A stretch of DNA of 53,905 bases from Phormidium sp. FACHB-1136 (GTDB lineage: Bacteria > Cyanobacteriota > Cyanobacteriia > Phormidesmidales > Phormidesmidaceae): assembly GCF_014697375.1 (NCBI RefSeq), contig NZ_JACJRS010000036.1:1-53905 (forward strand). Reading direction: 5' to 3'. Positions 1 through 53,905 of the stretch are shown here, piece by piece. Position numbers and translations under genes: made by a program. Under the pieces are notes generated by a model that made no database searches, was not told the DNA's origin, and saw only the letters and a list, made by a program, of their open reading frames with translations. Within the stretch, counting starts at the first letter, position 1; every line of letters begins with the position of its first letter.

Positions 1-114
1 CACAAATTGACGGCCACAGTCCCGGCACTTGTAATTTTGCTTCCCGCGATGGCTGGTGCCGTTCTTGGAGATATCGTGAGACCCACAGGTCGGACAGGTC
101 ATCTCGATGGCCAT
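1..114 (-). CDS. IS1-family transposase InsA, N-terminal part (partial)
   Basis: Not complete in the window: 38 codons run from the ATG at 114 to the left edge. The translation begins MAIEMTCPTCGSHDISKNG and continues with GKQNYKCRDCGRQF. This gives the two Cys pairs (CPTC and CRDC) of the InsA zinc ribbon and the typical KNG...GKQ.Y.C core. InsA binds the element ends, and the active IS1 transposase is usually an InsA-InsB frameshift product. Nothing can be said about the catalytic part, which is outside the window. Confidence 0.8.
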   Translation of the reverse strand, partial: MAIEMTCPTCGSHDISKNGTSHRGKQNYKCRDCGRQFV

Positions 115-184
115 GCGTTTGTCTCCCTGATTATCGTGGTGGCGTAGCCTGATTTTCCTCTGTCCCGTGCATTAATGCACTACC
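1..184 (-). mobile_element. IS1-family insertion sequence, one end (runs off the window)
   Basis: Read on the minus strand from 184, the sequence starts with a terminal-repeat-like GGTAGTGCATTAATGCAC. About 70 nt later comes the ATG of an InsA-like zinc-ribbon protein, which is the layout of IS1-family elements. The same tip sequence recurs at 4642, which supports it as the element boundary. The other end and any insB frame lie outside the window, so completeness cannot be judged. Confidence 0.75.
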
Positions 185-296
185 GAAACCGGACCGTCCT
201 TATGAGTATGCGTTTGCCCTGCCAGAGGGCTGGGCTTCTGCCTCTAATAGGCTACTCGGAAGGTAGGATGAAAATGGTGTCTACCTAGTGACCTAT

Positions 297-410
297 GGGG
301 TGCCTCGAAAAATACCAATCCTATTGAGAATGGCAACGAGATTTCAATGGTTTTGGGCTCCAAGAATTTGCAATAAAGATTCGCAATCAGGCAATTAATC
401 GAGGTGCCCC
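297..410. repeat. MITE-like inverted-repeat element, copy 1
   Basis: About 114 bp bounded by GGGGTGCCTCGA on the left and TCGAGGTGCCCC on the right, which form imperfect inverted repeats (two mismatches in 12). The interior aligns with copy 2 at 4347-4445, sharing CCTCGAAAAAT, TTGAGA, CATGG/AATGG, GCAATAA and AATTAATCGAGGTGCC. Copy 1 carries an extra ~15 nt near its right end. There is no coding capacity. Its right tip directly abuts the ATG at 411 and carries the Shine-Dalgarno-like GAGGT. Confidence 0.7.
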
Positions 411-2201
411 ATGCTCACCCTATCCAGCACGCCCCATCCCCTGCGTCGTCTGTTGCGCTATGGCCGTCAGTATCGTCAGCGGGTGTGGCTGGCCAGTGTG
501 TGCTCGGTGATGAACAAAACCTTCGACCTGGCTCCCCCGGTGTTGATTGGTTTGGCGGTGGATGTGGTGGTGCAACAGCAGGATTCCTGGATTGCCCGTT
601 GGGGGATTGCGTCGATTCCGGGGCAGTTTGTGGCCTTGACGCTACTGACGGTGGTGATCTGGGGGCTGGAATCGACCTTTGAGTATGCCTACGATGTGCT
701 GTGGCGCAACCTGGCCCAGTCCATCCAAAAAGACCTGCGGGTAGAAGCCTACGCCCACCTGCAAAGTCTGGATATGGTCTACTTTGAAGACCGCAGCAGT
801 GGCCGACTGATGGCGGTGCTCAACGACGACATCAACCAGCTCGAACGGTTTTTAGACCGAGGGGCCAACGAAGTTCTCCAGGTGATTACCACCGTGATTT
901 TGATTGGGGGCGCGTTCTTTGTGCTGGCTCCCCAGGTGGCCTGGTTGGCGATGCTGCCTATGCCCGTGATTGTTTGGGGGGCGGTGGCCTTTCAAAACAA
1001 GCTGGCCCCCCGCTATGCCGATGTGCGCGAAAAAGTAAGCCTGCTGAATAGCCGCTTGTCCAACAACCTCAGCGGCATGGTAACGATCAAAAGCTTCACC
1101 GCCGAAGACTACGAAATTCAGCGCATCCAGGCCGAAAGCGAAGCCTATCGCCTCAGCAACCAGCGGGCCATTGCCCTCAGTGCGTTGTTTATTCCGCTGA
1201 TTCGCGTCCTGATCCTGTTTGGGTTCACCGCCACCCTGGTCTATGGCGGTTTGGCCACCGTGGCCGGACAGATGGCCGTGGGCACCTACAGCGTCCTCGT
1301 TTTTCTCACCCAGCGGTTGCTCTGGCCGTTGACCCGCCTAGGCGAAACCTTCGACCAATACCAGCGGGCCATGGCTTCTACTAGTCGGGTGATGGATTTG
1401 CTGGATGCCCCGATTGTCCTCACCCCCGGCTCCCTGCGAGTGCCCGTCAGCGAAATCCGGGGCGAAATCCGCTTTGAGAACGTCAGCTTTGCCTACCCCG
1501 ACCGCCCCCCCGTGGTAGAAAGCCTGACCCTGAAAGTCCCCGCTGGGCAAACTGTCGCCATTGTGGGGTCTACGGGATCGGGCAAGAGCACCCTAGTGAA
1601 GCTGCTGCTGCGGTTCTACGATGTCAGCGAAGGCCAGATCGTCCTAGACGGGGTGGATATCCGCGACATCAACCCCACCGACCTGCGCCGAGGCATTGGT
1701 CTCGTCAGCCAGGACGTGTTTCTGTTCCACGGCACCGTGGCCGAAAACATTATCTACGGCACCTTCGCGGCCACGAGGGAGGAGATTATCCAAGCCGCCA
1801 AACTGGCCGAGGCCCACGACTTTATCGTAGCCCTACCCCAGGGCTACGATACCCTCGTCGGCGAACGAGGCCAAAAACTCTCTGGGGGCCAACGCCAGCG
1901 CATCGCCATCGCCAGGGCCATCCTCAAAAATCCGCCCATTTTGGTGCTGGATGAAGCCACCTCAGCGGTAGACAACGAAACCGAAGCCGCCATCCAGCGC
2001 TCCCTCGACACCATCACCCAAAACCGCACGACCATCGCCATCGCCCACCGCCTTTCCACCATCCGCAACGCCCACTGCATCTATGTGATGGAGGACGGCC
2101 AGTTGGTGGAATCCGGCACCCATGAGGAATTGCTCTCCCATCAGGGCATCTACGCCAGCCTGTGGCAGGTGCAAATGGGACAGCGACACCCTGTACTTTA
2201 G
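411..2201 (+). CDS. ABC exporter, fused permease and ATPase (MsbA/MdlB-like)
   Basis: A 596-residue half-transporter of the type that dimerises in the plasma membrane to export lipids, drugs or peptides; the substrate cannot be told. The N-terminal ~320 residues are a six-helix transmembrane domain. The C-terminal ~240 residues are the nucleotide-binding domain, with Walker [11 protein letters not shown]-loop (SQDVFLF), signature [14 protein letters not shown], Walker [13 protein letters not shown] and the switch His in AIAHRLST. All catalytic motifs are intact. The ATG at 411 lies immediately after the MITE tip, and GAGGT in that tip is 6-7 nt upstream. It stands alone, convergent with gcvT. 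Confidence 0.93.
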
Positions 2202-2248
2202 GGAAATATAGTCGTTAAAGAGACTCGTATGGCTTGTCGTACAAAGGC

Positions 2249-3343
2249 TTAGACTTTGTAGAAGGGGCGTTTTACGACCTGGGCGGGGCGTTGTTGGCCG
2301 CGAATGTCTACGGCTAGGGTCTGCCCGATCTTAGCCAGGTGGCTGGGAACATAGGCCAGGGCAATGGGCTTGTTCAACGTGGGGGAGAGGGTGCCACTGG
2401 TGACGATACCGACGGGGTTGCCCTCGTGGAGAACGGGATAACCGTGACGGGCAATGTGGCGTTCGGATAGAGACAGCCCCACCAAGCGGCGAGATACGCC
2501 CTCGGTTTTCTGCTGTTCTAGGACAGATCGCCCCACAAAATCACCCACGTCGTCCAAATGCACTAGCCAGCTCAGTCCGGCTTCTAGAGGACTGGTGGTG
2601 TCGTCAATGTCCTGGCCGTAGAGGGCCATGGCCGCTTCTAGGCGTAGGGTGTCGCGGGCACCGAGGCCACAGGGGACAACGCCAGCCTCCAGCAGGGCGT
2701 CCCACAATTCCCCAGCGGTGGCGGGATCGAGCATGATTTCAAAGCCGTCTTCTCCGGTGTATCCGGTGCGGGCTAGGAAGGCAGGTTTTCCGAGGACGGT
2801 GCCGTCCACATGGCCAAAGCGTTCTACGGTGGACAGATCCTCCGTGACGGAGGTTTGCAGAATGTCTACCGCCTTTGGCCCCTGTACTGAGAGCAGGGCA
2901 AAGTCGCTTGACTGATCCACCAGTTCCACCCCAGTTCCAGCCAAATGCTCCAGAAACCAGGCTTTGTCCTTGTCGGTGGTGGCGGCGTTGACGATGGTAA
3001 ATACCTGTTCGATGCCCGATTCATCCCGATCCTTCAGGTAAATAATCAGGTCGTCGATGATGCCGCCTTGGGGATTGAGCAACACCGTATATTGCGCCTT
3101 ACCGGGGGGCAGTCGTCCCAGGTTAGAGGGTACTAACGTTTGCAGGGCAGCTAGAGCACCGTTGCCGCGAAACAGCAGCTTGCCCATGTGGGAGATGTCA
3201 AACAGCCCCGCCTGGGTGCGGACGGCCTCATGTTCCTGCTTGATGCCGCCAAACTGCACGGGCATTTCCCACCCGGCAAACTCGGTCATCCGGGCCTTGA
3301 GGTCTAGGCAGCGAGAATAAAGGGGCGTTTGGCGCAGGGACAT
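2249..3343 (-). CDS. gcvT: Aminomethyltransferase (glycine cleavage system T protein)
   Basis: A 364-residue protein of normal GcvT length. It transfers the methylene group from the aminomethyl-lipoyl H protein to tetrahydrofolate and releases ammonia, which is central to photorespiratory glycine breakdown in cyanobacteria. Supporting sequence: the N-terminal TPLYSRCLDLKARMTEFAGW, DISHMGKLLFRG, a folate-binding RTGYTGEDGFEIM, and GARDTLRLEAAMALYGQDID. The other gcv genes are not in the window. The gene is convergent with the ABC exporter, and its last codons sit in a small inverted repeat (TACAAAG...CTTTGTA) that could help termination. Confidence 0.95.
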   Translation of the reverse strand: MSLRQTPLYSRCLDLKARMTEFAGWEMPVQFGGIKQEHEAVRTQAGLFDISHMGKLLFRGNGALAALQTLVPSNLGRLPPGKAQYTVLLNPQGGIIDDLIIYLKDRDESGIEQVFTIVNAATTDKDKAWFLEHLAGTGVELVDQSSDFALLSVQGPKAVDILQTSVTEDLSTVERFGHVDGTVLGKPAFLARTGYTGEDGFEIMLDPATAGELWDALLEAGVVPCGLGARDTLRLEAAMALYGQDIDDTTSPLEAGLSWLVHLDDVGDFVGRSVLEQQKTEGVSRRLVGLSLSERHIARHGYPVLHEGNPVGIVTSGTLSPTLNKPIALAYVPSHLAKIGQTLAVDIRGQQRPAQVVKRPFYKV

Positions 3344-3426
3344 AACAATACGTTCACTGAATGATTAAGCTAGTATACAGACTATTTTTAGGCACAAGAT
3401 GAAAATAGCGAGGGAGGAATCCAAAT

Positions 3427-4200
3427 ATGAAATTCACACCTAGCGCCAGCAACTATGATCTGGAAGATGTAGAAAATGCTATGAGGGTGGAAAGAATTGC
3501 TGGGGGCAGTGAGTTCTCGGATTTACAGAAATATCTTGACAGTTGCAGCCTTCATAATGAGTCCGAATACATTTGCAACTTCCTTAAAGAATCCCATGTC
3601 ATTTTAAGAGTAATGAGCGATACAAGTGGCATTTTTTATCCCCCCTTCCCAGAGACCGCTGTTTCTACAGCAATTCTTGGGCCAATAATGAGATTGCTTA
3701 GATTTTATAGCAATGGTCTGACAGTGCTTCATGAAGTGCCATTAAATTTCAAGTTAACAGGAGACTCTTGGCACAGAACACTTGAGGGCAGGAAAGTGTA
3801 TGAAGACAAAGTAAAACATGAAGTAGAAGGAAGGATCGACTTCCTAGTCCTTTCTTCTAAACCTGAAAGGAAAACTGAAGACATAGAAATTGCTAATTTT
3901 CACGATTTACATTATCTGAGCCGCCAGACATGGAAGTTAGGGATAGAAGTAAAGAAGTGTGGAGATAATGATCTATTCAGGCACGTCGATCAGTTACTTC
4001 TATACATGAATACGAATATAAATCTTGAAATACCAAAATACGGATTATTGACAAATGGAAAATTCAATATATTAATTAGTTTATCTAGGAGTCAATCACT
4101 GAAAAAATACTATAGCCTTTTCTCAGCAGAAGGAGTTGACAGCCTGTTTTATATTTTAAAGTTCTTCAGGTTGCACGACAAACTGAAGAACCTTGAGTGA
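3427..4200 (+). CDS. Predicted PD-(D/E)XK nuclease-like protein (type I restriction R-subunit N-terminal-like)
   Basis: A 257-residue protein with no helicase or other domain. The middle carries EGRIDFLVLSS, then LGIEVKKCGDN, then RHVDQLLLYMN and a final PKYGLLTNG. This order (D, ExK, a Q..YM helix, GLLTNG) is typical of the PD-(D/E)XK domain at the start of HsdR-like proteins, which cut DNA. The candidate metal-binding residues are the D of RIDF and the E and K of EVKK. The gene is far more AT-rich than gcvT beside it and lies between two copies of a MITE-like repeat, suggesting acquisition. Its biological role is unknown; solitary genes of this type occur in defence islands. Confidence 0.65.
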   Translation: MKFTPSASNYDLEDVENAMRVERIAGGSEFSDLQKYLDSCSLHNESEYICNFLKESHVILRVMSDTSGIFYPPFPETAVSTAILGPIMRLLRFYSNGLTVLHEVPLNFKLTGDSWHRTLEGRKVYEDKVKHEVEGRIDFLVLSSKPERKTEDIEIANFHDLHYLSRQTWKLGIEVKKCGDNDLFRHVDQLLLYMNTNINLEIPKYGLLTNGKFNILISLSRSQSLKKYYSLFSAEGVDSLFYILKFFRLHDKLKNLE

Positions 4201-4346
4201 GCAATTTCATAACAAGGCAAGCAATCATAGCTTTAGAAAGTTTACACCAATACTGCATGAGGACGAGTATAATTCGTAGCCTAAAAGCCTCATATTCAAA
4301 GACCTATGACCTCGTCATTTCCGCTCATCTTCACATTTTATTAGTG

Positions 4347-4445
4347 AGCACCTCGAAAAATGCAGGTCTTCTTGAGACTGGCTACGAAGTTCCATGGGTT
4401 TTAGACTCTTCGAGTTCGCAATAAGGTAATTAATCGAGGTGCCCT
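4347..4445. repeat. MITE-like inverted-repeat element, copy 2
   Basis: About 99 bp with ends AGCACCTCGA and TCGAGGTGCCC, homologous along its length to copy 1 (297-410) but lacking ~15 nt near the right end. The left flank TAGTG and the right flank TAGTG match exactly, a plausible 5-bp target duplication. It lies just downstream of the PD-(D/E)XK gene. Confidence 0.7.
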
Positions 4446-4641
4446 AGTGTTAAGTCCCAGCGTGTCATAACACTTACTAAAAAAATGTATTCTCAGCGTT
4501 TATGCTGTGTTGTCCTCAATGTAACCCATGTGAAGCACGGCTGTCCTCTGTAAGATTAGTTAGAACATCGGCGAGTCCTCCACCACTAAGCAATCCTACC
4601 AACGTTGGGGAGTAAAGTTATCATCATTGAGAATTACGACG

Positions 4642-4879
4642 GGTAGTGCATTAATCTACGGGTCAGAGAAAAAACAGCCAAAAACAGCAATCTACTGCCG
4701 TAAGGTCTCTAGGGTCGTCTGATTATTCTCTAGCCTGTACGAAATAGGAGTACCTTATAGCCCTATTTCGTACAGGCTAGAGGAACATCAGGCGATGCCA
4801 TTGCGATAAACCGGGAGCCAAACCCATGACGAGTGGCGAGGCTGTGGGCGTCAATTGTCCTGCACTAAAATGCATTACC
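4642..4879. mobile_element. Relic or non-autonomous IS1-type element
   Basis: The left tip GGTAGTGCATTAAT followed by ACGGG.CAGAG matches the end of the IS1-family element at 184. The right tip, read inward on the minus strand, is GGTAATGCATTTTAGTGCA, an imperfect inverted copy. Only ~238 bp lie between, with no open frame, so any mobility would need a transposase in trans. No clear target duplication remains. The right tip overlaps the last codons and stop of the CHAT gene. Confidence 0.55.
4728..4782. repeat. Perfect 21-bp palindromic hairpin
   Basis: The left arm 4728-4748 (CTCTAGCCTGTACGAAATAG plus G) is exactly complementary to the right arm 4762-4782, with a 13-nt loop. Weaker pairing continues outward for about 12 nt (GTCTGAT on the left against ATCAGGC on the right). 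There is no T-run on either side, so it is not a standard terminator. It is nested inside the relic IS1-type element and looks like a palindromic mobile repeat. Confidence 0.8.
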
Positions 4880-7396
4880 GTCCTCTGGATTGGGGGCGAG
4901 GGTGGCGAGGCGGCTGACGGTGGTGCGCCAGGTGTCGATTAAGGCGGGTGTCCAGATCCAGCGTAGGCCCAAAACCCTGGGATCGAGGATGGTGGGGTCG
5001 AGGTTGACGCCCATCAGTAGATAGTCGTTGGCGCGGTTGAAGGCGGCTTGGCGTTCGTTGGGGTCGGGGGTTTGTTCGCCTTGGCGGGCGTAGGCCATGG
5101 CAAGGCCAGCGATGGCATTGGTGGTAAACGCCGAAGAGACCTGGGGTGGGCCATCAGGGTGGCGATCCCGCAGTTGGGCCTGGTCGAGGCGGAGGGCGGT
5201 TTCCCAGGCTTCGATGGCTTGGTTGTTATCGGCTAGGACATAGTGGGCAAAGCCCAGGGCGACCCAAGCGTCCAGGAAGTTTTCCCTGGCTTGGATGGCC
5301 TGCATCCAGGCGCGGCGGGCATCGTAGGGGGTGGCTCCCTGGTCGCCGAGGATGGCCTGTTGCCAGAGCAAGCGTCCCCGCACAAAGGCGAGATCGGCAT
5401 CGAGCAGTTGGTTGGGGGCGGCAGCGGCCAGCACCGATTGAGCGGCGGCTAAGTCTTGCTGATCCAGCAGTTGCTCGATGGAACGACGAGCCTGGGCAGG
5501 TCGGTCGGTGGTGAGAAATTGGATCGCTTGCAGGACGATGACCGCATTGCCACTCCCGGAGATTGGCCCCTCCGGTGAGGGCGACGGGCCAGGGTAAACC
5601 GAGGGGGAACTCCCGTCATTGGGGGGGAGGGGGGGCACAGGGCGCAGGGCTATCCCTAGGAGCACGGCAGATCCAAAGGCGATGACTCCCATCGCACCCC
5701 ATCGCCAAGGGGCGGGAAGGCTGAGCAGGGTGTGGCGGAGTGATTCGATGGGTTGGGTGAGGGCATGGATCCTGGACTGGGGCGGGGCAGGTGTCGGCGC
5801 GACGGGGGCACTGCCGACGACGACGCGACGGGACGTGGGGGCTGGAGAGTCAGGGGAAGGGGGAGATGGGGAGAGGGGAGAACCGGGGGGAGGCGAGGCG
5901 GTTGCTTCGGATGGAGAGTCCGGGGCGGTAAGTTGCTGGACGAGGTTGGCAACGAGGTCTTCTCCGGGGGGCGGGGGGGTGTCGAAGTCATTGAGCCAGT
6001 CGCTGATGACGGCGGTGGTGGGTGGTGTGGCCAGGGCCGCGTGGCCAGAGAAGACCTCCTGGGCCAAGCTAGAGATATCGGGATCGGTGCTGTAGTCGGG
6101 GGGCATCAGCCCTGGTTCAGGGGACAGATCCTCTAGGTTAATGGTTTCCAGTAGGTCGGCGGGTTGGGCCTCTGGGACGGCGAACAGGTAGCCGTCAAAG
6201 CCGGGTCGCAGGTAGAGAATCGGCAACATCCAGAGCGGTTGGCGGGATCCGTGGGCGGTCATTAACCCCTGGCGCACCCGGCTAAGGCAGACATCCACCG
6301 GATAGCCCTGGCGCAGGTTGCGGTAGAGCAGTTGGGTGAAGGTGATGGCTACGTCGTCGGGGATGCGGTCGGCCATAGCGATGACGCCGGGAACGCCCCG
6401 CGTCACCAGAGCTTGTACCAGATTTTGCAAGCGCCAGTCGGAGGTAGCATCGGGATTGGGGGTGTAGGCTCCGCGACAGGAGTTGAACACGGCCAGCCAA
6501 ATGCCGTTATTCACCAACAGGCCCGCTAGTTCTTTGCCACTGAGGCTTTCGGTCAGGCCGTTGTGACGGTTCACTAAAAAAAGGTCGCCGCCGCTGGGGT
6601 CGTGGTCGTGGTGGTTGGGGTCGTGGTCAAAGCTGGCGTCGCTGTGGCCCGCATAGTGCAACACCTGAAAGTTGCCTTGCTCTAGCGCTTGCACCAGTTC
6701 CGCCCGACCGGGTTGCTCTAGGAGGGTTACTTGAATATCGAGGGGTTGCCGCAGGCGGGCGCTGGGATGGGGCATGGGGCTAGAGCGACTGGGGGGCGAT
6801 GCCAAGTCGGCCAGCAGGGGCTTAATTTCGCGGGTGAGGGAGAGGCGATGCTGATCACTGGGGGCAGAAACCACCATCAGCACGCGCAGGGGTTCGGAGG
6901 CGGGGGCCAGGGGGGGCAGGGTGGCTAAATCAACGATGCTGCGGCCTTGGTAGTAGCGGCACAGGGTAATATCCATGCCCGTGGCCAGGGGGCGATCCTC
7001 GTCGTAGAGCAGTTCCCAGGGCAGACTTTGCAGACGGCTATTTTTAAACCCTAGGCGCAGGCGCAGGGGTTGTTGAAGGTGTTGGGCCACCCCCTGAGCC
7101 GCCAGCCAGCTATCGCGAATGCGCCCCTGAAACAGATGTTGGTAGAGGTCTTGCCCTAGGTGGATGGCCAAGTCCGCCTCGGCCCCTTGGGGGAGCCCTT
7201 CAGCACCGGGGGCACGGCTGAGCAATTGATGGAGGGGATCTTGTAGCAGGGCTTCGGCCTGGGTGAGCCAGTCTGCCACGGGCCAAGTCACCTGGGTTTC
7301 GGCCAAGGGCACCCCCGCCGCCACGGCCTCAATGCGCAGCAGGTAGGTATCCTGATCTGCCATGGGAGTGATGGAAATATGGAACTCTTGAATCAC
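4865..7396 (-). CDS. CHAT-domain (caspase-like) protein with membrane segment and TPR-like C-terminus
   Basis: An 843-residue protein. Residues ~100-410 form a CHAT domain, the clan CD peptidase fold common in cyanobacteria. The presumed dyad is the His in LHYAGHSD and the Cys in VFNSCRGAYT, and both are present. After a long Pro/Ser-rich linker comes one predicted membrane helix (WGAMGVIAFGSAVLLGIAL). The C-terminal ~240 residues are helical and resemble tetratricopeptide repeats (ENFLDAWVALGFAHYVLADN, AIEAWETALRLD). The protein is probably membrane-anchored with a protein-binding tail. The substrate is unknown. The last residues and stop are encoded by the inverted repeat of the relic IS1-type element. 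It is divergent from the S9 peptidase. Confidence 0.85.
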   Translation of the reverse strand: MIQEFHISITPMADQDTYLLRIEAVAAGVPLAETQVTWPVADWLTQAEALLQDPLHQLLSRAPGAEGLPQGAEADLAIHLGQDLYQHLFQGRIRDSWLAAQGVAQHLQQPLRLRLGFKNSRLQSLPWELLYDEDRPLATGMDITLCRYYQGRSIVDLATLPPLAPASEPLRVLMVVSAPSDQHRLSLTREIKPLLADLASPPSRSSPMPHPSARLRQPLDIQVTLLEQPGRAELVQALEQGNFQVLHYAGHSDASFDHDPNHHDHDPSGGDLFLVNRHNGLTESLSGKELAGLLVNNGIWLAVFNSCRGAYTPNPDATSDWRLQNLVQALVTRGVPGVIAMADRIPDDVAITFTQLLYRNLRQGYPVDVCLSRVRQGLMTAHGSRQPLWMLPILYLRPGFDGYLFAVPEAQPADLLETINLEDLSPEPGLMPPDYSTDPDISSLAQEVFSGHAALATPPTTAVISDWLNDFDTPPPPGEDLVANLVQQLTAPDSPSEATASPPPGSPLSPSPPSPDSPAPTSRRVVVGSAPVAPTPAPPQSRIHALTQPIESLRHTLLSLPAPWRWGAMGVIAFGSAVLLGIALRPVPPLPPNDGSSPSVYPGPSPSPEGPISGSGNAVIVLQAIQFLTTDRPAQARRSIEQLLDQQDLAAAQSVLAAAAPNQLLDADLAFVRGRLLWQQAILGDQGATPYDARRAWMQAIQARENFLDAWVALGFAHYVLADNNQAIEAWETALRLDQAQLRDRHPDGPPQVSSAFTTNAIAGLAMAYARQGEQTPDPNERQAAFNRANDYLLMGVNLDPTILDPRVLGLRWIWTPALIDTWRTTVSRLATLAPNPEDGNAF

Positions 7397-7471
7397 CAGG
7401 GCCGACTCTTAATAAAGGCTTGTAAACCCCGTGTAGGGCGCAAGGGACGGGTATGATGTCTATGTTTTTCG

Positions 7472-9871
7472 TTGCCCACGGATCTGATTCCGGGAGGTAA
7501 ACCTATTTTCTTACCACGCGGCAATTTTCGTTTCTTCCACGGTAAAACATCCGGTCTAATCTCGCGATCACCGCAATTTCCCCACCGGACTGGGGGTGGG
7601 GTGGGTGGGCGCGGGGTACTCTGGTGGTGTGCGGTGCTGCTGGGCACGGTGGGTATACCTCTTTTGGCAGGGGTGCCCACTCCGGCGGCCATTGTCACCG
7701 TTGGGCTTGAGGCTATCCCCGATCAGCCCGAACTGTCCGCGTCGGAACAGGAACGTTTGTCTGCCCTGCAAGCGGTGCAGCGACCCCACATTCTCAGTAC
7801 CCTCAGCCCCGATGGCACCACGCTGCTGGTGGCCGTAGACTCACCCCTCAGCCCCGAACAACTCACCCTCTACTTCCTCGATCTGCCCACGGGCGACCTC
7901 ACGGAGGCAACGGATCTTCTGGATGTCGTGGTCAGCCCCGCTGGCCTCGTGCGCTGGGTGGATAACAATACCCTGCATTTTTTGCAACAGGGTGTGTTCG
8001 GCCCCTGGGAAATCGTTACCCTCAACCGCGTGACGGGGATCGTCTCGCGTACCCAGGTAGCTCCCTTGGGTGAGGAAGCGGGGGAAGTGTTGGGGATCTC
8101 CCCAGACTTTTCTAGGCTCGCCATCCGGGTCTACGACGGAGACGAAGACGTGGTGTTTCTGGTCTCCCTCAATACTCTCCAGCGACTAGAAGTGGCTCGC
8201 CTCCCTCAGGACTTCACTCTCCAGCCTCCCACTTGGTCCGCCAATGGGCAGTATATGGCCCTCGTCGCCACCGCCACCGATGCCCAGCAGTTGTATGACC
8301 GCAGCCCCAACAGCCCCAACTTTGCCAGTACGGTTGTGCAAGATGCCCTAGGCCGCACCCCTCCCCAAGACAATCCCTTCCGCCAGCACAACTGGGTGCG
8401 CCTGTTTGATCTGTCTCAGTCCGAACCCCTACAGGTAGAACTGCGGGCCGACCTAGATCAGGGGGATAACCATGGGGATAACCATGGGGATAGCTTTGCT
8501 GACGCCTACTTTAGCCCCGACGGTCGCCGCCTATTGGTGAAACGCCACCGCCCCGCCCACCTAGCCGGACGGCCCCACCCCACCTACCTCTTCCCCGACT
8601 CCGCCTACTACCAGGTCTACGACCGTGATGGCACCCTCCTCCATACGATTGATGAGCCCGCCCTCCAAGGCCCCTATGAATCTCAGGGGTGGTTTTTAGG
8701 CCAAGATCAACTGCTGTTTTGGGCCTCCGCTGGTCATCAGCGTCCACTCTGGGTGTATGACCTCGGCACCGATTCCACTGCCGATTCCAGCCCCGACCTT
8801 AGTCCTGATTCCAGGGCCGATTCCAGGGCCGAACTCAGTACCGAACTGAACCCTGCCCTCCGTCCCCAACCCCGCCAGTCTCGCCTGCGTCCCCTGCCCT
8901 TGCCCCCTGGCTCCGTCGATCCTGCGGCCTTAGCCCTCAGCCCCAGCGGCGACACGATTATTTACGGCTTTTCCTCCGTCACCCAACTACCCGAACTCTT
9001 TCGCTGGCGATCCAACGACCCGTCTCCATCGGCACCCCTCACCCAGGTCAATGCTGATCTGCAAAGCGTGAACCGGGTGCAGTATCAGCCCGTGCAGTTT
9101 GCCACCCAAAACGGCCCCCGCCAGGGCTTTTTGGTGCAGCCGGAGGGGCAAGCCTTCCCGCCCCAGGGGGTGCCCCTCGTGTTTTGGCAGGAGGGCGGGC
9201 CAGGGTTCTCCATGGCCAATGAGTTTGCTGCGGAGGTGGAAATTCCCCTCAACCTGCTGCCTAACTTTGGCATTGCTGTCCTGGTGGTGCCGCTCACCGG
9301 ACGGGAAGGGTTTGGCTCAGCCTTCTATCGGGGGCAAGCGGATCACCAAAACTTCGGCCACATCGACCTTGTGGAGGGCAGGGACATCATTCAACAGGTG
9401 GTGCAGATGGGCTGGGCGCGGGCCAACCAAATCGGCGTGAGTGGCTGTTCCTATGGTGGCTACTTTGCGGCCCAAAGCCTGCGCCAGTTTCCCGGTCTGT
9501 TTGCGGCGGCGAACCCCCAGTGTTCTCTGCTAGATACCCTCACCGAATGGCAATTGGGCTATTCGGCCCTGCTCTCCTACCTAGTGGGCCAATCCCCCAT
9601 GGAAGACCCCGCAGCCTACATCGCGAACTCTCCCCTCTATGGAGCCACGGCCATCACCACCCCCACCCTGATGTTCCACGGCACGGAGGATTTTCTTCAA
9701 ATCGATGTAGCCCGCAACTTCCACGACATGCTGGATGCTGCCGGAGCCCCCGTCACCCTCTACCAGTTTGAAGGCATGGGCCACGGCATCAGCGATCCCC
9801 ACTTCCAAAATCTCGCGGCTCAGATCCAAATCCAATTCTTCCGCCAATATCTCACCCCCAACTCATACTAA
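7472..9871 (+). CDS. S9-family prolyl oligopeptidase-like serine peptidase, exported or membrane-anchored
   Basis: A protein of about 799 residues from the TTG at 7472; the true start is uncertain. A hydrophobic stretch near residues 50-75 (WWCAVLLGTVGIPLLAGV) looks like a signal peptide or anchor, so a later start is possible. The middle is a beta-propeller-like region. The C-terminal ~270 residues are an alpha/beta hydrolase with nucleophile Ser in GCSYGGYFA, Asp in FHGTEDFLQ and His in GMGHGIS, the catalytic triad of S9 peptidases. Two short low-complexity inserts (NHGDNHGD and a Ser/Asp/Ala-rich stretch) reflect tandem DNA repeats. Function: cleavage of peptides, probably outside the cytoplasm. 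Confidence 0.85.
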   Translation: MPTDLIPGGKPIFLPRGNFRFFHGKTSGLISRSPQFPHRTGGGVGGRGVLWWCAVLLGTVGIPLLAGVPTPAAIVTVGLEAIPDQPELSASEQERLSALQAVQRPHILSTLSPDGTTLLVAVDSPLSPEQLTLYFLDLPTGDLTEATDLLDVVVSPAGLVRWVDNNTLHFLQQGVFGPWEIVTLNRVTGIVSRTQVAPLGEEAGEVLGISPDFSRLAIRVYDGDEDVVFLVSLNTLQRLEVARLPQDFTLQPPTWSANGQYMALVATATDAQQLYDRSPNSPNFASTVVQDALGRTPPQDNPFRQHNWVRLFDLSQSEPLQVELRADLDQGDNHGDNHGDSFADAYFSPDGRRLLVKRHRPAHLAGRPHPTYLFPDSAYYQVYDRDGTLLHTIDEPALQGPYESQGWFLGQDQLLFWASAGHQRPLWVYDLGTDSTADSSPDLSPDSRADSRAELSTELNPALRPQPRQSRLRPLPLPPGSVDPAALALSPSGDTIIYGFSSVTQLPELFRWRSNDPSPSAPLTQVNADLQSVNRVQYQPVQFATQNGPRQGFLVQPEGQAFPPQGVPLVFWQEGGPGFSMANEFAAEVEIPLNLLPNFGIAVLVVPLTGREGFGSAFYRGQADHQNFGHIDLVEGRDIIQQVVQMGWARANQIGVSGCSYGGYFAAQSLRQFPGLFAAANPQCSLLDTLTEWQLGYSALLSYLVGQSPMEDPAAYIANSPLYGATAITTPTLMFHGTEDFLQIDVARNFHDMLDAAGAPVTLYQFEGMGHGISDPHFQNLAAQIQIQFFRQYLTPNSY

Positions 9872-9899
9872 ATCTGGCTCCTTTGCCCCCGGTATCAGC

Positions 9900-9918
9900 G
9901 GGCGAGGAGACCTCGCCC
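9900..9918 (+). terminator. Hairpin downstream of the S9 peptidase
   Basis: GGGCGAGG-AGA-CCTCGCCC forms an 8-bp GC-rich stem about 28 nt after the stop. No T-run follows, so termination is only possible. It may also be one of the short palindromic repeats common in cyanobacterial spacers. Confidence 0.45.
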
Positions 9919-10028
9919 CTACGGTTTACTGGGCTGGAGATCGGGGTTATCCAATTCGGATTGGGCATAAAGCCGAAATAACACCTCTACAAACGTCTTG
10001 ATTGCGGTGGATACTGCGGTGGATTGGG

Positions 10029-10697
10029 CTAAGCCCGTTTCGAGACAGCGGCAGAATCCTCGATGTACCAGCGCCAGGGTAACTCCGTGCCCTGGGTGAG
10101 GCCGATGCGGGTGGTTTGGATGCGGTTGGGGGAAGGAGCAACCCGTTGCCGCCACTGGGTGGTGGGCGGAGCTAGCCATAGGCCGCTTGTGGGAATCAAG
10201 GGCTGTTCCGTAAGGCGACGGTCGATGTCGAGCAGTTGACAGGTTTTGCCGGGGCCAGCCCCCCATCGGCTGGGTTTCTCTGGTCGCCTTCCCCGGTTTT
10301 TTGCTTGACGATCCTGGGCCAACCAGGGGGGAACCGTCTCCAGTTCCACCGCCCGAACTAGCACAGCACTGGGCACCCGAGTTTGGTCTGTCACCACGTT
10401 AAAACAGTGGTAAATGCCGTAGATCAAGTACACGTAGCTATAGCCCGCTGGGCCAAACATCACCCGGTTGCGGGGTGTTTGGCGGCGGTAGGCATGGCAG
10501 GCCGGATCGCCCTCCGTGTAGGCTTCGGTTTCCACAATCACCGCCTCCAGTTGGCGGCCATCGGGCCATTGCCGCACCAGCCGACAACCCAACAAATCCG
10601 GGGCCACCTCCACCGCTGGACGACTCAGCCAATCGGGAGAAATCCATCCGTCGGCGCACTTCTCGGTGGACATCGGGGTGACTAGCTCTGGAACCAT
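10029..10697 (-). CDS. DNA-3-methyladenine glycosylase (AAG/MPG family)
   Basis: A 222-residue protein of the AAG/MPG family, which removes alkylated purines such as 3-methyladenine and hypoxanthine in base-excision repair. Recognisable segments are DLLGCRLVR, VETEAYTEGDPACHAYR (with the catalytic Glu of the ETEAY motif), GPAGYSYVYLIYGIYHCFN and AVLVRAVEL. The length fits the family. The ATG at 10697 overlaps the end of the DUF4912 gene by 16 nt, with AGGA just upstream. An ATG at 10673, after that stop, is the alternative start. Same strand and overlap suggest co-transcription with the DUF4912 gene. Confidence 0.92.
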   Translation of the reverse strand: MVPELVTPMSTEKCADGWISPDWLSRPAVEVAPDLLGCRLVRQWPDGRQLEAVIVETEAYTEGDPACHAYRRQTPRNRVMFGPAGYSYVYLIYGIYHCFNVVTDQTRVPSAVLVRAVELETVPPWLAQDRQAKNRGRRPEKPSRWGAGPGKTCQLLDIDRRLTEQPLIPTSGLWLAPPTTQWRQRVAPSPNRIQTTRIGLTQGTELPWRWYIEDSAAVSKRA

Positions 10698-12868
10698 TCG
10701 TCCTGGGCTTCTTCCTTGGTGTTGGTGCGGCGGTCGGGGGTTTGACGATCAAAGGTCATGTGAATCGACCGATTTTGTTCGCCATCTGCCGCCACGGCCA
10801 TGATGGGGTAGTCGATGTTGCCATCGGGGAAACTGGTGTGGACTCGGAAGGTGCCTTCGGGGCTAAGCGGAATGGGCTGTCCGGCCATGGTGACGGTGGC
10901 ATCGGGTTCGGTGGATCCGTAGACGATCAGTTCGGCATCGGCCACCAGCCAGAATTTGCGCGGGCGGGCCGGGGGCATGGAGGCCGAGAAGCCCACCCCA
11001 GACATCGTTAAGCCCGAAATGCCGGACATCGTCAACCCGGACATATTCAATCCAGATACATTCATGCCGGACAGGCCAACGCCGGACATACCAATGCCGG
11101 ACATACCAATGCCGGACAGGCCAACGCCAGACAGGCCAACGCCGGACATCGTCACACCCATGCCCACCCCAGACATCGAGGAAATTCCCGACATCGTAGG
11201 CACCAGGCTCCCTGGCCCCGGCATCCCGTGGAGCAATCCGGCCCCGGAGGCTCCCCAGGAATAGGAGCTTTCTGCGGACTGATAGGGGGCGATGGATCCA
11301 GTGACATGCTGGACAGATCCGGCGACGTGCTGAATAGACCCCGCTACCTGCTGCGCCGAACCCGGTACGTGGGGCACCGATCCGGGAATGTGCTGCATGG
11401 AACCATAGAGTGAGCCATCGACGCGATCCGCCTCGCCCGCTTGGGAAATAGCGTACATTTGCTCGTGCAAGCTGCGTGATTTCTGGTTGGCATCGACCAG
11501 GGTCATCAGGGTTTTGCCCCGCAGTTCTTCCTCCCAGGCAACGGTTTTGAAGTGGTCTTCGCTCCAGTCTGAGGGGTAGATGGGGGGAATGCGGATGGTG
11601 TTGGATCGGGCCAGCAACAACCAGCGGCCATCGTGGGCGATGTAACCGATTTCGGCCTGATAATCGCGATCACTGACGGGAATTTGCAGATACCAATCCC
11701 GTGCCAGTTCGTCGCAGTCGCACTGTTGCATCCCGTGGGGGGCTTGGTAGTTGCGGTCAATATCGGTAACATCGTAGAGCCGCAGGGCCAGCCGTTCGCC
11801 CCCTTGGCGGCGCAGGTCTTCCTTGTGGGTGTGGGGCACATCCCAATAGACATAGGCCCACTGAGGATCGCGGGGCATCAGCACAATCCGGCTTTCCCCA
11901 TAGCCATCGGGCAGGGGTGGCAGGCCATCGTCAATGGTGGATAGGTCGATGCTGCCATCGGTGGGTTGCCCCACCACATCAAACTTTCTGGCCTCAATAT
12001 CGGTCTGATCTTCGGTACTGGCCATCGCTGCCGCTGCGCCCGCCGCCAGCCCCGCCGCGCCCGCCACCAGGCCAGTCATCCCCGTGGCCACCGCCATCAC
12101 CGGAACCGCACTAGGCTGAGGAATGGGAGTTTCCTCAACGGAAGGGGCCGTCGGCGTTTCAGGGGTTTCAACCGTGGGTGAGAGCGAACTATCCTCGGCA
12201 ACCGCAGGTTCGGGAATCTCAGCGACGACAGGTTCAGGAATCTCAGCCGCGACAGGTTCAGGAATCTCAGGGACGACAGGTTCAGGGATTTCCGCCGCGA
12301 CGGGTTCAGGAATCTCAGGGACGACAGGTTCAGACGTTTCAGCCACGACGGGGGCTGGATCAAGCCAGGGATCGGCTTCTAGGGGGGCGGCGGTGGCATC
12401 TGGAAGGGTAGATTCTTGGGGGGCCGCTGTGGTGGTTAATGCTGGTGTGGTTGGGGGAGTTTCCGTTACCGCTGTGGTCGCATCAACTGGGGGCGGCGGG
12501 GCGGCGGCGGTCTCCCTCGAAACAGGCGGCGCATCCGATGGGGCGTCCTCTTGACGGCCCAAGGCCCAGGCCAGGACTCCGACCAATCCAGCGGCGATGG
12601 GCAATAGCCACCACCAGGCAAATCCTCCCTGGGGTTGGGCGGCGGGAGCACTGGGGGATTCGGTGGCTTGGGCCAGGATCAACGCCTCGGTACCTTGAGG
12701 TGGAATACCTTGAGGTGGAATAGCCGATGGCGCGTTGTCGGGCACCGGAACCGTCGTTGAGGTTTGGGCCACTAGGGGGGGCAACGGCAAGGCTAGAGCC
12801 TTAGAGCCTGCTTGCGCCGTGCTGAGGAGCAGCAGCGCCGCAACGAGGGTTCTGGAGGAATACGGCAT
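10682..12868 (-). CDS. DUF4912-domain protein with signal peptide and repeat tracts
   Basis: About 728 residues from the ATG at 12868; this start is preferred because MPYSSRTLVAALLLLSTAQA is a good signal peptide, while the longer frame adds 20 unconvincing residues. A second hydrophobic helix follows (WWWLLPIAAGLVGVLAWALG). Next comes an acidic Pro-rich tract of repeated EIPEPV units. The DUF4912 domain follows (SRIVLMPRDPQWAYVYWDVP), then a GS(V/I)QHV repeat and a long MSGVGLSG-type repeat. The C-terminal module is carbohydrate- or Ig-like (FWLVADAELIVYGSTEPDAT). It is probably an envelope-associated structural or regulatory protein. No function is established for DUF4912 that I can rely on. 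Confidence 0.85.
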   Translation of the reverse strand: MPYSSRTLVAALLLLSTAQAGSKALALPLPPLVAQTSTTVPVPDNAPSAIPPQGIPPQGTEALILAQATESPSAPAAQPQGGFAWWWLLPIAAGLVGVLAWALGRQEDAPSDAPPVSRETAAAPPPPVDATTAVTETPPTTPALTTTAAPQESTLPDATAAPLEADPWLDPAPVVAETSEPVVPEIPEPVAAEIPEPVVPEIPEPVAAEIPEPVVAEIPEPAVAEDSSLSPTVETPETPTAPSVEETPIPQPSAVPVMAVATGMTGLVAGAAGLAAGAAAAMASTEDQTDIEARKFDVVGQPTDGSIDLSTIDDGLPPLPDGYGESRIVLMPRDPQWAYVYWDVPHTHKEDLRRQGGERLALRLYDVTDIDRNYQAPHGMQQCDCDELARDWYLQIPVSDRDYQAEIGYIAHDGRWLLLARSNTIRIPPIYPSDWSEDHFKTVAWEEELRGKTLMTLVDANQKSRSLHEQMYAISQAGEADRVDGSLYGSMQHIPGSVPHVPGSAQQVAGSIQHVAGSVQHVTGSIAPYQSAESSYSWGASGAGLLHGMPGPGSLVPTMSGISSMSGVGMGVTMSGVGLSGVGLSGIGMSGIGMSGVGLSGMNVSGLNMSGLTMSGISGLTMSGVGFSASMPPARPRKFWLVADAELIVYGSTEPDATVTMAGQPIPLSPEGTFRVHTSFPDGNIDYPIMAVAADGEQNRSIHMTFDRQTPDRRTNTKEEAQDEWFQS
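10990..11175 (-). repeat. In-gene short tandem repeat encoding (M/L)SG(V/I/L)(G/N/T) units
   Basis: A 15-nt period with core CCGGACAT or CCGGACAGGCCAACG is repeated about a dozen times. It encodes pentads such as MSGVG, LSGVG and MSGIG in the DUF4912 protein. Copies differ slightly, so copy number could change by slippage or recombination while keeping the frame. Confidence 0.85.
12190..12345 (-). repeat. In-gene tandem repeat encoding EIPEPV units
   Basis: Near-identical 24-nt blocks (core GACAGGTTCAGGAATCTCAG) repeat about six times and encode EIPEPVVP/EIPEPVAA in the DUF4912 protein. The result is an acidic, extended Pro-rich spacer between the membrane helix and the DUF4912 domain. Confidence 0.85.
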
Positions 12869-13190
12869 CGTGACGAGGGGATCAGAGTACTCTAACTGCG
12901 AAGGTGATGTCAGACTGAGCCTGTCCAACCGGGCGGATGCCGCCGAGGGTGAACCAGGTTAGGCGATCTTGATTCGGGAGAAGTCTCCCCTCAAGTCGTC
13001 GAGTTTTAGGCTCAGACCCAAGAATTACGCACAACTATCGCAGTATTCGCCAGGGGAGTCAATGGGAATTGGCGACCTGGGCGAGCAAGGCCAAAAATTG
13101 GCCAAAACCAGAGGATTTGTCCCACCGACTGGGGCCACACCACCCACAACCATCGTCTGGATTGGGAATTCATTGGGGATTGATTGGGGA
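12869..13190. other. Spacer upstream of the DUF4912 gene
   Basis: About 320 bp between the DUF4912 gene start and the small gene ending at 13212. It should contain the DUF4912 promoter (minus strand). I see no RNA gene or clear operator; near its right end it becomes rich in the short direct repeat TGGGGAT(T). Confidence 0.4.
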
Positions 13191-13224
13191 TCGATTAGGA
13201 ATCTAAATCGATTAGGAATCTAAA
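13191..13224. repeat. Exact 17-bp tandem duplication
   Basis: TCGATTAGGAATCTAAA occurs twice head to tail (13191-13207 and 13208-13224). The copy nearer the gene encodes the last residues (L-D-S) and the stop of the small minus-strand gene. Confidence 0.9.
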
Positions 13225-13511
13225 TAGAGTTCGGCCCGCCAAACCCGTTCCTGAAGCTGCCGAAACAGGGCACACTTGGCCGTACTGAACCCCTCCCCCG
13301 CCACCAAGGCCGACAAAATGGCCTCTTCGTCCCGACGGGCCAAACGACCATCCGCCGTCAGATGCTCGATTAGGTGCTGGAAGTCCGAAAGTTCCTGCTG
13401 ACGGGCGTCATTGCCACCAAGGCGTTTGGAGCTATCCCCCTGAACACGGGAGGACGCATACCCCTGAACCCGATTCCTAGAAGACACCGGGGTTTCTCTG
13501 ACCATGACCAT
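13212..13511 (-). CDS. Small hypothetical protein
   Basis: A 99-residue soluble, charged protein that I do not recognise. The first ~35 residues are polar and rich in Arg, Ser and Gln. The rest is helical (ELSDFQHLIEHLTADGRLAR, DEEAILSALVAGEGFSTAKC). The start is well supported by a perfect AGGAGG seven nt upstream of the ATG at 13511. The only Cys is at KCALF. It lies between fumC and the DUF4912 gene on the same strand. It may be a cyanobacteria-specific regulator or adaptor; this is speculation. Confidence 0.65.
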   Translation of the reverse strand: MVMVRETPVSSRNRVQGYASSRVQGDSSKRLGGNDARQQELSDFQHLIEHLTADGRLARRDEEAILSALVAGEGFSTAKCALFRQLQERVWRAELYLDS

Positions 13512-13668
13512 GGCAACCTCCTAATGAGGCGAGGTTTACTAAAATGCCACTCACCATTGAAAGCCAAAGCGATCCGCACCGATGTTCACCGGGGCACAAC
13601 CTCCAAAAGGTTTAAGGATTGCTTGGGGTTGAGGAAGGGGGCGGCTAGAAATCGGGCGGCTGGGAGGG

Positions 13669-15066
13669 CTAGGGTTGGGTCATGCGGCGAGGATGGATGG
13701 CCCGGTCAAAGTCCTCGGCGCTGATGTAGCCCAAGGACAGGGCAGCGTCCTTGAGGGTGAGGTCGTGCTCGAAGGCGTGGTGGGCAATTTGGGAGGCTTT
13801 GTCGTAGCCAATCACCGGACTGAGGGCCGTCACCAGCATCAGGGAATTTTGCACGTACTGGTTGATTTTTTTGCGGTTGGGGGTCATGCCTTCCACCAAA
13901 AATTCGGTGAAGTTGTGGCTACTGTCGGTCATCAGCCGCGCCGATTGCAGGATATTGAAAACCATCAGCGGCTTGTAGACGTTCATTTCTAGGTAGCCGC
14001 TGGCTCCGGCAAAGGCCACGGCGGCATCGTAGCCCATCACCTGCACCGCCACCATGGCCAGGGCTTCGCACTGGGTGGGGTTCACCTTCCCTGGCATGAT
14101 GGAGGAACCGGGTTCGTTTTCGGGCAGGTGCAACTCGGCAAAGCCCGCCCTGGGGCCGCAGCTCAGCAGGCGAATGTCGTTGGCAATTTTGTAGAGCGAC
14201 ACCGCCAGGGTTTTCAGCACACCGCTGGTCATCACCAGGGCGTCGTGGGCACCCATCACCGTGAACTTGTTGGGGGCAGTGACGAAGGGCAACCCCGTAA
14301 ATTTGGCGATGTATTGGGCAGCGGTTTTGGCAAAACCCGCCCCGGCGTTCAGCCCCGTCCCCACGGCAGTCCCCCCCAGGGCCAGGGGATAGAGTTCTGG
14401 CAACACCGTTTCCAGGCGAGCGAGATTGTCGTCCAGCATCCCCACATAGCCGGAAAATTCCTGCCCCAGGGTGAGGGGAACGGCGTCTTGCATGTGGGTG
14501 CGGCCAATTTTGACGATATCGGCCCAGGCGTTGGCCTTTTCGTGCAGGGCGTGGCGCAGACGGTTGATGCTGGGAATCAGCGAATGGTGCAGGGCTTGGG
14601 CCGCTGCAATGTGCATCGCCGCCGGAAACACATCGTTGGAAGACTGGGACATATTCACATGGTCGTTGGGGTGAATCGGGGTTTTGCTGCCCAGTTCGCC
14701 TCCGGCCCGCTCGATAGCCCAATTGGAAATCACCTCGTTCACGTTCATGTTGCACTGGGTGCCGCTGCCCGTCATCCACACCCGCAGCGGGAAGTGATCG
14801 TTGAGTTGTCCCGATAGGATTTCATCCGCCGCCTGGGCAATCATCTGGGCCTTGTCGCGGGGAAGTTTGCCCAAATCCGCGTTGGCCAGGGCCGAAGCTT
14901 TTTTAATCGTCGCAATGGCATGAACCACCGCCAGGGGCATCTGGTCTTGGCCAATGGAAAAATAACGAATCGACCGCTGGGTTTGCGCCCCCCAGTAGCG
15001 ATCACTGGGTACGGCAATGGCCCCCATGCTGTCGGTTTCTTGGCGGGTGGCGGGCTGTTCCGGCAT
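13669..15066 (-). CDS. fumC: Fumarate hydratase, class II
   Basis: A 465-residue enzyme from the ATG at 15066, chosen because AAGGAG lies 8 nt upstream and the N-terminus ([19 protein letters not shown]) then matches class II fumarases. It interconverts fumarate and malate in the partial TCA cycle. The superfamily signature [16 protein letters not shown] is present, as are [29 protein letters not shown] and [17 protein letters not shown]. The length is as expected for an iron-independent homotetramer. A frame extending 26 codons upstream is open but lacks a ribosome site. Confidence 0.96.
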
Positions 15067-15190
15067 GGGGTGTCTCCTTGATGGTCTTGGGGCGAGATAG
15101 GATAGGTCGATATCCACCATAGGACAACGCCCCGAAAACACCAATGGGCTTCCGGGGCGCTATGACCGTTTAGGAAAACGTAACCCAGGG

Positions 15191-15805
15191 TTAGCGGTCG
15201 GCAGGACGCTGCTTTTTGCTAACGCCAACGGCGGTGAGGCCAACCAATACCAGGGCGGCGGCAGCAGCAGGTTCAGGTACCTGGGTAGGCGGCGGGGTGC
15301 TCGGACGGCCCACAAACAGAGAGGCGTGGGATAAATCCTTCTGGTCGAAGGTGGCCCAGGCTCCACCGGAGGTGGGGAGGCTGCCATCAAAGTAGTAAGA
15401 GGTGTAGCGGTTCCCGGCCTTAAGGCTAATCACAAAGGGACGATCCACCGTATCGCTAACCGCCCAGGTGCCACGACCTTTGCCATTCTGTACCCAGCTA
15501 AAGCCATAGTCGTTGGGGCCAGAGCTGGTACGCCCCCCTTCAAACTTGCCGTCAAACACCCAGCCCTCCCCTAGGGTTTCGTTCAAAAAGCTGGTTAGGG
15601 GAGCACTAATGCTGCTGGTCACATCGTTGCCCCGCACCGGATCCAAGCAGGTGCTATAGCTGAGGGAAGATCCCCCTGCCAGGGGGTTGCTCGTTACCGC
15701 GCCCGATGCACAGGATAGACTTGCCGCTGCTTGGGCTTGGGGAGCCATTACAAGGGCCATCACAGACAGAGCCAGGGTAGAACCAATTAGAGTCGTGGGT
15801 TTCAT
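15191..15805 (-). CDS. PEP-CTERM sorting-domain protein (A)
   Basis: A 204-residue exported protein from the ATG at 15805 (MKPTTLIGSTLALSVMALVM, a clean signal peptide ending AQA). The C-terminus has the VPEP motif, a hydrophobic helix (AAAAALVLVGLTAVGV) and a basic tail (SKKQR), the signal for exosortase/EpsH-type processing. The body shares GNDV, ISLKAGN, YYFDGSL and LSHASLFVG with the divergent gene at 16745, so the two are distant paralogues. It is probably a surface or exopolysaccharide-associated protein. No exosortase gene is in the window. Confidence 0.88.
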   Translation of the reverse strand: MKPTTLIGSTLALSVMALVMAPQAQAAASLSCASGAVTSNPLAGGSSLSYSTCLDPVRGNDVTSSISAPLTSFLNETLGEGWVFDGKFEGGRTSSGPNDYGFSWVQNGKGRGTWAVSDTVDRPFVISLKAGNRYTSYYFDGSLPTSGGAWATFDQKDLSHASLFVGRPSTPPPTQVPEPAAAAALVLVGLTAVGVSKKQRPADR

Positions 15806-16744
15806 TGAGCGATGATTCTCCGGTGAGGATAGGGACGATCTCAAGCCATCGACGGAGCGGGGATCTCCTCTCCGTGGCACAGTCTAGGAACCGCCGATGT
15901 TCGGTGTTCTTTTTTACTTAAACATCCCTATCTACGTATGACCTGCGTTGAAATACGGCTTCTCCGTTGAATCCTCGAATCGGCGTCTGAGTAGTTTCCG
16001 GGAAGGTGGGCTATCAACCCTCAGTAAACCTAGAGATCTCGGACGAGGCACGACTCCAAAATCTCCCTACACCTCGTTTTAGAGTTTAGGGTTGTGCCGA
16101 GGCAATCACCTTTCTCAAAATCCATAGCTGAGCAAGCTGGGCAAGCTATCCGTGATGATCACGAATCCAAACTCGAATCAGTCCTATCAACTTGCGAAAT
16201 TCCCCTGATCAATCAGCTAGGATCCGTTTATCTTTTCTTCATCCAAGCCTTAATCTTTGTTGGTTCAAGGCCATTCTCAATGCCTTAGCCCAGTCGAAGT
16301 CATTTCAGCTTGGTGGTTAACGCAGGGGCGAATCTGGCTTTGTCCGCTGAAACGAGTTCTGGCCTTAGTCAAGGGAGATCACATCCCTGTAGATCGGCAT
16401 TTTGGCACCATTATCGGATCGATAGAATCCTCTGAATAGAGGAAATTACGCCGTTGAAATCTGGCACAGAGACCACGAAGATCTTCAGATCGCAACAATT
16501 TAGTTACACCGTAAACTTGCATCCCTCAGTCCCAGTCACTCCCGTAAAGTATTGATGAAGACAAGGACTACCTAGACAATCACCCTGAAAGGAAGTGATA
16601 CCTTACTTAAGTAGGATAACTGCGTACTTATACGCATATTCTTCGTCCTAGGCCCATATGCTGCTCTACAGGCAAGCCTAGGCCCAGTTGCATCTCACCT
16701 AACATGCCTCTTCATTCCGTTCACCTACGGAGATAATACAACCT
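15806..16744. other. Long spacer between two divergent PEP-CTERM genes
   Basis: 939 bp with no convincing gene. The short plus-strand frames near 16094-16439 have no ribosome site or family features. Both flanking genes must have promoters here. The only clear structure is the pair of palindromes near 16601-16636. The spacer is unusually long for this gene-dense window and may hold a small RNA that I cannot identify. Confidence 0.5.
16601..16636 (+). promoter_or_regulatory. Two palindromes upstream of PEP-CTERM gene B
   Basis: CCTTACTTAAGTAGG (16601-16615) is nearly self-complementary. TGCGTA-CTTA-TACGCA (16621-16636) is a perfect inverted repeat with 6-bp arms. They lie 110-145 nt before the ATG at 16745 and look like transcription-factor operators. 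No regulator can be named. Confidence 0.4.
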
Positions 16745-17392
16745 ATGAAAACACTGGCATTTCTGGGGGCATCCGCCCTAGCCGCAGGTTCCATCGCTTT
16801 ATCAGGCACTTTCGCCCCCGCTCAGGCTCTAACGTCAACAGGGGTTTCCTGTACCGCTGCTAGCGGGCTTTTTAACCCCATGTATATGGAGTGCTGGGGG
16901 GCTTTTGAAGGGAACGACGTTTCCGAAGGTGGAAGCGACAATTCCAGCGGACTCATCGCTCTTCTCACTGAATACACTACCAATAAGGGCTTATTAGGAA
17001 CTTGGTCGGCAAGCACCGCTGATAAGTCTGATAACAATCCTGGTAATGGTGTGTTTACCAGCAACCCAACGACAAATAGTGGCATCCTAACGTTTGATAC
17101 CGCTAAGGTTGGGCTGTTCGGCATCTCCCTCAAAGCGTCTAACTCCTTCAGCCTCTACCTGTTTGATGGGGGCACCACTGGCATCAGCTCCATCAACTTT
17201 AATACGATTGGCACATCATTGACAGGTGGCCCTAATCCCCAAGGACAGGGGCTCTCCCACGCCAGCTTTTTTGCTTTCACCCCTGATGATTCTGGCGATG
17301 TCGATGTGCCTGAGCCTGCTACGGCTGCGGCTTTGGGTACCTTTGCCATGCTTGGTTTGGCGATGAAAAAGAAGACCAAGGTCTCTGCGTAG
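16745..17392 (+). CDS. PEP-CTERM sorting-domain protein (B)
   Basis: A 215-residue exported protein. The signal peptide is MKTLAFLGASALAAGSIALS, ending near APAQA. The C-terminus has VPEPATAAALGTFAMLGLAM followed by KKKTK, a standard PEP-CTERM tripartite signal. The central region shares FGISLKASN, LYLFDGG and GLSHASFFAF with protein A, which fits a family of small surface proteins found in cyanobacteria. Two conserved Cys (VSC and MEC) could form a disulfide after export. GGAGA lies about 13 nt before the ATG. Confidence 0.9.
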   Translation: MKTLAFLGASALAAGSIALSGTFAPAQALTSTGVSCTAASGLFNPMYMECWGAFEGNDVSEGGSDNSSGLIALLTEYTTNKGLLGTWSASTADKSDNNPGNGVFTSNPTTNSGILTFDTAKVGLFGISLKASNSFSLYLFDGGTTGISSINFNTIGTSLTGGPNPQGQGLSHASFFAFTPDDSGDVDVPEPATAAALGTFAMLGLAMKKKTKVSA

Positions 17393-17543
17393 TTTCCTGG
17401 ATTGACGTCCGAGAACACTGTTAGTCTCATCTGTCGCTGTCTTAGGTTGGAGTTGCCCTGCCTACGGCGGCGTTTTTGTTGGATAGTGGCATCTAGGGCC
17501 ATCGCCCTGCTGGAGAGCAGAATGCTAGACTGCATGGGTAATC

Positions 17544-18605
17544 ATGGGGCCAAGAAGTAGGGCAGTGGAACAGAGGGAGATGGGATTAACAGCGGATTTG
17601 GATGCCACCCCCCAGCCCTCCCCTGGAGTAGCCCGACCCATTGAGGTGCCCCTCAGCCTTGCGCCGATGATGGATCGGACGGATCGGCACTATCGTTACT
17701 TTATGCGGCAGATCAGTCGCCACACTCTGCTCTATACGGAGATGGTCACCGCCCAGGCGATTCACTACGGAGATCGGGATCATTTGCTGGGCTTCACTGC
17801 CGATGAGCGGCCCTTGGTGTTGCAGGTGGGGGGGGATAATCCGGCCCTGCTAGTGGAAGCAACTAGGGCAGCGGTGGATTTTGGCTACGATGCCATTAAC
17901 CTGAATGTGGGTTGCCCCAGCGACCGGGTGCAAAGCGGCAACTTTGGCGCTTGTTTGATGACCCAGCCCCAGCGGGTGGCCGAGGCGGTGGCGGCGATGC
18001 GGGCGGCGAGTTCCCTTCCGGTGAGCGTGAAGCACCGCATTGGCGTAGATGACCTGGATCGCTACGAGGACATGGTGAATTTTGTCGGCACCGTGGCCCA
18101 AACCGGATGTCGGCATTTCACCGTTCATGCCCGCAAGGCTTGGCTTCAGGGGCTTAGCCCCAAGGATAATCGCACCGTGCCGCCCCTGCGCTATGGGGAT
18201 GTGTATCGCCTCAAGCAAGATTTTCCCCACCTGTGGATTGAAATTAACGGCGGCATTGTTAGCCTCGATCAGGCCACGACGCACCTGAATCGGGTAGATG
18301 GGGTGATGATGGGTCGCGCCGCCTATGATAATCCTTACCTATTTGCTGCGGTGGATCAGCGGTTCTTTGGGGTCAACGAAACTCCGCTAACCCGCGCTCA
18401 GATCGTGGAAGCCTTGCTGCCCTACATCGACCACTGGACGAGCCGAGGGCTGAAGCTGAACAAAATCACCCGCCATCTGTTGATGCTGTTTGCCGGACAA
18501 CCGGGTAGCCGCCACTGGAGGCGCATTCTCACCGAGGAATCTTGCAAACCCAATGCCGGGGTAGAGGTGGTGCAACGCGCCCTTCAAGCGGTTCAGTCGG
18601 TGTAA
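17544..18605 (+). CDS. dusA: tRNA-dihydrouridine synthase (DusA-like)
   Basis: An FMN enzyme of up to 353 residues that reduces specific uridines in the tRNA D-loop using NADPH. Supporting motifs: LAPMMDRTDRHYRYFMRQ at the N-terminus, LNVGCPSDRVQSGNFGACLM with the catalytic Cys, VSVKHRIGVDD, FTVHARKAWLQGLSPKDNR and GVMMGRAAYDNPYLF. The HARKAWL and DRTDRH features place it in the DusA subfamily rather than DusB or DusC. An ATG at 17580 is an alternative start that removes 12 poorly conserved residues. Confidence 0.93.
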   Translation: MGPRSRAVEQREMGLTADLDATPQPSPGVARPIEVPLSLAPMMDRTDRHYRYFMRQISRHTLLYTEMVTAQAIHYGDRDHLLGFTADERPLVLQVGGDNPALLVEATRAAVDFGYDAINLNVGCPSDRVQSGNFGACLMTQPQRVAEAVAAMRAASSLPVSVKHRIGVDDLDRYEDMVNFVGTVAQTGCRHFTVHARKAWLQGLSPKDNRTVPPLRYGDVYRLKQDFPHLWIEINGGIVSLDQATTHLNRVDGVMMGRAAYDNPYLFAAVDQRFFGVNETPLTRAQIVEALLPYIDHWTSRGLKLNKITRHLLMLFAGQPGSRHWRRILTEESCKPNAGVEVVQRALQAVQSV

Positions 18606-18733
18606 TGCAGAATGGCTGATCAACTCAGTGGTTCACTGGGTTAGGGGGTGTGGCAACTCCGTATTTGTGGCGGTTTGGCTATTCTCAGTCTCACAATATA
18701 GTAAAACCGCTCACTGCCTCAACAACCGATGCT

Positions 18734-19492
18734 ATGGCTCGGCTTGAGATGACCCAAAACGCCCAAAAGCCAATGTCTCAAAAGACTACGCCCACTCGTC
18801 CCTACCAGCCCTTTTTGCTGCGGGTTTTGCACGGCATCACGGCCCTGTGTCTCATCGCCGCTCTCCTCACCGCCTACTGGACCTACGACACCTACGATGG
18901 CCGCTGGGGTGGCATTCCTCTGCCCAAGTTCCCTGATATTGAAGGGATTCACGGCACCTTTGGCCTGTGGACATTGCTGATTTTTCCCGCCCTGGTGGTC
19001 TATGCCTGTCGTCCGGGGCAGCGGCGCTTGGTGCAGCCCGATACCTTCAAAAAACTGGCCCAGGTTGGTAAACCCATCTGGTGGTACACCCTCAACCGCA
19101 TCACCAATACCTTCGCCCTGCTGGCCCTCACCTTCGCCCTCTTCAGCGGCAAAATGATGGGATCTAGCTGGTTGCCCGCTGGCGAACTGAGTCATGCTTG
19201 GTACTACGCCCACCTCATTTCCTGGGTGGTAATGGTTCTGTCCCTTGCCCTCCACCTGCTGATGAATGCCAAGGTCGGCGGTGCACCGCTGCTGCTGTCG
19301 ATGCTGACCTGGCGGTTTCGCGACAAAGACAGCCCCGCCCACTGGCCCAATCATCTGTCCCAATGGTGGGTGGTAACGCAGCAAGGGGCATGGCAAGGCT
19401 GGTTTCAACCCATGACCGCGATGATTGCCCTAGAAATTTCAATTTTGGTAAGCCTTGTTGCCGCCTGGATTATTCCGCTGTTTAAGCCTTGA
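18734..19492 (+). CDS. Cytochrome b561-like integral membrane protein
   Basis: About 252 residues; the start is uncertain (ATG at 18734, 18749 or 18773, or an upstream GTG at 18650), and none has a strong ribosome site. Four to five membrane helices are visible. Candidate haem-ligand histidines occur in RVLHGITALCL, IEGIHGTFGLW, WYYAHLISWVV and LSLALHLLMNAK, the spacing seen in di-haem cytochrome b561 and hydrogenase b-type proteins. It probably moves electrons in a membrane; the partner is unknown. It is not adjacent to the hox genes and should not be assumed to serve them. Confidence 0.7.
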   Translation: MARLEMTQNAQKPMSQKTTPTRPYQPFLLRVLHGITALCLIAALLTAYWTYDTYDGRWGGIPLPKFPDIEGIHGTFGLWTLLIFPALVVYACRPGQRRLVQPDTFKKLAQVGKPIWWYTLNRITNTFALLALTFALFSGKMMGSSWLPAGELSHAWYYAHLISWVVMVLSLALHLLMNAKVGGAPLLLSMLTWRFRDKDSPAHWPNHLSQWWVVTQQGAWQGWFQPMTAMIALEISILVSLVAAWIIPLFKP

Positions 19493-19619
19493 GATCCTGC
19501 GGTGCCCATCCTGACTAGGGCAATTTCTCTTTCAAGGGATTAATTGCAGGCCGATGCGAAACCGTTTACTTTGCTGATATCTCCCGTATATCTTGTCTAA
19601 GTTTTGAGAGGAACCCACC

Positions 19620-22600
19620 ATGCATCCTGACTTTACCGACATGTTCTGTGGAGATACTCAAACTGACGAAAACGGCTGGATCAATATCCTATTAGCCAAC
19701 CAATCACCCTTAACGAAGGTCTTTGATGCGTTGCCCGTGGCCATCGGTCTATATACCGTTCCACCCAATGCCCGTATTTTGTATGTCAATGCCAGGTTCA
19801 CCCGCCTATTTGGCTATACCATCAACGATCTACCAAGTATTGACACCTGGATTACCCTAGGTTCTGACGATACTGATCCTCAGAATAATCAGTATCACCG
19901 CTGGTTAAGACTGATCGATAACGTCCAGACTGGCCAGCGCCATGCCAACCCAGAGGAATGTAGAATTCAGGGCCAAGACGGGGGTGTAAAAACCATCCTC
20001 CTCAACGCTACTCTCCTAGGCGACTGCATTCTATCCTCCTTTATTGATATTACCGATATTAAGCAAAAGGAACAGGAGCTTAGCCAGATCACGGCAGAAT
20101 ATATGGAAATGCTAGACAAGGCTCCCATTGCCATCGCTAGCTACAACCTGAAGGACAATCCAGAAATTACGTTTATTAACCACCAATTCAAGAACATTTT
20201 TGCCTACGATCTCTCTGAGATTGCCACGGTCAATCAATGGTTTGAGCGAGCCTACCCAGACCTCAACTATCGGCAGGAGGTTTCTGATCAATGGCAAGCT
20301 CTCATTGCTAGACAGAAGGCTACTGGGAAAACGAGTTATTTACCATGCAAGGTTACCAATAAATCGGGTAAAACGCTCAATATTCTCTTTGGAGCCATTA
20401 CTCTAGACAATAAAATTATCGTCACCATACAAGACCTAACGACCCTAAAAAATGCTGAATCTGAGCTGGAGGAAGCCCGCCAAAACCTAGCAAAAACAGC
20501 ATTAGCCATCACCGAGGCGATTCCCGTGGGCACCTACACGATGGTAAAAAGGCCCGATCAACCCATGGCCTACTTTTCCTTTATGAGTGAGCGCTTTCTT
20601 GAGTTAACGGGACTGGATCGCAAAACAGCGGAATCTGATCCACTCAAGGGATTCGCCTGTGTTCATCCCGACGAGTACGATGATTGGGTTGCCCTAAACG
20701 CAGAAGCCTTTGCCAAGAAAATCCCCTTCTATGGCGAAACTCGCCTACTCATTGATGGGGAGATCCGCTGGATTAGCGCTGAATCGATTCCACGGGATCT
20801 GCCCGATGGTTCCACAGTTTGGGAAGGGGTATTAACCGACATTACCAAAACCAAGCACTACGAAGCAGAACTAAAACAGGCTCACGATGAAATTTCCCAG
20901 ATGAATCGAATTCTGGAAAATAAGGTGAGACAACGCACCGCAGAATTAGAGGCAAATCAGGCCAAATTTCAACGACTTTTAAACGACATTAGCGATAAAT
21001 TTTTAGTGTTCAGCCATACCGACTCGATCCTGACCTATGTGAGCCATAGCGTCGAGCATATCTTTGGCATTAGGACTGAGGATATCCTGGGAAAGCCTTG
21101 GATGACTGCCGTTAACTGGTTGCCAGAATATCTTGAAGTTGCAACGACTGAAGTTGATCGGATGCTGCGGGACAAAAACGATGCCCAGCTAGAGATGTCT
21201 TTTATTCGACCGGATGGCGAACGGCGAACGGTCAATATTTTACAACATGCCGTTTGGGACGACTCAGGATCTCTAGTGGCCATTGAGGGCTTAGTTGAAG
21301 ATATCACTGAACGCAAAACTTTTATTGCCGCCCTAGAGGAGAGTGAGGCCAAATATCGAACCTTTATCGAAACGGCTAACGACCTCATTTATAGCATCAA
21401 TACTGATGGCACCTTTGCCTATCTCTCACCCAACACCGAAGATCTGCTTGGATTTAAGCCTGAAGAGTTGCAAGGACTATCTTTCCCTGAAGTTTTGCAT
21501 CCCGACGATGTTGCCCATTGTCAGGAATTCTTTGCGGCGGTGATGGCTGGAGAGAAGAAACGCGGATTGGAATATCGCGTTATCCATAAAGATGGTAACT
21601 GGCGGTGGCATATGACCAGCGCCTCCCCTCAATTCAATGATCAGGGGGAAGTGATTGCCTTTCTAGGCTTTGCCTACGATATTACCGAGCGCAAACTAGC
21701 CGATATCAAACAACAACAGCTCACTGAGGAATTGATTAAAGCCAGTCGCCTCAAGGATGAATTTATGGCTATGATGAGCCATGAACTGCGGACTCCCTTG
21801 AATGCCATTCTAGGCATGACCGAAATTCTTCAGGAAGGCATCTATGGCGAGATGAACCTCCAGCAGGGGGATGCCCTCAACACCATCGAAAACAGCGGGC
21901 AACATCTGCTCAATATCATTAACGATATTCTGGACGTGGCCAAAATTGAATCGGAAAAACTTGAGCTGAACCTACAAAATGTCGCTGTTGCTCCCCTGTG
22001 TGAGTCCAGCCTAGCTCTGGTTGAGGCCCAAGCTCTCAAAAAGAGCATTCAGCTCAGAATGTCGCTTCCTTTTCAGATTCCTAGGATTCATGTCGATGAA
22101 GGCCGTATACGGCAGGTTTTACTGAATCTATTGAATAATGCCGTGAAATTTACCCCGGATCATGGCCAGGTTACCCTAGAGGTGATTTATCCTCCAGTCT
22201 CAGCGAATCAAGCTCCAAACCACCTACGGCTGGCCGTAAAGGATACGGGAATTGGCATTGCCCCTGAAAATGTAGATCGATTATTTCAGCCCTTTGTGCA
22301 AATTGATAGTGCCCTCAATCGACAGCATGAAGGCACAGGTTTAGGGCTGACTCTAGTGAAGAAAATTGTCGATCTTCATGGGGGCAAAGTGGCGGTTACG
22401 AGTGAGGTAGGAGTGGGCAGTTGTTTTACGGTGGATGTGCCCATTGTCTCGGAGTCAGCCCTGCACACTGCTTTGACAACCCTTTCGAGCAGTAGTACGA
22501 ATCAACCTCAGCAAAGGGCTATCGAAGGCCGGATCGAACATCTGCCATCACCTCTAATTTTGTTGGCTGAAGATAACTTGGCTAATGGCCTGATGGTGAA

Positions 22601-22922
22601 AAATTATTTGGAGATTAGAGGGTGCCAATTGGTGATTGCGCATGATGGCGAACAGGCCGTAGCGTTGGCCATGGCAGAGTGTCCTGATTTGATGATTATG
22701 GATATTCAAATGCCAAAATTGAACGGCATTGAGGCCATTAAAGCCATCCGAAGTCATCCTCCCTTGCAACATACTCCCATCATTGCGCTGACGGCCTTAG
22801 TGATGGAGGGAGATCGGGAAAAATGCCTGTATGTGGGGGCTAATGAATACCTCAGTAAACCCGTGCGGCTGAAGCAATTGTGGATGGTGATCGAGCATCT
22901 GCTCTCTAGCCCAACGCCTTAG
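19620..22922 (+). CDS. Multi-PAS hybrid histidine kinase with receiver domain
   Basis: A 1100-residue cytoplasmic sensor with no membrane helices. About five PAS domains run in series (roughly residues 30-150, 160-280, 290-420, 450-570, 580-700), with a coiled coil near 425-450. The kinase core follows: phospho-acceptor His in FMAMMSHELRTPLNAILGM, N box LNLLNNAVKFT, G1 DTGIGIAPENV and G2 GTGLGLTLVKKIV. A C-terminal receiver has the acceptor Asp in LMIMDIQMPKLNG, then LTALVM and the Lys in YLSKPV. All catalytic residues are present. GAGAGGA precedes the ATG by about 8 nt. The signal is unknown, and no partner regulator is next to it. Confidence 0.93.
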   Translation: MHPDFTDMFCGDTQTDENGWINILLANQSPLTKVFDALPVAIGLYTVPPNARILYVNARFTRLFGYTINDLPSIDTWITLGSDDTDPQNNQYHRWLRLIDNVQTGQRHANPEECRIQGQDGGVKTILLNATLLGDCILSSFIDITDIKQKEQELSQITAEYMEMLDKAPIAIASYNLKDNPEITFINHQFKNIFAYDLSEIATVNQWFERAYPDLNYRQEVSDQWQALIARQKATGKTSYLPCKVTNKSGKTLNILFGAITLDNKIIVTIQDLTTLKNAESELEEARQNLAKTALAITEAIPVGTYTMVKRPDQPMAYFSFMSERFLELTGLDRKTAESDPLKGFACVHPDEYDDWVALNAEAFAKKIPFYGETRLLIDGEIRWISAESIPRDLPDGSTVWEGVLTDITKTKHYEAELKQAHDEISQMNRILENKVRQRTAELEANQAKFQRLLNDISDKFLVFSHTDSILTYVSHSVEHIFGIRTEDILGKPWMTAVNWLPEYLEVATTEVDRMLRDKNDAQLEMSFIRPDGERRTVNILQHAVWDDSGSLVAIEGLVEDITERKTFIAALEESEAKYRTFIETANDLIYSINTDGTFAYLSPNTEDLLGFKPEELQGLSFPEVLHPDDVAHCQEFFAAVMAGEKKRGLEYRVIHKDGNWRWHMTSASPQFNDQGEVIAFLGFAYDITERKLADIKQQQLTEELIKASRLKDEFMAMMSHELRTPLNAILGMTEILQEGIYGEMNLQQGDALNTIENSGQHLLNIINDILDVAKIESEKLELNLQNVAVAPLCESSLALVEAQALKKSIQLRMSLPFQIPRIHVDEGRIRQVLLNLLNNAVKFTPDHGQVTLEVIYPPVSANQAPNHLRLAVKDTGIGIAPENVDRLFQPFVQIDSALNRQHEGTGLGLTLVKKIVDLHGGKVAVTSEVGVGSCFTVDVPIVSESALHTALTTLSSSSTNQPQQRAIEGRIEHLPSPLILLAEDNLANGLMVKNYLEIRGCQLVIAHDGEQAVALAMAECPDLMIMDIQMPKLNGIEAIKAIRSHPPLQHTPIIALTALVMEGDREKCLYVGANEYLSKPVRLKQLWMVIEHLLSSPTP

Positions 22923-22945
22923 CCGCGTTCTGGAAGGGACGGGGA

Positions 22946-24196
22946 TCAGCGCAGCCGTTGGTGGAGCACCGCCAAAATCCCTAGGGCAGGCAGTACTGAA
23001 GCCGCCAGGAACAGCCAATAGTTTTGGGCTAGAGGCGATCCTTGGTCAATCGCCCAGCCGCCTAGGGGTGGGCCAATCAAGTAACCAAAGGCCCAGCCCA
23101 TGGAGTTCACGGATTGGTAAACCCCACGCAGGGCATCGGGGGCAATCGCCGCCACCAAGGCCGAGCCAATGGGCGTATAGGACACCATCGCCAGGGCCAT
23201 CAGCACCAGGGCCAGCCCCGCCCACCCGATGGGCCAATCCCCCACCCCCGCCCGCCAAACCAGGCTAAAGCCTAATCCCCAAAATAAAGACGACAGCATT
23301 AACCCCTGGGCCGCCGAAAATCGCCGCAGCCACCGCGCCATGGGCAGTTGGCACAGGGTCGCCAAGGCCACATAGCCCGTGAACAGTATCCCCAGAGTTG
23401 AGGTGGGCAGACCTTGGCCCGTGGCCCCGGTGGCAAAGCGGTTGAGGTACACAGGCAGCGTACTTTGCACCTGGGAAAGGTAGCCCGTCAGCAGCACGTT
23501 CACCAGGGAATAGATCATCAGGTTGCCGTCCCGCAGGGCTCGACCCCAGCCCTGGAAGAAGCTTACCTGGGAGGGGCCGGGGGGGCGGGTTTCGGCAATG
23601 GAGGTATAAATGAGTCCAAAAAACAGTAAAAACGTGATGCCGTCAATCACAAACAGGGCGCGATACTGCCCAGTGAGGGCAATCAACAGCCCGCCCAGCA
23701 CCACCCCAGCCCCCAGGCCCAAGTTATCCGCCAAGCGCACGATGGCAAAGGCTTCGTTGCGGTGTTCCGGCGGGGTGAGGTCGGCGGTGACGGTTTCGGT
23801 GGCAGGCCAGTACAGCCCCACCCCAAAGCCCATCAATCCCTTGCCCAACAGAAACAACGGCAACCCCTGGGCCAACACCAATACCCCATCGGCCAGGGCA
23901 GAAATTAATGTGGACCACAGCAACACCGGACGCCGCCCCCATCGGGGCGAATCCACCATCGACCCGCCCAGAATGCGGCCCGCAATGCCCAATACCGACC
24001 CCAGCCCCAGCCCCAGACCCACCTGGGTGGCCGAAATCCCCACCTGGTTGACAAAGAAAATAGGCGCATAGAACAGGGTGAAACCAATCCCCACCTGGGA
24101 GAGCAGCCGCCCCGCCGCCAACCACCACACCTGGGAATGCAGCACAGGCAACCACGCCACAAACCGCCGCCAGCTTGCCGTTAAGTACCTGTTCAT
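22946..24196 (-). CDS. MFS transporter
   Basis: A 416-residue protein with about 12 membrane helices, of major facilitator type. It carries the loop 2-3 motif as GGSMVDSPRWGRRPVLLWS and a related one in the second half. The helix run GKGLMGFGVGLYWPATETV resembles drug/metabolite efflux members. The substrate cannot be inferred. The ATG overlaps the stop of the small upstream gene by 4 nt, suggesting translational coupling. Confidence 0.88.
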   Translation of the reverse strand: MNRYLTASWRRFVAWLPVLHSQVWWLAAGRLLSQVGIGFTLFYAPIFFVNQVGISATQVGLGLGLGSVLGIAGRILGGSMVDSPRWGRRPVLLWSTLISALADGVLVLAQGLPLFLLGKGLMGFGVGLYWPATETVTADLTPPEHRNEAFAIVRLADNLGLGAGVVLGGLLIALTGQYRALFVIDGITFLLFFGLIYTSIAETRPPGPSQVSFFQGWGRALRDGNLMIYSLVNVLLTGYLSQVQSTLPVYLNRFATGATGQGLPTSTLGILFTGYVALATLCQLPMARWLRRFSAAQGLMLSSLFWGLGFSLVWRAGVGDWPIGWAGLALVLMALAMVSYTPIGSALVAAIAPDALRGVYQSVNSMGWAFGYLIGPPLGGWAIDQGSPLAQNYWLFLAASVLPALGILAVLHQRLR

Positions 24197-24387
24197 CGGA
24201 CGATTGGGCCATTACGCCGAGGTCGCCGCAGGGCATCGATCAGAGCTACCGTGCCGCCGAGGGTGCCCCACAACAGCCAAATCCCCAGGTCGTACCCCTT
24301 ACGACAGGCCACCTGGGCCGCCACCAGGCCGATCAGGCAATGCAAAAACATCGGCAACCAGAACAGCGGAATGGTTTCGGCCATCAT
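24193..24387 (-). CDS. Small predicted membrane protein
   Basis: 64 residues with one or two hydrophobic helices (LPMFLHCLIGLVAAQVA and LGIWLLWGTLGGTVALI) and a basic tail (RRPRR). I do not recognise the family. Its stop overlaps the start of the MFS gene (ATGA), the arrangement of translationally coupled genes and the best evidence that it is real. The ribosome site is weak. It could be an accessory subunit of the transporter or an unrelated small protein. Confidence 0.5.
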   Translation of the reverse strand: MMAETIPLFWLPMFLHCLIGLVAAQVACRKGYDLGIWLLWGTLGGTVALIDALRRPRRNGPIVR

Positions 24388-24625
24388 TACGAAAAGGAAA
24401 GAAACTTCGAGGTGTTGTCAGAATTCCTATCCTCAGTAGATCACAAAGGATTGAGGTAGGGGCTGAATTGGTAGAACATGACAGGGATATCCCCGAAACG
24501 ACCAGGGCAGTCTGGATAGTGGCTACCGTCGGGGTTGTTGTGCTATGAATTGAACACACGCAACCCACACCACCCGATTTCTAGAGCGTGCTCCAACTAG
24601 CTGAAACCCCTACAGGATTAAGATA

Positions 24626-24698
24626 TGGAGCTAAGCGGGTTCGAACCGCTGACCTCTTGAATGCCATTCAAGCGCTCTACCAACTGAGCTATAGCCCC
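24626..24698 (-). tRNA. tRNA-Ala (anticodon GGC)
   Basis: A full cloverleaf is readable on the minus strand. The acceptor arms GGGGCTA and TAGCTCC pair (one G-U), with discriminator A and no encoded CCA beyond it. The D arm contains AGCTCAGTTGGTAGAGC. The anticodon stem is CTTGA/TCAAG with loop ATGGCAT, giving anticodon GGC. The T arm is GCGGGTTCGAACCCGC. It is 73 nt long. Confidence 0.97.
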
Positions 24699-24891
24699 TT
24701 ACGCATCTCGCGCATCATTAATAGTCGCGTAAGAGGGGGACATTCGTCAACCCTCATTTTTGGCTTGATGGGGGGTGTTGGCCCAGTCACCTTGAATCTG
24801 GCGCTAAGTTTTGCCTGGGTTGGGGTTCTTGGCTAGCCATTCGCGATAGAGTCAGGACAGATATTGAGTCTTGTCCAAGCGGTTAATCACT

Positions 24892-25968
24892 ATGGTGTTT
24901 TCTGGTTCTGCCCCCATTCCCGACCCTGAGGCTGTGCAGGATATTCTGTTGCGGCTGCGGCGTAAGCAGGGGACTTGGGTGGATTGGGCGCAGGGGTGCC
25001 AAGCGCTGCAACGGGCCAAGTTCACCCCCCAGCAAATTTTTGAGGAAACGGGCATCGAACCCATCCACCAAAACCAGATTATGGTAGCGGAGCAGGTGTT
25101 TCAGTCCATCCTCAAAGTAGGGGTTGCAGACACCACCCAGGCCCACTTTACCGAGCGGGGTAGCGATGCTCTCTACGAACTCCGGATTCTCTCCCAGGCA
25201 GATCGGGCTAGCGTAGCGGAGTTTATTCTGCGCCATGGGCTCGACTCGGACGCCGTGCGCGATCTCGTCAAACCCATCAAGGAATATAGCTACCGCAAGG
25301 AAAACCCATCCGGTTTTGGCGATGGCCCAGGGGATGCCCTGGCCTTTCACTTTTGGAAGTTGGCCCGCCAAAAGGATGACTTGCAGGATCGATCTCGCCT
25401 GATTGCCCAGGGGTTGCGGTTTGCGGAAAGTGCGGAGGCCCGCCAACAGATCGAAAAACTGCTCACCGACTTTACGGTGGTCAAAGCCCGTACCGCTCCT
25501 CGCCTGCCCTTGTATCGCATTGAATCGGAAACGGAACTCCCCCGCGTGATTCCGGTGGCGGGGCAACTGCCCATGTCGGTGGATGACTTGAAATCCGTGC
25601 CCGTCTCCCTGCCCGAGGATCCCTTTGGCTTGGTGCGAACGACGGGGCCAAGCGCCTGGATCGCCGTACCCGGTTGGCAGGTGATTTTTCGGGCCGAAGA
25701 TCCGGTGGGGTTGCTGACCCAGTCGGGCCAATTGCCCCATATGCCCGCTGATACTCCCAATGAACCCGTCCTCGTGGTGGTAGACCGGGCGGATCGCACC
25801 TGGGACGACGATAACTACTTCTTTACCGAAGAGGACGGCCAACTGGGACTCGTCTGGTCAGAGAATCCGCCGAATGCAGCTATTTTGGGCCGAGTGATTT
25901 TGGTGCTGCGGCCCAAGCGCATTTTGGATGAAGGCTACAACCGCGAACTGTGGCAGCTAGAAGAATAG
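24892..25968 (+). CDS. raf1: RuBisCO accumulation factor 1
   Basis: About 358 residues from the ATG at 24892, preferred over an upstream TTG at 24871. Raf1 is a dimeric chaperone that acts after GroEL and assembles RbcL dimers into the L8 core of form I Rubisco in the cytosol. The N-terminal helical domain is clear (DILLRLRRKQGTWVDWAQG, FTPQQIFEETGIEP). A flexible region and the beta-rich C-terminal dimerisation domain follow (VIPVAGQLPMSVDDL to RIILDEGYN-type end). The length is normal. It stands alone, upstream of a tRNA; rbcL/S are not in the window. Confidence 0.95.
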   Translation: MVFSGSAPIPDPEAVQDILLRLRRKQGTWVDWAQGCQALQRAKFTPQQIFEETGIEPIHQNQIMVAEQVFQSILKVGVADTTQAHFTERGSDALYELRILSQADRASVAEFILRHGLDSDAVRDLVKPIKEYSYRKENPSGFGDGPGDALAFHFWKLARQKDDLQDRSRLIAQGLRFAESAEARQQIEKLLTDFTVVKARTAPRLPLYRIESETELPRVIPVAGQLPMSVDDLKSVPVSLPEDPFGLVRTTGPSAWIAVPGWQVIFRAEDPVGLLTQSGQLPHMPADTPNEPVLVVVDRADRTWDDDNYFFTEEDGQLGLVWSENPPNAAILGRVILVLRPKRILDEGYNRELWQLEE

Positions 25969-26007
25969 ACGCTTCGGCAATCAACGGCCTACAATAGAAC
26001 CAACTCC

Positions 26008-26081
26008 CCAGGGTTGGCCGAGCGGAGAAAGGCAGCGAACTCATAATTCGCCTTAGGCAGGTTCAACTCCTGCACCCTGGA
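26008..26081 (+). tRNA. tRNA with CAT anticodon, probably tRNA-Ile2
   Basis: 74 nt. The acceptor arms CCAGGGT and ACCCTGG pair perfectly, with discriminator A. The D arm is GCC...GGC, the anticodon stem GCGAA/TTCGC with loop CTCATAA, and the T arm GCAGG-TTCAACT-CCTGC. The CTCATAA loop resembles plastid and cyanobacterial trnI-CAU, whose C34 becomes lysidine by TilS, rather than elongator or initiator Met. The Ile2 versus Met assignment is an inference. Confidence 0.88.
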
Positions 26082-26089
26082 TTTTAATC

Positions 26090-26128
26090 ATGAAAACACC
26101 CGCAGTCTACATCTTGGACTACGGGTGT
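26090..26128 (-). terminator. Rho-independent terminator for the gene at 26170-26571
   Basis: Arms 26096-26107 and 26117-26128 pair over 12 bp with one mismatch (ACACCCG.AGTC against GACT.CGGGTGT). Read on the minus strand, the stem is followed by TTTT. It lies about 40 nt after the stop of the minus-strand gene. On the plus strand it could also slow transcription leaving the tRNA. Confidence 0.7.
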
Positions 26129-26169
26129 CGGCCTACTGCAATACCCCCTTCGTGGGGCGGAATTTTAGG

Positions 26170-26571
26170 CTAGAAGCGCTCGAAGATGAATTCAGTGCCC
26201 ACCAGGGGAACCTGGCTGCTGGGCATAGTCAGCAGAGAGGAGGTGTAGGGGTTGGCCAAATCGGGTACGCGCAGGGTGGGGTCGGTGGTGTTTTGCAGCC
26301 GCATCAACTCTTGAAAGGCGGTGGCGGTGGCATTGGCATCCCACTCTAGTTCGCGCTCCGGGAAACCGAAGCCGACCATTCTACCGCCTTGGCGGCCCAT
26401 GGTGCGGTTGATAAAAAAGTCGCCGGAATAGGTGGACATCAGGTCACTGAGGGCTTCTGGGATAGTTCTCATATCGTGGGATTGCATGTCCTGAGCCATG
26501 GCGGCGGGGGACACGGTGCAAGCCGCTAAAAGCGCCAGCATTCCAGAGATGTGCTTGAATTGAATGGCCAT
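26170..26571 (-). CDS. Small exported hypothetical protein
   Basis: 133 residues from the ATG at 26571. This ATG is 7 nt after AGGAGG, while the ATG at 26577 is too close to it. The N-terminal MAIQFKHISGMLALLAACTV and following PAAMAQ form a signal peptide, possibly lipoprotein-like (LAAC). The mature part is about 105 residues, Met-rich near its start (DMQSHDMRTIP), ending in FIFERF. I do not recognise the family. A terminator follows, so it is probably a single-gene unit. Confidence 0.7.
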   Translation of the reverse strand: MAIQFKHISGMLALLAACTVSPAAMAQDMQSHDMRTIPEALSDLMSTYSGDFFINRTMGRQGGRMVGFGFPERELEWDANATATAFQELMRLQNTTDPTLRVPDLANPYTSSLLTMPSSQVPLVGTEFIFERF

Positions 26572-26577
26572 CGCCAT

Positions 26578-26841
26578 GCCTCCTCAGAACCTTACAGGAC
26601 AGTGGATGGGGGATACGCTAGGGCCATCGCTGACCGTTCGCCAGAGTACTCCCTAGGTTGGAGCGGAGCCAAGGGAACTAAACATCAGCCTAGATACTGG
26701 GCTTAAGCACACTCCTTCCCCCCCTTTATATCGCAAAGGCTGAAAAGCGACACAGGTTTTCTGGCCTATTGTTGGCGTATTGTTACAGAGGCCGTAGGCC
26801 ATTAAAGTATCTGTAATCCCCAATCCCCAATCCCCGATGCC
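26578..26841. other. Spacer upstream of pyrE
   Basis: 264 bp between the minus-strand exported protein and pyrE. It ends with the short direct repeat CCCCAATCCCCAATCCCC (about 26818-26835) just before the pyrE ATG. There is no clear ribosome site, and I see no gene. Confidence 0.4.
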
Positions 26842-27456
26842 ATGACGGACGTCTCTTCCCAATACAATGGCCCAGATCTCGCCCAGATGGAAGCGGCGGA
26901 TTTGCGGCTGGCGCTCCTAGATCTGATCTGCCAGGGAGCCTACCAGGAGGGGGATTTCGTCCTCACCTCTGGACAGCGCAGCACCTACTACATCAACGGC
27001 AAACTGGTGACGCTGCACCCTCAGGGGGCGCTAATGCTGGGGCGGCTGATGCTGGAACAGGTTGGGCCGGAGGTCATCGGCGTGGCGGGGCTGACCCTAG
27101 GGGCCGATCCCATGGTGTCTGCGGTTAGCCTGGTGGCGATGTATGGGGGACGACAACTGTTCCCGCTGATTATTCGGAAGGAAGCCAAGGGCCACGGCAC
27201 CAAAGCCTACATCGAAGGGGTGAGCCTCCCGGCGGGGAGTGTCATCACGGTACTAGAAGATGTGGTGACCACCGGACAATCGGCCCTCAAGGCGGTGGAA
27301 CGACTCCAGGCGGCGGGCTATCAGGTGGATCAAATCTTGGCCCTCGTGGATCGGCAACAGGGAGGGGCAGAACTCTACGCCGAGCAGGGCATCGCCTTTA
27401 CTGCGCTATTTAACCTACCCGACGTTCAAGCCCACTGGGCCAATCGGAATGCCTAG
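26842..27456 (+). CDS. pyrE: Orotate phosphoribosyltransferase
   Basis: A 204-residue enzyme that makes orotidine 5'-monophosphate from orotate and PRPP in pyrimidine synthesis. The N-terminal FVLTSGQRSTYYINGKLV is typical, IRKEAKGHGTKAYIEG is the catalytic loop, and VLEDVVTTGQSALKAVERL is the PRPP-binding motif. The length is standard. The next gene starts 4 nt after the stop, so the two are probably one operon. Confidence 0.95.
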   Translation: MTDVSSQYNGPDLAQMEAADLRLALLDLICQGAYQEGDFVLTSGQRSTYYINGKLVTLHPQGALMLGRLMLEQVGPEVIGVAGLTLGADPMVSAVSLVAMYGGRQLFPLIIRKEAKGHGTKAYIEGVSLPAGSVITVLEDVVTTGQSALKAVERLQAAGYQVDQILALVDRQQGGAELYAEQGIAFTALFNLPDVQAHWANRNA

Positions 27457-27459
27457 GCT

Positions 27460-27933
27460 ATGGCCCATCCTCGTCCCGATATTGCCTTCATCCCTACGCC
27501 CTCCGACGCCGTGGCGGCGATGTTGGCGCTGGCAGAACTAACCCCGGCAGATCGCGTCTATGACCTCGGTTGCGGTGATGGTCGGCTGTTGATTCAGGCG
27601 GCGACGGTCTATGGCGTTTGCGGGGTGGGCATTGACATCAACCCTGACCTCTTGGCCCAGGCTCGCCTAGATGCCGAGGCGGCGGGGGTAGGGGATCGGA
27701 TCACCTTCATGCAGGGCAACCTGTTCGAGGCCGATGTACGACAGGCCACGGTGGTGCTCATTTACCTGCTGCCCCATCTCAACCTGCGGCTACGGCCTCA
27801 CTTGCTCAGTCAACTCCAACCCGGAGCCCGTGTCATTTCCCACCAGTTTGATATGGATGATTGGATTCCAGAAACCACGATAAAGCTAGAACCCTCCGAG
27901 GAGGATTCCGTGCTGTACCGCTGGCGGATCTAG
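27460..27933 (+). CDS. Class I SAM-dependent methyltransferase (small)
   Basis: 157 residues with a Rossmann-like SAM fold: motif I VYDLGCGDGRLLIQAA, an acidic end of strand 2 in GVGIDINPDLL, ITFMQGNLFEAD, and VVLIYLLPHLNLRLRP. It lacks an obvious substrate domain, so the acceptor is unknown; short proteins of this type include candidate protein-lysine methyltransferases. It is placed 4 nt after pyrE and ends close to the convergent methyltransferase at 27943. Confidence 0.8.
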   Translation: MAHPRPDIAFIPTPSDAVAAMLALAELTPADRVYDLGCGDGRLLIQAATVYGVCGVGIDINPDLLAQARLDAEAAGVGDRITFMQGNLFEADVRQATVVLIYLLPHLNLRLRPHLLSQLQPGARVISHQFDMDDWIPETTIKLEPSEEDSVLYRWRI

Positions 27934-27942
27934 GGGGTTAAT

Positions 27943-28986
27943 CTAGGTGGCGGGCTTGTGGGCTACCCAATACTTGCTCATAAAGTGGACTTGGTTACTG
28001 ACGGACTCGAACCCGGCATCGATGAGGCGCTGGTTGAGGTCGTCGGTGGTGTAGTGGCGATAGTAGGGCTCGTGGAACATGGTTGGAAAGTTGTCCATCA
28101 TCACCTCAAATTCGGGAGAATCCGACCGCTGGATGGAGTCGCAGATGATGAAGACGCCGCCCGGTTTGACCACGCGATAGGCTTCGTTGATCACGTTTTG
28201 GCGGGCTTCGGCGGGTAGTTCGTGGAACAGGAACACACTCACCACGGCCTCAAAGTAGGCCGCCACAAAGGGGAGATCTTCGCCATTGGCCTGCACCAAC
28301 TGGGGCAATACCCTGGGCTTGCTAGACAGCAAGCCATTCGCCTTACGGAGGTAGGCCGGAGACAAATCCACCCCATACAGCAAGGTTTGGGGCAGGGTAT
28401 CGCGGATCATACTGAGGGTGCGCCCGGTACCGCAGGCGATGTCGAGCACCTTGGGCTTGGGCTTATCGGCTAGGGCGGCTTTGAGCGGAGCCAAAATGCG
28501 CCGCCGCATGGGGTCAGCGGATCCGTTGAAGAGGATTTCCACCTGAAGATCGTACAGGTTAGCCGACATCTCACTGAGATAGCCGTTGGTTTGGTGGTGG
28601 AAATTTTGCAGGTAGTACTTGGGATAGCCGGAAGTATCAATGTCGGCGTCGAAGCTGTGGTAGTGGCGACGATTCGCTCGTTCCCAAAGGCCGGGGAGAT
28701 CGAGACACACGAAGGGATAGAACCGAAAAAATTCATCCCAGGGGTTGTCAAACAACAGTTCCTTGGGATACACACCTGCCTCGGCATCGGCCCAATCCTG
28801 CTCTAGGAGGTCGTTCAGGCGCTGCTGGAGAATTTGAAGCGTCTTGAAATCAACGTCTTGAATCTTGACCTTGGGCGGATTGAAGGCCCGCATCAGTTGG
28901 CCGCTAAGGGACTTGTGGGTAACCCCAAAATAGCTTTTGCCCTGCTGAAAGGTTTGGTAGGCCAGCTTGGTGATTGTGTCAGGCAT
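27943..28986 (-). CDS. Class I SAM-dependent methyltransferase with N-terminal extension
   Basis: 347 residues. Residues 1-~170 form a helical extension (GLWERANRRHYHSFDADIDT, YYLQNFHHQTNGYLSEMSA). The C-terminal part is a class I fold with VLDIACGTGRTLSMI, YGVDLSPAYLRKA, ANGEDLPFVAAYFEAVVSVF and EAYRVVKPGGVFIICD. It is similar in style to UbiE/MenG-like and lipid methyltransferases, but the substrate is not shown by the sequence. It is convergent with the small methyltransferase. Confidence 0.85.
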   Translation of the reverse strand: MPDTITKLAYQTFQQGKSYFGVTHKSLSGQLMRAFNPPKVKIQDVDFKTLQILQQRLNDLLEQDWADAEAGVYPKELLFDNPWDEFFRFYPFVCLDLPGLWERANRRHYHSFDADIDTSGYPKYYLQNFHHQTNGYLSEMSANLYDLQVEILFNGSADPMRRRILAPLKAALADKPKPKVLDIACGTGRTLSMIRDTLPQTLLYGVDLSPAYLRKANGLLSSKPRVLPQLVQANGEDLPFVAAYFEAVVSVFLFHELPAEARQNVINEAYRVVKPGGVFIICDSIQRSDSPEFEVMMDNFPTMFHEPYYRHYTTDDLNQRLIDAGFESVSNQVHFMSKYWVAHKPAT

Positions 28987-29665
28987 GGGTAGCGGTTTAT
29001 TTTTTCACAAAAATATATATCAGCGTAAATAATTGTAACGACTTTTTCAAGCCGAGTTTTTCATCTGCGATCTATGATCCGACTTCCACGTCAGAACCGC
29101 TTAAAACCCCATGGATGGGGAGACAGCCTGTCCCCTTGCCGTTCACCCTACCCCGGCTCACCGAGATCCCAAGGCACCAGCGGTAGCCCTTCTAGCCGAC
29201 TAAACCCGCGAGTATCGGAGTCACTGGCGTTCCCTTCTCTGCCAGGGCCAGTTCCGCAATGAGCCCATCGTCGCTAGAGTTTCTGGCAGGGCTTGCCAGG
29301 GTGGTTGAACTTTGCAACCCCTATGTAGAGATCCAAGCCCGCACGATATCTCGTCCCAAGTTTGCTCTCAGCGTTTCCCGTTCAGGGTCATCAGACCATC
29401 TGCCAGATAGGTCGTGAATAAGGGTAGACCGATCCGATAAATGTTCTGTTGAGGCATCGATTGATGTCGTTGTGGGCACAAGGGGCTGCTGGGCTTGCTC
29501 AAACTGGGACGGGTGAGCCGCGATCCACCAACGGAGACTCGTATAATAGATGCTTGGCGATGGGATCGATGAACGATTGGCTTGATTGATTCGTGGGTGA
29601 TCCGCTAAATCCGAGTCCTTCGGCCCTGTCTCCCTCATCATTTCTTTAGCAGGTTTATTGGTACC
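28987..29665. other. Spacer upstream of ribBA
   Basis: 679 bp without a supported gene. Short frames on both strands lack ribosome sites and family features. I looked for an FMN riboswitch before ribBA and did not recognise its conserved segments. Promoters for ribBA and for the minus-strand methyltransferase must lie here. Confidence 0.5.
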
Positions 29666-31420
29666 GTGGTTAACCCAGCATCGGGGAACGTTCCGTCCGC
29701 TCCACAACCGCCCGCCGACACCCTTCCCTCAGATTTTCAGTTTGATTCCATCGAATCGGCCCTGCAAGATTTGGCGGCGGGGAAATCTATCGTGGTGGTG
29801 GATGACGAAAACCGGGAAAACGAAGGGGACGTGATCTGCGCCGCCCAGTTTGCCACCCCCGACAACATCAACTTTATGGCGGTGGAGGCGCGGGGGCTGA
29901 TTTGCCTCGCCATGACCGGGGAGCGGCTGGATGAACTCGACCTGCCCCTGATGGTGAGCCACAGCGCCTTTGAGGACGAAAACGAACAAACCGCCTTCAC
30001 CGTCAGTATCGATGCCGCCCTGGCCTGGGGGGTGACCACGGGTATTTCCGCCGAAGACCGGGCGCGAACGATTCAGGTGGCCATCAACCCCAACGCTCGC
30101 CCCAACGACCTGCGCCGACCGGGCCATATTTTTCCGCTGCGGGCCAAACATGGCGGCGTTCTCAAGCGGGCAGGCCACACCGAGGCCGGGGTGGATTTGG
30201 CCCGACTGGCGGGACTCTATCCGGCGGGGGTAATCTGCGAAATCCAAAACCCCGATGGCTCCATGGCCCGTCTGCCGGAACTGGTGGACTATGCCAAAAC
30301 CTTTGGCCTCAAGCTGATCAGCATTGCCGATCTGATCCGCTATCGCCTCCAGCACGAGCGCTTTGTGCAGCGGGAAGCGGTGGCGGAACTGCCCACCCAG
30401 TTTGGCCTCTTCCACATCTACGCCTACCGGAATTTGCTGGATGATTCCGAGCACGTCGCCCTAGTGAAAGGCGACCCCGCCACCTTTACCGACAATTCGG
30501 TGATGGTGCGGGTGCATTCCGAGTGTTTGACGGGGGACGCCTTTGGTTCCCTGCGCTGCGACTGCCGAATGCAGCTTCAGGCGGCCCTGAAAATGATTGA
30601 AGCCGCCGGACGGGGCGTGGTCGTCTACCTGCGCCAGGAGGGCCGGGGCATTGGCTTAGTGAACAAACTCAAAGCCTACTCCCTGCAAGATATGGGCCTC
30701 GATACCGTGGAGGCCAACGAAAAGCTGGGCTTGCCTGTGGATCAGCGCAACTACGGCATTGGAGCGCAAATCCTCAACGACATCGGCGTGAAAAAATTCT
30801 GCCTGATTACCAACAACCCCCGCAAAATTGCTGGCCTCAAGGGCTATGGCCTGGAAATGGTAGACCGGGTGCCGCTGATCATCGAAGCCACCCCCTACAA
30901 CTCCAGCTATCTCTCCACCAAGGCCCAAAAGCTGGGCCACCTGATGCTGCAAACCTACCTGGTTACGGTGGCTATCCACTGGCACCGGGGGCCACTGGCG
31001 GCGGCGGATCGCTACCAAAAGCTAGAGAAACTGCGCCACCTCGCCCAGGCCCAAGGGCTGCGCTTACAGGAAGAAGCCCGTTCCGTGGCGGCGGCCCTGT
31101 TTAGCCAGCCCCACCAAATTATTCATCTCGGCCTAGAAAGCCCCGAAGCCGTTGACGCCGACTGGTATACCGACCCCAATCAGCCCCACCTCAAGGCTCT
31201 CACCACGGTGCTAGACGACCTGGTGACCTGGCCCGACCTCAACCAAATGGCCTTTTTAATTTCCAACGGCACTGACCCCTTCAGCGGTCTTCAGGTCAGC
31301 CTCAACCGCCAGATCTTCCATCGCGGCGACCCCACCGAAGATGTCAAACCCTCCGATCTCATCCAGGGCCTCGAAACCCAACGCATCTACATGTTCTCCA
31401 ACCACATCCCCAGCGACTAA
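29666..31420 (+). CDS. ribBA: Bifunctional RibBA (DHBP synthase / GTP cyclohydrolase II)
   Basis: 584 residues, starting with GTG. The RibB domain (~residues 25-235) has [24 protein letters not shown] and [16 protein letters not shown], and makes 3,4-dihydroxy-2-butanone 4-phosphate. The RibA domain (~240-440) has [19 protein letters not shown] with the three zinc-binding Cys, [16 protein letters not shown] and [11 protein letters not shown], and opens GTP to start riboflavin synthesis. The remaining ~140 residues are an extra C-terminal region of unknown role ([37 protein letters not shown]). All catalytic residues appear intact. Confidence 0.95.
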
Positions 31421-31631
31421 AGATCTGCGGTGAGCCGTTGGCGCAACGCATCAAAGCGCTGCCAAACCATCTCAGGTGTCTGGGGTGAGGTCATCTGGGC
31501 CAGGGCTGGATCGCATTTTGCGACTTCATAACTATTTAGCTATATTAGATATACTTGGCCCCCGCCCAACGTCGGTGCGAGGCCCCGTACCAACTCGCCT
31601 TCTCTAAAACCTACGAATGCAGGAAAAGACC

Positions 31632-32165
31632 ATGGATCGATGGATTCGCCGAGTCTGGGCCGGGATGCGGCGAGGGTTGGTGCTGGTGTTGGGAATCATC
31701 CTAGGGCTGGGCTGGGGAATGCCCGCCGCCTGGGCCACGGTGCGCACCCTAGAAGAGGCTCCTGGGCAGGTGGTGGTGCAGTCGCGGCAGACGGTGCAAG
31801 ATCAGCGGGGGCGAAGCTGGCAGGTGATTGCCTTTAAACGCCAGCGTCCCGATGGCACGGCCACCTTTGCGGTGCGGCTGGTGGGATTCCCTGGATCGGT
31901 CACCCTGGATCGCCAGCAGCCCCTCACCCTGACCAACTCCCTGGGTAAAACCTTCACCGCCGCCGATGCTTCGGGCAAAATTTTTACCGATGCAGAACGC
32001 CCTGAACCCCACGTGGGCCAGTACGATCTCCAACCCCTGCTGTCGCAGTTGCAGGCGGAAATTCCCCTCCAGTTGGCCCTACCCACGGTGGAGGGAGAAG
32101 CGGTGCGGCTGATGGTACCCGCCGCCCTGGTGAAGGAATGGCAGGCGGTGGCCAATGCGGGCTGA
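31632..32165 (+). CDS. DUF3122 exported protein
   Basis: 177 residues from the ATG at 31632, with AGGA about 7 nt upstream. The N-terminus (MRRGLVLVLGIILGLGWGMP, then AAWA) is a signal peptide. The body matches the cyanobacterial DUF3122 pattern (WQVIAFKRQRPDGTATFAVR, LVGFPGSVTLD, VGQYDLQPLLSQLQAEIPLQL). It is probably periplasmic or thylakoid-lumenal; the role is unknown. Its end touches the next large gene, which starts at 32155 or 32167, so the two are likely co-transcribed. Confidence 0.85.
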   Translation: MDRWIRRVWAGMRRGLVLVLGIILGLGWGMPAAWATVRTLEEAPGQVVVQSRQTVQDQRGRSWQVIAFKRQRPDGTATFAVRLVGFPGSVTLDRQQPLTLTNSLGKTFTAADASGKIFTDAERPEPHVGQYDLQPLLSQLQAEIPLQLALPTVEGEAVRLMVPAALVKEWQAVANAG

Positions 32166-34833
32166 GATGCCAAACACCCCCGCCTTGGGTGCAGGGTTAA
32201 CGGATTTACCCTCGGTGGACGCCACCACCCTCGCCGCCCAGGATCGTTGGTTGCGTGATCATCGGCTCTGGGGGCAGTTACCCGATGCGGCGATCCAAGC
32301 CTTGGCCCAGGCCCTCCATCCCCTGACGGCGGTGGCGGGGGCGGTGTTGTTTCAGCCCCAATCGCCCTCCCTGGGCCTGTACCTGCTGAAGCGGGGATCG
32401 GTGGCGATCTATCGGCCCTCGGCCCTGGGGCCACTGCTGATTCGGCAGCGCAGTGACGGAGATTTATTTGGCCATGTGTCGCTGATGGGGGGAGCCGACC
32501 ACGGCATCCACCAAACCCAGGCCGTGGCCCTCAGCGCCAGCGAGATTGGGTTTGTGCCCCGGTTGGTGTGCCATCGGCTGATGCAGCAGCACCCTGAGTT
32601 CGAGCATTTGCTCAACACCCTGCTGGTGCAGGATCTCAACGCCTTTAGCGCCCGCATTGCCCGCGAGGAACAGCGCATTCAGGGGTTGCAAGCCTATCTT
32701 CAGCCGATTTCCAAACAGGGGGCGATTTGGGGCACCAGCAAAGCCGCCACCAAGCTCAAAACCCAGGTGGAACAGGCCGCCGCCAGTCTGCGCCCCGTGG
32801 TGTTGCAGGGGGCCGCAGGCACAGGCAAAACCTTTTTGGCCGGGGTCATCCATGGGCAGTCGAGTCTGGCCGATCAGCCCTTTGCTGAGCTAGATTGCGC
32901 CCGGTTGCCCTACCTGGCCGACGGTCGGATCGATACCGATTCCCTCTTTGGCCAAGGGGAAAAGCCGGGCCTGCTAGAGCTTTTGGAACGGGGCACGTTG
33001 CTCATTAGCAATGCCCAGCGCCTAGGGCCAGGGGATCGAGAACGGCTGCTGCAATACAGCCTCACGGGCAGCTTTTTTAGAAATGCCCCGCCGCTGTCTC
33101 CGCCCCGCAATCGGATGGAGGCCACCCCCCGCCCCCCCAATGCCGCCGTGCAAACCTGGGTGCGGCTCATGTTTGCCACCCCCGAAGCCCTGCCCTGGCC
33201 AGGGGAGACGGTGATTTCCCTCAAACTGCTGAGCTTAACCCAGCGCAAGGCAGATATTCCGGCCTTTGCCGATCACTTTTTGGCCCGGTGTTGTCAGGCC
33301 CAAAATCGTCCTACCCTGGGGCTGGATCAGGCGGATCGCCGTCGTCTGCTGAGCTACGACTACCCCGGCAACCTGACGGAACTGGCGGAAATCCTCTACC
33401 GGGCGGTGATTATGACGCCCCCCGGCCAAGTGGTGATCCCAGAACAAGCCCTCTGGTCGGTGCAGTCGGACAAAAACGCCTTCCGCATTGACCTACTCAC
33501 CCATGTGCCCTGGCTGCGGCGGGTCTTGCTCAGTCGGTGGTACCCGGAGGGGCTGTGGATTCCTATGATGGCGGTGTTTGTGCCCGTTACCCTGGCGGGG
33601 TTTCTCGGCCCCCAGGAGCGGGGGGATAGCGTCACCCTCAACCTATTTTGGGCCTGGTGGTGGCCGGGATATCTGTTTCTATTTGTATTTGTGGGGCGGC
33701 TGTGGTGCGCCGTTTGCCCGTTTATGATCATGGCGGAGGGGCTGCGGCGGCTGTCGCTGTGGCTGTGGCCCCGGCAGCAATGGGCTTGGCCCACCCGCTG
33801 GCTGAATCGCTGGGGGGCGTGGTGGTTGTTCCTGGGGTTTGCGGTGATCTACCTCTGGGAAAAACTCTGGGACTTGCCCCACCGGGCCTACCTATCGGCC
33901 TGGCTGTTGCTGGCCATTACGGCGGGGGCCGTCATCTTTAGTTTGATCTACGAACGGCGGCTGTGGTGTCGCTACCTCTGCCCCATTGGCGGCATGAATG
34001 GCCTGTTTGCCAAGCTGGCCATGGTGGAACTGCGATCCACCCAGCAGGTCTGTGGGAGCCAGTGCAGCACCTTTGGCTGCTACAAGGGCAGCGGGGTTAC
34101 TCCAATCACCTTTGCCGATGCCCTGCCCCAGGAAGGCCAAGCCACAGGCGGTTGTCCCCTCTATTCCCACCCAGCTCAGCTTGCCGATAACCGGGACTGT
34201 GTTCTGTGTATGACCTGCCTCAAAGCCTGCCCCAACCGCTCGGTGCAGCTCAACCTGCGTTTTCCCAGTGCCGACCTGCTCGACAACCACCAGGGTAGTG
34301 GAGCCGAGGCGGCCCTGCTGCTGATGTTGCTGGGGGGCGTGTTGATGCACCACGGCAGCAAAGTCATCGGCCTGTTCAGGCTTCCCCCCTGGCCCCTAGA
34401 CGCGGATCACCTGATCACCGCTGCGCCCCTGGCCCTGGCCCTGCTCAGTCTGCCCGCCCTGGCCCTGGCCCTAGCCCACCGCCTCGCCCGCTGGATAGAC
34501 CCCCAGCAGCCCGACTATGTCACCGTGGCCTACGCCTATCTGCCCTTCACCCTGGCCCTCAATCTCGCCCACTACATCCCTGCCGCCACTACCGAGGCAG
34601 GGCAAATCCTCGTCGTCATTGCCCGCAGTGTGGGATATTACGACGCCCCTCTCCCCAGCCTGACCTGGAGCCCCGATGTCGCCGCCTTCCTCCAAGGCGT
34701 CACGATTCTCTCGGCCCTGGTCTTTAGCGTCTATCCGCTCCTACGCATCACCCAGCGCCCCTGGTGGTCTAACCTACCCCACCTGCTGTTGATGGGCGGT
34801 TTTGCCGTGGCCGGATTCTGGCTGATGGTGTAG
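32155..34833 (+). CDS. Cyclic-nucleotide-binding / AAA-like / membrane polyferredoxin (NapH/NosR-type) fusion
   Basis: 892 residues (ATG at 32155, overlapping the previous gene) or 888 (ATG at 32167). Residues ~30-160 are a cNMP-binding domain (GLYLLKRGSVAIYRP). Residues ~175-430 resemble a sigma-54-activator AAA+ domain: Walker A GAAGTGKT is kept, but the Walker B position reads GTLLISNAQRL (no acidic pair) and the GAFTGA loop is missing. From ~450 on there are several membrane helices with CAVCPF, CRYLCPIGG, CGSQCSTFGC and CVLCMTCLKACP, as in NapH/NosR-type ferredoxin electron-transfer proteins. It probably links a nucleotide or redox signal to membrane electron flow; the partner is unknown. 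Cyanobacteria generally lack sigma-54, so transcription activation is unlikely. Confidence 0.85.
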   Translation: MRAEMPNTPALGAGLTDLPSVDATTLAAQDRWLRDHRLWGQLPDAAIQALAQALHPLTAVAGAVLFQPQSPSLGLYLLKRGSVAIYRPSALGPLLIRQRSDGDLFGHVSLMGGADHGIHQTQAVALSASEIGFVPRLVCHRLMQQHPEFEHLLNTLLVQDLNAFSARIAREEQRIQGLQAYLQPISKQGAIWGTSKAATKLKTQVEQAAASLRPVVLQGAAGTGKTFLAGVIHGQSSLADQPFAELDCARLPYLADGRIDTDSLFGQGEKPGLLELLERGTLLISNAQRLGPGDRERLLQYSLTGSFFRNAPPLSPPRNRMEATPRPPNAAVQTWVRLMFATPEALPWPGETVISLKLLSLTQRKADIPAFADHFLARCCQAQNRPTLGLDQADRRRLLSYDYPGNLTELAEILYRAVIMTPPGQVVIPEQALWSVQSDKNAFRIDLLTHVPWLRRVLLSRWYPEGLWIPMMAVFVPVTLAGFLGPQERGDSVTLNLFWAWWWPGYLFLFVFVGRLWCAVCPFMIMAEGLRRLSLWLWPRQQWAWPTRWLNRWGAWWLFLGFAVIYLWEKLWDLPHRAYLSAWLLLAITAGAVIFSLIYERRLWCRYLCPIGGMNGLFAKLAMVELRSTQQVCGSQCSTFGCYKGSGVTPITFADALPQEGQATGGCPLYSHPAQLADNRDCVLCMTCLKACPNRSVQLNLRFPSADLLDNHQGSGAEAALLLMLLGGVLMHHGSKVIGLFRLPPWPLDADHLITAAPLALALLSLPALALALAHRLARWIDPQQPDYVTVAYAYLPFTLALNLAHYIPAATTEAGQILVVIARSVGYYDAPLPSLTWSPDVAAFLQGVTILSALVFSVYPLLRITQRPWWSNLPHLLLMGGFAVAGFWLMV

Positions 34834-34873
34834 GGAGGCTTGCCTAGGGGGCGGAAGAGCCGCCGACCGGGGG

Positions 34874-36079
34874 CTATGGATCACCCTGAAACACTTGGCT
34901 GGGGCGGGAAATACCCCGTTGGGTTAGGCCCGCGTCAATGTCGCGCAGGAGTTGGGTATCGGCGTCGGTCATGGAGGAATGGGAGACGGCTCCGGGCCGC
35001 AAAAAGTCGAAGGCTTCGAGAAATAGTTGGGGATTGGCGGCGATGGGGGCGTCCATGTGGGCGGGAATAACCCGTTCAAACTGCCAGGTCGCTACCTGCT
35101 TGGCCCAGTCCAACACGTCCCTTGGGCCTCGGTTAAAAATCAGGGTTTTGAGGATAGGGGCCACGGAGAGTTTCCCTTGGTTGTGCAGGGCGTTGAAGGA
35201 ATCGGGCCAGTGGGGCTGCCAGCGGAAAGGGTAGAGGCCAAAGTAGTTTTGGCGAGAACGATCCGGGGCTTGCTTGGCTTCGCGGAACATGTCCCCGGTG
35301 GTGGCCACGTCCAGGGTGCTGGGCCGAAAGTAAAAGGCAAACAGGGCGATGCGCTGCCAGCCCTTGCGGCGATTTTCCGGCGTATCGACGATGGCATCGG
35401 CGGGGCTGTCCTTGGCGTGGAACAGCAGCGGAAAGGGGTTGATCTGCACTACAGCGGGCGGTTCAGCGGGGATAGACACTAGGGCATCGGTCACCATCAG
35501 GGTGCGACTGGGGCGATGGAAGCAGGCGGTTTCGCCAAAGGGGCCAAGGCCGAGGGGGATGGGGGGCAGAATGGCACAATCCACCTGGTCGGCAAAGGGC
35601 AGGCGAGAGCTATCATCGGGCAAAAGCTGGGTGCGATCCGCAGGCAACCCCAGCCAGGGCAGGGGCAAATTGAGGGGAAAACTCCACTGATTAGGGGTGA
35701 CATAGACCTGGGCCGTGGGAAAGCGCCGAGCAAAGGGGCCAACAAACACCTTGTGCTCAATCCCTGTCACGGTAGACAAAATGATGTAGCGCACCGGGCC
35801 ATGGCGATCCTCCAGTTCCCGCAGCAGACGCACACACTCTGTCGTGGGAGCCACCGGAGCATAGACCAGCAGCCCACGGGGTTCTAGCCGCACCACGGTC
35901 ATCCGAATCGGCACCACCACATAGAAAATGCCCTGGAACTGATCGAAGGTCCACACCGTATCTTTGACCACCTCGGTACGCAGGGTGGGGCGCTGGCCAT
36001 AGGGGTAGAGGGGCACCAGGGGCCAAAAGGGCCAAGCGGTATCGCGATGAGGACTAGACAACGTAGGAGCAACCGTCAT
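34874..36079 (-). CDS. DUF4336-domain protein
   Basis: About 401 residues from the ATG at 36079. It matches DUF4336, a family common in cyanobacteria and plants: WPFWPLVPLYPYGQRPTLRT, VPIRMTVVRLEPRGLLVYAP, IILSTVTGIEHKVFVGPFA, and a C-terminal RVIPAHMDAPIA. The fold is probably metallo-beta-lactamase-like (substrate-binding His and Asp are not clearly assignable). The function is unknown. It is convergent with the polyferredoxin fusion. Confidence 0.85.
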   Translation of the reverse strand: MTVAPTLSSPHRDTAWPFWPLVPLYPYGQRPTLRTEVVKDTVWTFDQFQGIFYVVVPIRMTVVRLEPRGLLVYAPVAPTTECVRLLRELEDRHGPVRYIILSTVTGIEHKVFVGPFARRFPTAQVYVTPNQWSFPLNLPLPWLGLPADRTQLLPDDSSRLPFADQVDCAILPPIPLGLGPFGETACFHRPSRTLMVTDALVSIPAEPPAVVQINPFPLLFHAKDSPADAIVDTPENRRKGWQRIALFAFYFRPSTLDVATTGDMFREAKQAPDRSRQNYFGLYPFRWQPHWPDSFNALHNQGKLSVAPILKTLIFNRGPRDVLDWAKQVATWQFERVIPAHMDAPIAANPQLFLEAFDFLRPGAVSHSSMTDADTQLLRDIDAGLTQRGISRPSQVFQGDP

Positions 36080-36223
36080 GGACAATTCTGGTAAAATGAG
36101 GAACGTCTTGATCAGCCTGTGGTTCTCTCATTTTCTCTGAGAAAAGAGCCTGAGGATAGATAGGATGGAAAATCTCTAGGAGTGGATCACAAAGGTCTGC
36201 CAGCCGATCAAATCATCTAGCCA

Positions 36224-36739
36224 TTAGCTAGGATCCTTGGGATCCTGGGGTTTCTTGGGAGCATTAAACAGGTAGTTGGCCACAATAACAAAGAGTCCCA
36301 GCACATTAAGCGTAGTCCCGCCAATTAAGGCTAACAGCACAGCATCAGACAGTTTAAAACTAGGCTGAAATTCTTCTAGTCGCTGGGCTACAGGCACGTC
36401 GCTGAGGTTGATGCGTGCCGTTGATGAATCGATTCCAGTCAAAACAATAATAGAGTAGATGCCTAGCAGCCAGGCGCAAATGAGTTGAAATAGGTATCTG
36501 GCATACTTTTGCCGTTCTTCGCGATCCTGCTTTAATATCTTAAATCGTTCTTCTTCAATACTAGCCTTGGCTTCATTGATTCGGCTCTCAAAGTCCTCAT
36601 AATATTTTTCAGCCTCCTTTTCGGGGATTTCCCTTAACTTTTTGGACGCAGATAACTGTGACCGAAAGGGCGCTGAGCTAATATCTTCTATGCTCAGAAA
36701 TTCTTCTTGAGGATCGAAGTTTTCTTCCGGAGAATCCAT
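36224..36739 (-). CDS. Two-TM coiled-coil protein, candidate toxin partner of the Panacea gene
   Basis: 171 residues. The acidic N-terminus (MDSPEENFDPQEEFLSIED) is followed by a charged helical, probably coiled-coil stretch (residues ~35-100). Two membrane helices follow (YLFQLICAWLLGIYSIIVLT and VLLALIGGTTLNVLGLFVI), with a short KKPQDPKDP tail. I do not recognise the family. It is AT-rich and lies 131 bp downstream of a Panacea (DUF4065) gene on the same strand. In PanAT systems the gene beside panA is a toxin, and some of those are membrane proteins; the toxin assignment is inferred only from this context. Confidence 0.6.
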   Translation of the reverse strand: MDSPEENFDPQEEFLSIEDISSAPFRSQLSASKKLREIPEKEAEKYYEDFESRINEAKASIEEERFKILKQDREERQKYARYLFQLICAWLLGIYSIIVLTGIDSSTARINLSDVPVAQRLEEFQPSFKLSDAVLLALIGGTTLNVLGLFVIVANYLFNAPKKPQDPKDPS

Positions 36740-36870
36740 CGCAACATAAAAACAGAATTAGAACATGAGAGAAAATTACAGTAGGATTTTGTCGTGATTA
36801 ACCACAAGTCTGAAGTCACTAAGGATCTACTGTCACCCTTAATTATCCCCCTGCATTGTGTTCCCAAAGG

Positions 36871-37398
36871 CTATAATGCGACCTGTTGATTTATTGCCCC
36901 TATTTGGCTTTTTCCAGATTGCGCAATAAAGTAATGCTTGATTTGGTTGTCATCAATGGTGACGTTAAATTTCTCGTCGGCCACCTCTTTTCGGGTTAAA
37001 TCCCACGGAGAAGCGGGTAGATAGGCCATCTCAGAAAGCGTAATCGCATCGTAGTCTTTATACACTTCCCAGACCTTGTGTAATAGATGCACGATTTGCT
37101 CGTGATGTTTGAGATTTTCTAGTCTCGCTAGATCGTGAGGCTCCACTTCCAATTTTTTAAGGTTGATGGGTTGAGAGCCAAAGGATCGCAGCCAATAATA
37201 AATATTGCTGACCACAGAGCCGTAGCGCCATGCCTCAATGCTTTCTTCAATTAACGGCGAGTCTGTGATGGCTAGACACCAGCCGTGGGCAAAATAAATT
37301 AGTCGCTGCATTTTCATGGGCGAAATCTCAATGTTGTCTCGGTCACCCATCTCTAGGAAGAAAAGAGCTATCGTTTTCGCCCGATATGGTAAACCCAC
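36871..37398 (-). CDS. Panacea-domain (DUF4065, SocA-like) protein, probable antitoxin
   Basis: 175 residues covering one Panacea domain: ISPMKMQRLIYFAHGWCLAI, PLIEESIEAWRYGSVVSNIY, then a helical C-terminal part with ITLSEMAYLPASPWDLTR. The KMQRLIYFAHGW and EAWRYGSVV signatures are diagnostic. Panacea proteins act as antitoxins to many unrelated toxins. The gene is in an AT-rich patch between DUF4336 and UPF0182 genes and precedes the two-TM protein at 36224-36739. Start at the ATG at 37398. Confidence 0.8.
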   Translation of the reverse strand: MGLPYRAKTIALFFLEMGDRDNIEISPMKMQRLIYFAHGWCLAITDSPLIEESIEAWRYGSVVSNIYYWLRSFGSQPINLKKLEVEPHDLARLENLKHHEQIVHLLHKVWEVYKDYDAITLSEMAYLPASPWDLTRKEVADEKFNVTIDDNQIKHYFIAQSGKSQIGAINQQVAL

Positions 37399-37763
37399 TG
37401 AACCACACTCCTAGATAAACAATCTGAGTAATCTACGGTGCCCATCCCATGATTAACCGATGATGAAACCTATCGTCAATGTAGGCTGTACTAGCATTAC
37501 TCAATGTCAGCGCAAGGTGCTATTTTGATGGCGTGACCTGTTGTTTGGATTGCTGGCAAATCGGTGATGCACGGCATTCTAGAATCGGTGCTTCTTTAGC
37601 CATGCCGATTATACGCTATCCCCTCCCCAGGGCGGTCATCCGACCCTTGCGCAACTGCCAGCGGTGCCCATGGGGTAGGTCATCTACCCAGGTATCCCCC
37701 TGAACGGACGGGGGCCGGGGCGATAGAATTTGGGCAGACCCCGCCCTCCACCGCCTGAAACCG
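37399..37763. other. Spacer upstream of UPF0182
   Basis: 365 bp between divergent genes, with promoters expected on both strands. The only structure noted is a small hairpin, GGGTAG-GTCAT-CTACCC at 37673-37689, about 75 nt before the UPF0182 start. I see no gene or repeat. Confidence 0.4.
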
Positions 37764-40700
37764 ATGATTAAGGATGCAAAATACTGGCTGTTAACCCATT
37801 GGCTGTGGTGTGTGCTGGCCGTGGCGGGGCTGTTACTGGCCGATGCTGGGGTTCACCTACTGGCGGAGCGTCTGTGGTTTGTGGAGGTGAATTACGTTGA
37901 TGTGTTTTGGCTGCGGCTGCGGTCTCAACTGCTGCTGGGGCTGGTTCCTATTGGTCTGACGCTGGTGTTTACCTGGGGCAACCTAGCCCTGGCCGACCGT
38001 ACTACGCCCCTGCCGTCGCCCTCAGAACGGGTCTCGAAAACCCAGGGGTTATCCCTGCGGGGGGTGCTGTTGCTGGCGGGGCTGCTCAGTTTTTTGGTGG
38101 GGGCGCAGTTGGTCTACCAGGGGCAACTGGCGGCGAATTTTTGGCGCGAAACCACCACGCTCTACGAGTCCACTGCCCCACTGCCCCTGTGGCCCAAACT
38201 GCAAGTGTTTCGGGTGGTGGTGCAAATTTTGCGGAATCAGCCCTGGTTGATTGGGGCCTTAGGGATGAGCACGGTGGCCTTTGTGGTCTACCCTCGGCAG
38301 TTGGGGCGGCTGGCGGCGGCACTGATGAGCCTGGGCTTTGGGCTAATTTTGGCCAAACAGTGGCCCACGGTGCTGCTGGCCTTGAATCCGGTAGCCTTCA
38401 ACGAAACAGAACCCATTTTTCAGCGAGACATCGGCTTTTATATCTTCCAATTGCCATTGCTAAATTTGTTGGAATTTTGGCTGATTGGTGTCCTCTTTTT
38501 CACCTTTGTGGTGGTCTGTTTGGTCTACCTCCTGCGGGGGGGCACCCTCAGCCGGGGGCGGTTCTACGGATTTTCGGCCTCTCAACAACAGCATCTTTAT
38601 ACCCTGGCGGGGCTGCTGTTTTTAATCACCAGCGTTAGCCACTGGCTGGGCCGCTACGACATCCTCTACTCCCAGGAGGGGGTGGTCTATGGGGCGGGCT
38701 ATACCCACATCCATGTGCTGCTGCCCATGAACTGGGGGCTGGCCTTGCTGGCGCTGGCCTTTGGGCTGGTGTTTCTGTGGCGGGGGCTGCTGTGGCGACC
38801 CAGCTACTTCAACCCCATGGGGAAGGTGTCGCGGCGGCAAAGTCGCATCTGGGGCTGGTTTGATCTAGGCTGCACCAGTTTGCTGGTGAACGGGATTTGT
38901 CTTTACCTGGTGCTGGCCCTGCTGGGGTTGGTGTTGGCCCCGGCAGTGGTGCAGCGGCTGGTGGTGCAGCCCAACGAACTTCAGCGGGAGCGGCCCTACA
39001 TCATCAATTCCATTGCCCTGACGCGAGCCGCCTTTGACCTGGAGGCGATTGATTCGGAGCCCTTTGACCCCAGTGGCGATCTGACGGTGGAGGATCTGGA
39101 GCGCAACGATCTCACCCTGGAAAATATTCGCCTATGGGATCCGCGTCCCTTGTTAGACAGTAATCGCCAACTCCAGCAAATCCGCCTGTACTACGAATTT
39201 AAAGACGCCGACTTCGACCGCTACAACATCCTCAACCAAGAGCGACGCTCGGAACGGCGGCAGGTGATGATTTCGGCGCGGGAACTCAACTACGAACGGG
39301 TGCCGGAAATCGCCAAAACCTGGGTGAACGAGCACCTGGTCTACACCCACGGCTTTGGCTTCACCCTGAGCCCGGTCAACACCGCTGGCCCCGATGGCCT
39401 GCCCACCTACTTTGTGCGCGGCATCGAGAACACCCCTAGCAGCGAGGAGGTGCGCCAGAGTATCCCCATCGGCGATCCCCGTCTGTACTTCGGGGAACTC
39501 ACCGACACCTTCATCATGACCAACACGAAGGTGCTAGAGCTGGACTACCCCAGCGGCAACGAAAACATCTACACCACCTACCTGGGCCGGGGCGGTATTC
39601 CGCTGGATCATCCCTGGCGACGGCTGCTGTTTGCCCGCCACCTCAAGGACTGGCGGATGCTGTTCACCGAAGACTTCACCCCGGATACCCGGCTGCTGTT
39701 TCGCCGCAACATTGCCGAGCGAGTGCGGGCCATTGCCCCCTTCCTGCGGTTTGACACCGACCCCTACCTGGTGACGGTGGACATTGGCGACCACTCCCGC
39801 CAATGGGGCACCGGAGACGGCCACGGCAGCGCCCCACCGGAACGGGTGAATCTACAGGTGTTTGGCGACCGCGATCCGGGTTTCATCGCGGCTAACTTCA
39901 ACACCCAAACCGGAGAAAACTACCTGTATTGGGTGATCGACGCCTACACCGTCAGCAGTCGCTACCCCTACTCCGATCCGGGCGACAACAACTTCAACTA
40001 CATCCGCAACTCCGTCAAGGTGGTGGTGGATGCCTTTAATGGATCCGTGGCCTTCTTTGTGTCAGAACCCAAAGACCCCATCATCCAAGCTTGGAGCGGC
40101 CTTGTTCCCGGCATGTTTGAACCCCTCACCGCCATGCCCGACGACCTACGCGCCCACATTCGCTACCCCCAGGATCTGTTCTCGGTGCAGGCGGATGCCC
40201 TGATGACCTACCACATGACCGACCCCCAGGTGTTCTACAACCGGGAAGATCAGTGGCGCGCCCCCACGGAAATTTACGCCCGCGAAACCCAGCGGGTGGA
40301 GCCCTACTACCTGATCATGAAGTTGCCCCAGGAGGAGAGCGAAGAATTTATCCTGTTGCGGCTGTTCACCCCGGCCCAGCGCAATAACCTAATTGCTTGG
40401 CTGGCGGCCCGGTCGGATGGCGAACGCTACGGGCGACGGTTGCTCTACCGCTTTCCTAAGCAGGAACTCGTCTTTGGCCCAGAGCAAATCGAGGCCCGCA
40501 TCAACCAAGACCCGGAAATTTCCCAGCGCATTTCTCTGTGGGATACCCAGGGTTCACGGGCGCAGCAGGGTAATTTGCTCGTTATCCCCATCGAGCAGTC
40601 CCTCATTTACGTCGAACCCCTCTACCTAGTGGCCGATCAAAACCAACTACCTGCTCTGACGCGGGTGATCATGGTCTATAAAAACCGCATCGCCATGGCC

Positions 40701-40853
40701 CCCACCCTGCCCGATGTGCTGTCCGCCATTTTCCGAGAAGAACCCGCCCCCGCCCCACCCATCCTGCGGGAATTGGAGGAGGGCATTCCTGACGACGTTC
40801 CCCTTACTCCGCCCTTGGAGGGTGGCGATTTAAGTCTTCTATCGTCGTTCTAG
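37764..40853 (+). CDS. UPF0182 family large membrane protein
   Basis: 1029 residues, the usual length of UPF0182 proteins, which occur in cyanobacteria and actinobacteria. The N-terminal ~420 residues contain about seven membrane helices (including the typical ADAGVHLLAERLWFVEVNYV and the FQRDIGFYIFQLP segment). The C-terminal ~600 residues form a large extracytoplasmic domain (QRERPYIINSIALTRAAFDL, YPYSDPGDNNFNYIRNSVKV, RNNLIAWLAARSDGERYG). The function is unknown. Its 3' end overlaps the convergent kinase-like gene by 15 nt. Confidence 0.93.
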   Translation: MIKDAKYWLLTHWLWCVLAVAGLLLADAGVHLLAERLWFVEVNYVDVFWLRLRSQLLLGLVPIGLTLVFTWGNLALADRTTPLPSPSERVSKTQGLSLRGVLLLAGLLSFLVGAQLVYQGQLAANFWRETTTLYESTAPLPLWPKLQVFRVVVQILRNQPWLIGALGMSTVAFVVYPRQLGRLAAALMSLGFGLILAKQWPTVLLALNPVAFNETEPIFQRDIGFYIFQLPLLNLLEFWLIGVLFFTFVVVCLVYLLRGGTLSRGRFYGFSASQQQHLYTLAGLLFLITSVSHWLGRYDILYSQEGVVYGAGYTHIHVLLPMNWGLALLALAFGLVFLWRGLLWRPSYFNPMGKVSRRQSRIWGWFDLGCTSLLVNGICLYLVLALLGLVLAPAVVQRLVVQPNELQRERPYIINSIALTRAAFDLEAIDSEPFDPSGDLTVEDLERNDLTLENIRLWDPRPLLDSNRQLQQIRLYYEFKDADFDRYNILNQERRSERRQVMISARELNYERVPEIAKTWVNEHLVYTHGFGFTLSPVNTAGPDGLPTYFVRGIENTPSSEEVRQSIPIGDPRLYFGELTDTFIMTNTKVLELDYPSGNENIYTTYLGRGGIPLDHPWRRLLFARHLKDWRMLFTEDFTPDTRLLFRRNIAERVRAIAPFLRFDTDPYLVTVDIGDHSRQWGTGDGHGSAPPERVNLQVFGDRDPGFIAANFNTQTGENYLYWVIDAYTVSSRYPYSDPGDNNFNYIRNSVKVVVDAFNGSVAFFVSEPKDPIIQAWSGLVPGMFEPLTAMPDDLRAHIRYPQDLFSVQADALMTYHMTDPQVFYNREDQWRAPTEIYARETQRVEPYYLIMKLPQEESEEFILLRLFTPAQRNNLIAWLAARSDGERYGRRLLYRFPKQELVFGPEQIEARINQDPEISQRISLWDTQGSRAQQGNLLVIPIEQSLIYVEPLYLVADQNQLPALTRVIMVYKNRIAMAPTLPDVLSAIFREEPAPAPPILRELEEGIPDDVPLTPPLEGGDLSLLSSF

Positions 40854-41366
40854 ATCCCTTAACCGCCCTTCCACCTGGTCAGCGTTGGCCTCGGCTTCGA
40901 GGGCATACACCGCCCAAAATCCCTCTGATGGTAGGGGTGGACATTGCCGTAGCGCCGCATGGGCTGCATCAATCACCCCTGCGGGCACCTGGCGTTCCCG
41001 GCTTTGGTTCCACTGGTGGCAGGTGGCCAAGGGCGTGGTCAAATACCAGCCGATCCAGTCGGCCCCCAAGGGTGCTAGCCGCCGCAACAGCGCGATCCGC
41101 CAAGATCGCTGGGTATTGGTGGCATCGTAAATCACACTCTGCCCCTGCTCCACCCCCTGACCAATCCGCCGGATCACCTCTGCCTCAATCTCCGGCCACG
41201 ATCCCTGCTCCGCCGCGTTGCCGTAGAGATCCTGACGAATCTGGTCGGTAGACACAAGGCAACGGTGGGGTAACCCCGCCTGCATCCGCTGGGCCAGGGT
41301 GCTTTTGCCGCTTCCCGGTGGCCCAATCAACAGGTGGCAACGCAACGGAACCCCCATTTCTGCCAT
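40839..41366 (-). CDS. P-loop ATPase, polynucleotide-kinase-like
   Basis: 175 residues from the ATG at 41366. GGAGGGAGGG lies upstream of that ATG; a start at 41420 is open but adds unconserved residues. Walker A is LLIGPPGSGKSTLAQRM. CLVSTDQIRQDLYGNAA and VIYDATNTQRSWR match the AAA_33/Pnkp-like kinases, which phosphorylate nucleic-acid ends or small molecules; the substrate is unknown. The last 15 nt overlap the UPF0182 gene tail to tail. Confidence 0.82.
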   Translation of the reverse strand: MAEMGVPLRCHLLIGPPGSGKSTLAQRMQAGLPHRCLVSTDQIRQDLYGNAAEQGSWPEIEAEVIRRIGQGVEQGQSVIYDATNTQRSWRIALLRRLAPLGADWIGWYLTTPLATCHQWNQSRERQVPAGVIDAAHAALRQCPPLPSEGFWAVYALEAEANADQVEGRLRDLERR

Positions 41367-41941
41367 GCCTTGCGGCCCTCCCTCCACGGAATAGGCCCAT
41401 TGTAGGGGCGCAACGGCCATCCTGCCCTAGTCAGCACGAAGGTCGTACCCCGTGTAACGGTTGGTGTCTCTAGGTAACATCGCGCAAAGTCTTCTAAAGA
41501 GATATCGAGATCCCCTTGTTTTCCCATTATTTTGATGATCCCAATCCCTAGATGTGCCCGTATCGATCTGTAAACAGATCCCTGCTTTTCGGGGGGGATC
41601 AGATACCGTGAAACTAGAGCCTAGATGAGGAATAATCGCCTTTTAGAAAGGGCTGTGTTGTTAAAGACGAATGCTGAGAATAGAGTCGGCCCATGGCTCA
41701 GAGAGCAGAGGCTTACAGGATTTTTTCGATACGGTACTATCCACTGAAGTGCTTGAATCTATCCTAATTCCTGGGCGCTCTTCATTTCTCATTAGCCTCA
41801 ATGAAATCATAAGATTCTCTTAAATTGTTTTCTGTTAAACATCGTTTATTTTGAATATGAGTTCGGATTATCTCAACGAACTTCCTGCTTTGGTTGTAGT
41901 GCTTTCTAGGGCTACAACTGGTTTCTCTAAAGGGTTGTGCC
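41367..41941. promoter_or_regulatory. Upstream region of the hox locus
   Basis: 575 bp that should contain the hoxE promoter (regulators such as LexA and AbrB-like proteins are known in other cyanobacteria; no site is assigned here). A hairpin in the leader, GTTGTAG at 41893-41899 with CTACAAC at 41912-41918, ends about 24 nt before the ATG. AAGGG lies 8-9 nt before the hoxE ATG. No gene is seen. Confidence 0.5.
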
Positions 41942-42472
41942 ATGTCACCCACCGCTACTACGTCCACCGTTGAGCCCGCCGCCAAAAAGGAAAAAGCTGC
42001 CAAGCCCGATCTGCGCTTCAAACGCCTCGACATCACCATGAAGCGGCAGCAGTATGCCCCCGATGCGCTGATTGAGGTGCTCCACATCGCCCAGGAAGCC
42101 TTTGGTTTCTTGGAAGAAGACGTGCTGAAGTACGTCGCCCACGGCCTAAAACTTCCCCTCAGCAAGGTCTATGGCGTCGCCACGTTTTACCATCTGTTCT
42201 CCCTCAAGCCCAGCGGTGCCCACACCTGCGTGGTCTGCATGGGGACGGCCTGCTACGTGAAGGGCGGCGACAAGGTGGTGGAAAAACTACAAGCGGAACT
42301 GGGCATTGAACTGGGGGAAACCACCCCCGACGGCAAGGTGTCCCTAATGGCGGCTCGCTGCCTGGGAGCCTGTGGCATTGCCCCCGCCGTGGTGTTTGAC
42401 GGCACCGTGGGCGGCAAGCTCTCCCCGGAGGAGGCCGTCGCCAAGGTCAAAGTTTGGGAAGGGGAAGGATAA
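41942..42472 (+). CDS. hoxE: Bidirectional hydrogenase subunit HoxE
   Basis: 176 residues. A thioredoxin-like [2Fe-2S] subunit related to NuoE that links the diaphorase to electron carriers. Cys ligands are seen in VVCMGTACYVKGG and in MAARCLGACGIAPAVV. The core YAPDALIEVLHIAQEAFGFL and KVYGVATFYHLFSL match NuoE/HoxE. The ~25-residue Ala/Lys-rich N-terminal tail is not conserved. It is first in the hox locus, 128 nt before hoxF; that gap holds a run of GGCAAA repeats. Confidence 0.95.
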   Translation: MSPTATTSTVEPAAKKEKAAKPDLRFKRLDITMKRQQYAPDALIEVLHIAQEAFGFLEEDVLKYVAHGLKLPLSKVYGVATFYHLFSLKPSGAHTCVVCMGTACYVKGGDKVVEKLQAELGIELGETTPDGKVSLMAARCLGACGIAPAVVFDGTVGGKLSPEEAVAKVKVWEGEG

Positions 42473-42600
42473 AAGCCTTTGAAGCCTGAGTTTTGGACGT
42501 GACCGAACGCGGTTGAGGTCGAAAGGCAAAGGGCAAAAGGCAAAGGTCAGAACTCTCTCCATCTCCCCATCCTCCCCATCCCTCCTACAGGAGACACATT

Positions 42601-44241
42601 ATGGATTTACAAGAACTCAAAACCGTCGCCAAGGCGGAACAGGAACGCCAGAAGCCCGTGCGGGTGCATTGCTGTACCTCGACGGGGTGTCGGGCGGCGG
42701 ATGCCATGGGCATCTACGGCAATTTGAAGCAGGCGGTGACGGATCATCACCTGGAGGATCGGGTGGAGGTGGTGGGAGTGGGCTGCATGGGCTTTTGTGG
42801 CCGTGGCCCGCTGGTGCAGGTCGATCCTGACGAGTTGCTGTATGAGGAAGTCACCCCCGACCAAGCGGCCAGCATCATTGAGGCGATGGATGGCGGCACG
42901 GCTCAGCCCATCCAGGGGGATGTGAACCATCCCTTCTTTGCGCGGCAAATGCGGGTGGTGCGCGAGTATAGCGGCAAAATTGACCCGGAACGCATCGAGG
43001 AATACATCGCGGTGGGCGGCTACGAATCGCTACACAAGGCGATTTACGAAATGACCCCCGCCGAGGTGGTGGATCAAATTTCTAAAAGTGGCCTGCGGGG
43101 GAGGGGTGGCGGCGGCTATCCCACCGGGCTGAAGTGGGCCACGGTGGCGAAAATGCCCGAAGGCCAAAAGTACATCATCTGCAACGGCGATGAGGGCGAT
43201 CCGGGGGCGTTTATGGATCGCAGCATCCTAGAAAGCGATCCCCACCTTGTCCTAGAAGGCATGGCGATTGCGGGCTATGCGGTGGGGGCCAACCACGGCT
43301 ACATCTACGTGCGGGCGGAATATCCTCTGGCCATTGCTCGGTTGCAGAAAGGCATTCAGCAGGCCAAAAAGTACGGCCTGTTGGGCAGCCAAATTTTCGA
43401 TTCGGCCTTTGACTTCAAAATCGACATCCGCATTGGGGCCGGGGCCTTTGTGTGCGGCGAAGAAACGGCGCTGATCCAGTCCATCGAAGGCGGGCGCGGC
43501 AACCCCATTCCTCGGCCTCCCTACCCGGCCCAAAAGGGGCTGTATGGCTGCCCAACGCTGATCAACAACGTGGAAACCCTGGCCAACATTACGGCCATCA
43601 TCCGCAACGGGGCCGACTGGTATTCCAGCATCGGCACCGAAAACAGCAAGGGCACCAAAATCTTTGCGCTAACGGGCAAAATTCGCAACAACGGCCTAAT
43701 CGAAGTGCCCATGGGCATCACCCTCCACCAAATTGTCGAAGAAATGGGCGGCGGCGTCCCCGATGGCGAGGTGAAGGCCGTGCAGACGGGTGGCCCCTCC
43801 GGCGGCTGTATCCCCAAATCCATGCTAGATACCCCGGTGGACTACGATTCCCTCCGCAAGGTGGGCTCCATGATGGGTTCCGGCGGCATGGTGGTGATGG
43901 ACGACTCCACCAGCATGGTCGGCATTTCCCAGTTTTATATGGAGTTCTGCCGAGGGGAAACCTGCGGGAAGTGCGTCCCCTGTCGCACGGGCACGGTGCA
44001 GCTCTACGCCATGCTGTCCAAAATCCTCAAGCGCCAAGCCACCAAGGACGACCTGGCCAAAATGGAAGCCCTCTGCGAAATGGTGCGCGACACCAGCCTC
44101 TGCGGCCTGGGCCAAACCGCACCCAACCCCGTCCTCAGCACCCTGAAATACTTCCGGGAAGAGTACGAAGAACTGCTGATCGAACCGGAATACCTCAGCG
44201 ACCTCAACGGCAAAACCGCCCCCCAAGAGGTGAACGCATGA
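42601..44241 (+). CDS. hoxF: Bidirectional hydrogenase diaphorase subunit HoxF
   Basis: 546 residues, the NAD(P)-binding flavoprotein related to NuoF. An N-terminal [2Fe-2S] module (HCCTSTGCRAAD, GCMGFCGRGPLVQ) is followed by the NAD site GLRGRGGGGYPTGLKW, the FMN site NGDEGDPGAFMDRSILESDP, and a C-terminal [4Fe-4S] motif ETCGKCVPCRTGTVQLY with a later Cys in SLCGLGQTAPNP. It passes electrons between NAD(P)H or ferredoxin and HoxU/HoxYH. AGGAG precedes the ATG by about 8 nt. All expected ligands are present. Confidence 0.97.
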   Translation: MDLQELKTVAKAEQERQKPVRVHCCTSTGCRAADAMGIYGNLKQAVTDHHLEDRVEVVGVGCMGFCGRGPLVQVDPDELLYEEVTPDQAASIIEAMDGGTAQPIQGDVNHPFFARQMRVVREYSGKIDPERIEEYIAVGGYESLHKAIYEMTPAEVVDQISKSGLRGRGGGGYPTGLKWATVAKMPEGQKYIICNGDEGDPGAFMDRSILESDPHLVLEGMAIAGYAVGANHGYIYVRAEYPLAIARLQKGIQQAKKYGLLGSQIFDSAFDFKIDIRIGAGAFVCGEETALIQSIEGGRGNPIPRPPYPAQKGLYGCPTLINNVETLANITAIIRNGADWYSSIGTENSKGTKIFALTGKIRNNGLIEVPMGITLHQIVEEMGGGVPDGEVKAVQTGGPSGGCIPKSMLDTPVDYDSLRKVGSMMGSGGMVVMDDSTSMVGISQFYMEFCRGETCGKCVPCRTGTVQLYAMLSKILKRQATKDDLAKMEALCEMVRDTSLCGLGQTAPNPVLSTLKYFREEYEELLIEPEYLSDLNGKTAPQEVNA

Positions 44242-44285
44242 TGTCTGTGATCCTTGGCTTGGCCCACCCTGCGGGAAGCAAGCTA

Positions 44286-44377
44286 CACCCCAGCCCCTCT
44301 CCCGGTCAGGAGAGGGGGGCCGGAAGCTGCCTTCAAAGTCTCTCTCCCACCTTGGGAGAAGGATTTAGGGTGAGGGC
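44286..44377. repeat. MITE-like palindromic repeat in the hoxF-qor gap
   Basis: Two GC-rich hairpins: CCCCTCTCC with GGAGAGGGG (44294-44317), and TCTCCC with GGGAGA (44343-44359). It ends GGGTGAGGGC. The end and internal pattern match the larger element at 47068-47221, so it looks like a truncated member of the same repeat family. Confidence 0.65.
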
Positions 44378-44416
44378 CAACCTACGCCAAACGGCAGTTT
44401 GCCCCAGGAGGTCGCC

Positions 44417-45466
44417 ATGAGTTATCAGCGTGTGATCATCCCCCGCCACGGCCATGCCGAGGTGCTGCAACTGGTGGAAGAGGCAGAATTGCCCTTCCCA
44501 AATCCCGACCAGGTGCGGCTGCGGGTTCTCGCTGTCGGTGCGGCCTATACGGATGTGCTGATTCGGGAAGGGATGTATCCCGGTATTCCCAAGCCGCCCT
44601 TTTCGCCCGGTTACGAGGTGGTGGGCGAAGTTGACCAACTGGGGGAATCCGTCACCGGGTTTGCCCTCGGTCAACGGGTCGTCGCCCTCACCGTCACCGG
44701 GGGCTATAGCGAATACCTCTGTGTGGCGGCGGATGAACTGGTGCCCCTGCCCGACGGGGTGGATGCCAACGAAGCGGCCTGTCTGGTGCTGCAATACGTC
44801 ACGGCGTATCAGCTCATCCACCGAGTCGCCAAGTTGCAACCGGGGCAGCGGGTGCTAATCCACGGGGCCGGGGGCGGCGTGGGGACGGCCTTGCTAGAAA
44901 TCGGCCAAATCCTAGGGCTAGAGATGTACGGCACCGCCTCTACGGCCAAGCATGACTTGGTGCGACGGTTGGGCGGCACTCCCATCGACTACCAGCGGGA
45001 GGACTTTGTTGAGCGAGTCCATGCCCTGACTGCATCCGGCACCGGGAACGGCAAAAAGTCCGGCGTGGATGCGGTGTTTGACGGTATTGGCGGCGGGCAT
45101 CTGCGACCGTCCTACAACGCCCTGGCCCCTGGGGGACGGTTGGTGTGCTACGGCTTTTCGGCAGCGATGCAGAGTCGGCAGCGTCAACTGGCCTTTGCCG
45201 CCACCTTTGGGCTGATGATGGCGCTGAAACTGTGGCCTGACGGCAAACAGGTTTCGTTCTACAGCATTACCGGGCTGAAGCAGGCCCACCCTGACTGGTT
45301 TAAGCAGGATCTCGCCCTGCTGCTCGACTGGCTGGGGGCGGGGCAGATTCGTCCGGTAATTGCTCAGCGGTTGCCCCTGCGGCAGGCCGTGACCGCTCAC
45401 CAGTTGCTCGACCGGGGAGCGGTGGCGGGGCAGTTAGTTTTGGTTTGTACTGGCGAAGGAGAATAA
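44417..45466 (+). CDS. Zinc-free quinone oxidoreductase-like (MDR superfamily) protein in the hox locus
   Basis: 349 residues from the ATG at 44417, six nt after a perfect AGGAGG. The catalytic-domain residues (AYTDVLIREGMYPGIPKPPF, PGYEVVGEVDQLG) and NAD(P)-binding VLIHGAGGGVGTALLEIG match the QOR branch of medium-chain dehydrogenases. The zinc-binding Cys and His of alcohol dehydrogenases are absent. It probably reduces quinones or enones with NADPH. Its stop is 2 nt before the hoxU ATG, so it is translated with the hydrogenase genes; a link to hydrogenase function is inferred from position alone. Confidence 0.88.
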   Translation: MSYQRVIIPRHGHAEVLQLVEEAELPFPNPDQVRLRVLAVGAAYTDVLIREGMYPGIPKPPFSPGYEVVGEVDQLGESVTGFALGQRVVALTVTGGYSEYLCVAADELVPLPDGVDANEAACLVLQYVTAYQLIHRVAKLQPGQRVLIHGAGGGVGTALLEIGQILGLEMYGTASTAKHDLVRRLGGTPIDYQREDFVERVHALTASGTGNGKKSGVDAVFDGIGGGHLRPSYNALAPGGRLVCYGFSAAMQSRQRQLAFAATFGLMMALKLWPDGKQVSFYSITGLKQAHPDWFKQDLALLLDWLGAGQIRPVIAQRLPLRQAVTAHQLLDRGAVAGQLVLVCTGEGE

Positions 45467-45468
45467 CC

Positions 45469-46185
45469 ATGGCCGTAAACACCCTAAATATTGATGGCAA
45501 AGACATTGCCGTAGAGGCAGGCACCAGCATTCTGGATGCGGCCAAGGAAGCGGGGGTGCCCATCCCCAAACTTTGCCACCTAGAGGGAGTCACCCCCGTG
45601 GGGGCCTGTCGCCTGTGCCTGGTGGAAATTGAGGGCATGAACAAAATGCTGCCCGCCTGTGTCACCGAGGTGTGGGAGGGCATGGTGATCCACACCCAAA
45701 CGCCCAAGCTGCAAGAGTATCGGCGCATGACGGTGGAGCTGATCTTCGCCGAGGGCAACCACGTTTGCTCCATCTGCGTGGCCAATGGCAACTGCGAATT
45801 GCAGGATGTGGCCATCGAGGTGGGCATGGATCACAGCCGTTTCCCCTACCGTTTCCCGGATCGGGGCGTGGATCTCTCCCATCCCCTGTTTGGCATCGAC
45901 CACAACCGCTGCATCCTCTGTACCCGCTGCGTTCGGGTGTGCGACGAGGTGGAGGGTGCCCACGTTTGGGATGTGGGCAATCGCGGCGCGGCTTGTTACA
46001 TTGTCTCCGGGTTAGATCAACCCTGGGGCGAGGTAGACGCCTGTACCTCCTGTGGCAAATGCGTAGATGCCTGCCCGACCGGAGCCATCTTCAAACAAGG
46101 CAGCACCACGGGCGAAAAACAGGCCGACGCCGACAAGCTCGAATTTCTATCCACCGCACGGGAGAAGCATCAATGGACAAGATAA
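45469..46185 (+). CDS. hoxU: Bidirectional hydrogenase diaphorase subunit HoxU
   Basis: 238 residues from the ATG at 45469, with GAAGGAG upstream; this matches the usual HoxU length. It is the NuoG-like ferredoxin subunit. The [2Fe-2S] plant-type site is LCHLEGVTPVGACRLCLVE; a His/Cys cluster follows (HVCSICVANGNCELQD); two [4Fe-4S] motifs are HNRCILCTRCVRVCDE and CTSCGKCVDACPTGAIF. It relays electrons between HoxF and HoxY. The last 13 nt overlap hoxY. Confidence 0.97.
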   Translation: MAVNTLNIDGKDIAVEAGTSILDAAKEAGVPIPKLCHLEGVTPVGACRLCLVEIEGMNKMLPACVTEVWEGMVIHTQTPKLQEYRRMTVELIFAEGNHVCSICVANGNCELQDVAIEVGMDHSRFPYRFPDRGVDLSHPLFGIDHNRCILCTRCVRVCDEVEGAHVWDVGNRGAACYIVSGLDQPWGEVDACTSCGKCVDACPTGAIFKQGSTTGEKQADADKLEFLSTAREKHQWTR

Positions 46186-46724
46186 GATTTGCCACGGTAT
46201 GGCTGGCGGGTTGTTCGGGCTGCCACATGTCGTTTTTGGATTTGGATGAGTTTTTAATCGACCTGGCCGACCTAGTGGAGGTGGTCTATAGCCCCGTGGG
46301 CTGCGACCTGAAGGAGTATCCCGACAACGTGGATGTGTGCCTGGTGGAAGGGGCCGTCGCCAACGAAGACAACCTAGAGCTGATCCACGAAGTACGCCGC
46401 AAAACCAAGCTGCTGATCTCCTTTGGCGACTGCGCCGTTACCGCCAACGTGCCCGCCATGCGGAATATGCTCCGCAATAGTGCCGAGGGTGTCCTCAAAC
46501 GCGGCTACCTAGAACTGGCGGACGAAAACGCCCAGCTTCCCCACGCTCCCGGCATCGTGCCAGAGCTGATGGATCGGGTTACCCCCGTCCACGAAATCGT
46601 GCCCGTGGATATCTTTATGCCCGGTTGTCCTCCCTCTGCTGATCGCATCCGGGCTACCATTGAACCGCTGCTACAAGGGCAACAACCCAACATGGCAGGA
46701 CGCGAAATGATTAAATTCGGATAG
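46173..46724 (+). CDS. hoxY: Bidirectional NiFe-hydrogenase small subunit HoxY
   Basis: 183 residues. The start is the ATG at 46173 inside the end of hoxU (the open frame runs further upstream but only in hoxU sequence). Cluster ligands are in VWLAGCSGCHMSFLDLDEF, LISFGDCAVTANVPAMR and DIFMPGCPPSADRI, the proximal [4Fe-4S] site of NiFe hydrogenases. It conducts electrons to and from HoxH. GGAG lies about 9 nt before the ATG. Confidence 0.97.
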   Translation: MDKIRFATVWLAGCSGCHMSFLDLDEFLIDLADLVEVVYSPVGCDLKEYPDNVDVCLVEGAVANEDNLELIHEVRRKTKLLISFGDCAVTANVPAMRNMLRNSAEGVLKRGYLELADENAQLPHAPGIVPELMDRVTPVHEIVPVDIFMPGCPPSADRIRATIEPLLQGQQPNMAGREMIKFG

Positions 46725-46744
46725 TTCGATTAGGAGGAACAACC

Positions 46745-46978
46745 ATGAGCGTTGACAGCAAAGAGTTCAATGAAGAGCTGCAAAAAGCCATCGACTATGC
46801 CCACCAAGTAACGGCTGAGAAGGGCGAAACCTCCCCCGAAGCCGCCGCCGCCTGGGATGCCGTCGAAGAAATGCGCGCCGAAGTGTCTCACCAACACCAA
46901 AAGCCCAAGCAAACCGGCTTTGATAAGTACCTCGAAGAAAACCCCGAAGCCATCGAGGGCTTGATGTACGACAGCTAA
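46745..46978 (+). CDS. CP12-family small protein lacking all four redox cysteines
   Basis: 77 residues, preceded by AGGAGG. The CP12 core is plain: AEKGETSPEAAAAWDAVEEM (compare the AWDxVEEL signature), then VSHQ, and a tail FDKYLEENPEAIEGLMYDS that aligns with the usual YCEENPxAxECxxYxD. Canonical CP12 forms two disulfides and binds GAPDH and phosphoribulokinase in the dark. Here the four Cys positions read T, A, L and G, so thiol switching is impossible. It lies 20 nt after hoxY in the hydrogenase locus. It may bind GAPDH constitutively or have been recruited to the hydrogenase; neither is shown. Confidence 0.82.
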   Translation: MSVDSKEFNEELQKAIDYAHQVTAEKGETSPEAAAAWDAVEEMRAEVSHQHQKPKQTGFDKYLEENPEAIEGLMYDS

Positions 46979-46985
46979 GCCCCCA

Positions 46986-47027
46986 GGTTTATCGGGCACA
47001 GTGTGATATCTGGATGCCCGATAAACC
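46986..47027 (+). terminator. Strong hairpin after the CP12-like gene
   Basis: GGTTTATCGGGCA (46986-46998) pairs perfectly with TGCCCGATAAACC (47015-47027), a 13-bp stem with a 16-nt loop starting 7 nt after the stop. A short TTTT follows some 5 nt later. It could terminate part of the transcripts or protect the hoxEFUY message, so hoxH may be expressed differently. Confidence 0.6.
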
Positions 47028-47067
47028 CACCCTTTTACCCCTGGTTGATCTGGCCCTTGCCCCCAAG

Positions 47068-47221
47068 CCTCGGAAAGCCCTCACCCCCAACCCCTCTCCC
47101 AGGGAGGAGAGGGGAGCCGAGCCAAATCCATCCCTCCGGTTCCCTCTCTCTGTGAGATGTGGTTTCTGTACCTCCGGTTCCCTCTCCCCGTGGGAGAGGG
47201 CTAGGGTGAGGGCTTCCGAGG
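47068..47221. repeat. MITE-like element in the gap before hoxH
   Basis: About 154 bp with long inverted ends. CCTCGGAAAGCCCTCACCC on the left pairs with GGGTGAGGGCTTCCGAGG on the right, with a single bulged base. Inside are more palindromic CCTCTCCC/GGGAGAGG blocks and a direct repeat CTCCGGTTCCCTCTC. It shares its GGGTGAGGGC end with the shorter repeat at 44286. It has no coding capacity. Confidence 0.8.
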
Positions 47222-47279
47222 ATCTGGCCCACAGCGTCAGGGCCACAACCCACCTTTCACCCTCCCCGGAGACCCCACC

Positions 47280-48704
47280 ATGGCAAAAACCGTAGTTATC
47301 GACCCCGTCACCCGCATCGAAGGCCACGCCAAAATTTCGGTCTTCTTGGATGATGCGGGCAACGTCTCCAATGCCCAGTTCCATGTGGTGGAATATCGGG
47401 GGTTTGAAAAGTTCTGCGAGGGCCGTCCCTACACCGAAATGGCAGGCATCACCGCCCGCATCTGCGGCATTTGCCCCGTCAGCCACCTGATTTGCTCCGC
47501 CAAAACGGGCGACAAAATCCTATCGGTGAAAATTCCCGAAACCGCCGATAAGCTGCGCCGCCTGATGAACCTAGGCCAGATCACCCAGTCCCACGCCCTC
47601 TCCTTCTTCCACCTCAGCAGCCCCGACTTTTTGCTGGGCTGGGATAGCGACCCCGCCAAACGCAACGTCTTTGGCCTCATCGCCGCCGACCCCGACCTGG
47701 CCCGCGCCGGAATTCGCCTGCGCCAGTTTGGCCAAAAAGTGATCGAAATCCTCGGTGGCCGCAAAATCCACGCCGCCTGGACGGTGCCCGGTGGCGTCCG
47801 CGAACCCCTCAGTGAAGAAGGCCGCGCCTGGATCGTAGACCGCCTGCCCGAATCCTTCGCCACCATCCGCAAAGCCCTCGATATCTTCAAAGGGCTAATC
47901 AGCGGCCCCATGCAGGAAGAAGTGGGCATTTTTGGCGAATTTCCCTCCCTGTTCATGGGCCTAGTTGGCAAAGATGGCCTCTGGGAGCACTACGACGGCC
48001 ACCTGCGCTTCTCCGACAGCAGCGGCAACATCGTCGCCGATGGCCTCAGCGAAGACGACTATCAAACCTTTCTCGGCGAAGCGGTCGAAAACTGGTCGTA
48101 CCTCAAATTCCCCTACTACAAGCCGATGGGCTACCCCGACGGCATCTACCGCGTCGGCCCCCTGGCACGGCTCAACGTCTGCGACCGCATCGGCACCCCC
48201 CAAGCCGACGCCGAACTGCAAAACCTGCGCGACTACGCAGGCGGCGTGCCCACCTCCTCCTTCCTCTACCACTACGCCCGCCTCGTCGAAATCCTCGCCT
48301 GCCTAGAGCACATCCAAATCCTCATGGATGACCCCGATATCCTCTCCAAGCGCGTCCGTGCCCACGCCGGAGTGAATGCCCTAGAAGCGGTCGGCGTTAG
48401 CGAAGCCCCCCGTGGCACCCTCTTCCACCACTACAAAGTAGACGACAACGGCCTCATCCAAAAGGTGAACCTAATCATCGCCACGGGCCAAAACAACCTG
48501 GCCATGAACAAAACCGTCACCCAAATCGCCAAACACTACATCCACAGCGAAGACATCCCCGAAGGCTTCCTCAACCGCGTCGAAGCCGGAATCCGCTGCT
48601 ACGACCCCTGCCTCTCCTGCTCCACCCACGCCGCAGGGCAAATGCCCCTCCATGTACAACTCGTCGCCGCCGATGGGGGTGTGATTCGGGAGGTGTATCG
48701 GTAG
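47280..48704 (+). CDS. hoxH: Bidirectional NiFe-hydrogenase large subunit HoxH
   Basis: 474 residues, the catalytic subunit. The NiFe centre ligands are in [20 protein letters not shown] (first CxxC) and [19 protein letters not shown] (second CxxC). The DPCxxCxxH motif is followed by ~24 residues that the HoxW protease would remove after nickel insertion, so this is the unprocessed precursor. The N-terminal [20 protein letters not shown] is typical. HoxW and the Hyp maturation genes are not in the window. GGAG lies about 10 nt before the ATG. Confidence 0.97.
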
Positions 48705-48842
48705 GTCAAGCTGATGCACATTTAAACTGCATGATGGCTTTCTCTGAAGCTCTTGCTGAAAGGCTTTTAGATCAATCTAGTCAATGTATTTTAAGTGACT
48801 AAAAGCTTAGCCCTGTATCTTTTGGCTACAAGCTTACTTTGG

Positions 48843-48874
48843 GATCTTAGAGGAAATGTTCCTAGCCTAAGATC
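48843..48874. terminator. Hairpin between hoxH and the defence island
   Basis: GATCTTAG-AGGAA-ATG-TTCCT-AGC-CTAAGATC folds into 8 bp plus 5 bp with a 3-nt bulge. It lies ~140 nt after hoxH and ~90 nt before the OLD-family gene, where base composition turns AT-rich. It may end hox transcription; no T-run follows. Confidence 0.4.
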
Positions 48875-48960
48875 TCAAGGGCTGTAGCAATAAATTAGGG
48901 AAAAATTATTGTTCAGTCATCAAGCAAGTCACAGACATATTTTCGTTCAAGGTTTCAAGA

Positions 48961-50799
48961 ATGTTTCTCAAAGAAGTTGTTCTGAAAAATTTTAGAGGAT
49001 ACAAGGGTGAATGCCGGATTTCTACAGAGAGATTGACTGCCTTTATTGGCAAAAATGACGCAGGGAAATCATCAATTTTTGATGCTTTAGCAATTTTCTT
49101 TGATCATCCTTTAGGAAAGATTGATGAAAATGACCTGTGTGTTCATGCTGATGATGCTTGTGAAATTCGTATTGGCTGTGTCTTTACTAGCCTCCCAGAC
49201 CAAATCATTATAGACTCAGCTTCCAGAACATCTCTAGCCAATGAATATCTATTAAATTCAAATGGAGACTTGGAAATCCATAAAATATATGACTGCTCAT
49301 CAGGATTAAGCAGGAAATCAAAAATAGTAGCCATTGCAAATCATCCCACGGCTAGCGATTGCAAAGATCTCTTGGCTAAGAAGAACTCTGATCTCAAAAG
49401 AATAGCTAAATCTCTCTCTCTAGGTGATGACGTAGATAATCGCTCAAATGCGGCTTTAAGGCAGGCGATCTGGCAAGCATACAGTGACTTAGAACTCCGG
49501 GAAACTGAAGTTAAGCTAGACAAAGAGGATGCAAAACACATCTGGGATAAAATTTCTAATTACTTGCCAGAATATGCTTTATTTAGAGCTGATCGTCCTT
49601 CTACGGATGAGGATACAGAAGTGCAAGATCCTTTGAAAATTGCTATAAGGCAAGCAATTCAAGAAGTTCAGCAAGAGCTTGATGTTGTAAAGGAAAAAGT
49701 CAAGGCTCGTGCAATTGAAGTTGCTAATAGAACTCTAGCAAAACTATCAGATTTTGATGATGCACTTGCATCTCAACTGAATCCATTCTTTAGGACAGAT
49801 CCTAAGTGGGATAGTCTCTTCAAGTTAGCACTTACTGATGATAATGACATTCCTATAAACAAACGCGGTAGTGGTGTGCGTAGGCTAGTGTTGTTTAGCT
49901 TTTTTCGGGCCGAAGCAGAAAGACTAAGAGAAGAAAATAATAAAGGAAATATTATCTATGCTGTAGAAGAGCCAGAGACTGCTCAACATCCTAACAATCA
50001 AAGGAAAGTAATTGAGGCTTTATCTTCAATCTCAGAAGTTGATGGATGTCAAGTTTTACTCACTACTCACGTACCTGCATTGGCTTCTCTTTTACCTGTA
50101 GATTCAATTCGTTACATTGAAAGGCAGAATTGTGGGGATAGACTAATCAGTTCTGGAAGTGATGAAGTATTTTCTAGAGTTGCATCTGATCTTGGAATTG
50201 TGCCAGACAGAAGAGCACAAGTTTTAGTTTGTGTTGAGGGGCCGCATGATTTACAATTCCTAAGAAGAATTAACTCAATACTTTTAGAACAAGATTTATC
50301 TGTAATCGATATTTTCTCTGATCCACGGATAGCCTTGGTGGTTCTTGGTGGCAGCACTCTTCAGGAGTGGGTTAATCAACACTACCTAAAAAATCTTGGA
50401 TTACCAGAAATCCATATATATGATCGAGACTTACCTCGCGATGATGGCACTTATAAGTATCAAAGCTCAGCAGATATTGTCAACGCTAGGGGTGATAATT
50501 CTTTAGCGTTTTTGACCCAAAAAAGAGAGATGGAAAACTATCTGCACATAGATGCATTAAATGAGGTGTTTCAACCACTAATCAACAATAGTTTCACATT
50601 CTCTGTCACAGATGAGTGTGATGTTGAGGGTGAAATAAAAAGTGCTCTAAATGGTCAAGCTAAAATTCAGCGAAGATCTCTCAAATCTTGGCTGAATGAT
50701 GAAGTGGCAAGCCAAATGAACATAGATAGGTTGAGGGAAAGGGATGCTGAAAATGAAATTATAAATTGGTTCCTTGAAATAAGACAACGACTAACTTAA
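48961..50799 (+). CDS. OLD-family nuclease: AAA ATPase plus TOPRIM domain
   Basis: 612 residues. The N-terminal ATPase has FRGYKGECRI, Walker A IGKNDAGKSSIFDALAIFF, a signature-like RGSGVRRLVLF and Walker B IIYAVEEPETAQHP. A helical segment interrupts it. From ~residue 420 a TOPRIM nuclease domain has LVCVEGPHDLQFLRRI, then IHIYDRDLP and KREMENYLHID. OLD proteins cut DNA and act in phage defence. No UvrD-like helicase (GajB) follows, so this is not a Gabija operon. The ENYL block also recalls the DUF4435 TOPRIM of PARIS systems, so a fused version of that is an alternative. It is AT-rich, as is the island it opens. Confidence 0.85.
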   Translation: MFLKEVVLKNFRGYKGECRISTERLTAFIGKNDAGKSSIFDALAIFFDHPLGKIDENDLCVHADDACEIRIGCVFTSLPDQIIIDSASRTSLANEYLLNSNGDLEIHKIYDCSSGLSRKSKIVAIANHPTASDCKDLLAKKNSDLKRIAKSLSLGDDVDNRSNAALRQAIWQAYSDLELRETEVKLDKEDAKHIWDKISNYLPEYALFRADRPSTDEDTEVQDPLKIAIRQAIQEVQQELDVVKEKVKARAIEVANRTLAKLSDFDDALASQLNPFFRTDPKWDSLFKLALTDDNDIPINKRGSGVRRLVLFSFFRAEAERLREENNKGNIIYAVEEPETAQHPNNQRKVIEALSSISEVDGCQVLLTTHVPALASLLPVDSIRYIERQNCGDRLISSGSDEVFSRVASDLGIVPDRRAQVLVCVEGPHDLQFLRRINSILLEQDLSVIDIFSDPRIALVVLGGSTLQEWVNQHYLKNLGLPEIHIYDRDLPRDDGTYKYQSSADIVNARGDNSLAFLTQKREMENYLHIDALNEVFQPLINNSFTFSVTDECDVEGEIKSALNGQAKIQRRSLKSWLNDEVASQMNIDRLRERDAENEIINWFLEIRQRLT

Positions 50800-50837
50800 T
50801 AACAGAATTTTCTAGCAAGAAAGCAGAGCAGTCACGA

Positions 50838-50907
50838 CCCTCCACACCACCCACACCCCAGTACCAGCCCCTTTTCTACAACGGCATAGAAAGAAATTAT
50901 TGGCAAA
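50838..50907. repeat. Island repeat, copy a
   Basis: CCACACCACCCACACCCCAG, then ACCAGCCCCTTTTCTACAAC, GGCATAGAAA and AAATTATTGGCAAA. It is homologous to copies b and c, with a few extra bases (AGAA) before AAATTATTGG. It lies between the OLD-family gene and the MNT gene. Confidence 0.85.
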
Positions 50908-50948
50908 GAGACTGAAGTTGGGAGAGTTATCAACCTTTAGGTTCCGTG

Positions 50949-51239
50949 ATGAAACGACAAGAAGCCATAACGGTACTCACAAACCACCAGAAGTCACTCA
51001 AAGATTTTGGTGTTAGATCCCTAATGATCTTCGGTTCAGTCGCCAGAGACGAGGCAAGACCCGACAGCGACGTTGACCTATTGGTAGAATTTGATCGTCC
51101 AGTCGGCCTATTTACCTTTGTTCGCCTAAAACGCTACCTAGAAGAAATCCTAGGTAGCCCCGTAGACCTAGGCACCCCCGACTCTCTCAAACCCTACTTA
51201 CAAGAAGCTGTGAGCCAGGAGGTAATCCGTGCCTTCTAA
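50949..51239 (+). CDS. MNT-type nucleotidyltransferase antitoxin (MntA-like)
   Basis: 96 residues from the ATG at 50949 (a GTG lies one codon upstream). The minimal nucleotidyltransferase motif is intact: IFGSVARDEARPDSDVDLLV, i.e. GS-x10-DxD. Such proteins neutralise HEPN toxins, in characterised cases by adding AMP to a Tyr. It overlaps the HEPN gene by 11 nt, so the two are co-translated. It follows repeat copy a. Confidence 0.92.
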   Translation: MKRQEAITVLTNHQKSLKDFGVRSLMIFGSVARDEARPDSDVDLLVEFDRPVGLFTFVRLKRYLEEILGSPVDLGTPDSLKPYLQEAVSQEVIRAF

Positions 51240-51579
51240 ACATTGGCAGAATCGTATTCAAGATATTTTATCTGCCATCTCAGAAATTCAATCTTTCACA
51301 GAAGGACTAACTTTTGAAGACTTTCAGAACGACCGCAAAACAATCGGAGCCGTACTATATACCCTCGCCATTATCGGCGAAGCCGCCCGCACCATCCCCC
51401 CAGAACTAGAATCCACCCATCCTGAAATACCCTGGAACGACATGCGCGACATGAGGAATATCATCATCCACGAATATTTCCAGGTAAATCTATCCATCGT
51501 CTGGCAAACGATCCAGGAGGATATCAATAATTTAGAACATCCTCTCAGGAACTTATTAGGTGATTCAGAGAGTAAGTAA
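51229..51579 (+). CDS. HEPN-domain ribonuclease toxin (HepT-like, DUF86)
   Basis: 116 residues, GTG start. The four-helix HEPN fold ends with RDMRNIIIHEYFQVN, which contains the R-x4-H-x-Y motif: Arg and His form the RNase centre, and Tyr is the target of AMPylation by the partner. YTLAIIGEAARTIPPEL is the other conserved block. All key residues are present, so the toxin should be active. It overlaps the MNT gene. Confidence 0.92.
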   Translation: MPSKHWQNRIQDILSAISEIQSFTEGLTFEDFQNDRKTIGAVLYTLAIIGEAARTIPPELESTHPEIPWNDMRDMRNIIIHEYFQVNLSIVWQTIQEDINNLEHPLRNLLGDSESK

Positions 51580-51586
51580 GTAGGGT

Positions 51587-51660
51587 GAGCACTGCCCACC
51601 ACACCACCCACATCCCATTACCAGCCCCTTTTCTACAACGGCATAGAAATTATTGGCAAG
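51587..51660. repeat. Island repeat, copy b
   Basis: Starts at GAGCACTGCCC, followed by ACCACACCACCCACATCCCA, TTACCAGCCCCTTTTCTAC, AACGGCATAG and AAATTATTGGCAAG. It is nearly identical to copy c and clearly related to copy a. It lies 8 nt after the HEPN stop. Confidence 0.9.
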
Positions 51661-51716
51661 CCTGCCTGAGCTAAAATCTAGATAAACCTCTATTCATCAC
51701 GCCCATGAGGTAAGCA

Positions 51717-51956
51717 ATGCCTATCGTCACACTCACCAACGAACAAGTTGTAGAACTGGTCAAACAGCTACCCGTTGAGCAGCAAACCGAAGTATTTCAG
51801 TTCTTGCTGCTTCAACAATGGCCATCCTGGGATGATCTATCAAAATATGGCGAAGACAAAGCCCGTCATGTAGCCCAAGAACGCGGCCACAACTGGGACA
51901 CCATGACCGAAGACGAGCGAGAAACCTTTATTGACCAGTTAGTGCATGAAAACTAG
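51717..51956 (+). CDS. Probable antitoxin of the PIN pair
   Basis: 79 residues. The N-terminal VTLTNEQVVELVKQLPVEQQ followed by VFQFLLLQQW resembles small cyanobacterial antitoxins that pair with PIN or RelE toxins. The acidic helical C-terminus (TEDERETFIDQLVHEN) would bind the toxin. The family assignment is weaker than for the toxin. Its stop shares one base with the GTG of the PIN gene (TAGTG), so the genes are coupled. Confidence 0.75.
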   Translation: MPIVTLTNEQVVELVKQLPVEQQTEVFQFLLLQQWPSWDDLSKYGEDKARHVAQERGHNWDTMTEDERETFIDQLVHEN

Positions 51957-52369
51957 TGCGATATACAGCCGTTTTCGATACCAACATCTTGATCTCAGCC
52001 CTGCTATCCACAAAGAGTAACCCATTTCGCAGCCTAGCCCTTGCCAAAATTGGCAAAATCGAGTCCATCACCTGCCAAGAAATTTTAGATGAGTTCGCTG
52101 AGAAACTGATCGTCAAATTCAAGTTCTCTCAAGAAATGACACAAGCCGCCGTTGAAGAAGTTGCTGGTTTCTCTCGATTAGTCAAAATATCAACAACCCT
52201 AAAAGTCGTTGAGGCCGATCCAGATGACGATATGGTTATTGAATGCGCCGTTGTTGGTAATACAACCCACATTGTCACTGGAGATAAACACCTTCTATCC
52301 ATAGCAAGATATGGTTCTATTGAAATCGTCAATGCTACTGATTTCATCGCGCTTTCAAATATGACTTAG
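51956..52369 (+). CDS. PIN-domain toxin (COG1569-like)
   Basis: 137 residues, GTG start. The PIN fold is clear: AVFDTNILISALLSTKSNPF with the first Asp, the helix ITCQEILDEFAEKL with a Glu, EADPDDDMVIECAVVG, and IVTGDKHLLSI with the final acidic site. PIN toxins cut RNA with Mg2+. It is probably neutralised by the preceding gene. Confidence 0.9.
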   Translation: MRYTAVFDTNILISALLSTKSNPFRSLALAKIGKIESITCQEILDEFAEKLIVKFKFSQEMTQAAVEEVAGFSRLVKISTTLKVVEADPDDDMVIECAVVGNTTHIVTGDKHLLSIARYGSIEIVNATDFIALSNMT

Positions 52370-52378
52370 CAAATAGAA

Positions 52379-52453
52379 TGGGCACTGCCCACCACACCAC
52401 CCACATCCCATCACCAGCCCCTTTCTACAACGGCCTAGGAAATTATTGGCAAA
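52379..52453. repeat. Island repeat, copy c
   Basis: TGGGCACTGCCC, which can form a GGGC/GCCC hairpin, then ACCACACCACCCACATCCCA, CACCAGCCCCTTTCTACAAC and GGCCTAGGAAATTATTGGCA. It is very close to copy b. It lies 10 nt after the PIN stop and ~18 nt before the restriction enzyme gene. Confidence 0.9.
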
Positions 52454-52470
52454 GCGCTAAAACCTAATTT

Positions 52471-53115
52471 ATGAATCTATTTGACCGCTCCCAGCACGTC
52501 TATACTTCTCCAGACTTTGATGAAATCATAAAAGACACCATCCGCTTCTTCAACGGCACACCTGTCCATCCTCTCCCTGTCCCAGAACGCTTTCATGGCA
52601 CAGGTATTTATGCCCTATACTGCATCGCTAAATCCGGCATCTATTCCAGATTTCATACGATGAATAGAACCGCCTTTAATATACCCATCTATGTCGGAAA
52701 AGCCGTCCCCAAAGGCTGGCGACAAGCGAGACAACCCGCATTCGAGACCCGCAGCTACGAGCTAAACAGTCGCCTTAACGAACATAGCCGCAGCATCGAT
52801 CAGGCCCAAAACCTAAACAAAGCAGATTTCTTCTGTCGCTTCATGATCCTCGAAGCCAAAGAAAGCGACCTAATCGGCACCGTAGAAGCTGCTCTGATTA
52901 GAGCCTATCAACCCATCTGGAACACCCTAATTGACGGCTTTGGTAATCATGACCCCGGCAAAGGCCGATACGAACAAGCCAAATCAGACTGGGATGTTTG
53001 TCATCCTGGTCGTCCTTGGGCAGAAAAGTGCCAAGGAATTCATGCCAACCGAGAAGACTTGCTAAAAAACATTGAAACTTTCATGTCTAGATTGAACAGT
53101 GAAGAAAATGTCTAA
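52471..53115 (+). CDS. Eco29kI-family type II restriction endonuclease (GIY-YIG)
   Basis: 214 residues. The GIY-YIG nuclease core is visible: GTGIYALYC (~residue 45), PIYVGKAVPKGWRQ (~74), Arg and His in NSRLNEHSRSI (101, 105), the metal-binding Glu in LIGTVEAALIRAYQPIWN (139) and its Asn (151). The flanking segments and size match Eco29kI, which cuts CCGCGG. The recognition site is inferred from the family, but agrees with the absence of CCGCGG in the window. Its end overlaps the methyltransferase by 8 nt. Confidence 0.92.
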   Translation: MNLFDRSQHVYTSPDFDEIIKDTIRFFNGTPVHPLPVPERFHGTGIYALYCIAKSGIYSRFHTMNRTAFNIPIYVGKAVPKGWRQARQPAFETRSYELNSRLNEHSRSIDQAQNLNKADFFCRFMILEAKESDLIGTVEAALIRAYQPIWNTLIDGFGNHDPGKGRYEQAKSDWDVCHPGRPWAEKCQGIHANREDLLKNIETFMSRLNSEENV

Positions 53116-53905
53116 ATTATCTTGCCTAGAATTGTTTGCAGGAGCCGGAGGTCTTGCAAAAGGGCTAGAAATGGCTGGCATCCAGCACAAAGCCCTAGTT
53201 GAAATCAATAAAAATGCCTGCCAAACGCTAGCCAAGAACTATCCCAGCCAACTGATTCATGATTTAGATGTTAGATCCTTTGATTTTAATCAGTTTGGCC
53301 ATATTGACATTATCTCCGGCGGCCCACCCTGCCAACCTTTTTCTATCGGTGGAAAGCACAGCGGGAACACCGACCAACGTGATATGTTTCCCTATGCCTG
53401 CAAAGCAATCAGCCTTTGCACACCCAAAGCCTTCATTTTTGAAAATGTTAAAGGACTTCTCCGAAAATCCTTTAGCAACTATTTTGAATACATCCTTCTA
53501 AGACTGACCTACCCTGAAGTTTATTGTAAAGAATCAGAATTCTGGCAAGATCACCTCATCAGGCTAGAAAAAATCCATACCTCAGGAAAATATAATGGGG
53601 TAAAATACAACGTTATTTTTCGTCTTCTAGATGCCGCCAACTACGGAATTCCCCAACGTCGTGAACGAGTCTTTATTATCGGCATCAAAGAAGATCTAAA
53701 TGTTGCTTGGTCTTTCCCAAAAGAGTCATACTCCTTAGACTCCCTCCTATGGTCACAATTTGTCAGCGGCGACTATTGGGAGAAGCATGGTATTAAGCCC
53801 TCAAGTATCGAACACTTAGATACAAAAACTCAACAACGTATTCAACAACTCACTCAACAACCTGCTCTATTTGCACCTCCCTCGAAACCGTGGCAAACCG
53901 TCCGA
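53108..53905 (+). CDS. C5-cytosine DNA methyltransferase (partial, cut by window end)
   Basis: Open from the ATG at 53108 to the window edge, 266 codons. C5-MTase motifs in order: I CLELFAGAGGLAKGLEMAG, IV SGGPPCQPFS with the catalytic Cys, VI FIFENVKGLL, VIII YGIPQRRERVFIIG. The target-recognition domain and motifs IX-X lie beyond the window. As the partner of the Eco29kI-like nuclease it should methylate a cytosine in the same site. The gene order (nuclease first, short overlap) is as in Eco29kI-type systems. Confidence 0.93.
   Translation, partial: MSKLSCLELFAGAGGLAKGLEMAGIQHKALVEINKNACQTLAKNYPSQLIHDLDVRSFDFNQFGHIDIISGGPPCQPFSIGGKHSGNTDQRDMFPYACKAISLCTPKAFIFENVKGLLRKSFSNYFEYILLRLTYPEVYCKESEFWQDHLIRLEKIHTSGKYNGVKYNVIFRLLDAANYGIPQRRERVFIIGIKEDLNVAWSFPKESYSLDSLLWSQFVSGDYWEKHGIKPSSIEHLDTKTQQRIQQLTQQPALFAPPSKPWQTVR

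Follow-up and report, generated by a model that had tools for sequence, protein, structure and literature searches.

Absence of CCGCGG beside an Eco29kI-type restriction gene in Phormidium belongs to a broad palindrome avoidance shared with congeners that lack the gene

A restriction gene adjoining DNA that is devoid of its predicted target raises the question of whether the enzyme itself has erased that word. The window, i.e. the whole stretch of DNA analyzed here (53,905 b), is the entire contig C191 of Phormidium sp. FACHB-1136 (G000; 5.98 Mb in a 260-contig assembly) and ends in such a gene. The original prediction held that CCGCGG is missing from the window while its one-base neighbors are common, and that a gap in exactly this palindrome reflects long action of an Eco29kI-type restriction-modification (R-M) system encoded at 52471-53905, or of its relatives. 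The absence itself was confirmed, with 0 sites in 53,905 b compared with a mean of 24.04 (sd 5.30) in 100 dinucleotide-preserving shuffles, and the neighbors are indeed plentiful (CCGCGA 15, CCGCGT 12, CCGCGC 7, TCGCGG 14, ACGCGG 8, GCGCGG 11). A count in the complete genome, which the prediction had proposed as a check, reveals the deficit to be genome-wide: 18 sites are present in 5,983,598 b, less than 1% of the ~2,039 expected from the second-order Markov rate of a 314 kb sample or the 2,669 expected from the window shuffle rate. The matched non-palindromic neighbor CCGCGA occurs 1,701 times on the forward strand of the same genome.

The gene pair proved to be a genuine Eco29kI-type system, as judged from its matches to PF09517, 3mx1 and PF00145, and lies at the end of an AT-richer island:

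52471..53115, + strand: R gene, Eco29kI-type GIY-YIG restriction endonuclease of 214 aa (PF09517, 3mx1)
53099..53905, + strand: M gene, m5C DNA methyltransferase truncated by the end of the contig after 269 aa (PF00145)
48961..53905, + strand: AT-richer island (GC 0.425 vs 0.572) with an AAA ATPase, MNT/HepT, a PIN-domain gene and the R-M pair

R scores 237.5 bits against PF09517 (RE_Eco29kI family; cut-off 30.8) and matches Eco29kIR (3mx1) in phmmer with E=1e-81 over residues 3-209. All six equivalents of the active-site residues listed for Eco29kI (PMC1952068) are present, namely Y49, Y76, R104, H108, E142, and N154, and the best 14 matches of R are all cyanobacterial. M overlaps R by 17 bases, scores 164.7 bits against PF00145 and contains PCQ and ENV motifs in its translation; its homologues adjoin R in genomes G039 and G036 (78 and 74% identity), where the reading frames containing them span 388 and 400 aa. 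By homology, CCGCGG is the predicted target of the pair. The island starts with an AAA_15/OLD-like ATPase gene (window 48961-50799; PF13175, 272 bits). Beside the R-M pair are a toxin-antitoxin-like nucleotidyltransferase/HepT module at 50946-51579 (PF01909, PF01934) and another toxin-antitoxin-like module at 51717-52369, in which a small ORF with no Pfam match precedes a PIN-domain gene (PF13470).

The proposed restriction of the gap to exactly this palindrome did not withstand a wider word count. Words were analyzed in a 314 kb sample of G000, consisting of the window and 20 stretches picked by contig number, and were called depleted below 0.2 of the second-order Markov expectation at an expectation cut-off of 8. 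By this measure 22 of the 64 palindromic hexamers are depleted, so that depletion is not specific to the Eco29kI-type site. In the window itself, 18 of the 64 are at zero:

1..53905, no strand: window-wide absence, by counts and shuffles, of CCGCGG and 17 other palindromic hexamers: GGGCCC, CCCGGG, GCCGGC, GGCGCC, CGGCCG, GCATGC, AGGCCT, CAGCTG, CTGCAG, CGCGCG, GAGCTC, ACCGGT, CGATCG, CTCGAG, GTCGAC, ACGCGT, CGTACG

All eight G/C-only palindromic hexamers stand at or below 0.06 of expectation in the sample. Shorter or degenerate words are affected likewise, with GGWCC at 14 observed vs 389 expected, RCCGGY at 0.02 and CYCGRG at 0.06 of expectation, and each of the nine non-palindromic hexamers below 0.1 in the ranked list contains GGWCC or fits RCCGGY. 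No such depletion is seen for TGGCCA, CCATGG, AGCGCT, and CCTAGG, whose counts come close to expectation or exceed it. A single motif CMGCKG, uniting CCGCGG and CAGCTG, was considered and rejected, since CCGCTG/CAGCGG is at 2.08 of expectation; RGCGCY, GGYRCC, YGGCCR, and GTYRAC were rejected as single explanations because other members of these sets are near expectation.

The 22 avoided palindromes occur 7 times vs 397 expected in the window outside the island, and 96 times vs 1,921 expected in the other sampled G000 stretches. In 16S and 23S rRNA, 18 are observed vs 27.9 expected. For comparison, 14 control palindromes total 210 in the part of the window beyond the island, where 172 would be expected. 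Chance, composition or an assembly artefact can practically be dismissed as the cause: no supporting point was found, and against it stand 0 sites vs 24 in the window and 18 vs about 2,000 in the genome, as well as the abundance of CCGCGA and of the control palindromes and the partial retention of avoided words in rRNA. The absence of CCGCGG is real and far beyond chance. The island is also free of the 22 words (0 observed vs 14.8 expected), implying either a purged donor or long residence in the genome; its missing words do not date R.

Two of the 18 surviving genomic CCGCGG sites are located in rRNA and one spans a repeat edge in a CRISPR-like array. Fragments around 14 of the 18 contain 0 or 1 of 19 other avoided palindromes. 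A foreign location as a general rule for the survivors was thus not borne out. The array itself (L001:1000-1986 on G000:C13) comprises 15-16 direct repeats at 63-64 base spacing.

If the resident system had made the gap, related genomes without R should retain the word, and the prediction itself named an equal deficit in such relatives as grounds for its refutation. The word is not retained: R was not found in G014 or G021 in a search of 26 genomes of the genus, and both show an equal CCGCGG deficit, with 0 vs 45 expected in the G014 sample, 0 vs 40 expected in the G021 sample and 3 vs 215 expected in 500 kb of G014. The avoidance is similarly broad in these two genomes. Among palindromic hexamers with an expectation of 8 or more, those below 0.2 number 21 of 50 in 100 kb of G014, 25 of 64 in 500 kb of the same genome and 20 of 48 in 85 kb of G021; depleted-word counts for G002, G021, and G022 were first run at a cut-off of 5, not 8. 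Word profiles cover 12 of the 25 other genomes of the genus. Among the sampled genomes that aligned, G014 and G021 are the closest to G000, as far as small alignments tell: G014 is 83.1% identical over 26.7 kb, the highest value measured, and G021 79.2% over 3.6 kb. No alignment to G000 was obtained for the sampled genomes G003, G012, G022, G005, and G041. Protein identities between samples rest on few matches, with G008 scoring as high as G014, and G012 is 79.7% identical to G014.

G000, G014, and G021 also share the loss of HIP1 (GCGATCGC), which is down to 0.013, 0.004, and 0.012 per kb, respectively, and is kept at 0.41-1.34 per kb in 13 other sampled genomes, G012 among the HIP1-positive ones. 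G015, G016, G018, G022, and G023 entered the HIP1 screen with a locus of 3.3-3.6 kb each and were not counted on that basis; no HIP1 was found in the loci of G016 and G022. CGATCG follows the same division, with 8 observed vs 116.6 expected in G000, 6 vs 204 in G014 and 3 vs 37 in G021, and 3.3-8.9 times expectation in 11 other sampled genomes; counts for G002 and G022 are 108 vs 45 and 50 vs 10 expected. G000 is thereby a HIP1-deficient genome, low in both HIP1 and CGATCG, with HIP1-rich relatives. A replacement HIP octamer was sought in G000 and G014, and none stood out. HIP1 is retained in the genomes G032 and G041 despite 24 and 20 depleted hexamers, respectively; palindrome purge and HIP1 loss are therefore separate traits. 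Most sampled congeners have reduced counts of G/C-only palindromes, so that something other than R-M systems may be responsible.

Does the Eco29kI-type family nevertheless affect its own site? R is rare, being present in three of 57 genomes of a first set (G000 counted), in one of the 26 genomes of the genus searched, and in 19 of 338 genomes of the class, 15 of which were judged full length from their matches. Its effect was analyzed in 162 of the 338 genomes, comprising all members of the six families in which a full-length carrier occurs. Within these cyanobacterial families the median density of CCGCGG in the 15 carriers (3.7 per Mb) is roughly one fifth of that in the 147 non-carriers (19.0 per Mb; Mann-Whitney p=0.00015), in line with an effect of the system as originally proposed. 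A family-stratified permutation, which 12 of the 15 carriers enter as families f4 and f7 consist of carriers only, yields p=0.0016. GGCGCC, used as a composition-matched control in place of genome GC content and itself avoided in G000, does not differ between carriers and non-carriers (p=0.21, Mann-Whitney; p=0.27, stratified); for the log ratio, the corresponding values are p=0.013 and 0.037. Depletion is missing in two of the 15 carriers, G386 with 50 sites per Mb and G292 with 45. Non-carriers can be as poor in the word, with whole-genome counts of 4 in G041, 11 in G032, 17 in G002, 26 in G021 and 27 in G014; G041 and G032, which lie outside the genus, have fewer sites than G000, G014, and G021.

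Partial or broken R matches in G138, G161, G222, and G322 belong to other families and are outside the carrier count. The copy in G138 (C1:2013574-2014432) is interrupted by an internal stop; this genome contains 71 CCGCGG sites in 5.1 Mb and may show the trace of a system that is dying out. GGCGCC is very frequent in G303 (9,489 in 3.8 Mb) and G031 (3,074 in 7.7 Mb), where it may be an alternative HIP.

Carriers from other phyla point in the same direction as the cyanobacterial test. Across 63 carrier loci outside the Cyanobacteria, the lowest of the eight G/C-only palindromes is CCGCGG at 0.167, next to GGGCCC at 0.170, and in the 37 loci with enough expectation CCGCGG has a mean rank of 2.46 of 8. 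It is below GGCGCC in 33 of 40 non-cyanobacterial carrier genomes, a comparison without non-carrier control; for these genomes, 50 of 80 loci were chosen by eye for long contigs and 49 were searched. The Eco29kI-type family thus seems to leave a mark on CCGCGG, yet is neither necessary nor always sufficient for its depletion. These associations are what speaks for the explanation that CCGCGG was removed through long action of the resident system, or of an ancestral copy since lost from the relatives, the other palindromes being a separate matter. We regard this as unlikely, given that G014, G021, G032, and G041 lack R and still have few CCGCGG sites, that R was found in a single genome of the genus, and that the 21 other purged palindromes would stay unexplained. 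R may be ancestral and then lost in relatives. As the relatives without R are also without CCGCGG, the word was probably gone before R arrived.

To follow the loss site by site, nine HIP1-positive congeners were aligned with G000, G014, and G021; the latter three share genes, so that the counts are not independent. Of 141 palindromes of the erased type in the HIP1-positive congeners, one is kept in the aligned G000/G014/G021 sequences, compared with 36 of the 178 palindromes used as controls (p=4e-9) and 85 of 341 assorted non-palindromes. CGATCG is kept at one of 88 sites (p=3e-6 vs control). Taken alone, G000 keeps 0 of 50 erased-type palindromes, 14 of 71 controls and 0 of 31 CGATCG. CCGCGG itself is kept at 0 of 4 sites, too few alone. 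Lost HIP1 sites (48) show changes at all eight positions, 10-18 each, in alignments that are diverged, with several changes per site, and the other purged words are replaced by varied neighbors. Varied replacements together with retention in rRNA suggest purging via many mutations, restrained by constraint, a pattern that seems to be as expected of selection against words.

A mutational route without selection, in which methylcytosine deamination or biased mismatch repair changed the palindromes into their neighbors, can be weighed against the same data. CCACGG, one C-to-T step away from CCGCGG, reaches 1.50, 1.66, and 1.64 times expectation in G000, G014, and G021, with a range of 0.78-1.57 in ten other genomes compared, and Elhai 2015, in the part concerned with HIP dynamics, proposes that these are driven by repair. 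CAGCGG, which is no C-to-T neighbor, is raised as well (2.08, 1.75, and 2.06 vs 1.13-1.76), rRNA retains two thirds of the expected avoided words, and the HIP1 changes are even over the eight positions, a weak test in diverged alignments. A deamination signal was sought in neighbor counts and alignments without a clear result. We consider a purely mutational origin very unlikely.

Are the purged words guarded by resident methylases? An inventory of four Pfam families in the 260-contig assembly identified two m5C methyltransferases, the window M gene and one on C251. The latter adjoins a gene for a distant BbrUII/HgiDII-family nuclease (NF050001, 152 bits; cut-off 550). HgiDII cuts GTCGAC, a word that is also among those purged in G000. 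Two PF01555 enzymes both contain DPPY, which is typical of adenine methylases, and one of the two is encoded next to a gene for a Sau3AI/MutH-like nuclease. On C183 (L255:4630-6155) a CcrM-like methylase gene is followed by a Sau3AI/MutH-family nuclease gene (NF040973, 73 bits, below the cut-off of 300; PF02976, 50 bits). PF02384 and PF07669 gave 22 and 21 matches on together 25 contigs, which probably represent many Type I and IIG systems. Adenine methylases are unable to guard G/C-only words, and Rusinov et al. (PMC4687349) report that genomes mostly do not avoid the targets of Type I and IIG systems. Two m5C methylases in a fragmented assembly face eight purged G/C-only words. Assuming one word per methylase, at least six of the eight would have no resident guardian unless systems were missed; the four-family inventory may have overlooked some.

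We consider it likely that CCGCGG is one item in a purge, common to the congeners, driven by Type II R-M systems that followed one another over a long time and are now mostly gone from the genome. Unmethylated sites would have been costly through occasional under-methylation, methylase loss, or cutting on entry, and mutations destroying them would have been favored until few sites remained, with relatively many survivors in constrained sequence such as rRNA. Among the words purged in this way would be the eight G/C-only hexamers, the degenerate words GGWCC, RCCGGY and CYCGRG, and CGATCG; the last is the core of the cyanobacterial HIP1 repeat, and its loss would have taken HIP1 along. The Eco29kI-type pair would be a patchy, perhaps recent member of this succession that probably acts against CCGCGG today and contributes to its rarity. 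Regarding the order of events, we infer that CCGCGG was probably already rare before the pair arrived, making the neighboring R gene probably at most a late contributor to the absence. An improbable variant places the restriction filter outside the single genome, in a shared gene pool cleaned of all common sites at once. If that were true, genes would persist only by passing among strains with different, fast-turning restriction systems, and HIP1/CGATCG, the most over-used cyanobacterial palindrome, would be near-forbidden together with ~20 others without matching resident systems.

It can thus be misleading to find a restriction gene next to DNA from which exactly its target word is missing. 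G000, G014, and G021 and their HIP1-rich congeners constitute a natural experiment on HIP1 loss and on the persistence of traces left by lost systems. Within one genus CGATCG passes from several-fold over-used to below 0.1 of expectation, which makes Elhai's methylation model of HIP1 testable. The phenomenon is of a known kind, here extreme, and the HIP1 inversion within the genus is its most interesting part.

Several known systems can be compared. Like Eco29kI (PMC1952068; PDB 3mx1, 3mx4, 3nic), as described in the sections used here, the G000 pair combines an R protein homologous over nearly its full length with an adjacent m5C methylase; it differs in that M is incomplete in the assembly and the CCGCGG target is assigned by homology. 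Rusinov et al. 2015 (PMC4687349) read avoidance common to relatives as vestiges of lost R-M systems, and as in their account, palindromes here are strongly under-represented in close relatives whether or not a system is encoded. Unlike the cases in the part of that study considered here, G000 has ~20 hexamers purged together, most below 0.1, with two m5C methyltransferases found. Microcystis PCC 7806 is likewise a cyanobacterium with rare palindromic 6-mers, 18 being below 0.1 of shuffled frequency when the bins of Table 5 are summed (PMC2442094). Microcystis is rich in restriction genes, with 21 putative restriction enzymes given in the same portion of that report; G000 differs in that HIP1 is purged too. 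In the parts of Elhai 2015 that bear on these strains, HIP1 is tied to CGATCG and GATC methylases, HIP1-poor strains are listed, of which Calothrix PCC 7103 and Richelia are also depressed in CGATCG, and a GATC-specific nuclease is linked to HIP1 loss in Calothrix PCC 7103. G000 resembles these HIP1-poor cyanobacteria in having lost HIP1 with CGATCG strongly depressed, and departs from the strains described there in that three sampled congeners, G000, G014, and G021, share the HIP1 loss at 0.004-0.013 per kb.
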